In this document: positions 1-64,000 of the stretch, in pieces | Layout: every line of letters starts with the position of its first letter | Numbering within the stretch: the first letter of the stretch is position 1 | Assembly: GCF_001553785.1 (NCBI RefSeq) | Contig: NZ_LOJP01000001.1 | Span: forward strand, 4,242,769 to 4,306,768 | Origin: Actinoplanes sp. TFC3 | GTDB lineage: Bacteria; Actinomycetota; Actinomycetes; Mycobacteriales; Micromonosporaceae | Direction of reading: 5' to 3' | DNA: 64,000 nucleotides | Made by a program: the position numbers and the translations under genes | The notes under the pieces: generated by a model | Databases searched by the model: none | The model's input: the letters and a program-made list of their open reading frames with translations, nothing else | What the model was told of the DNA's origin: nothing

Positions 1-1
1 G

Positions 2-142
2 GCCCGGATCGACCACAGCGGGGGGGCGGGGCTGGGGCTGGCGATCGCCCGGTCGATCGTGCCGGCACATGACGGGACCATCGCTGCCTCGTCGAGCGGG
101 CACGACGGGTTGCAAGTGCAGGTGTCGTTCCCGGGCGGCTGA
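2..142 (+). CDS. sensor histidine kinase, C-terminal fragment
   Basis: The window opens inside a gene. The last 46 residues can be read and carry the G2 box of a HATPase_c ATP-binding domain (GGAGLGLAIARSIV), followed by the usual closing strands ending in VQVSFPGG and a TGA stop. This is the catalytic end of a two-component sensor kinase. The sensor part and any partner response regulator lie before base 1. The gene faces the end of the SnoaL-like gene, with a 3-nt gap between stops. Confidence 0.8.
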   Translation, partial: ARIDHSGGAGLGLAIARSIVPAHDGTIAASSSGHDGLQVQVSFPGG

Positions 143-145
143 GCG

Positions 146-541
146 TCAGGGGAGTTTGCCCTGCATGGCCGCGGCGATCGTGTCCGGCTGGTACTCGCGC
201 CAGCCGGCGACCTTGCCGTCGCGCGTGGTGAGCACGACGACGAACGGAGCCGTGGCGGTCGCGCCGGTGGCTGTCATTGCGCCGCTGAGTTCGTACTCGA
301 TGATGATGGTTCCGGGGTTGCTGGTTTCGTGAATCGCCCGCGTATGGCAGGCGGTGAGACGGAACGGGATCGCGGCGTGACCTGCGGTGATGTAGGCGAG
401 GACCCGGTCGCGGCCGGTGAGGCTGTGGTTCGAGAACGGGGTTTCGAGCGTGATGTCCTCGGTGAGCAGGGCGGCGTCGAACGTGGGGTAGCCCGCAAGC
501 CACCGGCTGCGGATGCGCTCGAAGATGGCGTGCGGGGTCAT
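146..541 (-). CDS. SnoaL-like / NTF2-fold protein
   Basis: A protein of 131 residues with the layout of a SnoaL-like NTF2-fold domain: an N-terminal helix, a WLAGYPTFDAALLTEDITLE segment, a Thr/Ser-rich middle, and a closing sheet with VVVLTTRDGKVAGWREY. NTF2-fold proteins of this kind are small isomerases, cyclases or binding proteins; the substrate cannot be told from sequence. ATG at 541 is chosen because GGAGG lies 4 nt upstream; the open frame runs further but has no start signal. It is divergent from the TetR gene, and such pairs are often a regulator and its target. Confidence 0.75.
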   Translation of the reverse strand: MTPHAIFERIRSRWLAGYPTFDAALLTEDITLETPFSNHSLTGRDRVLAYITAGHAAIPFRLTACHTRAIHETSNPGTIIIEYELSGAMTATGATATAPFVVVLTTRDGKVAGWREYQPDTIAAAMQGKLP

Positions 542-564
542 GGTGCCTCCCTGGACGGCGTAAG

Positions 565-596
565 CTGAGTGACAACTCGACTTAGGCGACGATAAT
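565..596 (+). promoter_or_regulatory. promoter and operator-like repeat of the tetR gene
   Basis: A -35-like GTGACA (569-574) and a -10-like GATAAT (591-596) are separated by 16 nt, upstream of the TetR gene. An imperfect inverted repeat, CTGAGT (565-570) with ACTTAG (580-585), overlaps the -35 and spacer, where a TetR dimer would block transcription. Autoregulation is inference from position. Confidence 0.4.
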
Positions 597-629
597 GAGC
601 CGGGACTCAGGTTGTAAAGGAGGGCTGGC

Positions 630-1151
630 GTGCGGGCGGACGCGCAGCGCAACCGGGCGCGGATCCTGGATGCGGCCGAGCAGGTGTTCGCCGCCGAGGG
701 CGCCGGGGCGTCAACCGAGGAGGTGGCGCGGCTGGCCGGGGTGGCGATCGGGACCGTGTTCCGGCACTTCCCGGCCAAGGACGACCTGCTCACGGCCATC
801 ATGAAGCGGCTGCTGGCCCGGCTGATCGAGCAGGCCGGCGCGCTGTCGGGGGCGGACGGGCTGTTCACCTTCTTCACCGAGCTGGTTTCGCAGGCGGCCC
901 AGCAGCGCACGGTGATCACGCTGACCGGCGTGGACCTCGGCGCGGCGATGGGGGCGCTCGACGAGGCGGTCGGCCGGCTGCTGGGTGAGGCGCAGGCTGC
1001 TCATGCGGTACGTGCGGAGCTCGGGCTGAGCGAGGTGATGGCGCTGCTCACCAGCTTGTGCGCAGGTGCCCTGCGGGGTGGCTGGGGAAGCGCGCTGCAG
1101 CACCGTACGCTGGCAGTCGTTTTCGCCGGTATGAAAGGTACGAGGGGCTGA
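630..1151 (+). CDS. TetR/AcrR family transcriptional regulator
   Basis: A protein of 173 residues with a typical TetR N-terminal DNA-binding domain: helix 1 RARILDAAEQVFAAEG, helix-turn-helix STEEVARLAGVAIGTVFRHF, then PAKDDLL. The C-terminal ligand and dimer domain is all-helical and short. GTG at 630 is the start, with AAAGGAGG at 616-623. It is divergent from the SnoaL-like gene with 88 bp between the starts, which holds a promoter and an imperfect inverted repeat. It probably represses itself and the SnoaL-like gene. The ligand is unknown. Confidence 0.9.
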   Translation: MRADAQRNRARILDAAEQVFAAEGAGASTEEVARLAGVAIGTVFRHFPAKDDLLTAIMKRLLARLIEQAGALSGADGLFTFFTELVSQAAQQRTVITLTGVDLGAAMGALDEAVGRLLGEAQAAHAVRAELGLSEVMALLTSLCAGALRGGWGSALQHRTLAVVFAGMKGTRG

Positions 1152-1156
1152 CTCGC

Positions 1157-1912
1157 ATGGCTACGAAGCGCCGCGGCATCGTGCTGCTCGCCGGGGCCCT
1201 CGGCACCGCCCTGCTCGGGGCCGGTGTCGTCACGGTCCCGCTGCCCTACGTGGTGCTCGAGCCGGGCCCGACTGTCGACACACTCGGCACCGACCAGGGC
1301 CGTCAGATCATCACGGTCACCGGCGCCCCGGTCTCACAGTCCAAGGGTCAACTGCGTCTGACGACCGTTCAGGTACGAACAGAAGTGTCGCTGTCCCGGG
1401 CCGTCAGCAACTGGACCGACCCGGACCGCGCCCTCGTGCCCCGCGACGTGGTCTACCCGCCGGGCAAAACCACCCAGCAGGTCGACCAGCAGAACACACA
1501 GGACTTCAAGGAGTCCGAAACCAGCGCCGAGAAAATTGCCCGCGAGAAAATCGGCAGACCGTTCGAGGTGTCGTTCGACCTCGATCGCATCGGCGGCCCC
1601 AGCGCCGGGCTGATGTTCACCCTCGGCATCATCGACAAGCTCACCCCGGCCGACCTGACCGGTGGCAAAGTCATCGCCGGCACCGGCACCATCGATGACA
1701 GCGGCGCAGTCGGAAGCATCGGCGGCATCCCCCAGAAGCTGCTCGGCGCCAAGGCAGCGGGCGCGCAGATCTTCCTGGTGCCGGCGGGCAACTGCGCGGA
1801 GGCGGCCCAGAACGCGGTGCCCGGTCTGCCGATGGCCAAGGTCGCGACAGTGGACGACGCGCTGGCCGCCCTGGACACGTTCACCAAGGGCGGCCAGCCG
1901 GCGTCCTGCTAG
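1157..1912 (+). CDS. membrane-anchored Lon-domain (S16) protease, YlbL-like, without PDZ
   Basis: A protein of 251 residues. Residues about 6-30 form a signal anchor. A conserved PYVVLEPGPTVDTLG segment typical of YlbL-type proteins follows. The C-terminal half is a Lon proteolytic domain with the Ser in GGPSAGLMF and the Lys in KLLGAKAAGA as the Ser-Lys dyad. Characterised relatives are near 340 residues and carry a PDZ domain between the anchor and the protease domain. Here a charged linker leads straight into the protease domain, so the PDZ domain is absent. It lies 5 nt after tetR. Confidence 0.85.
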   Translation: MATKRRGIVLLAGALGTALLGAGVVTVPLPYVVLEPGPTVDTLGTDQGRQIITVTGAPVSQSKGQLRLTTVQVRTEVSLSRAVSNWTDPDRALVPRDVVYPPGKTTQQVDQQNTQDFKESETSAEKIAREKIGRPFEVSFDLDRIGGPSAGLMFTLGIIDKLTPADLTGGKVIAGTGTIDDSGAVGSIGGIPQKLLGAKAAGAQIFLVPAGNCAEAAQNAVPGLPMAKVATVDDALAALDTFTKGGQPASC

Positions 1913-1921
1913 CAGCGTTGC

Positions 1922-3628
1922 TCAGGCTGCGTGCACCGGGACGACGTCCGGGGCTCCCAGGCGGGCTGCGTCGGCGGTTTCGTCGTCGGGTTGTTCCTGA
2001 GATGCTCGTTCGGCTTCTACGCGAAGGCGGTAGTTCTCCACCTCGCGGTGGCGTTGGTCCTGCGACCAGCCCAGGACGTCGCCCATCAGGTCGGCGGCCA
2101 TCGGGGCTGCGCCCACGCCACGGTCGAAGGTTTCGATCGAGATGCGGGTACGGCGGGTGAGGACGTCCTCCAGATGCCGGGCGCCTTCGTGGCCGGCCGC
2201 GTAGGTGATCTCGGCCCGCAGATGATCTTCGGCTCCTTCGAGGGGCTTGCCGAGGTCGGGGTCGTCCTTGACCAGCGCGAGCACCTCGTGCACCAGGGAA
2301 CCGTAGCGGCCCAGCAGGTGCTCGACGCGGGCCACATGCAGGCCTGACTGCTCGGCCAGAACGCGGCGGCGGTTGAACAGGGCGGTGTAGCCCTCGGCGC
2401 CCAGCAGCGGGACGCGTTCGGTGCACGAGCGGGGCACCGAGCGGCCGAGACCGTGCACGGCGGCGTCGATCGCGTCGCGGGCCATCACCCGGTACGTGGT
2501 GTACTTGCCGCCGGCCACGACTACCAGGCCGGGGACCGGGCTGCCGACGGTGTGCTCGCGTGACAGCTGCGAGGTGGATTCCGACTCGCCGCTGAGCAAG
2601 GGGCGCAGGCCGGCGTACACGCCTTGGACGTCGGTGCGGGTCAGGGGCGTGGCCAGCACGGTGTTGACCTGTTCCAGCAGGTAGTCGATGTCGGTGCTGG
2701 ACGCGGCGGGGTGGGCCTTGTCCAGACTCCAATCGGTGTCGGTGGTCCCGACGATCCAGTGGCGGCCCCACGGGATGACGAACAGGACACTTGTGGGCGT
2801 ACGAAGGATCAGTCCGGTGTGTGACTGAATGCGGTCGCGCGGCACCACCAGGTGGATCCCCTTGCTCGCGCGGACGTGGAACTGCCCGCGCTCGCCGACC
2901 AGGCCCTGCGTGTCATCGGTCCACACGCCCGTTGCGTTCACCACCTGCTGGGCGCGGATCTCAAAGGTGTGATCGAGTTCCAGGTCGTGCACCCGCACAC
3001 CGGTGACACGCTCGCCCTCCCGCAGGAAGCCGACCACCTCGGTGCGGTTGGCCACGTGCGCACCGTACGCCGCCGCCGTGCGGGCCAGGAACATGGTGTG
3101 CCGGGCGTCGTCGAGCTGCGCGTCGTAGTACTGCAGCGCGCCGACCAGGGCGTCCTTCTTCAACGCCGGGCAGACCCGCAGGGCCTGGCGGCGGGAGAAG
3201 TTGCGGTGCCGGGGCAGGCCGCCGTGTGCGGTGGCCATGAGGTCGTAGAGCTGCACGCCGGTGCCGGCGTACAGCCGCTCCCACACCCGGTGTTTGAGCG
3301 GGTAGAGGAACGGCACCGGGCGGGCCAGGTGCGGGGCGAGGCGCTGCAGGATCAGCCCGCGTTCCCGCAGGGCCTCGCGGACCAGGGCGAAGTCCAGCAT
3401 CTCCAGGTAGCGCAGGCCACCGTGAATGAGTTTGCTGGAGCGGCTGGACGTGCCGGAGGCGAAGTCGCGGGCCTCGACCAGGCCGACCGACAGACCGCGG
3501 GTGGCGGCGTCGAGGGCGCAGCCCGCGCCCACCACGCCGCCGCCCACGACCAGCACATCGACCTCGTTACCGGCCAGCGCCGAGAGCGCGGCGGCACGAC
3601 TGGCTGGGGAGAGTTCTGCGTCAGTCAA
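1922..3628 (-). CDS. glpD: aerobic glycerol-3-phosphate dehydrogenase
   Basis: A protein of 568 residues that oxidises glycerol-3-phosphate to dihydroxyacetone phosphate, passing electrons through FAD to the quinone pool at the inner face of the membrane. The FAD-binding Rossmann motif [21 protein letters not shown] is at the N-terminus, followed by the [15 protein letters not shown] substrate-domain segment and the C-terminal GlpD cap. The TTG start at 3628 lies inside the glpK end, with an 8-nt overlap, so translation is probably coupled. It is the last gene of glpF-glpK-glpD, converting the product of GlpK. Length is normal for the family. Confidence 0.95.
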
Positions 3629-5138
3629 CGTCTACCCAATCGAGAGTGCGCTGGACCGCTTTCTTCCAGCGTCCGAAGCCGTCTTCCCGCTGTTCCCGCG
3701 ACCATGCCGGTTGCCAGCGCTGCGACTCGTTCCAGTTCTCGCGCAATTCGTCGGTGTTCTTCCAGAACCCGACGGCCAGCCCGGCGGCGTACGCAGCCCC
3801 GAGCGCGGTCGTCTCGGCCACCACAGGGCGGCTGACCGCAACGCCGAGCACGTCCGCCTGGATCTGCATGCACAGGTTGTTGACGGTGATGCCACCGTCC
3901 ACCTTGAGCACGTCGAGGGTCACCCCGGAGTCCTGCGCCATCGCCTCGACCACGTCACGGGTCTGGTAGCAGATCGACTCGAGGGTGGCCCGTGCGATGT
4001 GCGCGTCGGTGTTGAAACGCGACAGCCCGACGATGGCCCCGCGCGCATCCGAGCGCCAATAAGGAGCGAACAAACCCGAGAACGCGGGTACGAAGTACAC
4101 GCCGCCGCTGTCGTCGACCTTCTTGGCCAGCACCTCGCTCTCGTCGGCCGACTTGATGATGTGCAACTGGTCGCGCAGCCACTGCACGGCCGAGCCGGTC
4201 ACCGCGATCGAGCCTTCCAGGGCGTACACCGGGGCCGCGTCACCGAACTTGTAGCAGACCGTGGTGAGCAGCCCGTTCTCCGAGCGCACCAGCTCGTTAC
4301 CGGTGTTGAGCAGCATGAAGTTACCGGTGCCGTAGGTGTTCTTGGCCTCGCCAACGTTGAAGCAGACCTGCCCGACGGTGGCCGCCTGCTGGTCGCCGAG
4401 GTCACCGGTCAGCGGCACCTCCCCGCCCAGCGGTCCGGGCCAGCGCGCCACCCCGTACGTGTTGGGGTCCGACGACGGCCGGATCTCCGGCAGCATCTGT
4501 CGCGGGATGCCGAAGAACCCCAGCAGCTCGTCGTCCCAGTCCAGGGTCTCCAGGTTCATCAACATCGTGCGGCTGGCGTTGGTGACGTCGGTGATGTGGT
4601 TGCCGCCGTCGACACCGCCGGTCATGTGCCACAGCAGCCAGCTGTCGGTGTTGCCGAAGATGGCGTCGCCGCGCTCGGCCGCCTCGCGCACCCCGTCGAC
4701 GTTGTCCAGAATCCACTGGATCTTGCCGCCGGAGAAGTAGGTGGCCGGGGGCAGCCCGGCCTTGCGCCGGATGACATCGCCGCGCCCGTCACGATCCAGG
4801 GCCGAGGCAATCCGATCGGTACGGGTGTCCTGCCACACGATCGCGTTGTAGTAGGGGCGCCCGGTCCGGCGGTCCCACACCACGGTGGTCTCCCGCTGGT
4901 TCGTGATGCCGAGCGCGGCCAGATCGCTGGCCTGCAGGTTCGCCTTCTGCATGGCGGTCCGGATGACCGCGGTGGTGCGCTCGGTGATCTCGATCGGATT
5001 GTGCTCGACCCAGCCCGCCTGCGGCAGGATCTGCTCGTGTTCGAGCTGGTGACGGGCCACCTCGTTGCCGCCGTGATCAAAGATCATGAAGCGGGTGCTG
5101 GTGGTGCCCTGGTCCACGGCGCCGACGAAGTCAGCCAC
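3621..5138 (-). CDS. glpK: glycerol kinase (glpFKD operon copy)
   Basis: A protein of 505 residues, FGGY family. It phosphorylates glycerol with ATP to give sn-glycerol-3-phosphate. The N-terminal phosphate loop ([15 protein letters not shown]), the glycerol-contacting NQRET segment and [11 protein letters not shown], and the ADENOSINE-type motif near [14 protein letters not shown] are all present. GTG at 5138 is preferred because GGAGG lies 7 nt upstream, and it overlaps the end of glpF by 8 nt. It stands between the facilitator and the dehydrogenase in the pathway order. A second intact kinase lies across the divergent promoter. Confidence 0.95.
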
Positions 5139-5973
5139 GGCGTGCCTCCACAGTCTCGTGCGTGTCCTCAGCCGGGAGCTGACCCGGCTCCTGAGGGCTC
5201 TCGTCGGGTAGGAACCGCCCGATGAGCGCCTGGTACAGCCCCGCGCCGAGCAGTCCGCCGAGCACCGGTGCCACGATCGGTATCCAGAAGTACAGGTATC
5301 CGGTCTGATCGCGGAACGCCCCGCCGTACCCGGTGAAGTAGCTTGCCAGCCGCGGCCCGAAATCGCGCGCCGGGTTGATCGCGTAGCCGGCATCGGTTCC
5401 CCAGGCCATGCCGATCCCCACGATGAGCAGGCCGATGATGAACGGTGCGAGGTTGGCCGCCGGGGGAGTGCCGGCCGCGTCGGTGATGGCCAGGATCAGG
5501 AAGAGCAGAATGGCCGTACCGATGATCTGGTCCCGGAAAGCGCCCCACTCGCCCACCGGAAGCGTTCCGTTGCCCGGCAGCGTCGAAAAGACGCCCTGGG
5601 TCTTGATCGTCAGGCCGGGGTCGGCCGCGTGCAGAACCTCCGTGTAATTCCACCGTACGATCAGAGCTGCCACGAACGCGCCGAGGAACTGGGCGATCGA
5701 GTACGGTGCCACCTTGCGCCACGAGAAGCCCTTGAAGGCCGCGAGCGCGATGGTGACCGCGGGATTGAGGTGGGCGCCGCTGATCCGCCCGGCCACGTAC
5801 ACGCCGAGCATGACGCCCAGGCCCCAGGCCCAGGCAATGCTGTCGTGGTCGCCGATGCCGCCGCCTGCTACCTGCGCGACGACACCGACGCCGAAGAGGA
5901 TGAGGATCATCGTCCCGGCGAACTCCGCGGCCAGCTCGCCCGCCAGCCCCGGGACCTTGAATCGTGCTGCCAT
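5131..5973 (-). CDS. glpF: glycerol uptake facilitator (aquaglyceroporin)
   Basis: A protein of 280 residues, MIP family, with six membrane segments and two half-helices. The first pore motif is NPAVT (in [13 protein letters not shown]) and the second is NPARD; the Asp after the second NPA is the glycerol-facilitator mark, as in GlpF rather than strict aquaporins. It lets glycerol diffuse into the cell, where GlpK traps it. ATG at 5973 is the first gene of the operon, 105 bp from the divergent IclR-type gene. The C-terminal tail is acidic and cytosolic. Confidence 0.93.
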
Positions 5974-6017
5974 GCACCGAAGCTAGGAACGCCGTGCGCC
6001 GGGGGCAATGAACGGCA

Positions 6018-6032
6018 TTCGACATTGTCGAA
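6018..6032. promoter_or_regulatory. perfect palindrome, probable IclR/GylR operator
   Basis: TTCGACATTGTCGAA, two 7-bp arms around one base, lies in the 105-bp gap between glpF and the IclR-type gene. It is 45 bp upstream of the glpF ATG and 46 bp upstream of the regulator GTG, nearly central. IclR proteins bind such short palindromes. A single site could control both glpFKD and the regulator-glpK2 unit. Confidence 0.65.
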
Positions 6033-6078
6033 CGCTGGGCTGTTCCCCTGCGTAATCGAGCGGCATAGAGTCCGTAAC

Positions 6079-6831
6079 GTGCCCGGAACGGTGCAGTCGA
6101 TCGAGCGAGCCGCAGCGATCTTGCGGATGCTCGCGGGTGGACCCGGCAAGCTTTCGCTGGCCGAGATCGCCCGCTCACTGGACCTGGCCAAGCCGACGGT
6201 GCACGGCATCCTGCGCACGCTGCAGGGCGTCGGCTTCGTCGAACAGGATCGGGTGTCGGGCCACTACCAGCTCGGCGCGGCCCTGCTGCACCTGGGCACG
6301 AGCTACCTGGACATCAACGAGCTGCGGTCGCGTTCCATCAACTGGGCCGACCCCCTGGCGGCCCGCTCGGGCGAGGCGGTCCGGATCGGCACGGTGCTGG
6401 AGGGGAGGGTTCTGGTGGTCCATCACGTTTTCCGTCCCGACGACACGTTCCAGACCCTCGACATCGGCACGCTGATGCCGTTGCACGCCACGGCGCTGGG
6501 CAAGGTGCTGCTGGCGTACCGGTCGGCGGCTCTGCCCCCGGCCCGTGATCCCTTCACCCACCGCACGCTGACCGGTGAGCGCGACCTCAGCGCCGAGTTG
6601 ACCCATGTGCGCGACGCCGGCTGGGCCGCTGACATCGAGGAATTCACCGTCGGCGAGGCGGCCATCGCGGCCCCCATCCGCGGCTACGGCGGCCTGGTGG
6701 TCGGGGCAATGGGCATCTCCGGGCTGGTCGAGCGCATCTGCGACAGCCGCTACCGCCCGCACGCGCGTCTTGTCGGCATTGTCCGCGATGCCGCCCGCGC
6801 GGTGTCCCGTGACCTGGGGGCGACGCGGTGA
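6079..6831 (+). CDS. IclR family regulator of glycerol use (GylR-like)
   Basis: A protein of 250 residues with an N-terminal winged helix ([23 protein letters not shown]) and a C-terminal GAF-like effector domain ([34 protein letters not shown] type segments). GylR of Streptomyces, of this family and in this context, represses glycerol genes and is relieved by glycerol or glycerol-3-phosphate. The GTG at 6079 fits the N-terminus [15 protein letters not shown] found in relatives; the open frame upstream reaches into glpF and is not used. The stop overlaps the start of the next glycerol kinase by 4 nt. Confidence 0.88.
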
Positions 6832-8336
6832 CGCTGGGATCCCGGGACCGTTATGTGATCGCCATCGATCAGGGCACCACCTCGACGCGGTGCATCGTTT
6901 TCGACCGCCGGGGCCAGTTGGTGTCGCTGGCCCAGCAGGAGCACAAGCAGTACTACCCCAGGCCCGGCTGGGTCGAGCACGACGCCATGGAGATCTGGCG
7001 CAACGTCGAACGCCTCGCCCCGCTGGCGCTGCGCCGGGCCGGGATCACCCTCGACCAGGTCGCGGCGGTCGGGATAGCCAACCAGCGCGAGACGACCGTG
7101 GTGTGGGACCGGCGGACCGGCGTGCCGATCGGGCGGGCCCTGGTGTGGCAGGACACCCGCACCGATGCGCTGGTCACGGCGCTGCTGGCCAAGCCCGGGG
7201 CCACCGCGGTGCAGGAACGCTCAGCGCTGCCGCTGGCCACGTACTTCTCCGGCCCCCGGCTGCGCTGGATGCTCGATCACACGCCCGGCCTGCAGCAGCG
7301 GGCCGAGCGCGGCGAGATCCTGTTCGGCACGATGGAGACCTGGCTGATCTGGAACCTGACCGGTGGTCTGCACGTCACCGACGTCACGAACGCCAGCCGC
7401 ACCAATCTGCTCGACGTGCACACCCTGGACTGGTCCCCGGAATCGCTGACGTTCTTCGGCATTCCGCGAGCCATGCTGCCCGAGGTCCGGCCGTCGGTAT
7501 CGGTGTTCGGCACCGCGGCGGCGGCTTTTCCCGGGGTGCAGATCGCCGCGGCGCTCGGTGACCAGCAAGCCGCGCTGTTCGGACAGACCTGTTTCACGCC
7601 GGGAGAGGCGAAATGTACGTACGGAACCGGCAGCTTCCTGCTTCTGAACACCGGAACTGATCTCGTACGATCACAAAACGGTCTGCTCAGCACCGTCGCC
7701 TATCAGGTGGCCGGATCACCGGCTCAATACGCCCTGGAAGGCTCGATTGCGATCACCGGCTCGCTGGTCCAATGGTTCCGCGACCAATTGGAGTTGATCG
7801 CCAGTGCTCCGGAAATAGAAACGCTGGCGCGCACGGTGAAGGACAACGGCGGCTGCTACATAGTGCCGGCCTTCTCCGGGTTGTACGCCCCGCACTGGCG
7901 ATCCGAGGCGCGCGGGGTGATCGTGGGCCTGACGTCGTACATCACCAAAGGTCACCTGGCCCGTGCAGTGCTGGAAGCCACGGCCTGGCAAACCCGCGAA
8001 GTCGTCGACGCCATGAACGAAAGCTCCGGCCTGACCCTCAAGACGCTCAAGGTCGACGGCGGCATGACAGCGGACAACCTGCTCATGCAGTACGTGGCCG
8101 ACGTCCTCGACGTGCCCGTGGTGCGCCCGCTGGCCTCGGAGACGGTGTCGCTGGGTGCGGCTTACGCGGCCGGTTTGGCGGTGGGGTACTGGCCGGACCT
8201 GGAGGATTTACGGCACAACTGGCACCGGGCGGGGCAGTGGTTACCGGCCATGGACGCGGGGCTGAGAGCCGCTGAGTACGGGAACTGGCGGCGTGCGGTG
8301 GAGCGAACCTTCGACTGGATCCAACCCGCCGGTTGA
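6828..8336 (+). CDS. glpK: second glycerol kinase, coupled to the IclR regulator
   Basis: A protein of 502 residues, FGGY family, complete from [16 protein letters not shown] at the N-terminus to the C-terminal [20 protein letters not shown]. The glycerol site residues seen in GlpK (NQRET and ALGDQQAA) are kept, so it looks active rather than decayed. GTG overlaps the regulator stop (GTGA), so regulator and kinase are translated together. It is clearly diverged from the kinase at 3621-5138 and not a recent copy. It may differ in allostery, expression or polyol range; glycerol is still the best substrate guess. Confidence 0.9.
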
Positions 8337-8371
8337 GGTCGGCCCCTGCGTGGCTGTTGACCGGGGTCTGG

Positions 8372-8617
8372 CTATTGACCGGGGTCGTCGGGGTCGAGGT
8401 TGCTGGGGTCGATGGCTGAGCCGGCGAAGTCGAGCAGGTCGATCATCAACTTTGCCAGTTCCACGAGCAGGACTGCCGCGCCGGAGAAGGCGCCCGCTGC
8501 GGTGAGGATGGCGGTGGGGGTGTTCATGCCGCCGGCGTCGGCGAGCAGGCCCGCTCCGAGGCCGGCGACGAGGGCGGTGATCAGGATGACGGCTAGCCAG
8601 AAGCGACGGGGGTGCAT
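8372..8617 (-). CDS. small membrane protein with two TM segments
   Basis: A protein of 81 residues beginning MHPRRFWLAVILITALVAGL. Two hydrophobic segments (about 7-26 and 38-60) are separated by a short Gly-rich turn; the C-terminus is acidic (NLDPDDPGQ). GGGAG lies 5 nt before the ATG at 8617. The frame stays open further upstream, but this ATG is the one with a ribosome site. No family was recognised. It converges on the second glycerol kinase. Confidence 0.6.
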   Translation of the reverse strand: MHPRRFWLAVILITALVAGLGAGLLADAGGMNTPTAILTAAGAFSGAAVLLVELAKLMIDLLDFAGSAIDPSNLDPDDPGQ

Positions 8618-9134
8618 CGGTGCTCCCAGGTGGTGGCGCCATCGGCCCCGGATGGGCGGCCGATGGCCGGGCGGACAAGTCCCGGGGCGGGGTGTGCAGC
8701 CCGTAACCGGGTAACCACATCTTGTGCCTGGGCCTGCGTAATGTGGACAAGGGATCTTCGTCGTCGCAATAGGCGCGTCAACGCGTTTATGCCGCGGAAC
8801 AGAGAAAGGCACCCGGCTGCACCCGGATGCCTTGAAAAGACGCTTCCTTCGCTTGTCCGCCCGAAGGCCACCGGAAGCTCTCTCAGCTCGGTCCACAAGG
8901 ATCGAACTCTGCGAGCAGTACAGCACGCAACACCGCTGTTCGCCACACCTCAATCTGCCACATTGCAGATTGCGTACAAACAAACGGTACTGGCGAATCG
9001 CTGCTTGCAGTTTACCGTCGGACGAAGTCACTCAGCCCGGCGCCTCGGGCAAACCGGCATCCAGCGTGGCATCGTTGACGATCGATGCCAAGTCGGGAAA
9101 GCTCTCAGCAAACCCCACTGATGGGAGATCCGGC
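8618..9134. other. 517-bp non-coding stretch with one hairpin
   Basis: No convincing gene is seen. The notable element is an imperfect hairpin at 8806-8833: AAGGCACCCGG pairs with CCGGATGCCTT, 10 of 11 positions, loop CTGCAC. It lacks a strong T-run, so it is only a weak terminator candidate. The sequence at 8930-9010 is less GC-rich than its surroundings and could hold the promoter of the secreted-protein gene starting at 9135. Confidence 0.4.
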
Positions 9135-9490
9135 ATGCCGCGACTGCGAGGTGGTTCGACCGCCCTGGCCGCCTGCCTGGTGGTAGCGCTCGGCGCGGCG
9201 GCTGTTCCCGCTGCCGGCTCGTCGGCTGCGCATGCCGGCGAGCGCCGGGAGTGCGCGACGCCATCCATCGATCGGTGACCCTCGTTCCCTCGACCGGCGG
9301 CCGGAGGGTGACCAGGTTCTTCAGCTTCGACCCGGGGCGGTGGACGTGGCTACCGGAGCTGGGCGAACCGGCGCACCCGTTCGGACCGGCGCTCGCCGAA
9401 GCCCGCGGCCTGGTCTTCGCCGGCAAGACCGCGAACGAGCTGGACTTCCGGGGGCTGCGCATCGACGGCTACCAGCCCCCTTGCCGGTAG
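9135..9490 (+). pseudogene. small secreted protein, frameshifted after the signal peptide
   Basis: ATG at 9135 has GGGAGA 6 nt upstream and starts a clear Sec signal peptide (ACLVVALGAAAVPAAGSSAAHA), then meets a TGA at 9278. A second frame open from 9251 to 9490 continues as a plausible mature domain (VTRFFSFDPGRWTWLPELGE ... GYQPPCR). Joining the two near 9250-9278 would give a secreted protein of about 115 residues. This can be a real single-base indel or a sequence error. The function of the mature part was not recognised. Confidence 0.55.
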
Positions 9491-9494
9491 GCGC

Positions 9495-10640
9495 TCAGAC
9501 GAAGGCGCTCAGCCCTGTCACCGCCCGGCCCACGATCATCGTGTTGATCTCGCGGGTGCCTTCGTAGGAGTACAGCGCCTCGGCGTCGGCCACGAAGCGC
9601 CCGATGTCGTAGTCGAGCACGATTCCGTTACCGGCCAGGATCTCGCGTGCCCAGCCGACCACCTCGCGCATCCGGGTGGTCGTGTACGCCTTGGCCAGCG
9701 CCGAATGCTCGTCCTTGAACTCCCCGGCGTCCTGCAACTGCGCCAGCCGCACGCACATGCCCAGCGAACCGGTGACGTTGCCCAGCATTCGTACCAGCAG
9801 ATCCTGCACCAACTGGAATTTGCCGATCGGACGCCCGAACTGCTCGCGTTCCTTGGCGTATTCGAGGGCGATCTCGTACGCGGCCAGCATCACGCCGACG
9901 GCTTCCCAGGCTACGCCGCTGCGCGTGGCCCGCAGCACCTTGGACGTGTCTTTGAAGGAGCGCGCGTTCTGCAGCCGGTCGGCCTCGGGCACCCGGCAGC
10001 CGGTGAACGTGATGTCGGCGTTCTGAACCGTACGCAGGGCAATCTTGTTCTCGATCTTCGTGGCCGTGAATCCCGGGGTGTCCTTGGGCACGACGAACCC
10101 CTTGACCTGGTCGTCCTGCTCGTCACGGGCCCAGACCACGATCAGGTCGGCGAAGGTGGCGTTGCCGATCCAGCGCTTCTGGCCGTTGAGCACCCAGTGA
10201 TCGCCGTCGCGCCGGGCCGTGGTGCGCAGACCGGCGGCCACGTCCGAACCGCCGGTGGGCTCGGTCAGGGCGAACGCGCCGATCTTGTCGAACGTGCGCA
10301 TGCCGGGCAGCCAGCGCTCCTTCTGCTCCTGCGACGCGCAGGTCTGGATGCTGCCCATCGCCAGACCCGAGTGCACACCGTAGAACGTGGCCATCGAGGC
10401 GTCGGCGTGCGCCATCTCCAGGGCCAGCCAGCCGGAGAGTAAGGTGGACTGTTCGGTGCCGGCGATCTCCAGCTCGGCGTACCCCTTGATCAGCTGGAAC
10501 GGGAACTCCGCGCGAGCCCAGTAGTCATTGGCAATGGGTACGACCTGAGTGGCCAGGAACTCGCGGACGCGGGTCACCACCGCGGCCTCGCCGGGGCTCA
10601 GCAGGTCCTGAAAGCGGTAGAGGTCACCTGTCAGCATCAT
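9495..10640 (-). CDS. acyl-CoA dehydrogenase family protein (glutaryl-CoA dehydrogenase-like)
   Basis: A protein of 381 residues, FAD-dependent. It has the N-terminal helical domain, the beta-domain signature GAFALTEPTGGSDVAAG, the WIGNATFADLIVVWAR segment, and the C-terminal helical domain with REQFGRPIGKFQLVQ and YSYEGTREIN, where the Glu (about residue 363) is the expected catalytic base. The base in this position and the overall pattern fit glutaryl-CoA dehydrogenase and close relatives. ATG at 10640 is used; the longer open frame overlaps glyQS. It is divergent from glyQS with 40 bp between starts. Confidence 0.85.
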   Translation of the reverse strand: MMLTGDLYRFQDLLSPGEAAVVTRVREFLATQVVPIANDYWARAEFPFQLIKGYAELEIAGTEQSTLLSGWLALEMAHADASMATFYGVHSGLAMGSIQTCASQEQKERWLPGMRTFDKIGAFALTEPTGGSDVAAGLRTTARRDGDHWVLNGQKRWIGNATFADLIVVWARDEQDDQVKGFVVPKDTPGFTATKIENKIALRTVQNADITFTGCRVPEADRLQNARSFKDTSKVLRATRSGVAWEAVGVMLAAYEIALEYAKEREQFGRPIGKFQLVQDLLVRMLGNVTGSLGMCVRLAQLQDAGEFKDEHSALAKAYTTTRMREVVGWAREILAGNGIVLDYDIGRFVADAEALYSYEGTREINTMIVGRAVTGLSAFV

Positions 10641-10680
10641 GACGAGATACCCGGTGATCGCGTAATTAGACTTTGTTCCC

Positions 10681-13638
10681 ATGCTCACCATGCAGGACGC
10701 GCTCGCTCGGCTCACCGCGTACTGGACCGCCCAGGGATGCCTGGTCGTCCAGCCGATGAACACCGAGGTCGGCGCGGGCACCCTCAACCCCGCGACGTTC
10801 CTGCGGGTGCTGGGCCCCGAGCCATGGCGCGTGGTGTACGCCGAACCGTCCGTGCGCCCCGACGACTCGCGCTACGGCGAGAACCCGAACCGGCTGCAGA
10901 CCCACACCCAGCTGCAGGTGATCCTCAAACCCGACCCGGGCAACTCCCAGGAGCTCTACCTGGGCAGCCTGGCCGCGCTGGGCATCGATGTGGCCGCCCA
11001 CGACGTGCGCTTCGTGGAGGACAACTGGGCCGCGCCGGCGCTCGGGGCGTGGGGGCTGGGCTGGGAGGTCTGGCTCGACGGGCTGGAGATCACCCAGTTC
11101 ACCTACATGCAACAGGCCGGCGGGCTCAACCTCGACCCGGTGAGCGTGGAGATCACGTACGGCATCGAGCGCATCATCATGGCGCTGCAGGGCGTCACGC
11201 ACTTCAAGGACATCGAGTACGCCCCGGGCGTCACCTACGGCGAAGTGTTCGGCCAGGCCGAGTACGAGATGTCGCGCTACTACCTCGACGACGCCGACGT
11301 GACGGCCAACCGCGGGCTGCTGGAGTTGTACGCGGCCGAGGCGCAGCGCCTGATCGACCTGGGACTGCCGGTGCCCGCGCACACCTACGTGCTCAAATGC
11401 TCGCAGGCGTTCAACGTGCTCGACGCGCGCGGTGCCGTCTCCACGGCCGAGCGGGCGGCCGAGTTCGCCCGGATGCGCCGCCTCGCCGGGGACGTGGCCA
11501 AGCTGTGGGTCGCCCGCCGCGACGAGGAGGGCCTCTCGCTCGGGCTCAGCGAACCGGTGGACGAAGCGATCGCGGGTGCCACCGGCGAGCAGACCGGCGA
11601 TCGGGCCCGGAGTCTGGTTCTCGAGATCGGCACCGAGGAGCTGCCGCCGAGCGAGGCGCGCTCCGCCCGTACCCAGGTGCGCAATCTTCTGATCGAGCAG
11701 TTGGGCAGGACCAGGCTCGGGCACGGGGACGTGCGGGTGCACGCCACGCCGAGGCGCATCATCGCCGTGGTGAGCGGGGTGGCCGCCCGCGAGCAGGACT
11801 ACACGCAGACCGTGAAGGGGCCGCGCACCACGGCTCCGGAGCAGGCCAAAGCCGGGTTCGCGCGCTCGCAGGGGGTGCCGGTGGAGTCGCTGGAAACCGC
11901 CGAGCTCAATGGCGTACCGCATCTTGTCGTGCACAAGCAGGTCGCTGGCAGCGCGGCACTCGCCGTGCTGGCGCCCGTGCTGGCGAACGTGGTGACCGGT
12001 CTGCGCGCGGCCAAGAACATGCGCTGGAACGATCCGAAGCTCGCCTTCACCCGGCCGATCCGCTGGTTGGTGGCGCTCTGGGGTGATGACGTCGTGCCGG
12101 TCGCGGTGGGTGCGCTCAGCGCCGGCCGCGCGACCCGGGTGCTGCGCACGGCCGCCGAACCGGTCCTGCGGATCGCCTCGGCGGAGACCTTCATGGAGAC
12201 CGTTGCGATCAATGGGATCATCGCCGACCCCGACGACCGGCGCGAGCTGATCGTGTCGGGAGCGCAGGAACTGGCGTACGGCGAAGGCACTGTCGACGTG
12301 CTCGCCGAGACCGCCCTGATCGACCAGGTGACCTACCTCGTCGAGCAGCCGACCCCGCTGCTGGGCCGCTTCGACGAGCGCTACCTGGACCTGCCGGCCG
12401 AGGTGCTGACCACGGTGATGCGCAAACATCAACGATATCTTCCGGTACGCTCGGAGCACGGCGACCTGCTGCCCCTGTTCGTCACCGTCGCCAACGGCCC
12501 GGTCGACACCGACGTGGTCCGCGCCGGCAACGAAGCAGTGCTGCGCGCCCGGTACGAGGACGCGGCCTTCTTCTACCGAGCCGATCGTGCCCAGCCTCTC
12601 GCAGCCCTGCGCGACCGCCTGCACCGGCTCACCTTCACCGACAAGCTCGGCTCGATGGCCGACCGCGCCGCTCGCATCGACTCGCTCGCCACTCTGCTCG
12701 CCGCGTCCGCCGGGGTGTCCGAGGACGACGACGAGATCGTCGGCCGGGCCGGCGAGCTGGTCAAGTTCGACCTGGGCTCGCAGTTGGTCACCGAGATGAC
12801 CAGCCTGGCCGGCGTGATGGCCCGCGACTACGCCACCAACGCCGGGGAGTCCCCGCTGGTGGCGCAAGCCGTCTACGAGGCGGAGTTGCCGCGCCATGCC
12901 GGTGATGTGCTGCCTTTGTCCGTACCCGGTGCGTTGTTGTCCCTGGCCGACCGCCTGGACCTGATCGCCGGCCTGGCCGCCACGGTAGGCCTGCCCACCG
13001 GCAGCAGCGACCCCTTCGCCGTGCGCCGGGCCGTCCTCGGCCTGCTCGCCGTGCACCGCGCCCACCCCGGCCTGGCCGCCGTCGACGTCTTCGAAGCCCT
13101 GTCCGCCGCGGCCGCCCTGCAACCCGTCGAGGTCGGCCCGGACACCCTGGCCGCCATCCGCGACTTCCTCACCCGCCGCCTCGAACAGGTCCTCACCGAG
13201 CAGGGCCACCCCGTCGACCGGGTCCGAGCCGTCCTCCCGCAAGCCGGTCGCCCCTCGGTGGCCGACCGCTTCCTCGCCCAACTGGGCCGCCTCGTCACCG
13301 ACCCCACCTTCCGCGACCTGGCCGCAGCCATCCAACGCGCCCGGCGCATCGTCCCGGCCGGCACCCCGGCGACCTATGACGCCGTGGTGTTGAAGGAACC
13401 GGCCGAGTTGGCGCTGCACGACGCCGTGGTGGCGGTGGGCGCGGCGTGGGACGGGACCGGGGATCTGAGCCGGTTCACCGCTGCGGTGGCGCCGGTTACC
13501 GGGCCGGTGAACCAGTTCTTCGAGGGCGTGTTCGTGATGGCCGAGGACCCGGCGGTGCGGGGGGCCCGGCTGGGACTGCTGGCAGCGGTGCGGGACCTGG
13601 GGGAGGGGCTGCTGGACTGGCCGCAGCTACGCCTCTGA
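10681..13638 (+). CDS. glyQS: glycyl-tRNA synthetase, fused alpha and beta subunits
   Basis: A protein of 985 residues. Residues 1 to about 295 match the class II catalytic alpha subunit GlyQ (YWTAQGCLVVQP, GPEPWRVVYAEPS, RYGENPNRLQ, NWAAPALGAWGLGWEVWLDG). From about residue 310 the beta subunit GlyS begins with LVLEIGTEELPPSEA and runs to a C-terminal helical anticodon-binding domain. In most bacteria with this enzyme the two are separate genes, while most actinobacteria use the unrelated-length homodimeric form. Fused versions are known from Chlamydia and plant organelles. Frame and motifs are intact, so it charges tRNA-Gly or is a specialised second copy. Confidence 0.93.
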   Translation: MLTMQDALARLTAYWTAQGCLVVQPMNTEVGAGTLNPATFLRVLGPEPWRVVYAEPSVRPDDSRYGENPNRLQTHTQLQVILKPDPGNSQELYLGSLAALGIDVAAHDVRFVEDNWAAPALGAWGLGWEVWLDGLEITQFTYMQQAGGLNLDPVSVEITYGIERIIMALQGVTHFKDIEYAPGVTYGEVFGQAEYEMSRYYLDDADVTANRGLLELYAAEAQRLIDLGLPVPAHTYVLKCSQAFNVLDARGAVSTAERAAEFARMRRLAGDVAKLWVARRDEEGLSLGLSEPVDEAIAGATGEQTGDRARSLVLEIGTEELPPSEARSARTQVRNLLIEQLGRTRLGHGDVRVHATPRRIIAVVSGVAAREQDYTQTVKGPRTTAPEQAKAGFARSQGVPVESLETAELNGVPHLVVHKQVAGSAALAVLAPVLANVVTGLRAAKNMRWNDPKLAFTRPIRWLVALWGDDVVPVAVGALSAGRATRVLRTAAEPVLRIASAETFMETVAINGIIADPDDRRELIVSGAQELAYGEGTVDVLAETALIDQVTYLVEQPTPLLGRFDERYLDLPAEVLTTVMRKHQRYLPVRSEHGDLLPLFVTVANGPVDTDVVRAGNEAVLRARYEDAAFFYRADRAQPLAALRDRLHRLTFTDKLGSMADRAARIDSLATLLAASAGVSEDDDEIVGRAGELVKFDLGSQLVTEMTSLAGVMARDYATNAGESPLVAQAVYEAELPRHAGDVLPLSVPGALLSLADRLDLIAGLAATVGLPTGSSDPFAVRRAVLGLLAVHRAHPGLAAVDVFEALSAAAALQPVEVGPDTLAAIRDFLTRRLEQVLTEQGHPVDRVRAVLPQAGRPSVADRFLAQLGRLVTDPTFRDLAAAIQRARRIVPAGTPATYDAVVLKEPAELALHDAVVAVGAAWDGTGDLSRFTAAVAPVTGPVNQFFEGVFVMAEDPAVRGARLGLLAAVRDLGEGLLDWPQLRL

Positions 13639-13709
13639 GGGTTTCCGGCACCGGATTTGTCAATCGGTGCCGGCGCCCGTGCGGCGAGCCAGCCCACTCC
13701 GGAAACCCT
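13638..13709 (+). terminator. nested inverted repeats after glyQS
   Basis: The inner hairpin is CCGGCACCG (13645-13653) with CGGTGCCGG (13665-13673), a 9-bp perfect stem just after the glyQS stop. An outer repeat, AGGGTTTCCGG (13638-13648) with CCGGAAACCCT (13699-13709), is 11 bp and shares bases 13645-13648 with the inner stem, so the two folds exclude each other. No T-run follows. The inner stem is the probable terminator. Confidence 0.55.
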
Positions 13710-14115
13710 AACCCGCGCGCCGTACGCCTTGCGGGGGTGCCTCGAAGCCGCCGATCTCCTGTTCGAGTAGTTCGGCCGGCCGCAGCGGGGTGCGGTCCTC
13801 GAACATCGGCCCGATGAGCTGCACTCCGACCGGCAGACCCTCGGCGGAGTGGCCCGCGGGGATGGCGGTGGCGGGCAGGCCGGGCATGGTGGGCAGGCGC
13901 GCTCAGACGAGCTGATCGAAGTACGATTACTCGACGCCGTCGATGGTGATGCGTCGTTGCATCGGGTCGGGCGTGTGGTCGTGCGGGAACGCGGGCGTCG
14001 GCGTAATCGGGCAGACCACGGCGTCGAACTCGGCAAACAGTTGCCGTTCGGTTTGTGGGCGTAGACCCCGCAGAAATGCGCAGGGGTACGCAGCGAGCCG
14101 GCATCACAGCGGCCC
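13708..14115 (-). pseudogene. decayed amidase (amidase signature family)
   Basis: Read on the minus strand, fragments of an amidase signature enzyme follow one another: GSLRTPAHFCGVYAHKP (the Gly/Ser-rich core end), then after a frame change ERQLFAEFDAVVCPITPTPAF, then LPTMPGLPATAIPAG and GLPVGVQLIGP at the C-terminus. Two in-frame stops interrupt the frame where Tyr (TAA) and Trp (TGA) are expected, around 13915-13935. The N-terminus and the region between KP and ERQLF are deleted. This is a true pseudogene: several independent lesions are present. Confidence 0.8.
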
Positions 14116-14156
14116 GGCTGCAAGGCGTCCGACGACTCGACCGGAGGTGACCAGCG

Positions 14157-15335
14157 GTGACCGCTTCAGTCAACCAGCAGTTGATCGAGGCGGCGCGGGT
14201 CGGGGACGAAGCCGCCGTCGCCCAAGCCCTGGCCGGCGGGGCGGAACCGGACTTTGTGCCGGGGCGCTCGTACCGGTCGGCGATGGTGGAAGCGGCTGAT
14301 GGCGGGTGGGTTCGGGTTGTCTCGCTGCTGGTGGAGGCGGGGGCCCACATCGGACCGGTGGGCCATTTCAAGGTGACGCCGTTGCGTTGCGCCGTGATCA
14401 GCGGACATGCGGACGTGGTTCGCTACCTGGTTGAGCGCGGGGCGCTGGAGGGGGAGCCGGCTTCGAGGACCAGCGTGCTGACCGAGTCGTTCTCCCACCT
14501 GGCGTTCAGGCCGCATCCGGGGGCGTTGGCGACGCTGCGGGCGCTGCTGCAAGCCGGTGCTACGCCGCATCGGGGCGAGGAGGCGCCGCTGATCAGCGCC
14601 ATCATGGCGCCGGTCGCCCCGGCGGTGTTGCGGCTCCTGCTGGACAGTGGTGCCGACGCCGGTCAGCGGCGATCCGACGGCACGCCGGCGATTGTGGTGG
14701 CTGCGCGGCGCGGGGATCACGCGGCGGTGGACGTACTTCTGCGGGGCGGGGCCGAGGTGGACGCGGCCGACCGGTTGGGGCGTACGGCTTTGATGCACGC
14801 GGTCGAACGCAACGAAAGGCCGGTCCTCGCCACGCTCTTAACTGCCGGTGCATCCATCGGTACGGTCAGTGCTGACGGGATGACGGCCCTGCACCTCGCC
14901 CGCGGGTGGCAGCGGCAGAACGTCGAGTTCATGCTGGGTGAGCATCAGGCCGGGATGGACGACGTAGCCATTGTTCGTACGGTGGTCCGGATCGCGCCGG
15001 CAGCGGTGGGACTGGCCGGGGATCCGCCGATGCTGCGCCGGCTGGCCGACGTCATCGACGTGTGCTTGGACGATCTGGGTGACGAGGAATGGCAGACCCG
15101 GACCGGGAGGGACGCCGGGGTGGCCCGCGTGATGGCCGAGCGGCTGCGCGACGGGAGCACCCCGGCGGCACACGCGTCGTGGCACGAGGTGACCGCGACC
15201 GCCGAGGAACTCGCTGTCGTCCGCTCGGCCCTGGTCGAACTGGCCTACGGCACGAGCCGCGTGCTGCCGGCCGGCACGAGCAGGCTGCAGCTCAGGGATG
15301 CACTGGATGAACTGGACCGCCAACTGGGCCGGTGA
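14157..15335 (+). CDS. ankyrin-repeat protein
   Basis: A protein of 392 residues. Residues about 8-265 are ankyrin repeats (for example GDEAAVAQALAGGAEPD, GHADVVRYLVERGA, RRGDHAAVDVLLRGGAEVD, DRLGRTALMHAVERNERPVL, DGMTALHLARG), about seven units of which one or two are degenerate. The last 120 residues are a helical region with no repeats. Ankyrin repeats bind proteins; no signal peptide is present, so it is cytosolic. GTG at 14157 has GGAGG 9 nt upstream. Its end overlaps the end of the GGDEF gene by 44 nt, tail to tail. Confidence 0.85.
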   Translation: MTASVNQQLIEAARVGDEAAVAQALAGGAEPDFVPGRSYRSAMVEAADGGWVRVVSLLVEAGAHIGPVGHFKVTPLRCAVISGHADVVRYLVERGALEGEPASRTSVLTESFSHLAFRPHPGALATLRALLQAGATPHRGEEAPLISAIMAPVAPAVLRLLLDSGADAGQRRSDGTPAIVVAARRGDHAAVDVLLRGGAEVDAADRLGRTALMHAVERNERPVLATLLTAGASIGTVSADGMTALHLARGWQRQNVEFMLGEHQAGMDDVAIVRTVVRIAPAAVGLAGDPPMLRRLADVIDVCLDDLGDEEWQTRTGRDAGVARVMAERLRDGSTPAAHASWHEVTATAEELAVVRSALVELAYGTSRVLPAGTSRLQLRDALDELDRQLGR

Positions 15336-16881
15336 GACCGGCGAGGGGGTCGTCGGCGGCCGACACCACCTGGTCGCGGCCGCGGTGCTTAGCCACGTAC
15401 AGGCGCTGGTCGGCCAGGGCGATCAGCGCATCGCCGGTCCGAGCCTCGACCGGGTACGCGGCCACACCCAGGCTGGCCGTCACCGCTACCGGCGTGCCGG
15501 CCTGGGCCACCGCGCGGCGCAGCAGCTCAGCCGTTTGCGCTGCTTCGTGCGCCGGGCCGTCGACGATCGCGACCAGTTCCTCACCGCCGTACCGGGCTAC
15601 CAGGCCGGAGCTGCCGACCGCGCGCCGCAGGGCCTGGGCGACGCCCACCAGAACAGCGTCGCCGACCTGGTGGCCGTGATGGTCGTTCACCGCCTTGAAG
15701 TGGTCCAGGTCGACCAGGACAAGACCGAACGGCTCGCCGGAGCGCAGACGTTCCTGCAGGCGGGCGTCGAAGCGGCCACGGTTGGCCAGGCCGGTGAGGC
15801 CGTCGGTGGCGGCGGCGTCGGCCAGGCGGGCGGCGGCGATGGCCCGGCTGATGGCGGCGGCGCTCTGGGCGGCGGCTTGGCGGGCGGTGGCCACCGTGCG
15901 GCGCTCGACCCGGCGGGAGACGCGGGCCGAGCGGCGGCGGGGGAGTTCGAAGACCAGCGCGCCGGCGGTGTCGCCGACGGCGAACGGGACGATCACCATG
16001 TTGAGCCCGCGGGGCAGGATCTCGGTGAGCCAGCCGTCGGTGGCCGGGTCGCTGCGGTGCAGCAGCACGGCCTCGTCGGGGGTGAGCCGCGGGGGCTGGC
16101 CGGCCACGCTGAGGTGCCTCAGCTCGCCGCGGCCCTCGGCGTCGGTGACGGCGGCCAAGCCGTACTCGCCGAGGTGGTCGTCGGTGGTGCCGTCGGTGGC
16201 CACCACGACGGCGGCGCGGCGGGCGCCGAACTCGTCGATCGCGAAGCGGGCCAACTGCAGGGCGGCGGCTCCGGGGCCGGTCTCCTCGCCCAGGCGCAGC
16301 GCTAGTTCCCGCAGTGCCTTCTCGTCCAGCCGTCGCCGGCGTAGCTCACGTTCGTTCGCGGCGGCCAGGGCGGCGGTCGACAGGACGGCGACCCACAGCC
16401 CGGCGAAGGAGATGATGGCGTCGCGGATGGCGTACGGGCGGACGTCGCCGAGCAGCCCGATGGCCCCGGCGTTGAGCACCAGCAGAGCCAGGATCGAGTG
16501 CCACAAAGCGATCTTGACGCCGGTCCGGAAGCTGGCGGCCAGCGTGACGGCGATCGCGTGCAACATGATCAGCGTGCCCACCGGTCCGTGCAGGTCACCG
16601 AGTTCGAGCCAGCCGGCGGCCAGCACCAGGCCGTCGCCGAGCAGCGTGACCGTCAGCGCGGTGAGCGCGGTCTGCCGGCCGACCCGGGTGAGCACCCATG
16701 AGCTCAGGGCGAGCGCCAGCCACACCGCGCTGATCACGCTGATGCGGTGCACGGCTGCGGCCGGTGCTCCGGTGGCGATGGCCAGGGCGGGCAGTGCGGC
16801 GAGCATGAACACGCGGAAGATCTGCAGCCACCGGACCCGGTCGGCGACCGGGAGCAGGTCCTGCGCGGCGGGGCGCGTCAT
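15292..16881 (-). CDS. membrane-bound diguanylate cyclase (GGDEF)
   Basis: A protein of 529 residues. The N-terminal 190 residues hold about six membrane segments, followed by a charged helix (RELRRRRLDEKALRELALRL), a GAF-like domain (about 205-330), a second helix and a GGDEF domain from about residue 355. The active-site signature is YGGEELVAI (about residue 433), so synthesis of c-di-GMP from two GTP is expected. The RxxD inhibitory site normally five residues before it is missing (the segment reads AVGSSGLVARY), so product inhibition may be lost. It is the last gene of the TasA/SipW operon, with an ATGA overlap. Confidence 0.9.
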   Translation of the reverse strand: MTRPAAQDLLPVADRVRWLQIFRVFMLAALPALAIATGAPAAAVHRISVISAVWLALALSSWVLTRVGRQTALTALTVTLLGDGLVLAAGWLELGDLHGPVGTLIMLHAIAVTLAASFRTGVKIALWHSILALLVLNAGAIGLLGDVRPYAIRDAIISFAGLWVAVLSTAALAAANERELRRRRLDEKALRELALRLGEETGPGAAALQLARFAIDEFGARRAAVVVATDGTTDDHLGEYGLAAVTDAEGRGELRHLSVAGQPPRLTPDEAVLLHRSDPATDGWLTEILPRGLNMVIVPFAVGDTAGALVFELPRRRSARVSRRVERRTVATARQAAAQSAAAISRAIAAARLADAAATDGLTGLANRGRFDARLQERLRSGEPFGLVLVDLDHFKAVNDHHGHQVGDAVLVGVAQALRRAVGSSGLVARYGGEELVAIVDGPAHEAAQTAELLRRAVAQAGTPVAVTASLGVAAYPVEARTGDALIALADQRLYVAKHRGRDQVVSAADDPLAGLTGPVGGPVHPVHP

Positions 16882-17885
16882 TGCTCATCCTCCTCGGGCA
16901 ACGGGATCCAGACGTAGCGGCTCTGCCACATGGGCGCCTGGGCAAGCTTGGGGTCCTTGCGGTCGGCCCTGCTCTGCAAGGCCAGGAAGGCAACGGCAAG
17001 CACGATCAAGGCGATGGGTACGCCCGGATTGCGCGCGGTTTCCGAGGCGAGGTCCAGCGCCGGGCCGAGGACGTTGCGCAACGCCTGCGTCGCTTTCTTG
17101 AACGCGTGCTTCACCCCGGCGAGGACGCCCGACGACTCGCCGCCGGTGCCGTCCCGCGGTGCCGTGGCCGCCGCGGGGGCAGGCGTGGTACTGGAGGGCG
17201 CGGCGGAGGAAGCCGGCGACGAGGAGGGCGGCGGCGACGAGGAGGGCGGCGAGGTGGCGGGCGATGAGGAAGGCGCCGTCGGAGCAGGTGGTTCCGAGCC
17301 GGCAGAGGTAGGCGCCGGTGGGGCCAGCGGGGCCGGCTTGGTGGTGGGCGGGGTCGTGGGGGCGGTGACCATCCGCCACTGGAAGGAGGTGCGCGCGGTA
17401 GCGCCCGGCACGGCGGTTGCGGCCAGCGACACGGGGATGCGGAACGTTGCCGTGCCCGGGCCACTGGGAGCCCAACCCGTGGCTACGCCATCCCCGGCGG
17501 TGACTGCGAGCGCTTTGAGCGTACCGGTGAAGATTGTTGTCCCGGCGAAGCCGGTGCAGTCACCGAACTGCCCGCCGGAGCCGCGGTCGACACTGACCGT
17601 GAGGTCGGGCGCGAGGGAACCGTCGACATTGGTCGCGGCGAGCAGCACCGAACCGGTTGTCGTGCCGGACCAGGTGATGGTGATGCAGCGGGCCGCCGGG
17701 GTGCCCGGGGTGAGCTTGACGCCGGTGAACAGCGCGCGGCCGTTGTCGTCGTCGAACAGCGGGACGGTGGTGATGACCGCGGCGCTGCGGTTGAGCGTGA
17801 CCGCGGGGCCGGCGCTGAGCAGGCCGACCAGCACGAGCCCGGCGGCCACCAGCGCCGCGGTGAACACCTGACGGGCGCGAGTCAT
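16878..17885 (-). CDS. TasA/camelysin-like protein with Pro/Ser-rich stalk and C-terminal TM
   Basis: A protein of 335 residues. A signal sequence (about 8-30) leads into a beta domain with PLFDDDNGRALFTGVKLTPG and a Cys pair (AARCITITW, QFGDCTGFAG) that parallels the product of the first gene of the operon. Then comes an 80-residue stalk rich in Pro, Ser, Ala and Thr, a basic stretch (KHAFKKATQALRN), one membrane segment (IALIVLAVAFLAL) and an acidic cytosolic end. It looks like a wall-spanning, membrane-anchored partner or base for a TasA-like filament. It overlaps both neighbours by 4 nt. Confidence 0.65.
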   Translation of the reverse strand: MTRARQVFTAALVAAGLVLVGLLSAGPAVTLNRSAAVITTVPLFDDDNGRALFTGVKLTPGTPAARCITITWSGTTTGSVLLAATNVDGSLAPDLTVSVDRGSGGQFGDCTGFAGTTIFTGTLKALAVTAGDGVATGWAPSGPGTATFRIPVSLAATAVPGATARTSFQWRMVTAPTTPPTTKPAPLAPPAPTSAGSEPPAPTAPSSSPATSPPSSSPPPSSSPASSAAPSSTTPAPAAATAPRDGTGGESSGVLAGVKHAFKKATQALRNVLGPALDLASETARNPGVPIALIVLAVAFLALQSRADRKDPKLAQAPMWQSRYVWIPLPEEDEQ

Positions 17886-18388
17886 GCCGGCCTCACCGCG
17901 ACGCCGGGACGGGTGGCCACCACGACCAAGCCCAGCAGGGCGAGCGCGGCCACGGCGAGATAACCGGTGTGCGAGGTGACGAACCAGTAGCGGGCCAGAC
18001 CGGCGCCAGGGATGCGTACGCGGGCCAGCCCGGCGACGGCGGACCTCGGGACCGGCGTGCCGTCCTCGGCGGTGTTCGCATCACCCTTGGTGATCAGGGC
18101 GCCGCTGGGGGCGTACCGGATGAAACGATGCACGACCAGGCGACCGGCCGCCGCGGGGTCACGGAAGACGATGATCTGGCCGGGACGCAGCGTGCGCGCG
18201 TCGACCGGAACCGCGACCACGACGTCGCCGGGACGCAGCGCGGGAGCCATCGAACCGGACATGACCACATCGCTGCGCAGCCCGGCGGCCAGCGGCGCCA
18301 GTGACCACAGCGCGGTGGCCGCGACGAACGCCAGCACGGCGCACGCCGCAACCCGCGCCGCGGCGATCATCCGGTCGAAACGGTTCAC
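17882..18388 (-). CDS. SipW-type signal peptidase I
   Basis: A protein of 168 residues. It has one N-terminal membrane segment (about 12-36), box B with the catalytic Ser (VVMSGSMAPALRPGDVV, Ser46), and a His in place of Lys (VVHRFI, His87), which is the mark of the ER/archaeal/SipW type. The KGDANTAED box follows, then a C-terminal membrane segment. SipW peptidases cleave the unusual signal peptides of TasA/camelysin proteins. It lies between two TasA-like genes with ATGA overlaps on both sides, so these are its probable substrates. Confidence 0.88.
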   Translation of the reverse strand: MNRFDRMIAAARVAACAVLAFVAATALWSLAPLAAGLRSDVVMSGSMAPALRPGDVVVAVPVDARTLRPGQIIVFRDPAAAGRLVVHRFIRYAPSGALITKGDANTAEDGTPVPRSAVAGLARVRIPGAGLARYWFVTSHTGYLAVAALALLGLVVVATRPGVAVRPA

Positions 18389-19032
18389 TGGCTGCGCGCC
18401 TGCCAGCGGAACGCGACGGTCAGCGAGGCACCCTGCGAGGTGTCCGGGATCGCCGAGTCGACGCTGATGGTGAACTTGTAGACGCGTGAGTCGCCGTTGC
18501 CCCAGGCCGCCGGTCCGACAGTGGCGGCGTCGGCGTAGGTCTCCGGGAACGAGTCGAGCAGGTCCGAGCGGGCGGCCGGGCGCGTGGTGTCGTACACGAC
18601 CCCGGTGGCGGTGAAGCCGCCGCAGCCGAAGCCGCCGGCGGTGCCTTCCTCGACCTTGACGTGCAGGTACGACGCCAGCCCGGTGCCGTTCGGGCTTACC
18701 TCGACCGGCACGTCGGAGTACAGCCGGACCTGCGAGCCGACCGAGCCGGTGTAGCTGACCCGTACGCAGTTGCTGACGCTGGCCCCCGGGGCGAGGTCGG
18801 CGGCGGCGGTCTGCCCGCTGCCCGGCGTACCGGTGGTGAACATGCTGGTGCCGGAGTCGTCGTCGCCGAGCACGACGGTGCCCGCGGACACGGTGTTGCC
18901 CGTGTTGTCAGTGGTGCTGGTGAACGTCGCGTACGAAGCCCCCAGCATCATGGCCCCGCTGCCGAGCAACCCCGCCAGCACCGCAGCGGCAACGGGCGCC
19001 AAGCGACGGCGGTGCAGCCGGTGACTGGGCAT
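18385..19032 (-). CDS. TasA/camelysin-like secreted fibre protein
   Basis: A protein of 215 residues. A signal peptide (about 8-33) ends in GASYATFTSTTDNTGNTVSA, close to the SipW-type cleavage region of TasA and camelysin (hydrophobic run, then ATFxx, then N-T-xxAG). The mature part is a beta-rich domain with Cys pairs (SNCVRVSYTG, GGFGCGGFTATG). GAGGAG precedes the ATG at 19032. It heads the operon with the peptidase, a second related protein and the diguanylate cyclase. In Bacilli such proteins form matrix fibres; that role here is inferred. Confidence 0.75.
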   Translation of the reverse strand: MPSHRLHRRRLAPVAAAVLAGLLGSGAMMLGASYATFTSTTDNTGNTVSAGTVVLGDDDSGTSMFTTGTPGSGQTAAADLAPGASVSNCVRVSYTGSVGSQVRLYSDVPVEVSPNGTGLASYLHVKVEEGTAGGFGCGGFTATGVVYDTTRPAARSDLLDSFPETYADAATVGPAAWGNGDSRVYKFTISVDSAIPDTSQGASLTVAFRWQARSQ

Positions 19033-19101
19033 GGGGGACTCCTCTGATCGGGGGACGGTCGACGCACTTGTTCGGCCGCGGCAGGCCCGAGTTGAGGATG
19101 A

Positions 19102-21294
19102 GTGCTCAACCAGGCCCGCCCCGCGCCGATGGGACCTGACGTGAGGGGGAACCAAGCGCGCTGGTACGTGCCCGCTGCCCTGTTCGCGGTCCTGGCCCTG
19201 GTTGCCGGGATGCCCGGTGTGGTCCTGGCCGCGTTCACCGCCACGACAAGCTCGCGGGCCGATGTGTCGGCCACCCCGTACTTCTTCCCCGGTTCGGTGT
19301 ACCGCTGGGGGATCGACGCCGCCCCGGCCACCACGCCGGCCCGCTACGGTGCGGCAAGCGACTGGACCGCGCTGGCGACCGGCGGCCGGCACACCTGCGG
19401 CGTACGCTCCGGCGGCTCGCTGTGGTGCTGGGGCCTGAACGACGAGGGCCAGCTCGGCCTCGGCGCCGCAGACGGGCTCGCTCACCAGGCCACCCGGGTC
19501 GGCTCGGCCTCCTGGCGGACGGTGGTCACCGGGCGGGAGCACACCTGCGCGCTGCAGACCGACAACTCGCTGTGGTGCTGGGGCAGCAACGACTCCGCCG
19601 AGCTGGGCGTCGGCGACACCACCGACCGGGCGGCTCCGGTGCAGATCGGCACGGCCACCAACTGGAGCATGGTCACCGTCGGCACGGTCGACACCTGCGC
19701 GATCAACACCTCGGACGAGCTGTGGTGCTGGGGCGGCAACGGCAACGGCCAGCTCGGCCAGGGTGACTACACCTCGCGCATCACCCCGGCGCAGGTGCCC
19801 GGCTCGTGGGCGTACGCGGCGTTGACCTGGGGGACCACCTGCGCGACCCGCACCGATGGCACGCTGTGGTGCTGGGGCTGGGGTGGCGAGGGCCAGCTCG
19901 GACAGGGCAACACCACCCAGTACAACGCCCCGGTGCAGGTGGGCTCGGCGAACGGCTGGGTGCAGACCGCCACCGGCCCGGCGCACAGCTGCGCGACCCG
20001 CACCGATGGCACGCTGTGGTGCTGGGGCCGCAACGGCAACGGTCAGCTCGGGCTCGGCGACACCACCCCGCGGCAGCTACCTGAGCAGGTCGGCACGGCC
20101 ACGACCTGGACGTCGGTGACCGCTGTCGACGAGAACACGTGCGGTGTGCGTACCGATGGATCACTGTTCTGCTGGGGTTTGAACGGCGACTATGAGCTCG
20201 GCACGGGCGATGACACCATGCGTTCGAGCCCTCAGCAGGTCGGCATGGCCATCTGGCTCAGCGTCAGCGTGAGCTACCGCGGCACGTGCGGCATCCAGAG
20301 CGACGGCTCGGCCTGGTGCTGGGGCACGGGCAATCCCGGCCAGCTGACCGCCGCGATCACCACGCCGCGGCTCACCGACGCCAACCGCGCATGGTCGGTC
20401 ATCACCGCCGGTGACAACCACATGTGCGCCATCGGGACGGACGGCACGCTGTGGTGCCTGGGTCTCAACGACAACGGCCAGCTCGGCCTCGCCTCCACCC
20501 TCTCCCATCCGGCGATGACCAGGGTGGGCACCGACGGCGACTGGCTGAGCGTCTCCGCCGGCGGCGCGAGCACCTGCGCGGTGCGCACGGATGGGTCGCT
20601 GTGGTGCTGGGGTGCCAACGCCTCCGGACAGCTCGGCCTGGGCGACACCGCGGACCGCGCCGCGCCGGTCCAGGTCGCCGGAACGGGATACCGCGCGGTC
20701 ACGGTCGGCGCGAACCACACCTGCGCGGTACGCCAGAACGACACCCTGCTCTGCTGGGGCGCCAATGACCAGGGCCAACTCGGCCTCGGCGACACCACCG
20801 CCCGCACCACACCCGAAGTCGTCGGCCCGGCCTGGCTGTCGGTATCGGCCGGCACCGCTTACACCTGCGCCATCCAGCGCGCCACCGCCTACCTGTCCTG
20901 CTGGGGCACCGGCACGGCGACCACCCCTCAACCAACGGACACACCCAACACCTACAAGGCACTGGCCACCGGGTACGACCACACGTGCGCCATCCGTACC
21001 AGCGGCTCGCTGTGGTGCTGGGGAGCCAACACCACCGGCCAGCTGGGTGTCGGCGACACCACCTCCCGCACGGCTCCCACCCTGGTCAGCGCCGATCCGT
21101 GGCGGCGGGTGGAGGTGGGGTCGCAGCATACGTGTGGTGCTCGGGAGGACGGCTCGCTCTGGTGCTGGGGAGCCGGCGACAACGGTCAGCTCGGCGACGG
21201 CGGTGCCGGGTCGCGGGTGACGCCGGGACTAGTAGCGGGGTTGACCAGCCGCAAGGTGGCCTTGGGCGGATATGCAACGTACGCATTGGGATGA
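19102..21294 (+). CDS. secreted RCC1-repeat protein, 13 repeats
   Basis: A protein of 730 residues. A signal sequence (about 20-43) is followed by AAFTATTSSRADVSA, like the TasA-type mature N-terminus across the divergent promoter. The rest is 13 RCC1-like repeats of about 50 residues with the pattern HTCAxxxxGxLWCWGxNxxGQLGxGD; repeats 7, 8 and 11 are the weakest. Nearly every repeat carries two Cys (TC ... CWG), so one disulfide per blade is likely, which suits an extracellular protein. Thirteen to fourteen blades would make two seven-bladed propellers. GTG at 19102 has GAGG 4 nt upstream; ATG 19129 is an alternative. Confidence 0.88.
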   Translation: MLNQARPAPMGPDVRGNQARWYVPAALFAVLALVAGMPGVVLAAFTATTSSRADVSATPYFFPGSVYRWGIDAAPATTPARYGAASDWTALATGGRHTCGVRSGGSLWCWGLNDEGQLGLGAADGLAHQATRVGSASWRTVVTGREHTCALQTDNSLWCWGSNDSAELGVGDTTDRAAPVQIGTATNWSMVTVGTVDTCAINTSDELWCWGGNGNGQLGQGDYTSRITPAQVPGSWAYAALTWGTTCATRTDGTLWCWGWGGEGQLGQGNTTQYNAPVQVGSANGWVQTATGPAHSCATRTDGTLWCWGRNGNGQLGLGDTTPRQLPEQVGTATTWTSVTAVDENTCGVRTDGSLFCWGLNGDYELGTGDDTMRSSPQQVGMAIWLSVSVSYRGTCGIQSDGSAWCWGTGNPGQLTAAITTPRLTDANRAWSVITAGDNHMCAIGTDGTLWCLGLNDNGQLGLASTLSHPAMTRVGTDGDWLSVSAGGASTCAVRTDGSLWCWGANASGQLGLGDTADRAAPVQVAGTGYRAVTVGANHTCAVRQNDTLLCWGANDQGQLGLGDTTARTTPEVVGPAWLSVSAGTAYTCAIQRATAYLSCWGTGTATTPQPTDTPNTYKALATGYDHTCAIRTSGSLWCWGANTTGQLGVGDTTSRTAPTLVSADPWRRVEVGSQHTCGAREDGSLWCWGAGDNGQLGDGGAGSRVTPGLVAGLTSRKVALGGYATYALG

Positions 21295-21297
21295 GGC

Positions 21298-21873
21298 TCA
21301 GGCTGCGCGGGGCAAATGGTCCGGCAGCGACAGCGTCAGCCGCTCCAGACGTTCCGCGTCGGTTGCATACCGGGCATGCAGCGTCACCTCCGGGAGCTGC
21401 CACCGGTCCCAGGGCCCAGCCGCGGCGAGGTGGCGGTCGCGGTAGGGGGCGCCGGTTTGGTCGGGGCGGCCGAGCATGGCCCAGATGCGGGAGCGGTGTG
21501 GCATGCTGCCGGCGCCGGCGGGGATGGTGCCCTGGTACGGGGTGAAGCCCTCGGTGCCCGTGAAGTGCAGCGTCACCGTGGTTACCGTGCCGTGGGCGTC
21601 GGCGGCTATCTCCACGCCCGCCTGGGGGGCTCGGTAGGAGCGGGACAGCCCTGAGCCGGCTGTTCCGGTGCGGGGGAGCAGACCGTACTCCTGGAAGGCG
21701 CGTTGCACGCGGGCTTCGAGCACGGTGCGGCCCAGTAGCTGGGCCAGGTCGGGGCGGCCCACTGCGCGGGGTCTTTCCGGGGGCCGGACGGGGGCGTACA
21801 GCGCTTCGTTCGAGCCGAGTTTTGCGCTGTAGCGGTCGGCCGGGCGGGTGGCGTGCCGTTCGCGGAATCCCAC
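21298..21873 (-). CDS. hypothetical protein
   Basis: A protein of about 191 residues from a GTG at 21873; the frame is open further upstream without a better start, so the N-terminus is uncertain. It has no signal peptide or membrane segment. The sequence has a two-strand motif (VEIAADAHGTVTTVTLHFTG), a GxIPAGAG segment and an acidic, Leu-rich C-terminus. No family was recognised. It converges on the RCC1 gene with 3 nt between stops and is divergent from glpQ. Confidence 0.55.
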   Translation of the reverse strand: MGFRERHATRPADRYSAKLGSNEALYAPVRPPERPRAVGRPDLAQLLGRTVLEARVQRAFQEYGLLPRTGTAGSGLSRSYRAPQAGVEIAADAHGTVTTVTLHFTGTEGFTPYQGTIPAGAGSMPHRSRIWAMLGRPDQTGAPYRDRHLAAAGPWDRWQLPEVTLHARYATDAERLERLTLSLPDHLPRAA

Positions 21874-22042
21874 GGGTCCACGGTAGGCCCCGGCTGCCAG
21901 CTCCCTCAAGACGGGACCGACGCTTCGGGCTTCGTTTGCCTGGAGGTCATGGCGTCTTCGCCGGGCGGTCGGGCTGGTGGCCTGCACTCGGCTGCGGAGA
22001 TCCGGCGAGCGTCGCCGGGGGGTTTGAGGAGTGGAGAAAACC

Positions 22043-23152
22043 GTGGCTGATCGCCGACAGGTTCTGCGGCTGAGTGCCCTGGCCGCCGGAGCACCCGCCG
22101 TGCTGGGAGCCACCGCGGCACCCGCCCTGGCCGGGGAGAAACACCAGCACCGGCCGCCGTCGCTGGTGATCGGGCACCGCGGTGCCTCCGGCTACCGCCC
22201 GGAGCACACGCTGTCCTCATACGAGCTGGCCGCCCGGCTGGGGGCCGACTTCATGGAACCCGACCTGGTGTCCACCAAGGACCACGTGCTGGTCTGCCGC
22301 CACGAACCGGAGATCGGCGGCACCACCGACGTCGCCGCGCACCCGGAGTTCGCCGCCCGCAAGCGCACGGTGGTGCTCGACGGGGTGTCCACAACCGGCT
22401 GGTTCACCCATGACTTCACGCTCGCCGAGCTCAAAACCCTGCGGGCCAAGGAGCGCATTCCGGCGGTACGTCAGCACAACACGCTCTACGACGGGCGCTT
22501 CGAGATCCCGACGTTGCAGGAAGTCCTCGACCTGCGCAAGCGTCTGTCCAAGGAGCTGGACCGCGACATCGGCGTCTACCCGGAGACCAAGCACCCGACG
22601 TACTTCCGCGCTCTCAAGCTGGACCTGGAAACCCCGCTCGTGCAGGCGCTGCGCCGCAACGGCCTGGACCGCCGCGACGCCAAGGTGTTCGTCCAGTCCT
22701 TCGAGTACACCAACCTGCAGGCCCTGCGCGAGGACTACCGGCTGCGCGCGCCGCTGGTGTTGCTGACCAGCGCGGCGGGAACCCCGTTCAACGACGCGAA
22801 GACGTACGCCGAGTACCTCACCCCGGCCGGGCTGCGCCGCATCGCCCGGTTCATCGACGGTATCGGGCCGGACAAGAACCAGGTCATCCCGCGCAACGCC
22901 GACGACACCCTGGGCACGCCGACCAGCCTGGTCGCCGACGCGCACGCGGCGAACCTGAAGGTCATGCCGTACACGTTCCGCGCCGAGAACCAGTTCCTGC
23001 CGGCCGACTACCGCGTGGGCACCGACCTGGCCGGGTACGGCCGCGCGATCGACGAGCAGGTCACCTTCCTCAAAACCGGGCTGGACGGGCTGTTCACCGA
23101 CCAGGCCGACATCGGGGTGCTGGCCCGCAGCGTGGCCTACGCCCGCGTCTAG
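22043..23152 (+). CDS. glpQ: secreted glycerophosphodiester phosphodiesterase
   Basis: A protein of 369 residues with a Tat signal (DRRQVLRLSALAAGA, cleavage after APALA). The GDPD barrel starts with VIGHRGASGYRPEHTLSSY, which holds the catalytic HR and the metal-binding Glu; MEPDLVSTKD and the second active-site His (CRHEPEIGG) follow. It hydrolyses glycerophosphodiesters outside the cell to glycerol-3-phosphate and an alcohol, feeding the glp genes at 2-8 kb. GTG at 22043 is chosen over 22031 because GGAG lies 7 nt upstream. The stop overlaps the LuxR gene stop, tail to tail. Confidence 0.93.
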   Translation: MADRRQVLRLSALAAGAPAVLGATAAPALAGEKHQHRPPSLVIGHRGASGYRPEHTLSSYELAARLGADFMEPDLVSTKDHVLVCRHEPEIGGTTDVAAHPEFAARKRTVVLDGVSTTGWFTHDFTLAELKTLRAKERIPAVRQHNTLYDGRFEIPTLQEVLDLRKRLSKELDRDIGVYPETKHPTYFRALKLDLETPLVQALRRNGLDRRDAKVFVQSFEYTNLQALREDYRLRAPLVLLTSAAGTPFNDAKTYAEYLTPAGLRRIARFIDGIGPDKNQVIPRNADDTLGTPTSLVADAHAANLKVMPYTFRAENQFLPADYRVGTDLAGYGRAIDEQVTFLKTGLDGLFTDQADIGVLARSVAYARV

Positions 23153-24972
23153 GTTCCCTGGCTGCTCAGCAGGTGGCGGGCGAGTTCGGTTCGTGATCGG
23201 ACACCGAGGAGCGCGTACACGTTGCGCAGATGGTGGTCGACGGTTCGCGGGCTGAGGAACAGCTGCTGGGCTATCTCGCGGTTCGTCGCACCGTCGGCCA
23301 CCAGGCGCGCTATCCGGTCCTGCTGGGCGGTCAGCCGACCGGCGATCAGGGGCTGCTCCGGACGTACCGGGGCAGCACCTGAAGCCCGCAACTCGACGCC
23401 CGCCTGGACCGCCCACGGGTCGGCGCCCAGGATCGTGAAGGTCTCGGCGGCCCGGCGCAGAGGCTCGCGCGCCGCCCCGGGACGGCGGTGATGACGCAGG
23501 TGACGGCCGTAGAGCAGCTGCGTGTGGGCCTGGGCATAGCCGCCGTCCTCGCGTTCGTGCTGGCCCAGCGCCTCACGGAACAGGTCCTCGGCGTCGTCGG
23601 GGTCGGCGGCGAGCAGCGCCTGGCAGCGGGCCCGCAGCGCCAGCCAGCACGGTTGCCCGGTGGCGCGGGTCCAGCGTTCGAAGGCGCCCAGCGTGGTGGG
23701 ATCGCAGCGCCGGGCCGCCTCGATCAGGTGCGGGGTCGCGGCGATCGGCAGCACGGCGTGCGGTGGCGCCGCGGCCATGACCCGGATCAGCCGCTCGGCG
23801 CCTCGGCCCGGCCGGCCCTCGACCAGGTCCAGCAGGGACAGCGCCCACGCGATCGGCCCGCCGGTGGTGCCGGCCTGGCGGGCGCGAGCCAGGGTGGTGT
23901 CGCGGTCGCCGGCCAGGGCCGCCAGCACGGCGAGCATGCCGAGGTGGGTGCGGACCTGCTGACCGGTCGCGGTGGCCAGGGCGGCTCCCTCGATGGCGGC
24001 GGCCGTCGCGTCGGGGTGCCGGCCCAGCGCCAGGCACGCGGTGGCGACGGTTTCGAGCGCCTGCGGGACCAGCGTGGTCTCGCCACGCCGCCGGGCAAGG
24101 TGGGCGGCCCGCGATGCGAGAGCGTGTGCGATGTGGTCGTTTCCGGTCAGCACGCCGGCACCCGCGGCTCGCAGGAGCAAGGCCGGATCGGCAAGGTCCA
24201 AGGCTTGCTTCTGTACGGTGCGCAGCGCGCGGAAGCCGTCGGCCTGGTGACCTGTGGACAGGGCCACCAGGCCGGACAGGAGCGTTGTGCTGATTCCCTG
24301 CGGGGCCCGGGCGAGGACGTGCCGCGCGGCGACGGCGAAGCGTTGCTGGTCCTGGGCGCGCTGGGGGGCTTCGGCGGCGAGCAGCATGGCTTCCAGCGCG
24401 TCCGGTGCGCTCAGGTGCCGGGCGGCGTCGAGTAGCAGGCGCGCGGCGTGGTGCAGGGCTGCGGCTGCGGTACCGGCCGGTGCTCGCTGGGCATAAGCGG
24501 TCAGTTCGGCGGCCAGCGCGTCGTCGGGTGCCGGGGTCGCGGCGGCGCGGTGCAGGAGGTCTGCGTACCGGGCGGCCAGGAAGGTGTGCGCCGCTTGACG
24601 TTGCGCCGCCGACGCCCCGTAATAGATCACGTTCTGCAGGATCGGGGGTACGAACACGGCACCGTCCACGGTGATCCGGATCAGCCCGGCGGCCTCGGCT
24701 CCGGCCAGCTCCGGGGTGACGTGGCGGGGGTCGGTGGCGGCCAGCAGCAGGGCTTTGGTCGTACCGGATGACAGGCTCCTGAGCAAAGCTCGGTAGTGGT
24801 GGCTTCGGGGACCTGTGCCGGGCAGGGTGACCGGAAGCGGGATATCGCCGCGCAGGTGGGCGGGGGTGAGCGCGGCCAGCAGCTCCGACAGCACGTCCGC
24901 GTCCTCACCCGCAAGGTCGTGCAGAGCGCTCGCCACCTCCGGCGGCACATCTTGCACCGGGAGTGCAGTCAT
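23149..24972 (-). CDS. LuxR-family regulator, LAL type without the ATPase half
   Basis: A protein of 607 residues. The C-terminal 62 residues are a LuxR/FixJ helix-turn-helix (LTAQQDRIARLVADGATNREIAQQLFLSPRTVDHHLRNVY). The rest is all-helical, Ala/Leu-rich and TPR-like, and its N-terminus resembles the part of LAL regulators that follows the nucleotide-binding domain. Walker A and B motifs were not found, and the protein is about 300 residues shorter than full LAL regulators. ATG at 24972 has no ribosome site; a perfect palindrome starts 2 nt upstream. The target is unknown; the divergent lipase is the nearest. Confidence 0.82.
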   Translation of the reverse strand: MTALPVQDVPPEVASALHDLAGEDADVLSELLAALTPAHLRGDIPLPVTLPGTGPRSHHYRALLRSLSSGTTKALLLAATDPRHVTPELAGAEAAGLIRITVDGAVFVPPILQNVIYYGASAAQRQAAHTFLAARYADLLHRAAATPAPDDALAAELTAYAQRAPAGTAAAALHHAARLLLDAARHLSAPDALEAMLLAAEAPQRAQDQQRFAVAARHVLARAPQGISTTLLSGLVALSTGHQADGFRALRTVQKQALDLADPALLLRAAGAGVLTGNDHIAHALASRAAHLARRRGETTLVPQALETVATACLALGRHPDATAAAIEGAALATATGQQVRTHLGMLAVLAALAGDRDTTLARARQAGTTGGPIAWALSLLDLVEGRPGRGAERLIRVMAAAPPHAVLPIAATPHLIEAARRCDPTTLGAFERWTRATGQPCWLALRARCQALLAADPDDAEDLFREALGQHEREDGGYAQAHTQLLYGRHLRHHRRPGAAREPLRRAAETFTILGADPWAVQAGVELRASGAAPVRPEQPLIAGRLTAQQDRIARLVADGATNREIAQQLFLSPRTVDHHLRNVYALLGVRSRTELARHLLSSQGT

Positions 24973-24973
24973 G

Positions 24974-24987
24974 TCGACAAGTGTCGA
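24974..24987. promoter_or_regulatory. perfect palindrome before the LuxR gene
   Basis: TCGACAAGTGTCGA, two 6-bp arms around two bases, lies immediately before the ATG of the LuxR-family gene, in the place of its ribosome site, and 97 bp before the lipase ATG. The half-site TCGACA is the same as in the palindrome at 6018-6032, though the spacing differs by one base. It is a likely operator, perhaps for autoregulation. Confidence 0.5.
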
Positions 24988-25083
24988 TGGTTGCGGCGCT
25001 CAGGAGAAGGCCGGTGATTTCACCGATGTGTCATTTCCCCCAGCGCGCCCAGGCTGCGAGGAACCCGAACCGCAGGAGGTTCC

Positions 25084-25760
25084 ATGCGCAGGATGTTCGC
25101 AACTCTCGCCGCCGCCGTGGCCGCCACCCTCGCCGCGCTCGCCGCCGCCCCGGGGCCGCTCCCGCCGCCGCAGCCCCCGGCACCCCGGTCGTGTTCGTGC
25201 ACGGCTACACCGGCAGCGCCGCCAACTGGACCGCCGCCATCGCCCTGTTCCGCGCCGGCGGCTACCCCAGCAACCAGTTGTACGCCTACGAGTACAACTC
25301 CTACGGCAACAACGTGCAGAACGCCCAGGGCCTGGCCACCTATGTGAGCCAGGTTCGCAGCCGCACCGGCGCCGCCAAGGTCGACATCGTCAACCACTCG
25401 ATGGGCGGCCTGGTCACCCAGTGGTACGTCAAGCAGCTCGGCGGCACCCAGTACGTGGCCCACGTGGCCTCGCTGGCCGGCGCCAACCACGGGACCACCT
25501 CCGCGGGCGCCTGCCTGATCTACACCACCTGCCAGCAGATGTACCCGGGCTCGTCGTTCATCCGCACCCTGAGCACCGGCGACGAAACCCCAGGCCCCAC
25601 CGTGTACCGAACCTGGTACTCACCCTGCGACGGCGTCATCATCCCGTACACCAGCACCACCATCAGCGGCGCCACAAACACCTACGTGCCCTGCGAGAAC
25701 CACATCACCTACCTGACCGACACGTCCATCCTCACGCAGGTACGCAGCTTCCTGTCATGA
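25084..25760 (+). pseudogene. secreted class 2 lipase (esterase), frameshifted
   Basis: ATG at 25084 has AGGAGG 4 nt upstream and starts a signal peptide (MRRMFATLAAAVAATLAALA). The lipase domain, however, is in another frame from about 25160: GTPVVFVHGYTGSAANW (oxyanion loop), NHSMGGL (nucleophile Ser), SPCDGVI (Asp) and ENHITYL (His), all intact to the TGA at 25760. The shift must lie in the GC run around 25140-25175 (a CCCCGGGG tract). A single-base change restores a secreted triacylglycerol lipase of about 225 residues. It may be a sequencing error or phase variation rather than decay. Confidence 0.75.
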
Positions 25761-25987
25761 CCGCGAGTTGATGATCTCGCGCGGCCGTGTCGACTTCATC
25801 ATTTTGAGCGACGCACGTATTGGGGTGTCGACCTGCCGTTGCCGCCGTTGCGGACGATCAGGATTCGGTCGGCGTTCTGGCTCAGCTCCAGCGCCAGGAT
25901 CCGTCTTCCCACGTGTTGTACCAGGCGCTTCACGATGTCGCCCGGCGCGCCAACGTCAGAGTGATGCCTGATGGGCGCTTGATCGAA

Positions 25988-26030
25988 AGAGGGCCCGCCT
26001 CGCAATGACGCGAGGCAGGCCCTCTCTTTT
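25988..26030. terminator. strong bidirectional terminator
   Basis: A 16-bp stem with one mismatch: the left arm starts AGAGGGCC (25988) and the right arm ends GGCCCTCT (26025), loop AATGAC. CTTTT follows on the plus strand and CTTTC on the minus strand. It separates the convergent lipase and GH2 genes. The 227 bp between the lipase stop and this hairpin hold only short overlapping open frames that I cannot support as genes. Confidence 0.8.
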
Positions 26031-26040
26031 CGGCTGCCTG

Positions 26041-29000
26041 TTACTTGGGTGCCTCAGCGGTGTACAGCGCTGCGACATCGGCGTCCGACAAGGTGCGGTT
26101 GTAGGCGTGCACCTGGTCGATGTTGCCGGACCAGTAGTCGGTCGGGTTGCCCGCGTACTTGGCGCGGCCCAGGGTCAGCGGGCCGGTGCTGATCACGTCC
26201 GGGCCGGCCTTGGCGGCGGCGACCCGCTTGCCGTCAACGTACAGCCGGATCTCGCCGCTGGCGTGGTCGCGGACGCCGACCAACTGGTACCAGCGGTTCA
26301 GCTCGGGCGTGATCGCCAGCTTGGCCCGGTTCTCGCCGGGGGTGCTGAAGGCGAAGGAGCCCTGACCGTACTGCAGGTAGAACGGGTTGGCGGTGGCACG
26401 GCCGTCCTGGCTGACCGCCGAGGCGTAGTTGCCGGGCAGCTTGTCCAGGGTGACCCACGCCGAGACCGTGTAGTCCTTGGTGGTGTCGAGCACCGGCGCC
26501 TTGGTGGCGGCCGAGTCGCCGTCACCGTCGAACTTGAGCGCCGAACCCGACACGCCGGCTGTCCACGCGGTGTCCCCGGCGAGCTTGAGATGCGAGCGGG
26601 TGCCACTGGAATCGTTGGCGGTGGTGCCCTTGCCCTCGTCCAGCTTCCAGTCGCCCTTGCCCGGGAACGTGGCGTCGTCGCCGGCTTGCGCGCCGGCTTC
26701 GATGACCGCTTCGTTGATCTTGCGGACCTTGTTGGCCTTGACCTTGATCTCGCGGCGGTCGTAGGTCCACAGGCCGTTGAGCTCGGTCTCCACGTCGGTG
26801 ATCTGGGTGTAGACCGAGCCGGACAGCTCGGCACCTGCGCCCTCGAGGTAGAACCGCTCGGTGTTGTCGACGTACTTCGCGGTCAGCGCGTCGGTGTCGG
26901 CGACCCCGCTGTAGATGACCGCCGGCGGGCCGGGGTACATGTGCCCGGGAGTGCGCAGCGTGAAGCCGCCGTGCTCGCCGTCCATGGCGATGCGGGTGGC
27001 GTCGGGGTACGCCGGGTCGGTGTTGTTGTAGTCGTGGTGGTCGATCACATCGCCCTTGCCGGAGTCACCCTTGGAGGCGCAGCAGTTCACACCGCTGTGG
27101 GCGTTGACGATGCGTGACGGGTCGGCCGCCTTGACCTGCTCGGTGATGCGGCCGGTCTCCTCGCGGTTCCACTCGCCCCAGCCCTCGTTGAACACGATCC
27201 AGCCGATGATCGACGGGAAGCTGTGCAGTTGCTTCATCATCTCGCGGCCCTGGCTGAGGAACGCCTGCTGACCGGCCGTGCTGCTGATGTCGGCGGAGAC
27301 GAAGTCCTGCCAGACCAGCAGGCCCAGCTCGTCGGCGTGGCGGTACCAGCGGGCCGGCTCGACCTTGATGTGCTTGCGGACCGCGTTGAAGCCGAGCTTC
27401 TTGGTCTGCTCCAGGTCGAAGCGCAGCGCCTCGTCGCTGGGCTGGGTGTACAGACCGTCGGGCCAGAAGCCCTGGTCGAGCGTGGCGAGCGAGAAGATCG
27501 GCTTGCCGTTGAGGGTGAGCTTCGGGAAACCACCCACATTTTGTACGGCCACAGAGCGCATACCGAAGTAACCGCGAACGGAGTCGCTACCCAGCTTGAC
27601 GTCGAGGTCGTACAGGTACGGGTCGTCCGGGCTCCACAGGTGCGGGTTGGCGATCTTGATCCGCAGGTCGGTGTTCGCCGCCCCGCTGACCGTGCCCACG
27701 CTCTTGCCGGCCTTGTCCAGCGCGGTGATGCTGACCTGCTCAGTGGCGGCCGAGGCGATGTTGACCACCACCGAGCCGGTGGCCAGGTCCGGGGTGGAGA
27801 CGATCTGGTCGACCGAGGCCGCGGCCACCGGCTCCAGCCACACGGTCTGCCAGATGCCGGAGGAGGGTTCGTACACGATGCCGCCCGGGTTGAGCGACTG
27901 CTTGCCCTTGGGCTGGTCCGGCCCGGTCACGTCGGTGACGCCGACGATGATCTCCTGCTGGCCGCCCACGGTCAGGGCGTCGGTGATGTCGGCGGTGAAG
28001 GCGTTGTAGCCACCGGTGTGCTCGGTGACCAGCTTGCCGTTGACCCACACCGAGGCCTGGTAGTCCACGGCGCCGAAGTTGAGCTTGACGCGCTTGCCGT
28101 TCCAGCCGGCCGGCACGGTGACGAGCTTGCGGTAGAACATGTGGTCCTCGCGCCGCTCGATGCCCGACAGCTGCGACTCCACCGGGTAGGGCACGGTGAT
28201 CTGCTCACCGAGCTTCTTGCCGAACACCGGCTGCTCGCCCGCCTCGGCCCCGGCGAACTCCCACGGGCCGTTGAGGTTGACCCAGTCCTTGCGGATCAGC
28301 TGCGGCCGCGGGTACTCCGGCAGCGGGTGCTGCTTGTCCACCTTGTCGCCGAACGGCGTGGTCAGGCGGTGCGTGGAATTGTTGGTGGCCGAGCGGATCA
28401 CCTGCGGGACGCTCTGGCCGCCCACGATCAGGCCACCGGTGCCGTCGTAGTTGACCCGTACCTTCTGGTTCTTCTGCACGGTCGCGTCGAGGGTGAGCTC
28501 GACCTTGTTCGGGTTGCGCTTGTCGATCTTCGCCTTCTTGATCGGGAAGGGCGTGGTGTCGACCTCCACCGTGGTCTTCGCGGCGAACTGGCCCAGCGCG
28601 GTGACCTCGGCGTCGAAGGTGGCGATCAGCGTCTCGCCGTCGGCCTGCACGGTGAAGTCGGCCGGGAACACCTGGAAGCCGTCCGGCGGGGTGAACGCCG
28701 ACTCGGGCACGATCTGCTTGGCCAGGCCGGCGCCGGCCCAGCGCAGGAACAGGTTGGCGCCACCGACATCCTGGAACATCTCGATGCGTACGGTGTGCGC
28801 CTCACCGGCCACGAGGTGCACCGGCTGCGAGGTCTGCTCGACGTCCCAGTCCGGGACCCAGTGGTCGATGACCGGCTTCTCGTCGAGCAGGAAGCGGAAC
28901 CCGTTGTCGCCGATCATCGAGAACGTGTAGTCCCCGGTGGCCGGGGCCGTGAGCTTGCCGGTCCAGCGGGCGGTGGTGTGCTCGGTGCGCCCGGTCAGCG

Positions 29001-29235
29001 ACTCGAACGTGCCGGCCAGCCCGGCCAGGTCGATGTTCGGGTCGAGCACGATGCCGCCGAGCTGGGCGAAGTCGCGGGCCCCGGGGGCGGACATCCGGTA
29101 GTACTCGCCCTTGAGGCCGTGCACGGTGGCGGCGGCTTCGGGGGCGCGGGCCTGGGCGGCGCCGGCGGGCGCCGCGAGAACGGACAGAGCAAGCAGGACG
29201 GCCAGGAGTATTGGACGGACGGGAGGTCGCCGCAT
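26041..29235 (-). CDS. secreted PA14-GH2-LamG glycosidase (beta-galactosidase/glucuronidase-like)
   Basis: A protein of 1064 residues. Signal peptide (about 8-30), PA14 domain (about 40-185, starting GLKGEYYRMSAP), a linker domain, then GH2: sugar-binding jelly roll (PRPQLIRKDWVNLNGPWEF, VPYPVESQLSGIERREDHMFYR), Ig-like domain and TIM barrel with the acid/base Glu in VFNEGWGEWNREETG and a candidate nucleophile Glu in AMDGEHGGF. The C-terminal 200 residues are a LamG/concanavalin fold (YTVSAWVTLDK, EIRLYVDGKRV). ATG at 29235 has GGAAGGA upstream. The exact sugar is not determined. It is a paralogue of the GH2 at 32725-35214, with a PA14 domain added. Confidence 0.88.
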   Translation of the reverse strand: MRRPPVRPILLAVLLALSVLAAPAGAAQARAPEAAATVHGLKGEYYRMSAPGARDFAQLGGIVLDPNIDLAGLAGTFESLTGRTEHTTARWTGKLTAPATGDYTFSMIGDNGFRFLLDEKPVIDHWVPDWDVEQTSQPVHLVAGEAHTVRIEMFQDVGGANLFLRWAGAGLAKQIVPESAFTPPDGFQVFPADFTVQADGETLIATFDAEVTALGQFAAKTTVEVDTTPFPIKKAKIDKRNPNKVELTLDATVQKNQKVRVNYDGTGGLIVGGQSVPQVIRSATNNSTHRLTTPFGDKVDKQHPLPEYPRPQLIRKDWVNLNGPWEFAGAEAGEQPVFGKKLGEQITVPYPVESQLSGIERREDHMFYRKLVTVPAGWNGKRVKLNFGAVDYQASVWVNGKLVTEHTGGYNAFTADITDALTVGGQQEIIVGVTDVTGPDQPKGKQSLNPGGIVYEPSSGIWQTVWLEPVAAASVDQIVSTPDLATGSVVVNIASAATEQVSITALDKAGKSVGTVSGAANTDLRIKIANPHLWSPDDPYLYDLDVKLGSDSVRGYFGMRSVAVQNVGGFPKLTLNGKPIFSLATLDQGFWPDGLYTQPSDEALRFDLEQTKKLGFNAVRKHIKVEPARWYRHADELGLLVWQDFVSADISSTAGQQAFLSQGREMMKQLHSFPSIIGWIVFNEGWGEWNREETGRITEQVKAADPSRIVNAHSGVNCCASKGDSGKGDVIDHHDYNNTDPAYPDATRIAMDGEHGGFTLRTPGHMYPGPPAVIYSGVADTDALTAKYVDNTERFYLEGAGAELSGSVYTQITDVETELNGLWTYDRREIKVKANKVRKINEAVIEAGAQAGDDATFPGKGDWKLDEGKGTTANDSSGTRSHLKLAGDTAWTAGVSGSALKFDGDGDSAATKAPVLDTTKDYTVSAWVTLDKLPGNYASAVSQDGRATANPFYLQYGQGSFAFSTPGENRAKLAITPELNRWYQLVGVRDHASGEIRLYVDGKRVAAAKAGPDVISTGPLTLGRAKYAGNPTDYWSGNIDQVHAYNRTLSDADVAALYTAEAPK

Positions 29236-29520
29236 CAAGTGTTTCCTTCCGATCAACAGCGCGTTGCGACCACAGTCATGCATGACCATTCATGATGTCA
29301 ACAGATTGAAACAGGCTCGGACATTTTCGCTAGCCCGCCAGGGTTCCGGTATGCCGTCGCAGGGACTCATTCCTATCCGGATGCCCGCGCTACGGCCGCG
29401 ATGCGGACAAAGTGGAGTTCGTTGCCGATCGATGTCCTCGATGGCGGAGGCGTCCGATAAAGATCAGCGCTGCGGCACCCGCCCAGCGGCCCGCTGCGCT
29501 CGGCTGGCTACCGTGATCAT
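29236..29520. promoter_or_regulatory. divergent intergenic region with a palindrome upstream of GH2
   Basis: In this 285-bp gap a perfect 10-bp palindrome TCATGCATGA (29276-29285) is followed by TCATGA (29290-29295) at a 14-bp step. Both stand 40-60 bp upstream of the GH2 ATG at 29235, where a repressor would act. No gene is seen in the gap. Confidence 0.4.
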
Positions 29521-30057
29521 GTGGTCGCTGCGCTTGAGTTGTATCTGGACACCGACGCGAACCGGAGGTTGCGCACGCTGTGGCGCACCCTGGAGGCGGA
29601 CGGCATCCCGACAATGGCCTCGCTCAACCAGCGGCACCGCCCGCACGTCTCCCTCGCCGCGTCGCGCACGCTCGCCCCGGACGTGGTGGCTCAAGCGTTG
29701 CAGGGTGTGCCGGTGGGGCGCGGGCTGAGCCTGGACATGGACTTCGCCGGCCAGTTCGTCGGGCGCGTGCTCTGGCTCGGCGTCGTGCCCACCGGCGAAC
29801 TGCTCGACCACCATCGCGAGGTGCACGACCGGTTGACGGCCGGGGGAGTGGACGTGTGGGAGCAGTACCGCCCCGGCCGCTGGGTGCCGCACTGCACCGT
29901 GTCGCTGCGGGTGCCCAACCCGCTCATGGCCCCGGCGGTCCGGCGCTGCCTGGAGATCCTGCCGCTGCGCGCCCACGTGACGGGAGCCCGCCGTCACCGA
30001 TCACGCCAACGACATCGCCCACCCCTTGGGCTGATCACCCGGGCGGTCTGCTCTTGA
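29521..30057 (+). CDS. 2H phosphoesterase / 2'-5' RNA ligase family protein
   Basis: A protein of about 175 residues with the two HxS/T motifs of the 2H superfamily: HVSLA (in RPHVSLAASRTL, about residue 41) and HCTVSL (in RWVPHCTVSLRV, about residue 124). Members hydrolyse or ligate 2',3' cyclic ends or related nucleotides. The end is suspect: shifting frame near 29985 gives AVTDHANDIAHPLG and a TGA at 30034, which matches how relatives end, while the present frame runs into an unrelated basic tail to 30057. So a one-base indel near the C-terminus is likely. The start is GTG at 29521 without a clear ribosome site. Confidence 0.7.
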   Translation: MVAALELYLDTDANRRLRTLWRTLEADGIPTMASLNQRHRPHVSLAASRTLAPDVVAQALQGVPVGRGLSLDMDFAGQFVGRVLWLGVVPTGELLDHHREVHDRLTAGGVDVWEQYRPGRWVPHCTVSLRVPNPLMAPAVRRCLEILPLRAHVTGARRHRSRQRHRPPLGLITRAVCS

Positions 30058-30302
30058 TCGCCTTTCACGTCGGTGACAGCAGCTCTCATCTCACCCAGTG
30101 GTCCGGGTCTGGGGTGGACGTGGGCGTGCATTTTCTCGATCCCTCAGCCGTTCGGGCGGATCTGGCGGCCGCCGGGTTCACGATGCCGGCCGAACTGATC
30201 CGCAGGCCCCTCGACCCGGCCGGGTACCCGGGACGGCGCGCCTGCCTGCTGGCCGCAACACCGCAGGCCGGGGCGGTGAGCCGGCCACTAAAAGTAGCTT
30301 GA
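30035..30302 (+). pseudogene. C-terminal fragment of a SAM-dependent methyltransferase
   Basis: A frame ending with TGA at 30302 reads HPGGLLLIAFHVGDSSSH, then DVGVHFLDPSAVRADLAAAG, then PGYPGRRACLLAA, the pattern of the last 85 residues of a class I methyltransferase (strand 5 onward). No start codon, ribosome site or SAM-binding motif precedes it. The preceding gene ends at the same point. It is a remnant left by deletion or recombination. Confidence 0.55.
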
Positions 30303-30366
30303 TGATCTCGGAGCGTCACCGGGGTGCGGGGAACGTGCGGGCGGTGTGAGGATGCGTGACGGGACG

Positions 30367-30393
30367 GATTACCGTTCCAGCGACCGGGTAATC
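30367..30393 (+). other. inverted repeat in the leader of the UDP-glucose dehydrogenase gene
   Basis: GATTACC (30367-30373) and GGTAATC (30387-30393) form a perfect 7-bp inverted repeat with a 13-nt centre, 34 bp before the ATG at 30427. It is AT-richer than its surroundings. It may be an operator or a leader hairpin; nothing further can be said. Confidence 0.35.
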
Positions 30394-30426
30394 GCGGGCC
30401 AAGATCGCTTCGAGAGGGAGAATGGC

Positions 30427-31788
<1,362 letters not shown>

Positions 31789-31797
<9 letters not shown>

Positions 31798-32475
31798 TAA
31801 TCCGCGCCACAGCCGGACGAGGTGCGCGTCAACGGGGGCATCCCAGGCTCCCGCGGGGCGCACCGCACCGCCGGTGTGGAAGGCGCGCACGCCGACGTCC
31901 AGCAGGGGAGCGAGGTGCTGCTGGCGCAGGCTGCCGCCGACGAGTACGGGCGGGGTGCGGGTGGCCTCGCTGAGCAGCGTGCCCAGCCCGGCCTCGACGC
32001 CGTGCGGGCTGCCCGCGGTCAGCACGCCGTCGAGCCCGGGTAGCTCGGCTATGGCATCCCAGGCGGCCAGCCGGTCGCCGGCGTGGTCGAAGGCGCGGTG
32101 GAAGGTCCAGCGGCAGCCGTCGATGGCTGCCAGCACGGTCTCGACCGCTGCGATGTCGACCTTGCCGTCGGCGTCCAGGAAACCCAGCACGAACTCGTCG
32201 GCCCCGGCTGCGCGCAGCTCGCGGGCGCAGCGGGTCAGGGTGGCGGCGTCGCTGAGGGCGTACCCGTCATCGGCTCTGAGCATGACGCGCACCGGGAGTT
32301 CAACGGCGGCCCGGACCGCCGCGTAGGTCTCGACGGGTGGTGTGAGGCCTTGTGCGCGCATGTCCGCCACCAGTTCGATCCGGTCGGCGCCGCCGTCACG
32401 GGCGGCGCGGGCGTCGAGGGCGTTCAGCGCGATGACTTCCAAGATCGAGTGGGGCACCGCCGCATCGTCGCACAT
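31789..32475 (-). CDS. cutC: CutC family protein
   Basis: A protein of about 228 residues with the CutC TIM barrel: LEVIALNALDARAARDGGADRIELVADMRAQGLTP is split by its usual turns, then RVMLRADDGY, FVLGFLDADGKVD, TFHRAFDH and VLVGGSLRQQH. CutC was first linked to copper tolerance in E. coli, but its reaction is not established. ATG at 32475 is used; a GTG at codon 8 is also possible. It is divergent from the second GH2 gene. Confidence 0.88.
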
Positions 32476-32597
32476 GAGCCTGAACAAACGCCGGACCGCA
32501 CAGGAGCGAATCGGTGGGAGATTACCCGAATCGGTGAACTTGCATGTTCAATTGTGTTGATCCATCGACAACTTTCGCTCGTAATCTTGACGTTACC

Positions 32598-32613
32598 TGA
32601 GCAACGTTGTTGA
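32598..32613. promoter_or_regulatory. LacI-type operator candidate before the second GH2 gene
   Basis: TGAGCAACGTTGTTGA has a perfect 8-bp core CAACGTTG with the central CG typical of LacI/GalR operators. It lies 112 bp before the GH2 ATG, just after a -35-like TTGACG at 32587-32592. No LacI-type gene is in the window, so the regulator would be elsewhere. Confidence 0.45.
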
Positions 32614-32724
32614 AATGTGTGAGCTCCCTGGGCGGCGTCTGCCGCGCTCGAGCCGTCCAGCATGGACGGCGTCCGAGTGCCGTGCGCGCTACCCGGGTCA
32701 CCCCCGAGGAAAGGGACCTCGCGC

Positions 32725-35214
32725 ATGATCAGAGTTCGAGCCGGTCGCAGGCATCTGGCTGCGGCGGCCGCCTTCTCGCTGATAGCCGCCGGTGTGTCCA
32801 CACCCGCGCAGGCCGCCCCGGCCTGGCACAAGGGCATCCCGCCGATCGCGACGCCCTGGACGGACCAGGTCGGACCGGCCAACGCCCTGCCGGAATACCC
32901 GCGCCCGCAACTGGTTCGCAGCAAGTGGCAGAACCTCAACGGCGTGTGGGAGTTCGCGAAAGCCGACGTCAACCAGGCGGTGCCGGCCGGGCAGTCGCTG
33001 GGCGAACGCGTGCTGGTGCCGTACCCCATCGAATCTGCTCTGTCCGGGATCCAGCGCCATGAGGACCGGATGTGGTACCGCCGCACCTTCACCGTGCCCT
33101 CAAGCTGGAAGGTCGGCTCCGGCCAGCGCCTGCAACTGCACTTCGGCGCGGTCGACTACGACGCCAAGGTCTACCTCAACGGCACCCAGGTGGCCACCCA
33201 CCGCGGCGGCTACGACGGCTTCGACGTCGACGTCACCGACGCGCTCAAGGGCACCGGCCCGCAGGAACTCATCGTCTGGGCCGAGGACCTCACCGACGCC
33301 ACCGGCCAGCCGATCGGTAAGCAGCGCCGCCAGAGCGACCGCGGCATCTTCTACCAGGGCAGCTCGGGCATCTGGCGCACGGTGTGGATGGAACCGGTCG
33401 CGGCCGCCGCTATCACCGAGCTCAAGCAGACCCCGGACGTGCCCGGCAAGGCGCTCAAGCTCACCGCTGACGTCTCGGGCGGATCCGGCCTGACGGTCAA
33501 GGCCGTGGCCACGAGCAAGGGCAAAGTGGTCGGCGAGGTCACCGGAGCCGCCGGCGCGCAGCTCACCCTGCCGATCAAGAAGCCGAAGCTGTGGAGCCCC
33601 GACGACCCCTTCCTGTACGACCTCGAGGTCACCCTGCTGGAGGGCACCAAGACCGTCGACTCGGTCACGTCCTACTTCGGCATGCGCTCGATCGGCACCA
33701 AGAAGGGCGCCGACGGCAAGCTGCGGATCGCGCTCAACGACAAGATCCTGTTCAACATGGCCACCCTCGATCAGGGTTTCTGGCCCGACGGGCTGAACAC
33801 CGCGCCCACCGACGAGGGCCTGAAGTTCGACCTCGAGCAGCACAAGGACATGGGCTTCAACGCGGTGCGCAAGCACATCAAGGTCGAGCCGGACCGCTGG
33901 TACTACTGGGCCGACAAGCTGGGCCTGATGGTGTGGCAGGACATGCCGGCCAGCAACACCGGGCCGATCCCCGAGGCATGGCGCGGACAGTTCGAGTCCG
34001 AGCTGCACGAGATGGTCCGCGAGCACCAGAGCTGGACCTCGATCATCGCCTGGGTGCCGTTCAACGAGGGCTGGGGCGAATGGGACCGCGCGGCCACCGG
34101 GCGCATCGCCGACGAGGTGAAGGCCCAGGACCCAAGCCGGCTGGTCAACGCGCACAGCGGCGTGAACTGCTGCAACTCCCACGGTGACTCCGGGCACGGC
34201 GACGTCATCGACCACCACCAGTACCTCGGCCCGGCCAGCCCGTCGCCGGACGCGAACCGGGTGGCCATCGACGGCGAGCACGGCGGCTTCGGCCTCAAGA
34301 TCTCCAACCACATGTGGTTCGGCGACGGCCAGGCGTACGAGATGGAGCCGGACTCCGAGACGCTGACCGCGAAGTACGTGGCCAACCAGAAGGCGGTCAT
34401 CACCTCGGCCCAGCAGTGCGGCATCAGCGCGGCGATCTACACCCAGATCACCGATGTCGAGGGCGAGCTCAACGGCTTCTGGACCTATGACCGCCAGGTC
34501 GCCAAGATGGATCTCAAGCAGGTCAAGAAGGTCAACAAGGAGATCATCAAGAAGGCCGACGGCAGCGCGAGCAACGTACCGCAGCCCCCGGCCGGCACGC
34601 CCGGTCTCGAGGGAGTCGCGGCGTACCCGTTCAACGGCAGCACCGAGGACACGGCTGGTAACCACGACGCTACGCTGGTCGGCAACCCCTCGTACGGCGA
34701 GGGCAAGAACGGCCAGGCCCTGGTACTCGACGGCTCGACCCAGTACGCCGACACCGGCGCGCCGGTGCTCAACACGGCCTCGGACTACTCCGCCTCGGCG
34801 TGGGTCAAGCTCGACAAGGCAGACGGCGCGTTCCAGACCGTGGTCAGCCAGGACGGGGCCAGCAACAGTGACTTCTTCCTGCAGTACTCCGGGGCTGACC
34901 AGCGCTTCGCGATGAGCTTCGCCGGGGTGCGCGCGCTGGCCCCGGCCAAGCCCGTGGTGGGCCAGTGGTACCACCTCACCGGCGTGCGTGACTCGGTGAA
35001 GGGCGAGCTGCGCCTGTACGTCGACGGCGAGCTGGCCGGTTCGGCGGGCGCCTGCCTGCCCCAGAGCGGTCCGACGGGCAACACCGTGATTGGTCGCGGC
35101 AAGTACGGCGGCAACCCGGTCGACTACCTGGACGGCGCCGTCGACCAGGTGCACCTGTACGACCGGGCGCTGTCCGCGACCGAGATCAAGGACCTGTACA
35201 CCTCGGGTCGCTGA
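32725..35214 (+). CDS. secreted GH2-LamG glycosidase
   Basis: A protein of 829 residues. Signal peptide (cleavage after AQAAP region, about residue 31), GH2 sugar-binding domain (PRPQLVRSKWQNLNGVWEF), Ig-like domain, TIM barrel with acid/base Glu in PFNEGWGEWDRAATG and candidate nucleophile Glu in AIDGEHGGF, then a Pro linker and a C-terminal LamG domain (YSASAWVKLDKADG, ELRLYVDGELAG). It is collinear with the GH2 at 26041-29235 but lacks PA14. ATG at 32725 has AAGGGA about 8 nt upstream. It probably acts on plant or microbial oligosaccharides outside the cell. Confidence 0.9.
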   Translation: MIRVRAGRRHLAAAAAFSLIAAGVSTPAQAAPAWHKGIPPIATPWTDQVGPANALPEYPRPQLVRSKWQNLNGVWEFAKADVNQAVPAGQSLGERVLVPYPIESALSGIQRHEDRMWYRRTFTVPSSWKVGSGQRLQLHFGAVDYDAKVYLNGTQVATHRGGYDGFDVDVTDALKGTGPQELIVWAEDLTDATGQPIGKQRRQSDRGIFYQGSSGIWRTVWMEPVAAAAITELKQTPDVPGKALKLTADVSGGSGLTVKAVATSKGKVVGEVTGAAGAQLTLPIKKPKLWSPDDPFLYDLEVTLLEGTKTVDSVTSYFGMRSIGTKKGADGKLRIALNDKILFNMATLDQGFWPDGLNTAPTDEGLKFDLEQHKDMGFNAVRKHIKVEPDRWYYWADKLGLMVWQDMPASNTGPIPEAWRGQFESELHEMVREHQSWTSIIAWVPFNEGWGEWDRAATGRIADEVKAQDPSRLVNAHSGVNCCNSHGDSGHGDVIDHHQYLGPASPSPDANRVAIDGEHGGFGLKISNHMWFGDGQAYEMEPDSETLTAKYVANQKAVITSAQQCGISAAIYTQITDVEGELNGFWTYDRQVAKMDLKQVKKVNKEIIKKADGSASNVPQPPAGTPGLEGVAAYPFNGSTEDTAGNHDATLVGNPSYGEGKNGQALVLDGSTQYADTGAPVLNTASDYSASAWVKLDKADGAFQTVVSQDGASNSDFFLQYSGADQRFAMSFAGVRALAPAKPVVGQWYHLTGVRDSVKGELRLYVDGELAGSAGACLPQSGPTGNTVIGRGKYGGNPVDYLDGAVDQVHLYDRALSATEIKDLYTSGR

Positions 35215-35232
35215 GTCACGGCACGATCGTCA

Positions 35233-35266
35233 GGCCGGGTCGTTCTCACGAGGGAGCGGCCCGGCC
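35233..35266 (+). terminator. hairpin after the second GH2 gene
   Basis: GGCCGGG (35233-35239) pairs with CCCGGCC (35260-35266), and the inner bases continue the stem with G-T pairs to a short loop near ACGA. It starts 18 nt after the GH2 stop. No T-run follows, as is usual for high-GC actinobacterial terminators. Confidence 0.5.
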
Positions 35267-35379
35267 GTCGTTCCGACCGGCTTGTTACCGCGAACAACGT
35301 TCGGCGGCTATTTGTTGCGGGGAATTTACCGCAGGTCGATGATGTGGCTGCAAGCACCGGTGATCGTCTGGAGGCGCCC

Positions 35380-36771
35380 ATGTTGACAGCGCTCGACCGC
35401 AGCCGCTCGGTGGCCCCGCCCGGCTTCAGCCGCTGGCTGATCCCGCCGGCCGCGCTCTCGGTGCACCTGTGCATCGGCCAGGTGTACGCCACCAGCGTGT
35501 ACAAGAACTCCTTCGTCGCCCACTTCGACTCCTCGGCCACCGCTGTCGGCGTCATCTTCAGCATCGCGATCGTGATGCTGGGCCTGTCCGCCGCGGTCGG
35601 CGGCACCTGGGTCGAGCGCAACGGCCCTCGCAAGGCCATGTTCGTCTCCGCCTGCTTCTGGGCGGCCGGCTTCCTGATCGGCGCGCTCGGCATCAGCACC
35701 AAGCAGCTCTGGCTGGTCTACCTCGGCTACGGCGTGGTCGGCGGCATCGGGCTGGGCATCGGCTACATCTCCCCGGTCTCCACGCTGATCAAATGGTTCC
35801 CGGACCGCCCCGGGCTGGCCACCGGCCTGGCGATCATGGGCTTCGGCGGCGGCGCGCTGATCGCCAGCCCGCTGTCACGCCAACTGCTCTCGGCGTACGA
35901 CTCGGGCTACGACCCCGACGTGGCGACCTCAACAGCCTCCGGCGGCGCGCTCGTGGCGCTGTTCCTGACGCTGGGCATCGGCTACTTCGTCATCATGATG
36001 TTCGGCGTGGCCAACATGCGGGTGCCCGCCGACGACTGGCGGCCCGCCGGCTTCGACCCCGCGTCGATCAAGAGCAAGCCGCTGGTCACCACGGCCAGCG
36101 TGTCCGCGGCGAACGCGATCAAGACCCGTACCTTCTGGCTGCTCTGGATCGTGCTGTTCTGCAACGTCACCGCGGGCATCGGCATCCTGGAGCAGGCCAG
36201 CCCCATGATCCAGGACTTCTTCCGCGGCGGCGACGGCAAGTCCGAGGTCGCGGTGGCCACGGCAGCCGGGTTCGTCGGCGTGCTGTCGCTGTTCAACATG
36301 GCCGGCCGTTTCGCCTGGTCGACCGCCTCCGACGCGATCGGGCGCAAGCGTATCTACATGGTGTACCTGGGCGTCGGCATGATCCTGTACGCCCTGCTCG
36401 CCTCGATCGGCGACTCCGTGGTGGCCCTGTTCGTGCTGCTGGCCGGCATCATCCTGTCGTTCTACGGCGGCGGGTTCGCCACCGCCCCGGCGTACCTGCG
36501 CGACATGTTCGGCACCTTCCAGGTCGGCGCGATCCACGGCCGGCTGCTCACCGCCTGGTCGGCGGCGGGCGTGGCCGGACCGCTGATCGTCAACGGCTTC
36601 CTCGACGCGCAGGGCAAGCCGGGCACGCTGACCGCCTCGGCGTACCAGCCGGCGCTGTTCACCATGGTCGGCGTGCTGGCGGTCGGCTTCATCGCCAACC
36701 TGCTGGTGCAGCCGGTGCCCGAGCGCTACCACGAGAAGACCACCGGCAAGCCCAAGGAGGCAGTGGCATGA
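35380..36771 (+). CDS. OFA-family MFS transporter (oxalate/formate antiporter-like)
   Basis: A protein of 463 residues with 12 membrane segments. The MFS A-motif region reads GGTWVERNGPRKAMF and the second-half copy GRFAWSTASDAIGRKRIY. The pattern SVHLCIGQVYATSVYKN in segment 1 and GYGVVGGIGLGIGYISPVSTLIKWFPDRPGLATG is typical of the OFA family, which exchanges small carboxylates such as oxalate, formate, lactate or pyruvate. GGAGG lies 5 nt before the ATG at 35380. It is coupled by ATGA to a 40-residue membrane protein. The substrate is not known. Confidence 0.88.
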   Translation: MLTALDRSRSVAPPGFSRWLIPPAALSVHLCIGQVYATSVYKNSFVAHFDSSATAVGVIFSIAIVMLGLSAAVGGTWVERNGPRKAMFVSACFWAAGFLIGALGISTKQLWLVYLGYGVVGGIGLGIGYISPVSTLIKWFPDRPGLATGLAIMGFGGGALIASPLSRQLLSAYDSGYDPDVATSTASGGALVALFLTLGIGYFVIMMFGVANMRVPADDWRPAGFDPASIKSKPLVTTASVSAANAIKTRTFWLLWIVLFCNVTAGIGILEQASPMIQDFFRGGDGKSEVAVATAAGFVGVLSLFNMAGRFAWSTASDAIGRKRIYMVYLGVGMILYALLASIGDSVVALFVLLAGIILSFYGGGFATAPAYLRDMFGTFQVGAIHGRLLTAWSAAGVAGPLIVNGFLDAQGKPGTLTASAYQPALFTMVGVLAVGFIANLLVQPVPERYHEKTTGKPKEAVA

Positions 36772-36890
36772 GTGACACCTCTTCGACATCGCCCGCATCC
36801 GTGCGCCTGATCGTGTCGTGGGCGCTGGTCACGGTGCTGCTGGGCTACGGCGTCATCGAAACCGGCATCACCGCCGCCAAGCTGTTCTGA
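36768..36890 (+). CDS. small single-TM partner of the MFS transporter
   Basis: A protein of 40 residues: a Ser/Thr-rich start, then one membrane segment (LIVSWALVTVLLGYGVIETG) ending ITAAKLF. The ATG overlaps the stop of the transporter gene, so the two are translated together. Small membrane proteins in this position are known beside OFA-type MFS carriers in actinobacteria; a role as an accessory subunit is inferred from that. Confidence 0.75.
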   Translation: MSDTSSTSPASVRLIVSWALVTVLLGYGVIETGITAAKLF

Positions 36891-36903
36891 CGAACGCTGT
36901 GTG

Positions 36904-36931
36904 GACAGCCCCTGCCTCGGCGGGGGCTGTC
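36904..36931 (+). terminator. hairpin terminator after the MFS operon
   Basis: GACAGCCCCTGC (36904-36915) pairs with GCGGGGGCTGTC (36920-36931), 12 bp with one T-G pair and a CTCG loop, 14 nt after the stop. There is no T-run. Confidence 0.65.
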
Positions 36932-37083
36932 GGTCTCACGGTGAGGGTATGGAGCTGAACGCCTGCGCCGCGCAGCAGCCGTCGCGGCGCACCTCGGCGA
37001 GCGGCGACCTGAGCGCGAAATGCCCTTGAGCGACTTTTACCCTTTTTCTGCCGGAAGCAGGTTGATCATGTTTCGCTGACGCC

Positions 37084-38706
37084 ATGCGGATCTTGGTTCG
37101 GGCCCTGGTGATGGCGGCACTGCTGCTCACGGCCACTCCCGCGCACGCCGACGACTCGCCGTTCGACGTGAACCGGGTCCGGGCTGCGGAGTCCGGGCCG
37201 CAGCAGGGGCTCACCGCGGTCGGCGACGGGCACGCCTGCGCGCTGGTCAACTATCAGGATCTGTGGTGCTGGGGAACCAATGACCAAGGCCAAATCGGCA
37301 ACGGTACGACCACAGCCGCGCCGGCCCCGGTGCGCATCACCGGCCGCCTCGGTCAGGCCGCCCAGCTGCTCGGCGTCGACGCAGGCCGGGCACATACCTG
37401 CGCCCTGAGCACCGGGGCGGGTGGGCTGGCCGTCTTCTGCTGGGGGGCCAACGAAGACGGCCAGCTCGGCGACGGCAGCTTCGAGCGGCGCACCCGGCCC
37501 GAACTGGTCAGCACCGATGCGGTGCAGGTGGTCACCGGGCGTGACCACACCTGCGTGCTGACCGTCGAGCTGACCGTGAGCTGCTGGGGCGCCAACGACG
37601 ACGGCCAGCTCGGCTCGCCCACCCCCGGCACCAGCGACGCCAACCCGCAGCCGGTGCCCGGGCTCAGCGACGTGCTCGACGTGGCCGTCGGCGACGACCG
37701 CACCTGCGCGGTGAAGGAGAACGGCGAGGTGTGGTGCTGGGGGGCCGGGGAGTTCGAGCCGCGCAAGCTGCCGGGCGGGCCGTTCAGCGAGGTCACCGCG
37801 GGGCGGCGCCATGTTTGTGCGCTGGGGCCGTACGGTGCTGCGTACTGCTGGGGCAGCAACGCGCGCGGGCAGCTCGGCGTGGGGACCGGGGATCAGGAGA
37901 AGCCGCGGCGGCTGGGGGCGCGGGCGTACTCGGTGATCCGGGCCGGTGGTGACTCGACGTGCGCGCTGACCGCGGCCGGACAGGCGTACTGCTGGGGTGC
38001 CAACGAGCACGGCCAGCTCGGCATCGGTGACAAGGCGGACCGGGCCACCCCGGCGCTCGTGGACCGGCGCCGGTTGCACAGCTCGTCGCTGGCCCGCCTG
38101 GTGCTCGGCCCGGCCGGGGCTCGCCTCGGTGACCTGTCCCTGGGAGGCACCCGCGCCTGCGCCGTCGACCTCACCGAGACGTTCTACTGCACCCGCGATG
38201 ACCTGTTCAGCGCCGTCCGCCTGGCCCCGGGCAACCCCAGGCAGGTCAAGGCCACCGCCCGCCGAGGAGCCCTGCGCGTCACCTGGCACCCGCCGCGCAA
38301 CCCCGGTGCCGACCCCGCCGTGCGCTACGCCGCCATCGCGTTCACCGGCACCGACCTCGACGCCGGGCGCACCTGCTACGCCGCAACCAAGCACACCTGC
38401 ATGATCACCGGCCTGACCGCCAACCGCCGCTACACCGTCCTGGTAGCCGCAATCAGCCGCGCCGGCATCAGCTACAGCGCGCCCGCCGCCGGCACCCCCG
38501 CTGTCACTGCCGCGGCCGCCGCCGGTGGCCAGGGTGCCGGGCTTCCCATCACCGGCCCCGGCTCCGCCGCTGCGCTGGCAGTTGTGCTGCTCATCATGGG
38601 GTCGGCTGTGCGTTCGGCCGCTTCGCTAGGCTGCCGGAATGGCAACAGTCGGCTTGCGGGACGTGGTGGACGAGGACCTCGACGCGATCTTCGACCAGAT
38701 GCGTGA
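37084..38706 (+). CDS. secreted seven-repeat RCC1 protein with Fn3 domain and LPXTG sorting signal
   Basis: A protein of 540 residues. Signal peptide (cleavage after THAHA-like ATPAHA, about residue 20), seven RCC1 repeats (HACALVNYQDLWCWGTN, HTCVLTVELTVSCWGAN, HVCALGPYGAAYCWGSN and so on), enough for one seven-bladed propeller. A fibronectin III-like domain follows (RQVKATARRGALRVTWHPP ... TGLTANRRYTVLVAA). LPITG at 487-491 is followed by a hydrophobic stretch and Arg, a sortase signal. The tail after the membrane segment is 30 residues long and overlaps the next gene by 68 nt; a +1 frame would end it after RLCVRPLR at 38630. Confidence 0.85.
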   Translation: MRILVRALVMAALLLTATPAHADDSPFDVNRVRAAESGPQQGLTAVGDGHACALVNYQDLWCWGTNDQGQIGNGTTTAAPAPVRITGRLGQAAQLLGVDAGRAHTCALSTGAGGLAVFCWGANEDGQLGDGSFERRTRPELVSTDAVQVVTGRDHTCVLTVELTVSCWGANDDGQLGSPTPGTSDANPQPVPGLSDVLDVAVGDDRTCAVKENGEVWCWGAGEFEPRKLPGGPFSEVTAGRRHVCALGPYGAAYCWGSNARGQLGVGTGDQEKPRRLGARAYSVIRAGGDSTCALTAAGQAYCWGANEHGQLGIGDKADRATPALVDRRRLHSSSLARLVLGPAGARLGDLSLGGTRACAVDLTETFYCTRDDLFSAVRLAPGNPRQVKATARRGALRVTWHPPRNPGADPAVRYAAIAFTGTDLDAGRTCYAATKHTCMITGLTANRRYTVLVAAISRAGISYSAPAAGTPAVTAAAAAGGQGAGLPITGPGSAAALAVVLLIMGSAVRSAASLGCRNGNSRLAGRGGRGPRRDLRPDA

Positions 38707-39121
38707 CCCGGTCGCCGTCCACATGACCGCCTTCACCGCTGAGGATCCCGACGACCGGGCCGAGTTCGACGCGCACCTGCACCGCCTGCGCACCTCCCCG
38801 GACATCACCCTGCTGGCCATCACCGTCAACGGCGTGCTGGCCGGAACGATCGCCAGCTTCCCCGTGGGCGCCGACATCGAGATCACGTACTGGCTGGACC
38901 GCGCCTACTGGGGACAGGGAATCGCCACTGCCGCCGTACGGGCGTTCCTGACCACGATTCCGGTGCGGCCGGTCATCGCTCGGGCCGCCAGCGACAACGC
39001 CGGTTCGCTCGCGGTTCTGCGCAAAACGGGGTTCACCAAGACCGGGACCGAGATCGCGTACGCCAACCAGCGCGGCAAGGAGATCGAGGAAACCGTCCTC
39101 CGCCTGGACACCCCATGCTGA
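38639..39121 (+). CDS. GNAT family N-acetyltransferase
   Basis: A protein of 160 residues, GCN5-related fold of the RimJ/RimL side. Motif A (acetyl-CoA pyrophosphate loop) is YWGQGIATAAV after the strand IEITYWLD; the motif B part reads RAASDNAGSLAVLRKTGF. The acceptor is unknown. The first 68 nt lie inside the RCC1 gene in another frame, and its stop overlaps the next gene by 7 nt, so the three may be co-transcribed. Confidence 0.87.
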   Translation: MATVGLRDVVDEDLDAIFDQMRDPVAVHMTAFTAEDPDDRAEFDAHLHRLRTSPDITLLAITVNGVLAGTIASFPVGADIEITYWLDRAYWGQGIATAAVRAFLTTIPVRPVIARAASDNAGSLAVLRKTGFTKTGTEIAYANQRGKEIEETVLRLDTPC

Positions 39122-39921
39122 TCACGGTGCCGTACCACCAGGACGAACAGATCGCTCTGCCTGTTGAGGGGGATGTTTCAGTAGCGCCCGCTCCCGCCTC
39201 GTTTTCGGCCCTTTCCCCGACATCTTCTTCGGCTTCTCCGCCGGCCGGTTCACTGTGGCCGAGGGTTGCCGCCGTTGGTGCCGCGGTGGCTGCCCAGATC
39301 GCGTGCACCCAACTGCCGGTGACCGTGGTGTCCGGCGACTGCCTGATCGGCCCGGCAGTCCTGGCCGGAGCCCAGCGAACCGGAGCCGACCCGGCCCTGG
39401 TCTGGTTCGACGCCCATGGCGACGTCCACACCCTGGCAACGTCAACGTCCGGCTACCCCGGCGGCCTGGCCCTGCGCCTGGCCATGGGTGCCAACCCTGA
39501 GCTGCTGGCCACCCCGCTGGCGCTGCGCCCCGTACCCCCGCATCGCGTCACCCTGGTAGGAGCCCGCGACCTGGACCCCGCCGAAGCCGCCTACCTGGCC
39601 GAGTCCCCGGTGAAACAGGTAGCCGTTGCCGCTGTCCAGGCACCGGCAGGGCCCTTCATCGTCCACGTAGATGTGGATGTGGCCGACCCGGGCGAGGTGG
39701 CCGGGCTGCGCTACCCGGCTCCGGGCGGGGTGGCCACGTCGGAAGTGGTTGCCGCGGTTCGGCGGTTGACTGGTACCGGGCGGGTTGTGGCTCTGAGTGT
39801 TGCTTGCACGTGGAAGGGCGGGGTTGCTTCGCCTGCTGTGTCGTCCGCTGCTCTGCCTGGCGCTGCTCTGCCGGGCCGGGATGAGTTTGTGGCCGCGCTG
39901 GTGGCCGCTGGGCCGCGCTGA
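39115..39921 (+). CDS. arginase/agmatinase-fold protein
   Basis: A protein of 268 residues of the ureohydrolase superfamily. The metal motifs WFDAHGDVHT (DAHxD) and HVDVDVADPGE (DxDxxD) are intact, but the first motif, usually GGDHS, reads SGDCLIG, so the His ligand of one Mn is replaced by Cys. Arginase-like proteins with this change exist in actinobacteria, and their substrate is not settled. An Ala/Ser/Pro-rich insertion occupies residues about 23-47. It overlaps the acetyltransferase gene by 7 nt. Confidence 0.78.
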   Translation: MLITVPYHQDEQIALPVEGDVSVAPAPASFSALSPTSSSASPPAGSLWPRVAAVGAAVAAQIACTQLPVTVVSGDCLIGPAVLAGAQRTGADPALVWFDAHGDVHTLATSTSGYPGGLALRLAMGANPELLATPLALRPVPPHRVTLVGARDLDPAEAAYLAESPVKQVAVAAVQAPAGPFIVHVDVDVADPGEVAGLRYPAPGGVATSEVVAAVRRLTGTGRVVALSVACTWKGGVASPAVSSAALPGAALPGRDEFVAALVAAGPR

Positions 39922-40000
39922 ATTGTGCGCCGCCGGCTCTGGGTGGCCGTCGCTTTGATGGATGCCGGCTCTGGCTGTTGTTGGCTTGGCTGTTCTTGGC

Positions 40001-40060
40001 TTGGGTGGATGCGGCTTGGGTGGATGCGGCTTTGATGGATGCGGCTTTGATAGATGCCGG
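40001..40060. repeat. four 15-bp tandem repeats
   Basis: Units TTGGGTGGATGCGGC (twice, 40001-40030), TTTGATGGATGCGGC (40031-40045) and TTTGATAGATGCCGG (40046-40060). A partial copy (TTTGATGGATGCCGG) stands at 39954-39968. The last unit runs into the strong hairpin at 40053. No gene covers the repeat. Confidence 0.75.
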
Positions 40061-40092
40061 TGCCTCCACCCGTAGGTGAAGGCACCGGCATC
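40053..40092. terminator. strong bidirectional hairpin
   Basis: GATGCCGGTGCCT (40053-40065) pairs perfectly with AGGCACCGGCATC (40080-40092); the inner CCACC/GGTGA side extends the stem with one mismatch, loop CGTA. A 13-bp perfect stem of this kind is a probable terminator. It ends the plus-strand arginase-fold gene region and would also end a minus-strand transcript from about 40200. Confidence 0.7.
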
Positions 40093-40158
40093 CGGCCCCT
40101 CGGTAAAGACACAGCGCACGGCAAGAGACCCACACCGCCACCCCGGCAGCGCCGCCTC

Positions 40159-40201
40159 CGGTAGCGCGCGACCAACCATAGGGCTACCGTCCGCGACGGA
40201 C
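40159..40201 (-). ncRNA. hairpins of a structured-RNA candidate (minus strand)
   Basis: Two perfect hairpins lie side by side: CGGTAGC (40159-40165) with GCTACCG (40183-40189), and GTCCG (40189-40193) with CGGAC (40197-40201). Together with the terminator-like stem at 40053-40092 they would make a minus-strand RNA of about 150 nt starting near 40200, just after the direct-repeat motif at 40203-40219. I see no match to a known riboswitch class. It is only a candidate. Confidence 0.3.
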
Positions 40202-40202
40202 C

Positions 40203-40219
40203 CTTAACAAAACCTCAAG
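40203..40219 (-). promoter_or_regulatory. direct-repeat motif, copy 1 (response-regulator type)
   Basis: On the minus strand CTTGAG-GTTTT-GTTAAG, two half-sites 11 nt apart. It matches 13 of 17 bases of the copy at 45914-45930. It lies at the upstream end of the structured-RNA candidate. AT-rich direct repeats with an 11-nt step are typical of OmpR/PmrA-class response regulators. Confidence 0.4.
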
Positions 40220-40249
40220 ACTTTCACAGGTTTGTCATAGGTAAATGTG

Positions 40250-41435
40250 GAGGAAGATCGACAGCAATCGCTATGTGGGGGTTGCGCGTCCGCTCACAGA
40301 CACAGCGGAACGGTCCTGAGCAGGGCCAAAGCGAAGTGGACCCCAGCTGACCGCGTCGATCAGAAGTGTCGGCCGGAGTGGCGGGGCGGCTGGAGTGGCG
40401 GGGCGGCCAGAGGGGGTCGGTTCTGCTGCGCAGCCTCCGGCCTTGGATGCTGTGGCGGGGCTCAGGGGGGCAGTCTTGCGGTGGGCTGTTCAGCCCGTCA
40501 AGCGCTGTCAGTAGCCGTTCAACCGATCAAGTGCCGCAGCACGGCGGGGCAGCCGATCAGGTGCTACCGCAGACGGCCTGCCGGTTATCGGCAGCCGAAC
40601 ATGAACCACTACAAGCGGCCCAGCGCAACCCACCGTTGCATGCGGCTGTGCGGACCGAGCGCCGCCGCGAACCGCTCAGCCGACCAAGTACTGCCTCAGA
40701 GCTCAGCCTGGCATGCATCAGGCAAGCGACCAAACCCCTCAAGCACCACCGCAAGCAGCCCGGCCCTTGAGCAGCGCTGCCGACGCTTACTCCGGGCGGC
40801 CCAGCCCAGCTCAAGCCCGCTGCGGGCGGCCCAGCCCCCAAGCCCGCTTCGGGCGGCCCAGCCTCTCAAACGCTCTTTGGGCGGCCCAGCCGATCACGCA
40901 CTGCTTCTGGGAAGCGGCTCACCCTCGCAGAGGCAATTTCGTCAGCGGCTTTGCCGAAGCAGGCACCGAACCCGTGCTCGGCATCGCTGCTCATGCGGCA
41001 CTGCCGTGGTGATGAGCCGACCGTCGAAGCTGGAAGCCGACCGTCGAAGCTGGCAGCCGAGCGCAGCGTCAAGGATGCCTTGAACAGATCCGTAAGTACT
41101 CGCGGCCGGCGCCTTCCCTGGTGCGGGCTGTCTGAGCCGCGGTCGTTGCGGTAGCGCCCACGGCGACGCAGTACGGCCGCATGGGGACGAGGCGAACACG
41201 TCGCCAAGGGAGGTCAACCTCCCGCGCGACAGCCGCCAGGCCCGCTACCTTCTGACGGATATCGCAGCGCGCTGGTGATTGCGGTCGACCTAGCCAACCA
41301 TTTCGGAGCGAAACACCAGGCAGCTTGAAGGCCGCACCAGCGCCTCGCCGCGATCAGGGCCATTCGATAAAGACCGCGACCGCGGCAATCACGACCAGTA
41401 GCACATGACAAGACGTCAACGGCACACGACGAAGG
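40250..41435. repeat. repeat-rich stretch without a supported gene
   Basis: Open frames here have compositions unlike proteins (Cys, Arg and Ser heavy) and no ribosome sites. Repeats seen: four copies of GGGCGGCCCAGCC at 40794, 40824, 40851 and 40879 (step 27-30 bp), two copies of GCCGACCGTCGAAGCTGG at 41016 and 41036 (step 20 bp), and GGCACACGACGA at 41421 and 41441. The stretch looks like degenerate satellite sequence in an accessory region. Confidence 0.5.
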
Positions 41436-41783
41436 TTAGTGGCACACGACGAGGAACTGGCCGACTCCGCAGCATGACGCCACTATGGAAATACTGATGG
41501 CGGCTGTTGCACGCAGGGTTGTGTCGATGGGGCTGCGGCGGGTGTACGGCAAGAATTGCTCGACGATGACGGCTGCGATCCAAGCTAATGCCAGCAGCGG
41601 TAGATACAGGTCCCAAGCCTCGTTGTTGAAGGCGCTCGCGTTGCCGCTGCCGCCGTAGTTGGGGCAATCCGTCACCGAAGTCACCGGATCCAGCGCCACC
41701 ACGAGGCCCACCAGAAGCAGGCCACCAATGCAGAACGACCACAAACCTCGAAGCGGCGACGCACGCGGGCGATCTTGGTCCAC
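41436..41783 (-). CDS. hypothetical membrane protein
   Basis: A protein of about 115 residues from a GTG at 41783; earlier starts up to 41843 are possible and would add 20 residues. Three membrane segments: LWSFCIGGLLLVGLVVAL, LYLPLLALAWIAAVIVEQF and AAISISIVASCCGVGQFLV. Between the first two lies a short extracytoplasmic loop with Cys and Asn. No family recognised. It sits alone between repeat-rich DNA and an IS630 remnant. Confidence 0.5.
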   Translation of the reverse strand: MDQDRPRASPLRGLWSFCIGGLLLVGLVVALDPVTSVTDCPNYGGSGNASAFNNEAWDLYLPLLALAWIAAVIVEQFLPYTRRSPIDTTLRATAAISISIVASCCGVGQFLVVCH

Positions 41784-41887
41784 CCCGCCACAGTACGAAG
41801 CCAGCGCCAGCGCTCCTCCGGCCAAACGCACAACCCGGTGCAAGCAAGCCGTCGGCTAAGTGGTCCGAGCCGTAAATCCTTCGGGGG

Positions 41888-42430
41888 TTATGCGGCCAGG
41901 GCGAGTGCGGCAGGCTGGTGATCGCAGCCGGCGGGTTGCTGGAGGTTGCGCTCCTTCTGTTCGTGTCGCTCGATCCGGGCCATCAGGTCCTCGAGGTCGG
42001 CCGGGGTGAACTTCCATCGGAACGGCCGGGCGGCCTGGTTGTAGCGCTGCTCGAAGGCGGTGAGCCGGTCCTCGACCTGGTCAAGGCTGGTGAAGTCGTT
42101 CGGTGTGAGGACTTTGCGCTGGACGATCGAGAAGTAGATCTCGATCTGATTCAGCCAGGAGGCATGGGTCGGGGTGTGGACCATGACCGCGTTCGGAATC
42201 GTGCCGTGAGGCGGTCGGCCGCGGCCCGACCACGATGTGACGAGCCGTTGTCGACCACCCAGAACACCCGCTTCGCCGACGCGTAGGGTTCTTGGGTCAT
42301 GACCTGTTCGACCGGGGTCATGAACGGCAGCCGACGTCGTTCGGCGGCGGTCAGAGCGATCGGGCGTGCGTGCGGGGCGGGCACCGGCCAGCTTCCATCG
42401 AAGACGATCTTGCTGAGGACCGTCGGGAAT
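41888..42430 (-). mobile_element. IS630-family transposase remnant
   Basis: The C-terminal part in one frame reads VHTPTHASWLNQIEIYFSIVQ, then KVLTPNDFTSLDQVEDRLTAF, the end of an IS630 DDE transposase with its final catalytic region. Upstream, in another frame, FWVVDNGSSHRG carries the second catalytic Asp. The frame is broken between them near 42220. The sequence before MTPVEQVMTQEPYA does not continue a full transposase, so the N-terminal half is gone. No terminal inverted repeats were found. Confidence 0.75.
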
Positions 42431-42488
42431 GCCGTGCAGGCGTGCCGCGAGCGGGCAGGACACGCCGGAGGCGGCAGGATGTGGTCCT

Positions 42489-42851
42489 ATGCCGGTCATT
42501 CCCGCTTCCACCAAGACGTCCCTGCCGCAGCGGCTACGGGCCCGCGCCAAGACGAACTGGCCGCAGCTGGCCGGAGTCGATGTCCGCTATCGCGGCCAGC
42601 TCGCCTACGTCGCCGTCGAGTTGACCAGCGGACAACAGCAGCCGGTGATGCGGCTGCGTTACAGCGGATCCGCCCATCGCTGGCACCTCGCCACCTACCG
42701 GGCCAGCAACAACAGCTACGAAGACCAGCACTGGTTCAGCGGCACCACCGAAGAAGCCCTCGACTTCGTCTGCGACGTCCTCATCAGCCCCGTCACCGAC
42801 TGGCCGCAGCCCAACCGCGAGCCGTCAACCCCCGGCGGACTTACGAACTGA
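42489..42851 (+). CDS. hypothetical protein next to the IS remnant
   Basis: A protein of 120 residues: a basic start (TSLPQRLRARAKTNWPQLAG), a beta-rich core (VDVRYRGQLAYVAVELTSG, MRLRYSGSAHRWHLATYRAS) and an acidic helix (TTEEALDFVCDVL). It has no signal or membrane segment. The compact alternating pattern looks like a genuine domain. ATG at 42489 has only a weak AGGA upstream; the frame opens earlier. No family recognised; proteins of this look are sometimes carried beside transposases. Confidence 0.55.
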   Translation: MPVIPASTKTSLPQRLRARAKTNWPQLAGVDVRYRGQLAYVAVELTSGQQQPVMRLRYSGSAHRWHLATYRASNNSYEDQHWFSGTTEEALDFVCDVLISPVTDWPQPNREPSTPGGLTN

Positions 42852-42860
42852 AGCACTAAG

Positions 42861-43001
42861 CCCACTAACCCGGCGCCCGCACGCCGCCAGCCCAGCCCAC
42901 CAGCCCGCTGCCCGCACGCCGCCGGCCAAGCCCACCAGCCCGCTGACCGCACGCCGTTGGCCAAACCTCACGAGTCCGGTGCCGGCACGCCAACGACCAA
43001 G
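42861..43001. repeat. four 35-bp tandem repeats
   Basis: Units begin at 42861, 42896, 42931 and 42966 (35, 35, 35 and 36 bp). The core shared by all is CCGCACGCC or CGGCACGCC in the middle and CCCACCAGCCCG or a variant at the start. A fifth degenerate copy runs to about 43075. It fills the gap between the hypothetical gene and the DUF222-HNH gene and codes for nothing recognisable. Confidence 0.8.
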
Positions 43002-43073
43002 CCGCCGCCAGTCAGGTCCACCGCCAGCGCTCCGCCCCCCAGGTCCACAAGCGTTGCGCCAGCACGCCGTCGG

Positions 43074-44624
43074 TCAGGCGCATGAGTTCGCTGGTTCGCG
43101 GAACCTTAAGGGTCTGAACTTGTTGCGCTGGGGGATTCGTTCGGGGTCGAGCCATGCCGGGGGCAAGAACTCAGGGTGGCGGTCGGCGGATAGGCGGACT
43201 TCCCAGCCGCTTTTCTCGTCGTGGATGACGTTGTGGTGGTGGCGGCAGAGCAGAACCAGGTTGTCCAGCTCGGTGAGGCCGCCCAGGGCCCAGAACAGAA
43301 TGTGATGCGCGTCTGTCCACCTCGGCGGGCGATCGCAGCCGGGGAAGGCGCAGCCGCCGTCCCGGGCGACCAAAGCGCGGCGCAGGGGGCCGGGAGCGGT
43401 GCGGGAGAGGCGTCCGACGTCGAGAACCTCGCTCTTGCTGCCAAGGATGACGGGGACTATGCGGGCGTCACAGGCCAGGCGGCGTACGGCTCCGGCTGAC
43501 AGGCGTTCGCCACTGTCGAGGGTGCCAATTCCCAGTGAGCCGATGCCAAGGGAGCCGGCGCTCAGCGAGCCCGCGCCCAGCGAGCCGGAGCCCAGCGAGC
43601 CGGAGCCCAGGGACGCAGCGCCCAGCGAACCAGCGCTCAGCGAGCCCGCGCCCAGCGAGCCGGAGCCCAACGAGCCCGCTCCCCGGGACGCAGCGCCCAG
43701 CGAACCGGCGCCCAGCGTTCCGGAGCCCAAGCCCCGGGACGCGGCGCTCAGCGAACCGGCGCCAAGGAAGGCGGCGCCCAGGGAAGAGGTCAGCAGGTCA
43801 TAAGACACTGTGACCGCCAGTTGGGGCGGCTCTCCGCCGTGGATGGGTAGGTCGCCGGCTCGCATGGTTCGGTCGCATACCTCTACCAGGGCGTCGGCTC
43901 GGCGTTGTTCGGCTGTGCGGTCGTCGCCGGGGTGGGGCTTGCTCAGGCTTTGGAGGGCGGTGCTGACTACTTCGGCGTCTTCCTTGGACAGGGCACCGCG
44001 TACGCGCACCAATCCCTCGACGGGCATCGACAAGGAGAGGCCTCGCCTGGCCCGTGACCGTTCTTCTTCGCGTTGCAGTGCCAGTTCGTCGGCGCGGTCG
44101 GCTAGTTCGGGCGCTACGTGGTCGAGGATGCGGGCGCCCAGACGGCGTAGTTGGTGGGCCGGGAAGCCGGCTGCCATGCCGATCAGGGTGCGCTCGGCGT
44201 CGTCGGCTATCCGAGCTGTGGACGTACCCTCGTATTCAATTCCTTTGAGGGTTTCGGGGATCTGGTCGACCGCAGCGGCGATCACGTCGGCTTGGCGGAC
44301 GTCCACGTGACCGTGCAGCAGGGCCTTCTCCACCGCGGGCCAGTGGGACAGCCGTTCGGATCGCTTGGCCAGCGTCCGCGCGGGACAGGGGTCGATCTGC
44401 AGGCGGGAACGAAGCCAGCTGGTGGTGGTGCGGTGCCCGTGCGCGGCGGGAATGCCCAGGGCGGCGATCTGGCGGGTCAGTCGCATGGTCAGGAGTGCCT
44501 GGACTTGCTCGCAGCGATGAATCTCCTCCAGGCAGGAGATCAGCTCGTCATCGCGCAGCGACCACAGTGGAGCCTCGGCCGCCTTGGCGAAGTCCTCCTG
44601 TATCTGCTGCAGCATCGCGAACAT
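43074..44624 (-). CDS. DUF222-HNH endonuclease with a pentapeptide-like insertion
   Basis: A protein of 516 residues. Residues about 20-230 are DUF222 (LEEIHRCEQVQALLTMRLTR, HGHRTTTSWLRSRL). Residues about 278-368 are a low-complexity run of roughly 18 pentapeptides (GAGSL, GSGSL, SAGSL, GAASL, GIGSL). The C-terminus is an HNH nuclease (DGGCAFPGCDRPPRWTDAHH, then LDNLVLLCRHHHNVIH). The family is common in actinobacteria, often in many copies, and linked to mobile DNA. ATG at 44624 is used; the frame extends to a TTG at 44660. Confidence 0.85.
   Translation of the reverse strand: MFAMLQQIQEDFAKAAEAPLWSLRDDELISCLEEIHRCEQVQALLTMRLTRQIAALGIPAAHGHRTTTSWLRSRLQIDPCPARTLAKRSERLSHWPAVEKALLHGHVDVRQADVIAAAVDQIPETLKGIEYEGTSTARIADDAERTLIGMAAGFPAHQLRRLGARILDHVAPELADRADELALQREEERSRARRGLSLSMPVEGLVRVRGALSKEDAEVVSTALQSLSKPHPGDDRTAEQRRADALVEVCDRTMRAGDLPIHGGEPPQLAVTVSYDLLTSSLGAAFLGAGSLSAASRGLGSGTLGAGSLGAASRGAGSLGSGSLGAGSLSAGSLGAASLGSGSLGSGSLGAGSLSAGSLGIGSLGIGTLDSGERLSAGAVRRLACDARIVPVILGSKSEVLDVGRLSRTAPGPLRRALVARDGGCAFPGCDRPPRWTDAHHILFWALGGLTELDNLVLLCRHHHNVIHDEKSGWEVRLSADRHPEFLPPAWLDPERIPQRNKFRPLRFREPANSCA
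43520..43790 (-). repeat. 15-bp coding repeats inside the HNH gene
   Basis: The unit on the plus strand is close to CCCAGCGAGCCGGAG, repeated about 18 times with variants GCGCTCAGCGAGCCC and CCCAGGGACGCAGCG. All copies stay in frame, so the protein gains or loses five residues at a time. A 30-bp higher-order block (two units) also recurs. Confidence 0.8.
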
Positions 44625-44705
44625 GGGGCCACATTGGCACAGACGTTCGACAGGTCGCAAATCCGGGATGCGCCCCCAACCAATCGAGGCGCATCCCGGA
44701 ATTGG

Positions 44706-45833
44706 TCAGTCGTTCAGCGTGCAGGCGGCGAACTTCTCCAGACCCTCGGGCTTGGCGGCGTGCCGGCCGATCGCCGTCTCGATGCGGTTCAGGGTGGCGA
44801 CCCGCTTGTCCTCCAGCGGCCCGAGGATGGCATTGTTGATGAAGTTCGGCCCGCCCTCGTTGGCGCTGGTCGACAGGCGCTTGTTGGCCTCGTCGATCTG
44901 CGTCTGCAACAGCGTGAGGTTGCGCGCCACTTCGTCCTGCGCCTGCACCGGGATCGACGGCAGCCCCGCGATGTCCGGGCAGTTGACGGTCAAGACGCCA
45001 GCGGCCGGCGCTTCCGATCCAGGAGCAGGAGCGGAGGTAGCCGGAGCAGCAGGAGCGGCTGGAGCGGCGTCGCCCAGGGCGCAAGTGGCCAGGGTGTCGA
45101 CGTCGAGGACCGGCTTGGCGGCGTTGCGCCCGATCGCAGTGGCCATCCGGTTAATGGTGGCGACACGCTTGTCCTTCAGCGGCCCGAGGATGGCGTTGTT
45201 GACGAAGTTCGGCCCACCCTCGTTGGCGCTGGTGGACAGGCGCTTGTTGGCCTCGGCGATCTGAGTGTCGAGCAGGGCCAGGTTCCGCTCGATCTCGGCC
45301 TGGGCCTGCGCCGGGATCGTACCGAGCCGATCGGCCACTTCGGGACAGCTGATGGCCGATGCACCGGCGGCGGCCTCGGGAGCGGCAGGGCCAACCGCGG
45401 TGGGCTCGGGCGCCGCTACGCCACCGCCGCCGGAGTTCAGTGAGCAGGTCGCGAGCGCGTTCTCGTCCAGCTTGGGCGCGGTAGCGTGCCGGCCGATCGA
45501 GATGACCATGCGGTCGATGGTGGACACCCGCTTGTCCTTCAGCGGGCCGAGCACCGAGTTCTGGGCGCTGAAACCGCTCTTGCCGGAGCTGGCGCTCAGC
45601 CGCTTGTTGGCCTCGCCGATCTGGGTGTTGAGCAGGGCCAGGTTCCGCTCGATCTCAGCTTGCGACTGCGCCGGGACGGGGCCCAGGGCACCGGCCACGG
45701 AAGGGCAGTTCACCGTCGGCACGGAGCTTTCGGCGGCCGAGGCGACTCCGAGGCCGACGCCGACCAGAGCCACGGCGACCGCGCCGACACCGGCGATCTG
45801 CCAGCGACGCGCGGAACTACGGGTGATGTGCAT
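44706..45833 (-). CDS. secreted protein of three repeated domains, unknown function
   Basis: A protein of 375 residues. Signal peptide (about 10-33, ending GVASAAE). Three copies of a domain of about 95 residues follow, each starting with a Cys (NCPSVAG, SCPEVAD, NCPDIAG), then AQAQAEIERNLALLDTQIAEANKRL, then LGPLKDKRVATINRM, then IGRHAAKP and ending with a Cys (ATCSL, ATCAL, AACTL). Linkers are Ala/Pro-rich. One disulfide per domain is likely. The copies are 55-75 per cent alike by eye. ATG at 45833 is used. No family recognised. Confidence 0.75.
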   Translation of the reverse strand: MHITRSSARRWQIAGVGAVAVALVGVGLGVASAAESSVPTVNCPSVAGALGPVPAQSQAEIERNLALLNTQIGEANKRLSASSGKSGFSAQNSVLGPLKDKRVSTIDRMVISIGRHATAPKLDENALATCSLNSGGGGVAAPEPTAVGPAAPEAAAGASAISCPEVADRLGTIPAQAQAEIERNLALLDTQIAEANKRLSTSANEGGPNFVNNAILGPLKDKRVATINRMATAIGRNAAKPVLDVDTLATCALGDAAPAAPAAPATSAPAPGSEAPAAGVLTVNCPDIAGLPSIPVQAQDEVARNLTLLQTQIDEANKRLSTSANEGGPNFINNAILGPLEDKRVATLNRIETAIGRHAAKPEGLEKFAACTLND

Positions 45834-45913
45834 GTTCGCCAAAGCCTTCCTGTCAAAGGACCTCGGCGAGCAATACGGGAGCGCTTCCAGCAACGGATCA
45901 GCGCCAGGGTGAG

Positions 45914-45930
45914 CTTAAAAGAACCTTAAA
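45914..45930 (-). promoter_or_regulatory. direct-repeat motif, copy 2
   Basis: On the minus strand TTTAAG-GTTCT-TTTAAG, two identical half-sites 11 nt apart, 81 bp before the ATG of the three-domain secreted protein. On the plus strand it is CTTAAA-AGAAC-CTTAAA and ends 16 nt before the -35 of the Clp-N gene. The same kind of repeat stands 80 bp before the exopolysaccharide operon. Confidence 0.5.
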
Positions 45931-45933
45931 GAA

Positions 45934-45981
45934 CGTCAACCTGAAGTTGACGACAACGAAATCGTCAACCTATGGTTGACG
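45934..45981 (+). promoter_or_regulatory. promoter with two palindromic operators, Clp-N/HTH gene
   Basis: Two palindromes: CGTCAAC-CTGAA-GTTGACG (45934-45952) and CGTCAACC-TAT-GGTTGACG (45963-45981), centres 29 bp apart, about three helical turns. The first contains the -35 (TTGACG, 45947-45952) and the second the -10 (TATGGT, 45971-45976), spacer 18. The expected start point is about 45983, the A of the ATG, so the mRNA would be leaderless. Binding at both sites would shut the promoter. Confidence 0.7.
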
Positions 45982-45982
45982 A

Positions 45983-46666
45983 ATGACGACACACGTACGC
46001 CTCGACGACTTGATCGAGGACATCAGGAGGAGCAACGACGACGCGCTCGGCCAGCTCGAAGGCGCGGTGCTGGCCGCCGACCACCTCGGCGAGCTGGCCG
46101 ACCACCTCATCGGGCACTTCGTGGACCAGGCCCGGCGGTCCGGTGCTTCGTGGACGGACATCGGGCGCAGCATGGGCGTCTCGAAACAGGCCGCACAGAA
46201 GCGGTTCGTACCCAAGAATGAGTCCGGTGCCCAGATTTTCGCCCGGTTCACGCCGGGTGCCCGCGCGGTGATCGTGCAGGCGCAGGAGGAGGCGCGCATC
46301 GCGCGGAACACCGAGATCAAGACGGTGCATCTCCTGCTCGCGCTGGTCAAGGATCCCGGCGAGTCCGGTTCGCGGATCATCGTGGCACAGGGCGTGACGC
46401 TCGATGCGGTACGGGACGCCGCGAGCGCCACGTTGCCGGAGGCGGTCGAGGGGTCGCCGATGACCGTGCCGTTCGACGGGGACGCGAAGAAGGCGATCGA
46501 GTTGACCGGCCGGGAGGCGCTGCGCCAGGGCGACGAGCAGATCGGCACCCAGCACATCCTGCTCGCGCTGCTGGAGCAGGAGGACGGCGACGGGATCCTG
46601 ACCCGGCTCGGGGTGACCAAGGCCTCCGCCGAAAGGGCGGCGGAGGCCATCAGCCAAGACCGCTAA
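45983..46666 (+). CDS. Clp N-terminal domain protein with helix-turn-helix
   Basis: A protein of 227 residues. Residues about 50-78 form a helix-turn-helix-like segment (GASWTDIGRSMGVSKQAAQKRF). Residues about 85-225 are two Clp_N repeats (FTPGARAVIVQAQEEARIARN, KTVHLLLALVKDPGESGSRI; KAIELTGREALRQGDEQIGT, QHILLALLEQEDGDGIL). There is no AAA module, so it is not a chaperone. Such proteins may use the Clp_N fold to sense substrates or adaptors while binding DNA. The ATG directly follows the operator pair, which suggests autoregulation. It ends tail to tail with the GH114 gene. Confidence 0.85.
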   Translation: MTTHVRLDDLIEDIRRSNDDALGQLEGAVLAADHLGELADHLIGHFVDQARRSGASWTDIGRSMGVSKQAAQKRFVPKNESGAQIFARFTPGARAVIVQAQEEARIARNTEIKTVHLLLALVKDPGESGSRIIVAQGVTLDAVRDAASATLPEAVEGSPMTVPFDGDAKKAIELTGREALRQGDEQIGTQHILLALLEQEDGDGILTRLGVTKASAERAAEAISQDR

Positions 46667-47355
46667 ACCCGGGACAGCGCCCGATCGCTCACCACGCACT
46701 GCATGCCGAACTGGTGGGCCCGGCGGATCGCGAAGTCCGTCAGGCCCGGCGTGTCGGCGTAGTCGAGGGCGTACAGGTCGAGTTGCAGGCGCAAGAGTTG
46801 CTCGGCGATCTGGGCGTGGAATTCCAGCACGTCGGGCGGCCACGGGGCGTAGCCGTCGTCGGTCCAGCGAGCCGAGAAGGACTCGAACACCACGCCGTCG
46901 ACCAGCTCGGCCAGCCGGGGCAGCATCCCGAAGCCGCGGTTGGCCAGCATGTACGCCGGTTTCGCCTCGGCCCGGATCGCCGCGACCAGGGTCAGCAGGT
47001 GCGGCACGTCCTCGGGGAACGTCAGCTCCACGTTCAACGTGTCCAGGAACAGCCCGTCGAACCCGGCCGCCATGGCATCGCGGGCCTGCCCGACCACGTG
47101 CTCGACCCACTGCGGGTGGCCGACGTGCACGAAGTGGCCGCCCCAGTCGGGGTTCTTCTCCGCGCGTTGCCACACCGCCGGCGGACCCTGGTCCTCCGAC
47201 AACGTCAAGTAGCCCAGCGTCTGCACACCGCGCTCCTTGAGGAACTTCAACTCCTCGCTGGAGTAGAAGTCCGGCTGCAACACCACCCGCGGGTACCCGG
47301 CCAGCTCGGTCAGCCTGCCGTTGCCGTAGTAGAAACAGATGGGAGAGCCGGTCAT
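46663..47355 (-). CDS. GH114-like (TM1410) glycosidase-fold protein, cytosolic
   Basis: A protein of 230 residues of the TIM-barrel group that includes endo-alpha-1,4-polygalactosaminidase (GH114) and TM1410. Seen: LKERGVQTLGYLTLSED, FDGLFLDTLNVELTFPED (barrel strand with Asp), YMLANRGFGMLPRLAE and VVFESFSARW (Glu). It has no signal peptide, unlike the lipoprotein in the same operon. Last gene of the operon, overlapping the epimerase gene by 4 nt. The fold is fairly clear; activity inside the cell is not. Confidence 0.72.
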   Translation of the reverse strand: MTGSPICFYYGNGRLTELAGYPRVVLQPDFYSSEELKFLKERGVQTLGYLTLSEDQGPPAVWQRAEKNPDWGGHFVHVGHPQWVEHVVGQARDAMAAGFDGLFLDTLNVELTFPEDVPHLLTLVAAIRAEAKPAYMLANRGFGMLPRLAELVDGVVFESFSARWTDDGYAPWPPDVLEFHAQIAEQLLRLQLDLYALDYADTPGLTDFAIRRAHQFGMQCVVSDRALSRV

Positions 47356-48308
47356 GACGGCCTCCCGTGCTCGGCGTACCAGGCGAACGTCGACGCCACG
47401 CCCTCTTCCAGCGACACCTTGGGCTCATAGCCGGTCAGCGATCGCAGCTTGCTCAGATCCGGGCAGCGCCGGTGCACCGAACCGGGCGGCGCCGCAGTTG
47501 CCGACACCACGGGAGACGCACCGGCCGCCCGCAGCACCAGCGCGGCCAGGTCACCGATGTTGGTCTCCTCGCGGTCGTTGCCGATGTGCACGATCTGCCC
47601 GGCCGCCTCGGGCGTGCCCATCAGCCGCACCATCGCCTCCACGGCGTCATCCACGTGGCAGAATGCCCGGAACTGATCAGCCCCGGGCACCAGGAACGGA
47701 TCCTCCCCGGCCTGCGCGCGCAGCGACATCTCCGGGATCACGTGGTCGGCGCCCATCCGCGGGCCGTACACGTTGTGGAACCGCCCGACCACAGCGTCGA
47801 AGCCCTTGGCCCGCGCGGTGTGCAAGAACGCGGCTTCGCCGAGAAGCTTGCTGACCGCGTACGCGAACCGTGGTGCCGTGATGTCGGAAATCATTGCGGG
47901 TACGTCCTCGGCGGTGGGTACCCCGGCCACGCCGGCGTCCACTCCCCCGGCATACACCTCACTGGTGGAGGCGAAGAAGACCCGTTCGCCGGGCGCCACC
48001 CAGTCGAGCAGGTGCATGGCGGCGAGCGTGTTGACCCGTACCACTCGCGCCGGGTCCTTCTCCACGTTGCGCACGCCGACGACGGCCGCGAGCAGGTAGA
48101 TCTGGTCCCAGCCGTGCGACAGACCGGCGTAGGAAGCCGGGTCGGTCAGATCCGCGGAGATGATCTTCACCGAGGACGAGGAGAGGTCGGCGTCCTGGCG
48201 GCCCCGGGAGAAGTCGTCGACGACAGTGACCTCGTAGCCGTCGTTCACCAGGCGGCGGGCCAGGTGCAGGCCGATGAAGCCGGCCCCGCCGAGCAGGAGC
48301 GCCCTCAT
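47352..48308 (-). CDS. NAD-dependent epimerase/dehydratase (extended SDR)
   Basis: A protein of 318 residues. NAD motif GGAGFIGLHLARRLV, active-site STSEVYAG with the YAVSK motif (FAYAVSKLLGEAAF), and the sugar-binding RFHNVYGPRMG. It belongs to the UDP-glucose epimerase/UDP-glucuronate decarboxylase side of the extended SDRs. Placed after the UDP-sugar dehydrogenase, it probably acts on that product or on UDP-GlcNAc/GalNAc. It overlaps both neighbours by 4 nt. Confidence 0.85.
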   Translation of the reverse strand: MRALLLGGAGFIGLHLARRLVNDGYEVTVVDDFSRGRQDADLSSSSVKIISADLTDPASYAGLSHGWDQIYLLAAVVGVRNVEKDPARVVRVNTLAAMHLLDWVAPGERVFFASTSEVYAGGVDAGVAGVPTAEDVPAMISDITAPRFAYAVSKLLGEAAFLHTARAKGFDAVVGRFHNVYGPRMGADHVIPEMSLRAQAGEDPFLVPGADQFRAFCHVDDAVEAMVRLMGTPEAAGQIVHIGNDREETNIGDLAALVLRAAGASPVVSATAAPPGSVHRRCPDLSKLRSLTGYEPKVSLEEGVASTFAWYAEHGRPS

Positions 48309-49618
48309 GCCTCAACCCCCTGAGCAACAGGTACGTAGCCGAGACCCGCGTAGCGAATGCCGAGCGACGTGACGGCGGCGGCGTCGAGGATGCGCCAGGA
48401 GTCGAAGATGAGCGCCGGGCGGGTGCCGCCGAGCAGCTCGGTCACCTCGATCGAGCGGTAGTCCGGGTGGTCGTTGATGACCAGGATCGCGTCGGCGTCG
48501 GTGAACGCCTTGTCCAGGCTGACCGGGTCGCCGCCGTACTGGCGGATGACGTCGCCGGAGACCATCGGGTCGTGGCCGGTGACGGTGATGCCCGCGGCGG
48601 AGAAGATCGGCATCATGTCGGCGATGGGGGTGCCGCGCATGTCATCGGTGGGGGGCCAGCCCTTGTACGCCCAGCCGAGCACCGCCAGCCGCAGCCCGCG
48701 CGTCTCCTCGAACTGCGAGCTCAGCAGCCGTACCACTGTCTCGGCCACATGCTTGGGCAGGAACTCGTTGAGCGAGCGCGCCCGGCCCACCAGGAACGGC
48801 TCGTACGATCCGGCGCTGTCCAGCATGATGTACGGATCCTTGGACAGGCAGCCACCGCCCACGTAGCCCGGCTTGGCCAGGTCGGGGCGCGGATAGTCCA
48901 CGTTCGCCGCGCGGATGACCTCGAGCGGGTCGAGCCCGTGCTGCTCGGCGATCAGCGCCAGCTCGTTGCCGAAGGAGTAGATCAGGTCGGTGTGGCAGTT
49001 GTTGCTCAGCTTCACCATCTCGGCGGCTTCCAGGCTGGACACCTCGACCACGGTGTGCGCGAGCCCGCTGAAGAACTCGACAGCGGTGCGCAACGAGACG
49101 TCGTCCAGCCCGCCGATCACCTGGGGCAGCTCGACCAGCTCGCGCAGCGCCTGACCCTGGATCGTGCGTTCGGGGGCCATCACCAGCTTGACATCGTCGC
49201 CCCACGCGGCTTGCAGCTCGGGCAGCACAACCTTGCGGCTGGTGCCGATCGGTACGGTGCTGCGGACCACGACCAGCGTGCCGGGCCGGCAGGTGGCTGC
49301 GACGCTGCGTGCGGCCGCCGCGAGGTTGGCCAGGTTGGGCCGGCGGGTGCTCTCGTCGACCGGCGTGGACACGCTGATGACCGCGACGTCGACGGTGTCG
49401 CGCGGCAGCTCCGCGGCGACGAACACGCTGGTGCCCACCTTGTCCGCGAAGATCTGCTCGACGCCTGGTTCGAAGATGTGCGACCGGCCCTGCGAAAGGG
49501 TGCCGATCACGGTGGGCGACACGTCCGCGCCGTGCACGACGAACCCCTTGCCGGCCAGCGCCGCGGTCAGGGTGAGCCCGACGTAGCCGAGCCCGACGAC
49601 CCCGACTGTCATAGGCAT
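48305..49618 (-). CDS. UDP-sugar 6-dehydrogenase (UDP-Glc/UDP-ManNAc/UDP-GlcNAc type)
   Basis: A protein of 437 residues. NAD motif VGVVGLGYVGLTLTAALAG, STVPIGTSRK, APERTIQGQALREL and the active-site Cys in GYVGGGCLSKDPYI, then LGWAYKGWPPTDDMRGTP. The PERTxxG segment and VGGGCxxKDP are closer to the WecC/UDP-HexNAc dehydrogenase group than to Ugd at 30427-31797. It makes a UDP-uronate from a UDP-hexose or UDP-HexNAc with two NAD. ATG at 49618 has GGAGG 9 nt upstream; 32 nt separate it from the GH114 lipoprotein gene. Confidence 0.85.
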   Translation of the reverse strand: MPMTVGVVGLGYVGLTLTAALAGKGFVVHGADVSPTVIGTLSQGRSHIFEPGVEQIFADKVGTSVFVAAELPRDTVDVAVISVSTPVDESTRRPNLANLAAAARSVAATCRPGTLVVVRSTVPIGTSRKVVLPELQAAWGDDVKLVMAPERTIQGQALRELVELPQVIGGLDDVSLRTAVEFFSGLAHTVVEVSSLEAAEMVKLSNNCHTDLIYSFGNELALIAEQHGLDPLEVIRAANVDYPRPDLAKPGYVGGGCLSKDPYIMLDSAGSYEPFLVGRARSLNEFLPKHVAETVVRLLSSQFEETRGLRLAVLGWAYKGWPPTDDMRGTPIADMMPIFSAAGITVTGHDPMVSGDVIRQYGGDPVSLDKAFTDADAILVINDHPDYRSIEVTELLGGTRPALIFDSWRILDAAAVTSLGIRYAGLGYVPVAQGVEA

Positions 49619-49650
49619 GTCTGTTTCCTCCAGGTGGTGGGTGGACCCGC

Positions 49651-50568
49651 TCAGGGACACGGCGGGCTTGGTCGGTCCAGGCCGAGCACGGTGACGGTGC
49701 CGGCGAAGCGTTCCTTGCGGTACGAACTGCAGGCTGCCCGTACGTCCGCAGCTCGGCTGGCATAGTCGACGCTGAGCACGAACTTGCCGGCATCGCGCAG
49801 CGCCCGCGTCTCGCTGAGGTTCTCCGTGCAGTAGTCCTCGGTGCAGCGCTCGTCGGTGGCCTGGAAGAACAATTCCTCCATGCCGATCCCGTCGATCGCT
49901 GTGGTGTAGCCGTTCTGGTGGCGCAGCTCCGGTGAGTTCTGAGGAACGATCAGGAAACCGGGTGCGCGCTTCTTGGCGTACCGGCTGATTCTGACGATCA
50001 GCTCGGCCATGTCCTTGGCGAGAGCGTCCCGGTCGCGGCCCTGCACCGCTTGCAGAGCTATTTCCTCGTAGGCCAGAGGCGTGTCGAGGTACACGCCGTC
50101 GTAGCCTGCCGCTGTCGCCCGGTCGACGCGGGGTTGCACGACGCGCTGCCACCACCGTTCGTCGTAGTAGCGCACGAAATACTCGCCGGGCCAGTCCTTC
50201 CATTCGTTGGCGATCAGGTCGGCCGCATCGCGCCGCAGGTCCGGGTATTCCGGCCGGAAATCCTCGATGCTGCCGATCTCGAAGTACGCCAGCACCCGCT
50301 TTCCAGTGGCCCTCACCGCCGCGATCTCCGAGCGGGTGAAGTAGTCCTCGTGGGCATCTCGTGCCAGGTCGATGACCACCAGCTGATAGGGCCCCGCCGC
50401 CAACTGATCGAGTTTGCCGCCGGCGTAGTCCTGCAATTGGTAGGCCCAGGAATGCAAGGCCCCCGACGGTCGGGGCAAAGGCGAAGGTATGGGCGACGGT
50501 GAATGCGTGCACGCCGCCAGCAGCACCAGCACAAGTGCCGATGCTGTGGCCAGGCGCGGCATTCTCAT
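49651..50568 (-). CDS. GH114-like lipoprotein, endo-alpha-1,4-polygalactosaminidase type
   Basis: A protein of 305 residues with a lipoprotein signal (LVLVLLAAC, lipobox Cys at about residue 20) and a short Pro/Ser linker. The barrel carries WAYQLQDYAGG, LVVIDLARDAHEDYFTRSE, RVLAYFEIGSIEDFRPEY and GYDGVYLDTPLAYEE, all typical of GH114. That family cleaves alpha-1,4-galactosamine chains. Anchored outside the membrane in a Pel-like operon, it could trim or release the polymer, like the hydrolase domain of PelA. ATG at 50568 overlaps the epimerase stop. Confidence 0.82.
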   Translation of the reverse strand: MRMPRLATASALVLVLLAACTHSPSPIPSPLPRPSGALHSWAYQLQDYAGGKLDQLAAGPYQLVVIDLARDAHEDYFTRSEIAAVRATGKRVLAYFEIGSIEDFRPEYPDLRRDAADLIANEWKDWPGEYFVRYYDERWWQRVVQPRVDRATAAGYDGVYLDTPLAYEEIALQAVQGRDRDALAKDMAELIVRISRYAKKRAPGFLIVPQNSPELRHQNGYTTAIDGIGMEELFFQATDERCTEDYCTENLSETRALRDAGKFVLSVDYASRAADVRAACSSYRKERFAGTVTVLGLDRPSPPCP

Positions 50569-51440
50569 CCGGCCGCCCAGATGTTCTTGATGGACGTGCT
50601 CAGGTCGTGCGCGGGCGTCCATCCCAATTCGGCGGCGGCGCGCCGGATGTCAGCCTGAATCCAATTGACTGCCGCCGACCGTTGCGGACCGCTCCCTTCC
50701 TCACGAACGGTTCCGGTCCAGCCCGCTCTTTCCACAAGCAAATGCACGGCTTCGCGTACGGTCACAGCCCGCCCGCTTCCCGCGTTGTAGATGCGGCTCG
50801 GCAACCGGGGTGCCACCACCGCGGCCCGGATCAGCGAGGCGACATCCTGCACATCGACGAAATCGCGGTACGCGCCCAGCGGACCGAGGGTGATCTCGCA
50901 AGCGCCCGACAACTGGGCCGCCCGTATCCGATCCGCGGCCCGGCCCAGCACGTTCTCGCCCGGTTGCCCCGCACCGATCGGGTTGAACACGCGCAACGAG
51001 ACAGCGTCGGCGCGCCCGGTGGCCCCGGCCAGCGCGAACAGCCGGGTGCCGGCGAGGTGGCTGATCCCGTACGCGCCAACGGGTTCGGTGCGGTCGCCCT
51101 CGGCCACGGCCCGGCCCTGCTCGACGACGCCGTACTCCCCCGCCGACCCGAGCCGCACCAACCGCGCCCCCGGCACCGCGGCTTCGACGGCCTCCACCAA
51201 CTTGGCCGCCACCGCCGTGTTGGCCCGCACCAGGTCCTCGTACGACCCGCCGAGCGCCCCTACGCAGCACACCACCGCATCCGGCGCCTCGGCCCGCAGC
51301 AACGCGGTCAGCCCAGCCGTGTCCCCGGCGATGAGGTCGAACCGGTCCCGCCCGGGACAGACAAGTTCCCCCTCCGGAGCCAGCGCCGCCTTCACATGCG
51401 ACCCAATGAACCCCGACGACCCGAAAAGCAGAATTTTCAT
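50565..51440 (-). CDS. NAD-dependent epimerase/dehydratase (SDR), second copy
   Basis: A protein of 291 residues. NAD motif [17 protein letters not shown], active-site LGSAGEYG with YGISH in place of the usual YxxxK, and [17 protein letters not shown]. The Lys of YxxxK is replaced by His, so catalysis may differ from standard epimerases. The C-terminal sugar domain reads [20 protein letters not shown] at 51440 overlaps the nucleotidyltransferase stop by 4 nt. It may be a reductase or epimerase for a nucleotide sugar. Confidence 0.78.
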
Positions 51441-52165
51441 ACCGGCTCCTCCAGGCGCTCGCGCAGGATCTTGGGCCGGATCGTTTCGAAGGTGCGGTTG
51501 GCCTCGTCGTAGTCCTCGGGGCGGCCGATGTCGAGCCAGAAGCCGTCGAACGGGAACGAGCCGGGGTTGTCGCCGCGCGCCAGCAGGTCGAGCACGAGCT
51601 GGTCGAAACCGAAGGCCAGGCCCGGGGGGTACGGATTGAGCGTGCGCCGCGACATCCCGTACACGCCCATGCTGACCTGGTAGTGCAGACTGGGCTTCTC
51701 CCGGAAGCCCACGATCTGCGACTTCTCGATGTCGAGCACCCCGAACTCCACGCGGTGGGTGCGCTCGGCGATGGCCACGGTGAGCCCGTTGCCGGCCATC
51801 TGGTGGTGCTGCAGCAGCTCGGCGTAGTCCAGGTCGGTCAGGATGTCGCCGTTCATCACCAGGAACTGGTCCGGCAGCGACTCCTTGAGCGCGAACAGCG
51901 GCCCGACCGTGGACAGCGGCCGGTCCTCCTCGATGTAGTCGACCTCGAGGCCCCAGCGGCTGCCGTCGCCGACGAACGCCTTGATCAGCGGGCCGAGATG
52001 GTTGATCGCCAGGGTGACCGACATGAAGCCGCTGCTCGCCAGCTGCTCCAGAACGATTTCCAGGATGGCGTGCTTGTCGCCGATGGGCATGAGCGGCTTC
52101 GGGAGCGTGGTGGTGTACGGCCGCAGCCGCACCCCCTTGCCGCCGGCCAGGATCACCGCGTGCAT
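51437..52165 (-). CDS. sugar nucleotidyltransferase
   Basis: A protein of 242 residues, NTP_transferase family. The signature [22 protein letters not shown] is split here by its normal loop; [19 protein letters not shown] and [12 protein letters not shown] (metal Asp) follow, then [19 protein letters not shown]. It joins a sugar-1-phosphate to a nucleoside triphosphate; the sugar may be Glc-, Man- or HexNAc-1-P. GGGGAGGA lies before the ATG at 52165. It gives the operon its own donor supply. Confidence 0.87.
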
Positions 52166-52192
52166 AGCAGATCTTCCTCCCCGAGTCGTGAT

Positions 52193-53884
52193 CTACCGGT
52201 AGTGGCGGACCTGGCCCACGATGGGAGCCAGGCCGAGCAGAAACAGGCCCTGCAGCGCGACAACGCTGCCGAGGTAGAGCGCCGTGTCGGTCAGCGGTGC
52301 CCCCGTCTGGCCCAGTAGCGGTGCGGCGCCGAGAGCGGCACCGGCTCCGACATGGATGGCCAGCGCGGCCAGCATCGACCAGCACAGCCAGGCGAAGCGT
52401 TCGAAGCCGGCGAGCAGGAACGCCGAGTAGTAGGCGGCGGCCAGCGCGACGTGCGCTCCGATCATCACCGCGCCCGGGGCGGTGAGCCAGCCGCCTGTGT
52501 GCAGCACGGCCACCAGGATGATCCCGAGCAGCGCCGGGAAACCGAGGCAGAACAGCGTTTCCCGGCCGATCAGCCAGCGGATGGAGCGCTGGAACTCTTC
52601 GGGCCGGTGGCTGCGCCGGGTCAAGGCAACGGCGGCGGCGCGGAAACCCTCGGCCCGCCATTCCACGAAGCCCATCGCCGCGATCAGAGGCGCGGCCGAG
52701 ATGGCCACGTCGAGGCGGTTCAACAGGTACGGGGCTTCGGCGTGCAGCAGCAGGGCCGCCGAGCAGGCGCCGTACAGGGTGACGCCGGTCAGGCCACGTC
52801 GTTGCGCGCGCAGCACGGGCCGGCCGGGCAGTTCGGTTTTCGCACCGCGGTTGCGGGTGAGCAGCAGGGCCGCGGTGCAGGCGGCGGCGACCCCGCCGAT
52901 CGCGGTGCCGATCGCGACCGGGCGCGCCGCGGTGCCGTACCAGAGGTAGGCAGCCCCGCCGATGACGGCCGGCAGCATCGTCGCAACCTGCAGTCCCTCG
53001 CGGCGGTAGAAGACCAGGACCGTGCCGGCCAGTTGATAGCCGAGCTGGCCGACGGCGAGCACGACCAGCCCCCAGCCGCCGCCGAACGTGAGCACCACGA
53101 TCAGCCCGGCCAGGGCACCGGCCAGGGGCGCAGCCAGCGTCGACCACAACAGCAAGCGCGCCGACGCCCGCGGCCGGTACGCCCCGAGCAGCTTGTACGC
53201 GCCGAAGGACACGGTGCCCGCGTACATCCAGCCGACCGCGCTGGCAAACGTCAGCGCCAGCACCACGTTGCGCTGCCCGAGCACCCCGAGCACCGCCGGG
53301 AACACGGCCGCAGGCAATGCGTACAGCGGTCCGTGCGCCAGAACTCGCAGGCTGTAGCGCCAGTCGCGCACGGGTTCCTGCGGTTCGGCCAGCGCCTCGG
53401 CGGGCGGGCCCATCCGCTTGTACACCTCGACGGCGAGCGCGAACACGTCGGCGAAGCCGTACTCGACGCGGGCGATGCGGTCGGTGAACCCGTCGGCCTC
53501 CAGCGCGGCGGCCACCTGCAGAGCATCGACCGCGCGGGTCAGTGACGGGCGGATCCGGTCGACCAGCTCGTCGAGCGGGTCGGTGGAAACCCTGGGCAGC
53601 ACCACGGTGTGGGTCTGCGGGCCGTCCGCGGGTGCAGGTGGCGGTGGCGGTGGTGCCGTGCCGTCCGGGCGCGCGGGACCGGCCGGGGCGCGACGGCGTC
53701 CCTGCTTCGGGATGGGCAGCCGCTCGGTGCGCTCGCCGACCTCGATCCGGATGGTCCGGCCCCCCACATCGAGGGTGCCGGGCTCCAGGCGCACGGTCTG
53801 CTCGCCGACGTTGATGCGGCGGGTCTCATCGGGGTCGGCGAGGTCGATGCGCTGGGTTTCGTTGGGGTCGGTGACCTCGGTCAT
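52193..53884 (-). CDS. PelG-like polytopic membrane protein with soluble N-terminal extension
   Basis: A protein of 563 residues. The first 90 hold short repeats (TQRIDLADPDETRRINVGE, RTIRIEVGERTERLPI) and a Pro-rich linker, all soluble; residues about 100-175 are a helical region. From about 185 there are 11-12 membrane segments (LYALPAAVFPAVLGVLG, LLWSTLAAPLAGALAGLIVV, LIAAMGFVEWRAEGFR). Size, topology and the overlap with a PelF-like gene fit PelG, a putative flippase of the MOP/MFS type for Pel polymer export. Sequence identity to PelG is not obvious by eye, so this rests on context. Confidence 0.62.
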   Translation of the reverse strand: MTEVTDPNETQRIDLADPDETRRINVGEQTVRLEPGTLDVGGRTIRIEVGERTERLPIPKQGRRRAPAGPARPDGTAPPPPPPAPADGPQTHTVVLPRVSTDPLDELVDRIRPSLTRAVDALQVAAALEADGFTDRIARVEYGFADVFALAVEVYKRMGPPAEALAEPQEPVRDWRYSLRVLAHGPLYALPAAVFPAVLGVLGQRNVVLALTFASAVGWMYAGTVSFGAYKLLGAYRPRASARLLLWSTLAAPLAGALAGLIVVLTFGGGWGLVVLAVGQLGYQLAGTVLVFYRREGLQVATMLPAVIGGAAYLWYGTAARPVAIGTAIGGVAAACTAALLLTRNRGAKTELPGRPVLRAQRRGLTGVTLYGACSAALLLHAEAPYLLNRLDVAISAAPLIAAMGFVEWRAEGFRAAAVALTRRSHRPEEFQRSIRWLIGRETLFCLGFPALLGIILVAVLHTGGWLTAPGAVMIGAHVALAAAYYSAFLLAGFERFAWLCWSMLAALAIHVGAGAALGAAPLLGQTGAPLTDTALYLGSVVALQGLFLLGLAPIVGQVRHYR

Positions 53885-55407
53885 CGGGGCCCCCGGAACA
53901 GGGTGCTGGGCGCGGGCACGCGGCCCTGGGCGGGCTCGCGCAGGTGCCGCGGCGCCTCGGGCGCATCCAGCGGCGTGGCCAGGCCCTCGTACACGTTGCG
54001 GTACATCTCCAGCGACTGCTTGAGCGTGAAGTGCTCAAGCACGCGCTGGCGGGCGGCGTACCCCAGGTTGAACCGCAAGTCGTTGTCCCTCAACAGCTTG
54101 ATGCACGCCTCGGCCACCGCGGCGTGGTCGCGCGGGGCCACCACGATGCCGGTCTCGCCGACCGCCTCCGCCACCCCGCCGACGTTGGTGCACACCGTCG
54201 GGCGCCCGCACGCCATCGCCTCCACGACCGTGTACGGAAAGCCTTCGGAGATGCTGGTGAGCGCCACGATGCTGCCGGCGTGGTAGGCGTCGACAGCGTT
54301 GCCGATGCGGCCCTCCAGCACGGCCGCGCCGTCGAGCCCGAGTTCCTTGATCAACCGCTCGCAGGATTCGTGGTAGATCCGGTTGACTGCGGGCGTACCC
54401 CCGAAGATGCGCAAGCGGGCCGCCGGGATCTGCTTGCGCACCAGAGCGAAAGCCCGGATCAGCGTGTGCAGGTCCTTCAGCGGGTCGATGCGGCCCATGA
54501 ACGAGATCGTCGGCACCTCGGGCTCCGAGGATGCCTGCGGGAACTCGGCCGGCTCGACGCCGTTGTACATGGTCCACATGCGTTCCGGGTCGGCGCCGTT
54601 GTGCAACTGCCAGCGCCGGTTGTACGCCGAGTGCGGGGCCAGCACGTCGGTGATCAGGTAAGCCGCGCCGGCCAGCGAGCGGAAGAAGCTCAGCGCCAGC
54701 ACCCGCACCGCGTGCGACGCGTCGTCATGCAGGTAGGAGATGTAGCGTTCGCGCAGGTAGATGCCGTGCTCGCTCATCACCAGCGGGGTGCCGTTGCGCC
54801 ACTTGGCGGCCATCCCGACCAGCGTTGACAGCCCGTTCATGGAGGAGTGCACGATGTCGGCCTCGACCACCGGGGCGCTCAGCGGGCGCAGCATGTGCTC
54901 GATCAGCCAGGCCGCCTGGATGGCATCGGCCACGGTCGGCGCCGGGGCGGTCTGCTCGACGCGCAGGTCCCGCCACGCGTCGAGCATCATGCCCAGTGCC
55001 TGATTGGAGACCAGCGCGGCGCTCAGGTCACCACCGTCGGCGGCGTACTCGTACAGCCCGCGCAGGGCGAGCAGGAACAGGCTGCGGCTGACCGCACCCT
55101 GGTCCGAGGCGGTGGTCTCGAGCGGGGTGACCAGCGCGCGCAGGAACACCTCGTACGACTCGGTGAACGCTGCGCCCGGCCGGTCCCCCGCGCCGAGGCG
55201 TCCCGGGCGCGCCCCCCACAGCGGGATGGAGTGCACCTGGTCCAGGTTGGCGGGCGGGGCGAAGACGGGTTTCTCCTTGCCGTCCACGGTGAGCGCGACG
55301 ACTTCCCAGCGGTAATCCGGGATGCCGCGGATGAGCTGTTCGCACCAAATGCTCACCCCGCCCATCGCGTAGGGGTACGTCCCCTCCGACACCAGTGCGA
55401 TCCGCAC
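53881..55407 (-). CDS. pelF: PelF-like GT4 glycosyltransferase
   Basis: A protein of 508 residues. The N-terminus RIALVSEGTYPYAMGGVSIW and the segment VMSEHGIYLRERYISYL (HGIYLRER at 214-221) are hallmarks of PelF, the cytosolic polymerase of Pel that uses UDP-GalNAc. The GT4 end carries ISFMGRIDPLKDLHTLIRAF and the EX7E-type EGFPYTVVEAMACG. GTG at 55407 is used with GGAGG 10 nt upstream. It follows the deacetylase gene by 30 nt and overlaps the PelG-like gene by 4 nt. The donor sugar is inferred from the family. Confidence 0.88.
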   Translation of the reverse strand: MRIALVSEGTYPYAMGGVSIWCEQLIRGIPDYRWEVVALTVDGKEKPVFAPPANLDQVHSIPLWGARPGRLGAGDRPGAAFTESYEVFLRALVTPLETTASDQGAVSRSLFLLALRGLYEYAADGGDLSAALVSNQALGMMLDAWRDLRVEQTAPAPTVADAIQAAWLIEHMLRPLSAPVVEADIVHSSMNGLSTLVGMAAKWRNGTPLVMSEHGIYLRERYISYLHDDASHAVRVLALSFFRSLAGAAYLITDVLAPHSAYNRRWQLHNGADPERMWTMYNGVEPAEFPQASSEPEVPTISFMGRIDPLKDLHTLIRAFALVRKQIPAARLRIFGGTPAVNRIYHESCERLIKELGLDGAAVLEGRIGNAVDAYHAGSIVALTSISEGFPYTVVEAMACGRPTVCTNVGGVAEAVGETGIVVAPRDHAAVAEACIKLLRDNDLRFNLGYAARQRVLEHFTLKQSLEMYRNVYEGLATPLDAPEAPRHLREPAQGRVPAPSTLFRGPR

Positions 55408-55437
55408 GTGAAACCCGCCTCCCCCGTCCACGGTGAC

Positions 55438-57573
55438 TCAGAGCCGCGGAGCCGCGGAGAGAGTCACTGCCGTGTTCGCTGTCAGGGCCACCGGACCCGA
55501 GACGTCGCTGCCGTACGCCGTGGCCGCCGCGCTCTGCACCCCGCTGAGCTGGATGGTGCCGGTCAGCGGCGAGGTCACCGTGACGGTGCCGGTCGAGCGG
55601 TCGTAGACCGGATCGGCCCCGGCGGCGCGCTGCGCGAAGTGCGCGTTGCGCAGCGAGGTGTAGGCCCCCAGCGCCGACCAGTCGAGGTTGACCAGCGGCG
55701 TGGCGTACAGCGAGTCGTACTTGGTGACGACGTTCTCCACCCAGTCGCCGACCAGGCTCTTACCGGCGTTGTAGTCACGCACGTTGGCGATGTGGAACGT
55801 GTGCGTGTTGACCGAGCCGGCCGCCACGTGCTGCAGGCCGATACCCGCCTCGTAGTCCAGGATCTGGGCGTACGTACGGTTGGTCGGCCAGTACGGGAAC
55901 TTGCCGTCCGGGCCGTAGAAGGAGTTGTAGAAAGCGGTTTCCTCATCCGGCGTGGTGGTGTGGTACGCGATGTTTGTCGGCCAGTCCGGGACCACCTGCA
56001 GGCTCGGCTCCAGCGGGTGCACGATGCTGGTGTTGAAGTTCGCCGGCACGTGGCTGGCGAAGGACATGTTGCCGTGCAGGTACTTCACACCCAGGTTCTT
56101 GGCGGCCTGCAGCAGGTTCGGGTTCGAGCCCTGCAACCCGTGATCGACCGGCACACCCGTGTCGTCGTCGGGGTCATCGGTGTACACGCCCAGACCCGAG
56201 TATTCCGGGGTCTTCAGCACATCGTTGGGCACGCTGAGACCGGCGGAGTTCGCAGCGGCCCGGTTGTCGTTGATCTCGGCGTAGGTGGTGGCGTACGTGG
56301 TCGAGTTGAGCTCGTAGTGGTTGAGCGTGTGGTTGATCCACCGGAAGTGCGTGGCCAGGCACTTGCTCGTCGCGGTCAGCTGGGTGGCGTCGCCGTTCGG
56401 GCTGCACTGGTTGCCGGCGAACGGGTCGATGTCGGCGCCGTTGAACGCGAGGTTGTAGGTGAACGAACTCGCCTGCGGGTGCGTGGTGCGCAGCGCGGTC
56501 TGGTGGTTGTCCAGGTTCACCATGTCGTGCGCGGAGACCTGGAAGCCGGGGTCGTACTCAACGTGGCCGTCGGCGTAGTAGTGGTCGGAGGTGTTGAACC
56601 AGTCGTCGATGTCGACGTTGAGGAAGTGGCGCTGCTCGCCGAGGAACATGCCCTTGGTGGCCCACCGCACGACGCCGTAGACGAGCAGATCGGACTGCAA
56701 CAGGTACTGGTTGAGGGTGAAGGTCAGGGCCAGCCGCTCCCGGCCGTCGGTGCTGGTGGTACGAACCCCGAGCACGTTGGTGCCGTCGGTGAGCGTGGAC
56801 TGGGCGTTGCAGCCGGGCTTGATGGCGGTCTTGTAGACGTAGGACTGCACCACCGGGATGGTGGCGCCGGCCTTGAGGTAGTCGAAGACGCCGGCTCCGG
56901 CCGCGGTGAAGTTCACGTTCAGCGGGGTGTCGCCGACGGAGGTCTCGCTGTTGGAGGTCAGGCAGTAGTCCTCGGGCCAGGTGCCGTAGCTGGTGTAGAG
57001 CGCGGCTTGGCGGACGCCGAAGTTGCGCTCGTACGCCCAGAGGATGTTCCACTCGCCGCTGTCGAGGCCGTTGAGGAACGCGCCGCCGGAGGAGTAGACG
57101 AGCATGCTGTTGGTCAGCAGGATCGCGTTGTACTTGCCGACACCGTCGCCGCGTACCAGCGTGTTCGTGGTCAGCGCGGTGTCGGCGCTGTAGAGCACGT
57201 CGTAGGAGGCACCGAGCCGGTCGAGCGTGGTCTTGTACGTGGGCACGCCGAAGTCGCTGGTATCGGTGGCGATGACCAGCGCGCGCAGGCCGACCTGGTC
57301 GTTGAGACCGGCCGCCGCGGCCTTCGCGGGCGCTTTCGGCGTGGCTGTCCTGGGCGCAGTCAGAGCCACCTTGCCGGTGCGCTTGGGCAGCGCGGCGGGC
57401 GGCGTCACCTTGGGCGGTGCGACCTGGCCGTAGCCGGGCACCTGCGGCGCGGGGGTGCGCAACGGCGGCTTGGCGCCCGCCGCGGCCGGCGAGGCGACCA
57501 CGAGGGCGCTCGCGCACAACGCGGCGATGAGGGTGCGCAACCCTCGGCGATGGACGGGACGGGCAGGAGCCAT
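55438..57573 (-). CDS. secreted polysaccharide deacetylase, Agd3/CE18-like
   Basis: A protein of 711 residues. Signal peptide (about 10-33), a Pro/Ala/Lys linker, a flavodoxin-like N-terminal domain (LRALVIATDTSDFGVP, KYNAILLTNSMLVY), a beta domain, then a deacetylase barrel with HFLNVDIDDWF (Asp pair at 321-324) and HTLNH (415-419), the metal motifs of NodB-type deacetylases. The order and length match Agd3, the fungal deacetylase of galactosaminogalactan (CE18). It would remove acetyl groups from GalNAc outside the cell. ATG at 57573 has GGAGG 8 nt upstream. It heads the operon. Confidence 0.75.
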   Translation of the reverse strand: MAPARPVHRRGLRTLIAALCASALVVASPAAAGAKPPLRTPAPQVPGYGQVAPPKVTPPAALPKRTGKVALTAPRTATPKAPAKAAAAGLNDQVGLRALVIATDTSDFGVPTYKTTLDRLGASYDVLYSADTALTTNTLVRGDGVGKYNAILLTNSMLVYSSGGAFLNGLDSGEWNILWAYERNFGVRQAALYTSYGTWPEDYCLTSNSETSVGDTPLNVNFTAAGAGVFDYLKAGATIPVVQSYVYKTAIKPGCNAQSTLTDGTNVLGVRTTSTDGRERLALTFTLNQYLLQSDLLVYGVVRWATKGMFLGEQRHFLNVDIDDWFNTSDHYYADGHVEYDPGFQVSAHDMVNLDNHQTALRTTHPQASSFTYNLAFNGADIDPFAGNQCSPNGDATQLTATSKCLATHFRWINHTLNHYELNSTTYATTYAEINDNRAAANSAGLSVPNDVLKTPEYSGLGVYTDDPDDDTGVPVDHGLQGSNPNLLQAAKNLGVKYLHGNMSFASHVPANFNTSIVHPLEPSLQVVPDWPTNIAYHTTTPDEETAFYNSFYGPDGKFPYWPTNRTYAQILDYEAGIGLQHVAAGSVNTHTFHIANVRDYNAGKSLVGDWVENVVTKYDSLYATPLVNLDWSALGAYTSLRNAHFAQRAAGADPVYDRSTGTVTVTSPLTGTIQLSGVQSAAATAYGSDVSGPVALTANTAVTLSAAPRL

Positions 57574-57652
57574 CAGGCGACCTCCACGACAGAGTCGGTG
57601 CGACGATGGGGCGGGAGACAATGGGCTGCAGTGCTTGCGAGCCGACGGCGAG

Positions 57653-57669
57653 TCTAAGAGAAATTTAAG
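57653..57669 (-). promoter_or_regulatory. direct-repeat motif, copy 3
   Basis: On the minus strand CTTAAA-TTTCT-CTTAGA, half-sites 11 nt apart, 80 bp before the ATG of the CE18-like gene. Aligned on the same strand with the copy at 45914-45930 it shares the core YTTAAR-KTTCT-YTTARR, and the distance to the start codon is nearly the same (80 and 81 bp). Confidence 0.5.
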
Positions 57670-57980
57670 GTTCTCCGAGCCCGCAAACGGCTGTCTCCAG
57701 AATGACTATTGATGCAGTTGCGCGGCACTGTCCACAGTGATAGCCGCGTGGCGCGACCGGCGCCCGCGGTTGGTTTGCCTGCCTCGCGCATCGGGCTGAC
57801 TAGCGCATTTCCCGGGATCCGCTTAATGCGCTGTTAATAAACCGCTCGCCTACTCACAGCCATCGGAGATCACCGCTGCGTTACTGTCGACCGTCGCGGA
57901 TGTCCACATCGGTCCGCCTTGAGGCGAACCGACGGTATCGTCTGGTTCTCCGGGTGCCGTCAAAACGGTCCAGAGTAGAG

Positions 57981-58009
57981 CGCGGCGCGCCGGTAATCGG
58001 CGCGCCGCG
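57981..58009 (-). terminator. terminator of the thaumatin-CBM13 gene
   Basis: A perfect 12-bp stem, CGCGGCGCGCCG (57981-57992) with CGGCGCGCCGCG (57998-58009), loop GTAAT, 34 nt beyond the stop of the minus-strand gene. There is no T-run. Confidence 0.7.
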
Positions 58010-58043
58010 ATCTTGATTCGGTTATTACGTTGTTGTCTTACCT

Positions 58044-59255
58044 TTAGACGCGGTGCCACTTCTGGTTGGCGAAACCGTTGCACGTCCAGATATTCAGCGG
58101 CGCACCATTCGCACCGTTCCAGCCGCCGATGTCAAGACACTTGTTCGAGCCAATGTTCACGATGTCGCCGGCCCCCGAGATCGCCCACTTCTGGGCCCCG
58201 GTTCCATTGCAGGTGTAGAGCTGCACCCAGCCCCCGTCTGCGGTGGAGGCATCGGCCACGTCTACACATTTCCCGCCGATCCGGATGCTGCCGTCGGCGG
58301 CGAAGGTGAACTTCTGCATCGGCCCGTTCCAGCAGTCCCACATGGTCAGCCGGATCCGGTCGGAGTACTGCCCGTTGGGTACGTCGACGCACTTGCCGTT
58401 CCAGTCGCTGACGATCTCCTTGGCCGTACCCGGGTCGGGCGTGGTGGGCGGGTTCGTCGGCGGCGTGGTGGGCGGCGGGGTGGCGCCGTTGCCGTGGAAC
58501 GTCACCGTGAAGCCGCTGCACTCCTTGCAGTTGTACATGACCTGGTTGCCGGGCTCGGTATCGTGTTTGGACCAGCTGTACGCCCGCGGGCACGCCGCCT
58601 TGATCGCCTGGCTGTAGTCGGTGACCGCGTCCCGGTTCGGGTTGGTGCACAACAGCGGCTGGCCCTGGGCGTCGCGGGTCAAATAGGCCTGCGGGCACGC
58701 GTTCAGCAGCGGCTTGGCGCAGCCGGCCTCGGCACAGTACTGCGATCCCGGCGCCGGCGGTGGCGACCCGCTGGGCGTGATGGTGATCGGCAGCGACACC
58801 GCGTTGACGTAGCTCACGTTGTACCAGGGCGCACCCCACGGGTCCGAGGGGTCGAAGTTGAACTCGGCCAGGCTCGCGTTCTGCTCGAAGTTGATCGCGC
58901 AGTGGTCAGCGGCGTTGCCGCAGTCACCGACCTGGCAGTGGAACGTGCTGCCCGAGTTGCCGGCGCACCGCTGACGGGCGAAGAACTTGCCCCGCCAGTG
59001 GTTCGGGTACGAGTTCTCCGGGATGACGATCGTCGCCGACTGACCGGGGTCCAGGATCGGCAGCCGGGAGAAGTTCACCGACTCGTCGTAGTTGACAGTG
59101 CTGCCGACCCAGATCTTCTCGGTGCTGGCATTGACGAACGTGACGGTGTGCTCGGCGGCCGCGTGGGCCGCGGGGCTGCCGGCAATCAGGCCCGCGGCAA
59201 TCGTCGCGAGCAAGGCGAACACGGACAACAAGGTGCGTTTGCTGTTCACAGACAT
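58044..59255 (-). CDS. secreted thaumatin-like protein with ricin-type lectin domain (CBM13)
   Basis: A protein of 403 residues. Signal peptide (about 8-32, ending SPAAHAA). Residues about 35-265 have the thaumatin pattern: HTVTFVNASTEKIWVGS, paired Cys such as QRCAGNSG and CGNAADHCAINF, then ACPQAYLTRD and ACPRAYSWSKHD, the bacterial/fungal form of the TLP end. After a Pro/Thr linker, residues about 280-403 are a ricin beta-trefoil (GKCVDVPNGQYSDRIRLTMWDC, three QxW-like repeats, last FANQKWHRV). TLPs can bind or cut beta-1,3-glucans, so an antifungal role is possible. ATG at 59255 has no ribosome site. Confidence 0.85.
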   Translation of the reverse strand: MSVNSKRTLLSVFALLATIAAGLIAGSPAAHAAAEHTVTFVNASTEKIWVGSTVNYDESVNFSRLPILDPGQSATIVIPENSYPNHWRGKFFARQRCAGNSGSTFHCQVGDCGNAADHCAINFEQNASLAEFNFDPSDPWGAPWYNVSYVNAVSLPITITPSGSPPPAPGSQYCAEAGCAKPLLNACPQAYLTRDAQGQPLLCTNPNRDAVTDYSQAIKAACPRAYSWSKHDTEPGNQVMYNCKECSGFTVTFHGNGATPPPTTPPTNPPTTPDPGTAKEIVSDWNGKCVDVPNGQYSDRIRLTMWDCWNGPMQKFTFAADGSIRIGGKCVDVADASTADGGWVQLYTCNGTGAQKWAISGAGDIVNIGSNKCLDIGGWNGANGAPLNIWTCNGFANQKWHRV

Positions 59256-59302
59256 TGATGTTAAGCGATGTTTGACCCGGTGAGAACGGGGAGCGCACAG
59301 CA

Positions 59303-59337
59303 AGAGGCCGTGCGGGCAAACGCCCTGCACGGCCTCT
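59303..59337 (-). terminator. terminator of the pit operon
   Basis: AGAGGCCGTGCGGGC pairs with GCCCTGCACGGCCTCT, 15 bp with one bulged base, loop AAAC. It starts 22 nt beyond the stop of the DUF3349 gene on the minus strand and separates the operon from the thaumatin-like gene. Confidence 0.75.
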
Positions 59338-59358
59338 CCTCGGATGGTTGCGGTCAGC

Positions 59359-59670
59359 TCACTCGGGCGGGTCGGCCAGCGGCCAGCCGCCGGCGGCCAG
59401 GTGCGCCGAGACGCGCACCACGTCCTCGGGGCTGGCGGTCTGCAGTACCGACGCGTTGACCATCGCCTCGATGTCCTCGCTGGTGATCGGGTCGCTGCCG
59501 TCGGACTGGGCCGCCAGGTCGACGGCGATCTTGCGTACCTCGTCCTCGGAGAGCTTGCGCCGCAGCACGCCAAGCAGGACGACGTAGTCCTGGCGCGGCA
59601 CGCCGGTCGGGTACCCCGCCCGCAGCCACTCCACCGCCCGGGTCATGAAGTTGGATCGGGTCTCACTCAT
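59359..59670 (-). CDS. DUF3349 family protein
   Basis: A protein of 103 residues. The signature RAGYPTGVPRQDYVVLLGVLRRKLSEDEV matches DUF3349, a small helical family of actinobacteria with no known function; its spaced pattern is seen at residues 18-46. No signal or membrane segment. It follows the small membrane protein by 6 nt in the pit operon, and this neighbourhood is the only clue to a role in phosphate transport. Confidence 0.85.
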   Translation of the reverse strand: MSETRSNFMTRAVEWLRAGYPTGVPRQDYVVLLGVLRRKLSEDEVRKIAVDLAAQSDGSDPITSEDIEAMVNASVLQTASPEDVVRVSAHLAAGGWPLADPPE

Positions 59671-59676
59671 GACGCC

Positions 59677-59985
59677 TCACTTGTCGACGATCGTCGGGAA
59701 CACGTGCTCGAAGCTCAGCGCCTTGCCGAAGCCGCTGGCCACGATGAACGTGATACCGAGGACCACGCCGAGCAGCACCACCGCGAACAGCACCCAGGCG
59801 AGCACCTTGCCGGCCGGGTTGGCCGCCGGACCAGCGCCCGCGCCGTGCACCTCGGCATCGCCACCGGCCCCCCAGGCCAGCGAGCGGATGCCCAGCGCGA
59901 ACAGCGCCGGCAGGCCGGCTCCGAGGATGACCCCGGCCAGCAGCACCTTCCACGCGCCCTCGAGGGCGAAACCTACGTTGTGCAT
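59677..59985 (-). CDS. small membrane protein of the pit operon
   Basis: A protein of 102 residues with two membrane segments (WKVLLAGVILGAGLPALFALGI and VLAWVLFAVVLLGVVLGITFIVA) joined by a Gly/Ala loop, and a short end (FEHVFPTIVDK). It lies 13 nt after pit and 6 nt before the DUF3349 gene. It is a candidate accessory protein of the transporter. No family recognised. Confidence 0.75.
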   Translation of the reverse strand: MHNVGFALEGAWKVLLAGVILGAGLPALFALGIRSLAWGAGGDAEVHGAGAGPAANPAGKVLAWVLFAVVLLGVVLGITFIVASGFGKALSFEHVFPTIVDK

Positions 59986-59998
59986 TGTCGTCCGCCTC

Positions 59999-61222
59999 TC
60001 AGTTCGCCACGCCGGCCGGGACACGCTCGTCGGTGCGCGCCTCGTCCCACTCGTCGTTGACGTTGTTGTGGTCGATCGGGGTGCGCCGCGAGCGCAGGTA
60101 CATGTAGCCCGCAGCGGCCAGCAGGATGACGAACACCGCCAGCGACCCGGCCAGGCCCCCGCCGAGCAGGTCGCCGATCCACCACATGAGCCCACCGACG
60201 ATCGCGGCGGCGGGCAGCGTGATCAGCCACGCGAGGATCATGCGCCCGGCCACGCGCCAGCGGACCTGAGCGCCGGGCTTGCCGACGCCGGAGCCGAGGA
60301 TCGAGCCGGTGGCCACGTGCGTGGTCGACAGCGCGAAGCCCAGGTGGCTGGAGGCCAGGATGACCGCGGCCGAGGCGGACTCGGCGGCCATGCCCTGCGG
60401 CGGGGCGATCTCGACCAGGCCCTTGCCGAGCGTGCGGGTGACCCGCCAGCCGCCGAGGTAGGTGCCGAGCGCGATGGCCAGGGCACACGCGGCCTTGACC
60501 CAGAACGGGATGTTCTTCGTGTCGCTCCAGTCACCGGCGGCGATCAGCGCGAGCGTGATGACACCCATCGTCTTCTGCGCGTCGTTGGTGCCGTGGGCCA
60601 GCGAGACCAGCGAGGCGCTGCCGATCTGGCCCCACCGGAACCCGTTGTCGGTGAAGCGCTTGGCGACCCCGAGGGTGATCCGGTAGATGATCCAGGTGCC
60701 CAGCGCGGCGACCACGCCGGCGATGATCGGCGACATGAGCGCGGGCAGGATGACCTTGCCGATGACGCCGTCGAGCTTGCTGCCGTCACCGTTCCAGTTC
60801 ACCCCGGCCCAGCCGAGCCCGGCGATGGAGGCCCCGATCAGGCCGCCGAACAGGGCGTGCGAGGAGCTGGAGGGCAGGCCGAGCAGCCAGGTCAGCAGGT
60901 TCCAGACGATGCCGCCGACCAGGCCGGCCAGCACGATCAGCAGCAGCGCCTTGCCGCCGTCGGCCAGCAGCTCCGGCTTGGGGGCGCCGCTCTTGTCCTG
61001 GATCTTGACCACTGCGTTGGAAACCGTGAGCGCAACCTCGACGGACAGGAACGCGCCGACGAGGTTGAGAATGCCGGAAAGGGCAACGGCGACCTTCGGC
61101 GTGAGGGCCTTTGTCGCGATGGACGTGGCCATCGCGTTGGCGGTGTCGTGGAATCCGTTCGTGAAGTCGAACCCGAGGGCGGTCACGACCACGAGGGCGA
61201 GGATGACGGAAGTTTCTGTCAC
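59999..61222 (-). CDS. pit: low-affinity inorganic phosphate transporter (Pit)
   Basis: A protein of 407 residues with about 10 membrane segments. The two PHO4 signature copies are GFDFTNGFHDTANAMATSIATKAL-type at the N-terminus (GFDFTNGFHDTANAMA, about 17-32) and SLAHGTNDAQKTMGVI in the second half. It moves metal-phosphate with H+ (Na+ in some). GTG at 61222 is used; upstream AGGAG-like GGGGAG lies 13 nt away. It is the first gene of a three-gene operon with two small proteins. It is not next to PhoU-like genes. Confidence 0.92.
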   Translation of the reverse strand: MTETSVILALVVVTALGFDFTNGFHDTANAMATSIATKALTPKVAVALSGILNLVGAFLSVEVALTVSNAVVKIQDKSGAPKPELLADGGKALLLIVLAGLVGGIVWNLLTWLLGLPSSSSHALFGGLIGASIAGLGWAGVNWNGDGSKLDGVIGKVILPALMSPIIAGVVAALGTWIIYRITLGVAKRFTDNGFRWGQIGSASLVSLAHGTNDAQKTMGVITLALIAAGDWSDTKNIPFWVKAACALAIALGTYLGGWRVTRTLGKGLVEIAPPQGMAAESASAAVILASSHLGFALSTTHVATGSILGSGVGKPGAQVRWRVAGRMILAWLITLPAAAIVGGLMWWIGDLLGGGLAGSLAVFVILLAAAGYMYLRSRRTPIDHNNVNDEWDEARTDERVPAGVAN

Positions 61223-61352
61223 ATGCAGATGGTTGCTCCCCGGGTCAGCAGCCGAAAAGGCCCGGAGAGCATCCATTCCACATTTCGTGCCCGCGTTGAC
61301 TGCCGGCCGCGGCGATGTCACCCAATGGCCATGTTTACGGCGCCGGCCACGG

Positions 61353-62642
61353 TTACCGCACTGCGCGGATGGCCTCGGCCAAGATCGCGAGCCCCTCGCG
61401 GGCTTCGTCCTCGGTCAGCGTCAGCGGCGGGCCCATGCGCACGACGTTGCCGTACAACCCGCCCTTGCCGACGAGCAGGCCGCGGCGGCGGCACTCATCG
61501 GTCACCCGCAGCGTAACCACCGGGTCGGGTTCCGTGGTGCCCGGCCGGCAGAACTCACAGGCGATCATCAGCCCCCGCCCGCGCACCTCGGCCAGCGCCG
61601 GCGTCTCGGCTGCCAGCTCCCGCAGGCCCGAGAGCAGGATGTCGCCGGTGCGCTTCGCGTTGGCCTGCAAGTCATGATCCAGCACGTAGTCGAGCACCGC
61701 GTTGCCGGCCGCGGTGGCCAGCGGATTGCCGCCGAAGGTGGAGAAGCTGATCTGCGGCACCGCGTTGATCAGCTCGGCACGCCCCACCACCCCGCCGAGC
61801 GCGAACCCGTTACCGATGCCCTTGGCAAAAGTGATCAGATCCGGGCGGACCTCTTGAGCCTGATAACCCCAGAAATGCTCGCCGGTACGGCCCCAGCCCG
61901 TTTGAACCTCATCGGCGATGAACAGGATCCCGTGGTTGTCGAGCTCCTTCTGCAGCGCCCCAAGCAGCCCGTCCGGCGCCCGCACGAAGCCCCCGACCCC
62001 CTGCACCGGCTCGGCGATCAGCGCCGCAACGTCGCCCGCCGTGGTGGTGGCAAGCACCTCGCGGAGATCCTCGACAGCCGCGTCGATATGGTCGGCATCG
62101 GACAAGCCCTTCAACCGCCCCCGCAGCCGGTCCCCGGAGTGCAGCCAGCTCACCTGCACCGGGCTGAGACCACTGGCCGACCAGCTGCGATGCCCAGTCA
62201 CCGCCATCGCTGCGAACGTACGGCCGTGATAGCTGTTCCGAATTGCCAGAATTTGACTGGATCGCCGATGGTTGGTGGCGAACATGAGCGCAGCCTCGTT
62301 GGCCTCGGTGCCGGAGTTGGCGAAGAACACCCGTGCGTCAGCGATCCCGGAAACCCGCGCGATCTTCTCGGCCAGCTCGACCTGGTTACGAATCAAGTAG
62401 AGCGTGGAGCTGTGCACGATCCCGGTGGCCAGCTGGCGCTCCACGGCTTCGCGCACCTCGGCGACGTCATAGCCGAGCATATTGGTGAGCACCCCGCCGA
62501 AGAAGTCGAGATAGCTCTTGCCGCTGTTGTCGGTGACGCGGCGCCCCGACCCGGAAACCAGCTCGATGGCCTCGGCACCGTAGTACGTGGTCACCCAGGA
62601 GGGCAGAACGGCTTGGTGGCGCGCGAGCAGGTCATCGGTCAT
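61353..62642 (-). CDS. class III aminotransferase (PLP-dependent)
   Basis: A protein of 429 residues. PLP Lys in LITFAKGIGNGFALGG (about residue 264), metal-free Asp in FIADEVQTGWGRTG, phosphate-binding NSGTEANEAA, and GGNPLATAAGNAVLDYV. The pattern fits the AGXT2/4-aminobutyrate/alanine-glyoxylate side of the class. The amino donor is not clear. ATG at 62642 has GGAGG 6 nt upstream. It stands alone, 97 bp after the next gene upstream on the same strand. Confidence 0.88.
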   Translation of the reverse strand: MTDDLLARHQAVLPSWVTTYYGAEAIELVSGSGRRVTDNSGKSYLDFFGGVLTNMLGYDVAEVREAVERQLATGIVHSSTLYLIRNQVELAEKIARVSGIADARVFFANSGTEANEAALMFATNHRRSSQILAIRNSYHGRTFAAMAVTGHRSWSASGLSPVQVSWLHSGDRLRGRLKGLSDADHIDAAVEDLREVLATTTAGDVAALIAEPVQGVGGFVRAPDGLLGALQKELDNHGILFIADEVQTGWGRTGEHFWGYQAQEVRPDLITFAKGIGNGFALGGVVGRAELINAVPQISFSTFGGNPLATAAGNAVLDYVLDHDLQANAKRTGDILLSGLRELAAETPALAEVRGRGLMIACEFCRPGTTEPDPVVTLRVTDECRRRGLLVGKGGLYGNVVRMGPPLTLTEDEAREGLAILAEAIRAVR

Positions 62643-62739
62643 GGCAGCCTCCACGGTCGGCAAACTCGTCCCAGTCTCATCGCTGAGCCCGGCCGCGGCC
62701 AGCCCTTCAGCTGTCACCAAGGGCGCGCCAGTAGGCCGC

Positions 62740-63495
62740 TCACAGAGGTACGAGCCGAGCCGCCAGTGCCACCGCGTTCAAATCCCCCTCACGCAGCCGG
62801 GCAGCCGCTTCCGGCTCCCCCAGGCTCACCAGCCGATCCGCCGCAGTGCCGATCAGCCCGGCATTGCCGCTGAGCATCTTGCGGGCCAAATTCGCCTGGG
62901 TAGGGCTCAGCTCCGCGTACGCGCACCGGTCCAGCGCAGCGATCGTCGCCTCGTCCAGTGTTCCCGCGAGCGCTCGCTCGGTGACTACGCGCAACAACCA
63001 GGATGGCCACCAGCTGTAGCGGCCGATCAGGTGCCCTGACCGTACGGCTTCGGCTGGGGTTTGACCGCCTTCCAGTAGTCGCAGCGTGAGCGGGATGTCG
63101 AAGCGTTCCAACCGCAGGGCCGTGACGAACAGCCGTTGCAGGCGGGCCGCACCGACCAGCGGAGCCGCAGCCGCAGCCGCCGCGCCGTAGTTGCCGCGCA
63201 GGGCGACCAGGATGATTGCCGCCTCGTCGGTGGAGATCGCCCCGTCGGCGATGCGGGTCAGGGTGCGGGTCAGGCGCTCGGTGGCCTCGGCGGCTTGGGC
63301 TGCTCGTTCCTGGCTGGCCGGGCGTTCGAGGTGGCGGATCACGGTGTCCGTTGAGATCTTGACCTCGCGGCGCAGCAGGGGGGCCTGGATCTTGGGCAGG
63401 ATCAGGTCGGCGATGCCTTCGAGCACGTAGGCAGCGTCGAAGCGCTCGGACGCCTCGAGAAAACCTGTCCACCATGACTCGTCGTGCGCCTCCAC
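62740..63495 (-). CDS. hypothetical protein, all-helical
   Basis: A protein of 251 residues, Ala/Leu/Arg-rich and predicted all-helical, with no signal or membrane segment. Seen: ESWWTGFLEASERFDAAY at the start, then a set of amphipathic helices (RAAQAAEATERLTRTLTRIAD, AARLQRLFVTALRLERFD, LSPTQANLARKMLSGN). No catalytic motif was recognised. GTG at 63495 has no clear ribosome site. Confidence 0.6.
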   Translation of the reverse strand: MEAHDESWWTGFLEASERFDAAYVLEGIADLILPKIQAPLLRREVKISTDTVIRHLERPASQERAAQAAEATERLTRTLTRIADGAISTDEAAIILVALRGNYGAAAAAAAPLVGAARLQRLFVTALRLERFDIPLTLRLLEGGQTPAEAVRSGHLIGRYSWWPSWLLRVVTERALAGTLDEATIAALDRCAYAELSPTQANLARKMLSGNAGLIGTAADRLVSLGEPEAAARLREGDLNAVALAARLVPL

Positions 63496-63526
63496 ACCGT
63501 TGTCATCGGCTGGCGGGGCGCAAAGT

Positions 63527-63558
63527 TGAGGCCGGGCCCCAGGGGGAGCCCGGCCTCA
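63527..63558 (-). terminator. terminator of the PKD-domain gene
   Basis: A perfect 11-bp stem, TGAGGCCGGGC (63527-63537) with GCCCGGCCTCA (63548-63558), 5 nt beyond the stop of the minus-strand gene. AACTTTG follows on the minus strand. Confidence 0.75.
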
Positions 63559-63563
63559 GAAAC

Positions 63564-64000
63564 TTACGGTGCGGTGGGGGTGAGGACGACCTGGGCGGTG
63601 CCGGTCTGGGCCGGGGTGCCGGTGTCGGTGTACTCGGCCACGAACACCGCTCGCAGGTTGTCCGCGCCGGCGTGGCCCGGGTCCAGGAACGTGGTGATGG
63701 ATCCGGTGCAGCCGCTGGCCGTGGACAGCGGATGGCCGTGCTGGTCGTGACCCAGGATGTAGGTCACCGTGACCCGGGAGCAGTCGACCGGCTGGTCGTC
63801 GGCCACCTGCACCTGGAAGGTCACCGTGTCACCGAACTGGAACGGCTGGTCCGCGGTCGGCGTGACAAAGGTGACCTGCGGGGCTGCCGTGCCCACCGGG
63901 AGGATGATCTCGGCGGAGGCCCAGCGGCCGGTCGGGTCGGTCACCTTGAGAACCGGGCGGTAGTTGCCGTTTTCGGTGTACGTGTACACGGCGTTCGGCT
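63564..64000 (-). CDS. PKD-domain protein, C-terminal fragment
   Basis: The gene continues beyond the window. The last 145 residues show the end of a PKD domain (YTYTENGNYRPVLKVTDPTG) followed by an Ig-like or CBM-like beta domain (VTFVTPTADQPFQFGDTVTFQ is split by its turn; VTYILGHDQHGHPLST; ITTFLDPGHAGADNLRAVF). Such tails are found on secreted PQQ-type sugar dehydrogenases and ThuA-domain proteins of actinobacteria. The catalytic part cannot be seen, so the call stops at domain level. Confidence 0.65.
   Translation of the reverse strand, partial: PNAVYTYTENGNYRPVLKVTDPTGRWASAEIILPVGTAAPQVTFVTPTADQPFQFGDTVTFQVQVADDQPVDCSRVTVTYILGHDQHGHPLSTASGCTGSITTFLDPGHAGADNLRAVFVAEYTDTGTPAQTGTAQVVLTPTAP

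Follow-up and report, generated by a model that had tools for sequence, protein, structure and literature searches.

We found in the window, i.e., a stretch of 64,000 nucleotides of Actinoplanes sp. TFC3 DNA, an operon that probably allows this soil bacterium to make and export a sticky polymer of the galactosamine type; the chemistry of this polymer and the role of its exporter are what we infer. Cationic galactosamine polymers bind together and shield microbial biofilms, from Pseudomonas to Aspergillus. The reading that we favour, and consider fairly probable, is that the operon produces and exports a galactosamine-type (Pel/GAG-like) polysaccharide, deacetylated in part, through a synthase-dependent pathway related to classical Pel as a sister system. 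The operon spans positions 46663–57573 and contains the following genes:

55438..57573, minus strand, CE18 (Agd3-type) polysaccharide deacetylase with CBM87 domain, 711 amino acids, presumably exported (Pfam, Agd3 structure match)
53881..55431, minus strand, PelF-type GT4 synthase of a divergent clade (NF038011, DUF3492, tree)
52193..53884, minus strand, polytopic membrane protein of an unannotated family, presumed exporter (position, relatives beside PelF)
51437..52165, minus strand, sugar-1-phosphate nucleotidyltransferase (PF00483, 128 bits; solved relatives)
50565..51440, minus strand, SDR1, NDP-sugar reductase/epimerase-like, with the motif YGISH (PF01370, 93.8 bits)
49651..50568, minus strand, exported lipoprotein, GH191-type endo-galactosaminidase (structure matches, lipobox LAAC20)
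48305..49618, minus strand, nucleotide-sugar 6-dehydrogenase, UGD (TIGR03026, 293.7 bits)
47352..48308, minus strand, SDR2, UDP-sugar decarboxylase/epimerase-like (PF01370, 151 bits)
46663..47355, minus strand, GH166 hydrolase (PelA hydrolase domain) without signal peptide, predicted cytosolic (PelA 5tcb)

The reality, order and place of the nine genes were confirmed from the sequence, and all coordinates given in an earlier note on this DNA were reproduced. According to these coordinates, five adjacent gene pairs share 4-nt overlaps, as the note had described, and the three intergenic gaps measure 6, 27 and 32 nt, for which its range of 27–32 nt was too narrow. The gene order was surveyed in related genomes, where all nine genes recurred in identical order in 16/16 loci chosen because they strongly match the membrane protein (13 genomes of the same genus and the named strains L021–L023, of which L021 is Winogradskya consettensis NBRC 14913); the order of the operon is therefore above chance. 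Genes were split over two frames in three of these loci, i.e., PelF in L040 and L046, and UGD and the membrane protein in L047. At two divergent loci of the same genus (L048, L049) the set is incomplete, and in a sister genus (G261, L118) eight genes were recovered, all except the one for GH191. A core set of PelF, membrane protein, SDR, nucleotidyltransferase, CE18 and glycoside hydrolase recurs in Deinococcus and Streptomyces, and Thermus has a shorter form of the locus without the sugar genes. A PADLOC search gave no result.

The glycosyltransferase had been called a PelF-like GT4, which stands: it scored 171.7 bits against the NCBIfam equivalog NF038011 (cut-off 100) and 160 bits against DUF3492 in Pfam. 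In the tree, PelF proteins adjoining this type of membrane protein form their own clade (28 rows, support 100/98, including L132 and L134, whose membrane protein shares the N-terminal module only, and eight shorter loci with a partial membrane-protein match), apart from the clade of PelF proteins adjoining PelG (9 rows, support 100/99). This separation is new here. In 13 of 14 genomes, a PelF was encoded within the 1.5 kb flanking the membrane-protein match; in the remaining genome the distance was about 2.4 kb.

The membrane protein itself had been named PelG-like, and this name had to be dropped. Its sequence (52193–53884) matched no family in Pfam or NCBIfam, and the PelG model PF16933, which matches in Thermotoga maritima as positive control, found nothing in it or in 60 genomes, its own included. 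In profile comparison with nine PelG proteins, its membrane part reached E 0.48, and the reversed control gave 0.75. Pfam, NCBIfam, PDB sequences, profile comparisons with three and then nine PelG proteins, and an intermediate family all left PelG homology unsupported; the link through the intermediate family (E 8e-16) came from the shared N-terminal module alone and was gone after trimming. This module, about residues 100–160, is conserved and cytosolic. Structure prediction from four sequences gave a confidence too low for use both for the module (pLDDT 50) and for the AlphaFold2 model of the whole protein (pLDDT 40), which has about twelve long helices after residue 170. Relatives stand beside PelF in Streptomyces, Deinococcus and Thermus and are annotated 'hypothetical' in all five records from these genera. 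Sequence comparison supported the protein neither as a PelG homologue nor as an exporter; we presume it to be the exporter from its position and from the exchange with PelG. In two genomes (L143, L144), CE18 is found next to a canonical pair of PelF and PelG instead, and hence the membrane protein takes the place of PelG. In L143, the only one of the two tested, a PelD-like GAF/GGDEF protein was located upstream. As a point against the favoured reading, no match to PelF or the membrane protein was obtained within 10 kb of the Burkholderia stagnalis CE18 (L106) at E 1e-6.

The first gene encodes an Agd3-like deacetylase, as proposed earlier. Its product exceeded the curated cut-offs of 27.6 with both domains (Agd3_CE 53.6 bits, CBM87_Agd3 41.8 bits), matched the Agd3 structure 6nwz at E 3e-13 and has an N-terminus that we judged hydrophobic by eye. 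In all 32 aligned CE18 sequences, the residues D323, D324, H415, H419 and H594 and the catalytic motifs CM1, CM2 and CM4, as defined in PMC7229062, were kept; the alignment left out the L133 fragments and the copies in L106, L143 and L144. The position of the CM3 arginine is D530 in the window's protein, in a register to Agd3 that rests on a weak second match segment (i-Evalue 1.5) and is backed by the Deinococcus and Streptomyces CE18 copies, which have Arg in that column. This position holds Asp in 17/17 Actinoplanes-type sequences and in Thermus, Cys in L118 and Arg in 13 sequences. As judged from this alignment, the Actinoplanes-type branch has lost the CM3 arginine. Agd3 needs this residue (R613), which is not universal in bacteria (PMC7229062); with Asp in its place, deacetylation may be weak or rely on another residue. 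The Pfam CE18 model matched only 4 of 394 genomes of the class, while a purpose-built profile found CE18 in same-class stretches chosen for PelF or the membrane protein, and the Pfam model is therefore a poor survey tool here.

Both hydrolases belong to the galactosaminidase superfamily, as had been noted; their assignment to GH114 did not hold. The lipoprotein, which keeps the presumed catalytic Asp and Glu, matched 9ep5 (E 5e-72) and the GH191 enzyme TM1410 (about 9e-27) far better than the GH114 enzyme Ega3 (4e-7), and it also matched Pfam's broader GH114 model with 128.5 bits. The product of the last gene matched PelA 5tcb at E 1.5e-13, i.e., it corresponds to the GH166 hydrolase domain of PelA, with the catalytic Asp and Glu in 17/17 sequences. 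Part of PelA is thus present in the operon, so that the earlier note was half right in listing PelA as not seen; it was right that PelD (GAF plus degenerate GGDEF) and PelE are missing among the nine genes. The PelD_GGDEF model matched neither the genome nor the controls, so that absence from the whole genome does not follow. The three-enzyme signature behind the polymer interpretation is hence real, with PelF, CE18/CBM87 and galactosaminidase-superfamily enzymes as its parts, once GH114 is replaced by GH191 and GH166 and the PelG-like label is removed.

The GH166 protein is predicted to be cytosolic. In 17/17 sequences its N-terminus was not hydrophobic, nor would any alternative start up to 60 codons upstream add a hydrophobic one. 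We called signal peptides with a simple hydropathy rule and by visual inspection, not with a trained predictor, at the start codon nearest to the domain. A finding new here is that a galactosaminidase-type protein was judged signal-less in 39 of 43 surveyed loci. These comprised the window, the 16 Actinoplanes-type loci, L118, L102, L103, L107 (Deinococcus grandis) and L104 (whose second GH166-like protein was left out of the count); ten loci with a spherulin-4 protein (L048, L049, L105, L121, L123, L125, L127, L129, L135, L136), with no CE18 found in L129 and no PelF on the short contig of L136; eight shorter loci (L119, L120, L122, L124, L126, L128, L130, L131); and L132–L134. The last three had no galactosaminidase-type enzyme in the stretch examined, and L131 could not be judged. 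L048 and L049 were called by eye only. The call for L105 is borderline, with a score of 1.7 at the annotated start because its first barrel strand sits at the very N-terminus; upstream starts scored 2.7 (L105), 2.0 (L123) and 1.8 (L125) by the hydropathy rule. Five proteins of canonical loci had N-terminal export signals (L143, L144, the Pseudoalteromonas hydrolase and PelA, and the Cetobacterium hydrolase). Of the canonical controls, the same rule would call the Paraburkholderia hydrolase (1.6) and annotated PelA (0.7) signal-less; their annotated starts may be wrong.

The scores listed above agree with the earlier assignment of a nucleotidyltransferase, a UDP-sugar dehydrogenase and two SDRs. 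SDR1 matched GDP-6-deoxy-mannose reductase 6x3b with 69 bits. In its YGISH motif, His stands at what we take to be the position of the catalytic SDR lysine in 18/18 Actinoplanes-type sequences, and Lys in 16/16 others; SDR2 keeps YxxxK in 19/19. UGD resembles UDP-ManNAc dehydrogenase and CalS8 (4r16, 185 bits; CalS8, 172 bits), and the best solved-structure match of SDR2 was UDP-glucuronate decarboxylase 4lk3 (129 bits), which makes a pentose as possible as a uronic acid. By comparison of these sequences, the Actinoplanes-type branch has lost the SDR1 lysine and added the sugar dehydrogenase.

In the pathway that we propose, PelF would polymerise UDP-GalNAc, its presumed substrate, in the cytosol. 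The membrane protein would dock to PelF via its cytosolic N-terminal module and move the chain across the membrane, replacing PelG, PelD and PelE, as its position and the PelG swap suggest. Outside the cell, CE18 would strip acetyl groups and the GH191 lipoprotein would trim the chain, whereas the nucleotidyltransferase, SDRs and dehydrogenase would provide NDP-sugars. GH166, placed in the cytosol by its lack of a signal, would cut chains that are polymerised but unexported; AlgL, reported to clear the periplasm of alginate, is our model for this role. Beyond the single operon, it is a tentative proposal, to which we give a little less than an even chance, that PelF and this membrane protein constitute a separate synthase-dependent export pathway in at least Actinomycetota and Deinococcota, where one polytopic protein with a docking module replaces PelD/PelE/PelG and where polymer is edited or cleared before export by a dedicated cytoplasmic endo-galactosaminidase of the GH166 or spherulin-4/GH135 type. 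An enzyme that edits a secreted polysaccharide while still in the cytosol would add something new to exopolysaccharide biosynthesis. If the locus works in the way proposed, it would be a simpler second answer to the export problem, one whose operon does not include the c-di-GMP receptor PelD, and membrane proteins labelled hypothetical by annotation pipelines would gain a testable role as a family. The conserved signal-less hydrolase raises the puzzle of why a product-cutting enzyme is kept on the side of product synthesis.

Doubtful, yet with an appreciable chance of being right, is the reading as an ordinary Pel operon of no new mechanism, in which divergence has made PelG unrecognisable and the genes for PelD and PelE are gone. 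The order of PelF and membrane protein mirrors PelF-PelG, and the multi-span protein is similar in size to PelG. The N-terminal module of the membrane-protein family also occurs in one protein from Actinomycetota, L054 (alignment E 2e-11), for which Pfam gives a weak PelG match (E 3e-4) and whose membrane part reached E 0.0013 against PelG (reversed control 0.12). However, the family matched its own reversed profile at E 0.0017, so that E values near 0.001 carry little meaning in these comparisons; its membrane part reached only 0.56 against the L054 type (reversed control 0.34), the comparison with PelG given above was no better, and PelF likewise divides into two clades. As to the signal-less hydrolase, it is unlikely that it recycles short oligosaccharides re-imported into the cell instead of policing nascent polymer. 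Many loci do pair it with an exported GH191 or GH114 able to release fragments, but the nine genes include no sugar uptake transporter or catabolic kinase, and the sister genus keeps the enzyme where no GH191 was found.

We regard it as quite improbable that the product is a heteropolysaccharide of pentose, uronic acid or 6-deoxy sugar, not mainly of galactosamine, with CE18 as a crippled binder in the Actinoplanes-type branch. The altered CM3 and SDR1 positions and the added dehydrogenase and SDR2 point in this direction; against it, the remaining CE18 catalytic residues and those of two galactosaminidase-type enzymes are kept. The genus Actinoplanes forms polysaccharide-filled sporangia, and a cell-wall or sporangium-matrix polymer, not a biofilm matrix, would be a further, similarly improbable product. 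Against this product, the core module is shared by Deinococcus, Thermus and Streptomyces, for which we know of no such sporangia. According to the available parts of two reports, the extracellular polysaccharide clusters imp, wps-1 and gsf are needed for normal sporangia of A. missouriensis (PMC13390465, PMC12691653). These same parts describe imp, wps and gsf as Wzx/Wzy or GtrA pathways, unlike the nine-gene operon of the same genus, and do not contain the terms PelF, GH114 or galactosamin (PMC13390465) or Pel, GH114 or galactosamin (PMC12691653).

Among known systems, the galactosaminogalactan cluster of Aspergillus fumigatus is fungal, whereas the present operon is bacterial; the fungal cluster has a different glycosyltransferase and epimerase and, to our knowledge, no PelF. 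Common to both is an Agd3-type deacetylase adjoining galactosaminidase-type hydrolases (PMC7229062). With the Gram-positive pelDEADAFG operon of Bacillus cereus, as far as covered by the available parts of PMC7112168 and PMC13254593, our operon shares PelF, a separate deacetylase and a separate PelA-type hydrolase (PelAH); in contrast, the B. cereus operon has PelD, PelE, PelG and a CE26 deacetylase. For PelAH, a signal sequence is reported in the part of PMC7112168 available, and GH166 is exported in both P. aeruginosa and B. cereus, whereas no hydrophobic N-terminus was seen in the enzyme described here.

Bacterial agd3-containing (CE18) operons were described by Bamford et al. in 2020 (PMC7229062, section 13), with Agd3 homologues in Actinobacteria and Deinococcus-Thermus and highly consistent GH114 genes; some of the actinobacterial operons also hold spherulin-4 genes, and some Gram-negative agd3 copies lie near Pel-like genes. 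The operons of 2020 share CE18 with CBM87, a cytoplasmic glycosyltransferase and a multi-spanning membrane protein with our operon, which is therefore a variant of that kind; the earlier idea of a new variant holds in this sense. PelF and PelG, both assessed here, go unmentioned in that text (0 occurrences), and its section 13 gives no GH166, membrane-protein family or hydrolase location. Our operon differs from those of 2020 by loss of the CM3 arginine and the SDR1 lysine and by addition of the dehydrogenase and SDR2. These losses and the gain of the dehydrogenase in the Actinoplanes-type branch are new here; the sugar supply of this branch was presumably rewired, and its polymer probably has a second sugar.

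The operon consists of nine genes, all on the minus strand (46663-57573), with 4-nt overlaps in five adjacent pairs and three gaps of 6, 27 and 32 nt; the earlier note had described this layout, except that it had put all gaps at 27-32 nt. The genome is 7.75 Mb in size, and Winogradskya and Paractinoplanes strains are the closest named relatives at this locus. We searched for the membrane protein of the operon in 60 genomes, i.e., its own, 35 of the same genus and 24 of other genera. Strong copies (E about 1e-129 or better) were found in 13 of the 35 same-genus genomes and divergent ones in two more (G005 and G022), but none in any of the 24 other-genus genomes. The order of the nine genes was identical in the 13 same-genus genomes with strong copies and at three loci of named strains; together with the window we call the 17 loci with a strong match Actinoplanes-type. 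Some genes were split over frames by decay or assembly errors (PelF in L040 and L046, the UDP-sugar dehydrogenase UGD and the membrane protein in L047). The operon is real and a variation on a kind of system already described. The central idea of a Pel/galactosaminogalactan-like operon was right and, according to the accessible text of Bamford et al. 2020 (PMC7229062), partly published; the A. missouriensis exopolysaccharide clusters imp, wps and gsf, as presented in the accessible parts of PMC12691653 and PMC13390465, differ from it. Two features merit further work: where PelG would be expected there is a membrane protein of a previously unrecognised family, and one conserved hydrolase is seemingly intracellular.

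The first gene encodes a CE18 deacetylase with a CBM87 domain, each above its Pfam cut-off, and matches the Agd3 structure; the second is PelF under the NCBIfam equivalog rule. The lipoprotein, described as GH114, does match the broad Pfam GH114 model (128.5 bits), but among solved structures 9ep5 (E 5e-72) and TM1410 (about 9e-27) are closer than the GH114 enzyme Ega3 (4e-7). TM1410 was assigned to the new family GH191 in the accessible text of PMC12054363, and 9ep5 is presumably the Env-GH191 structure of that paper. A second GH114 gene of the same genome (L001, G000:C1:2972865-2973518) scores 197 bits with the GH114 model, compared with 129 for the operon lipoprotein. The last gene, also thought to be GH114-like, belongs instead to GH166: its counterpart in P. 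aeruginosa PelA is the hydrolase domain (E 1.5e-13), and all 17 relatives, the window among them, retain the catalytic Asp and Glu. Because UGD is closest to UDP-ManNAc dehydrogenase and CalS8, and the second short-chain dehydrogenase (SDR2) to UDP-glucuronate decarboxylase, their product may be either a uronic acid or a pentose.

The membrane protein (52193-53884) had been called PelG-like. It matched no family in Pfam, NCBIfam or the sequences of solved structures, and the PelG model, which does hit in Thermotoga maritima, matched neither it nor any protein across the 60 genomes. With its conserved N-terminal module trimmed off, a profile of 15 diverse relatives reached nine PelG proteins at E 0.48, compared with 0.75 for the reversed control. 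A bridge through other Actinomycetota proteins (E 0.0013 to PelG, reversed control 0.12) was given little weight, since the window's membrane-protein family hits its own reversed profile at 0.0017; the bridge was lost upon removal of the shared module (E 0.56, reversed control 0.34). By sequence, the protein is thus not recognisable as PelG. Its N-terminal tail (residues 1-90) contains short charged repeats (ETVRID-like) that differ in number among relatives (also at loci L035, L021 and L022).

In a sample of 296 genomes of the phylum, the family profile, module included, matched in 14. In 13 of these a PelF relative lies no more than 1.5 kb away, and in the remaining one the distance is about 2.4 kb. 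PelG itself exceeded its cut-off in three other genomes. PelF-model scores were 369-507 bits in these three, compared with 100-194 beside the membrane protein or module, the latter range covering PelFs over cut-off that could be placed there, four only with neighbouring hits summed. In a tree of 43 sequences, for which the program warned of long branches, the PelG-adjacent PelFs formed their own clade (9 rows, 100/99) and those adjoining the membrane protein or its module a separate one (28 rows, 100/98). A CE18 gene adjoins canonical PelF and PelG in two of the Actinomycetota PelG genomes, G070 (locus L143) and G099 (L144), which appear as mixed Pel/GAG loci; a PelD-like GAF/GGDEF protein lies upstream in G070, the sole locus of the two tested. 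CE18 thus occurs beside either membrane protein, and mainly for this reason we infer that the new one is an exporter. This so far unrecognised family occupies the place of PelG, and PelD and PelE, which the earlier note had not seen, are indeed absent from the operon.

PelF, membrane protein, SDR, nucleotidyltransferase, CE18 and glycoside hydrolase (GH) also occur together in Deinococcus aquaticus, D. sp. QL22, D. grandis and Streptomyces californicus, and Thermus brockianus has a shorter form (CE18, PelF, membrane protein, GH166, GH191). The membrane protein is annotated as hypothetical in all five records. The window CE18 shares 35-41% identity with the Deinococcus copies, compared with 25% for S. 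californicus. No PelF or membrane-protein match was found within 10 kb of the Burkholderia stagnalis CE18 (L106). Among 19 further stretches, some combined CE18 with PelF and the membrane protein. In eight (L119, L120, L122, L124, L126, L128, L130, L131), a short cluster comprised PelF, a membrane protein bearing the module, SDR1 and a spherulin-4 protein, and our own profile found no CE18 there. Two CE18 genes lie in tandem on a D. aquaticus plasmid (L102, 11710-16275), and CE18 at locus L133 is split over frames into five pieces (decay or assembly errors).

At all 17 Actinoplanes-type loci, GH166 begins directly with its first barrel strand; the maximum 11-residue hydropathy within the first 35 residues was 1.2, and none of the alternative starts up to 60 codons upstream would provide a signal peptide. 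For GH191, 15 of these 17 loci were covered, and 14 had a hydrophobic N-terminus when read from the best start. GH166 is likewise signal-less in the sister genus (L118), at three Deinococcus loci and one Thermus locus, as is the spherulin-4 protein at 17 more, i.e., at 39 of 43 loci in total (L105 borderline at 1.7, L048 and L049 judged by eye), with one undetermined and three where no such enzyme was found. Export signals were present at canonical PelG loci, i.e., in the spherulin-4 proteins of L143 and L144, in GH and PelA of Pseudoalteromonas and in the Cetobacterium GH. At the canonical Paraburkholderia control locus the GH was ambiguous (1.6) and PelA as annotated scored 0.7, which speaks against the signal contrast unless the annotated start is misplaced. 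In contrast to the window GH166, B. cereus PelAH carries a signal sequence, according to the accessible text of PMC7112168. The conserved hydrolase hence seems to stay inside the cell. In the accessible open-licence literature, we found no operon of this type with a galactosaminidase described as cytosolic; the closest parallel is AlgL, which reportedly removes alginate from the periplasm (a title cited in PMC9894940).

All 32 aligned CE18 sequences retain the metal and acid/base residues. At the CM3 position, where Agd3 requires an arginine (accessible text of PMC7229062), all 17 Actinoplanes-type loci and Thermus have Asp, L118 has Cys and 13 sequences have Arg, the register to Agd3 coming from a weak match segment backed by a further CE18 alignment. 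In the YxxxK motif of SDR1, His replaces the lysine at all 18 Actinoplanes-type loci, counting L118, whereas the 16 others all have Lys. Actinoplanes-type loci have UGD and SDR2, but lack the SDR that Deinococcus and Streptomyces loci carry between membrane protein and nucleotidyltransferase. Together, these replacements, the two additional genes and the missing SDR suggest an altered sugar supply in this branch, and hence perhaps an altered polymer.

Further genes in the window were:
58044-59258, minus strand like the operon and upstream of it, protein combining a thaumatin domain and a ricin-B lectin
26041-29289, minus strand, large GH2-type enzyme with LamG domains
32662-35214, plus strand, another large GH2-type enzyme with LamG domains
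30427-31797, second UDP-sugar dehydrogenase, flanked on both sides by the large GH2/LamG enzymes
19102-21294, plus strand, 730-aa protein with eleven RCC1 repeats

A relative of the thaumatin/ricin-B-lectin protein lies at the opposite cluster end, directly after GH166, in L021 and L022.
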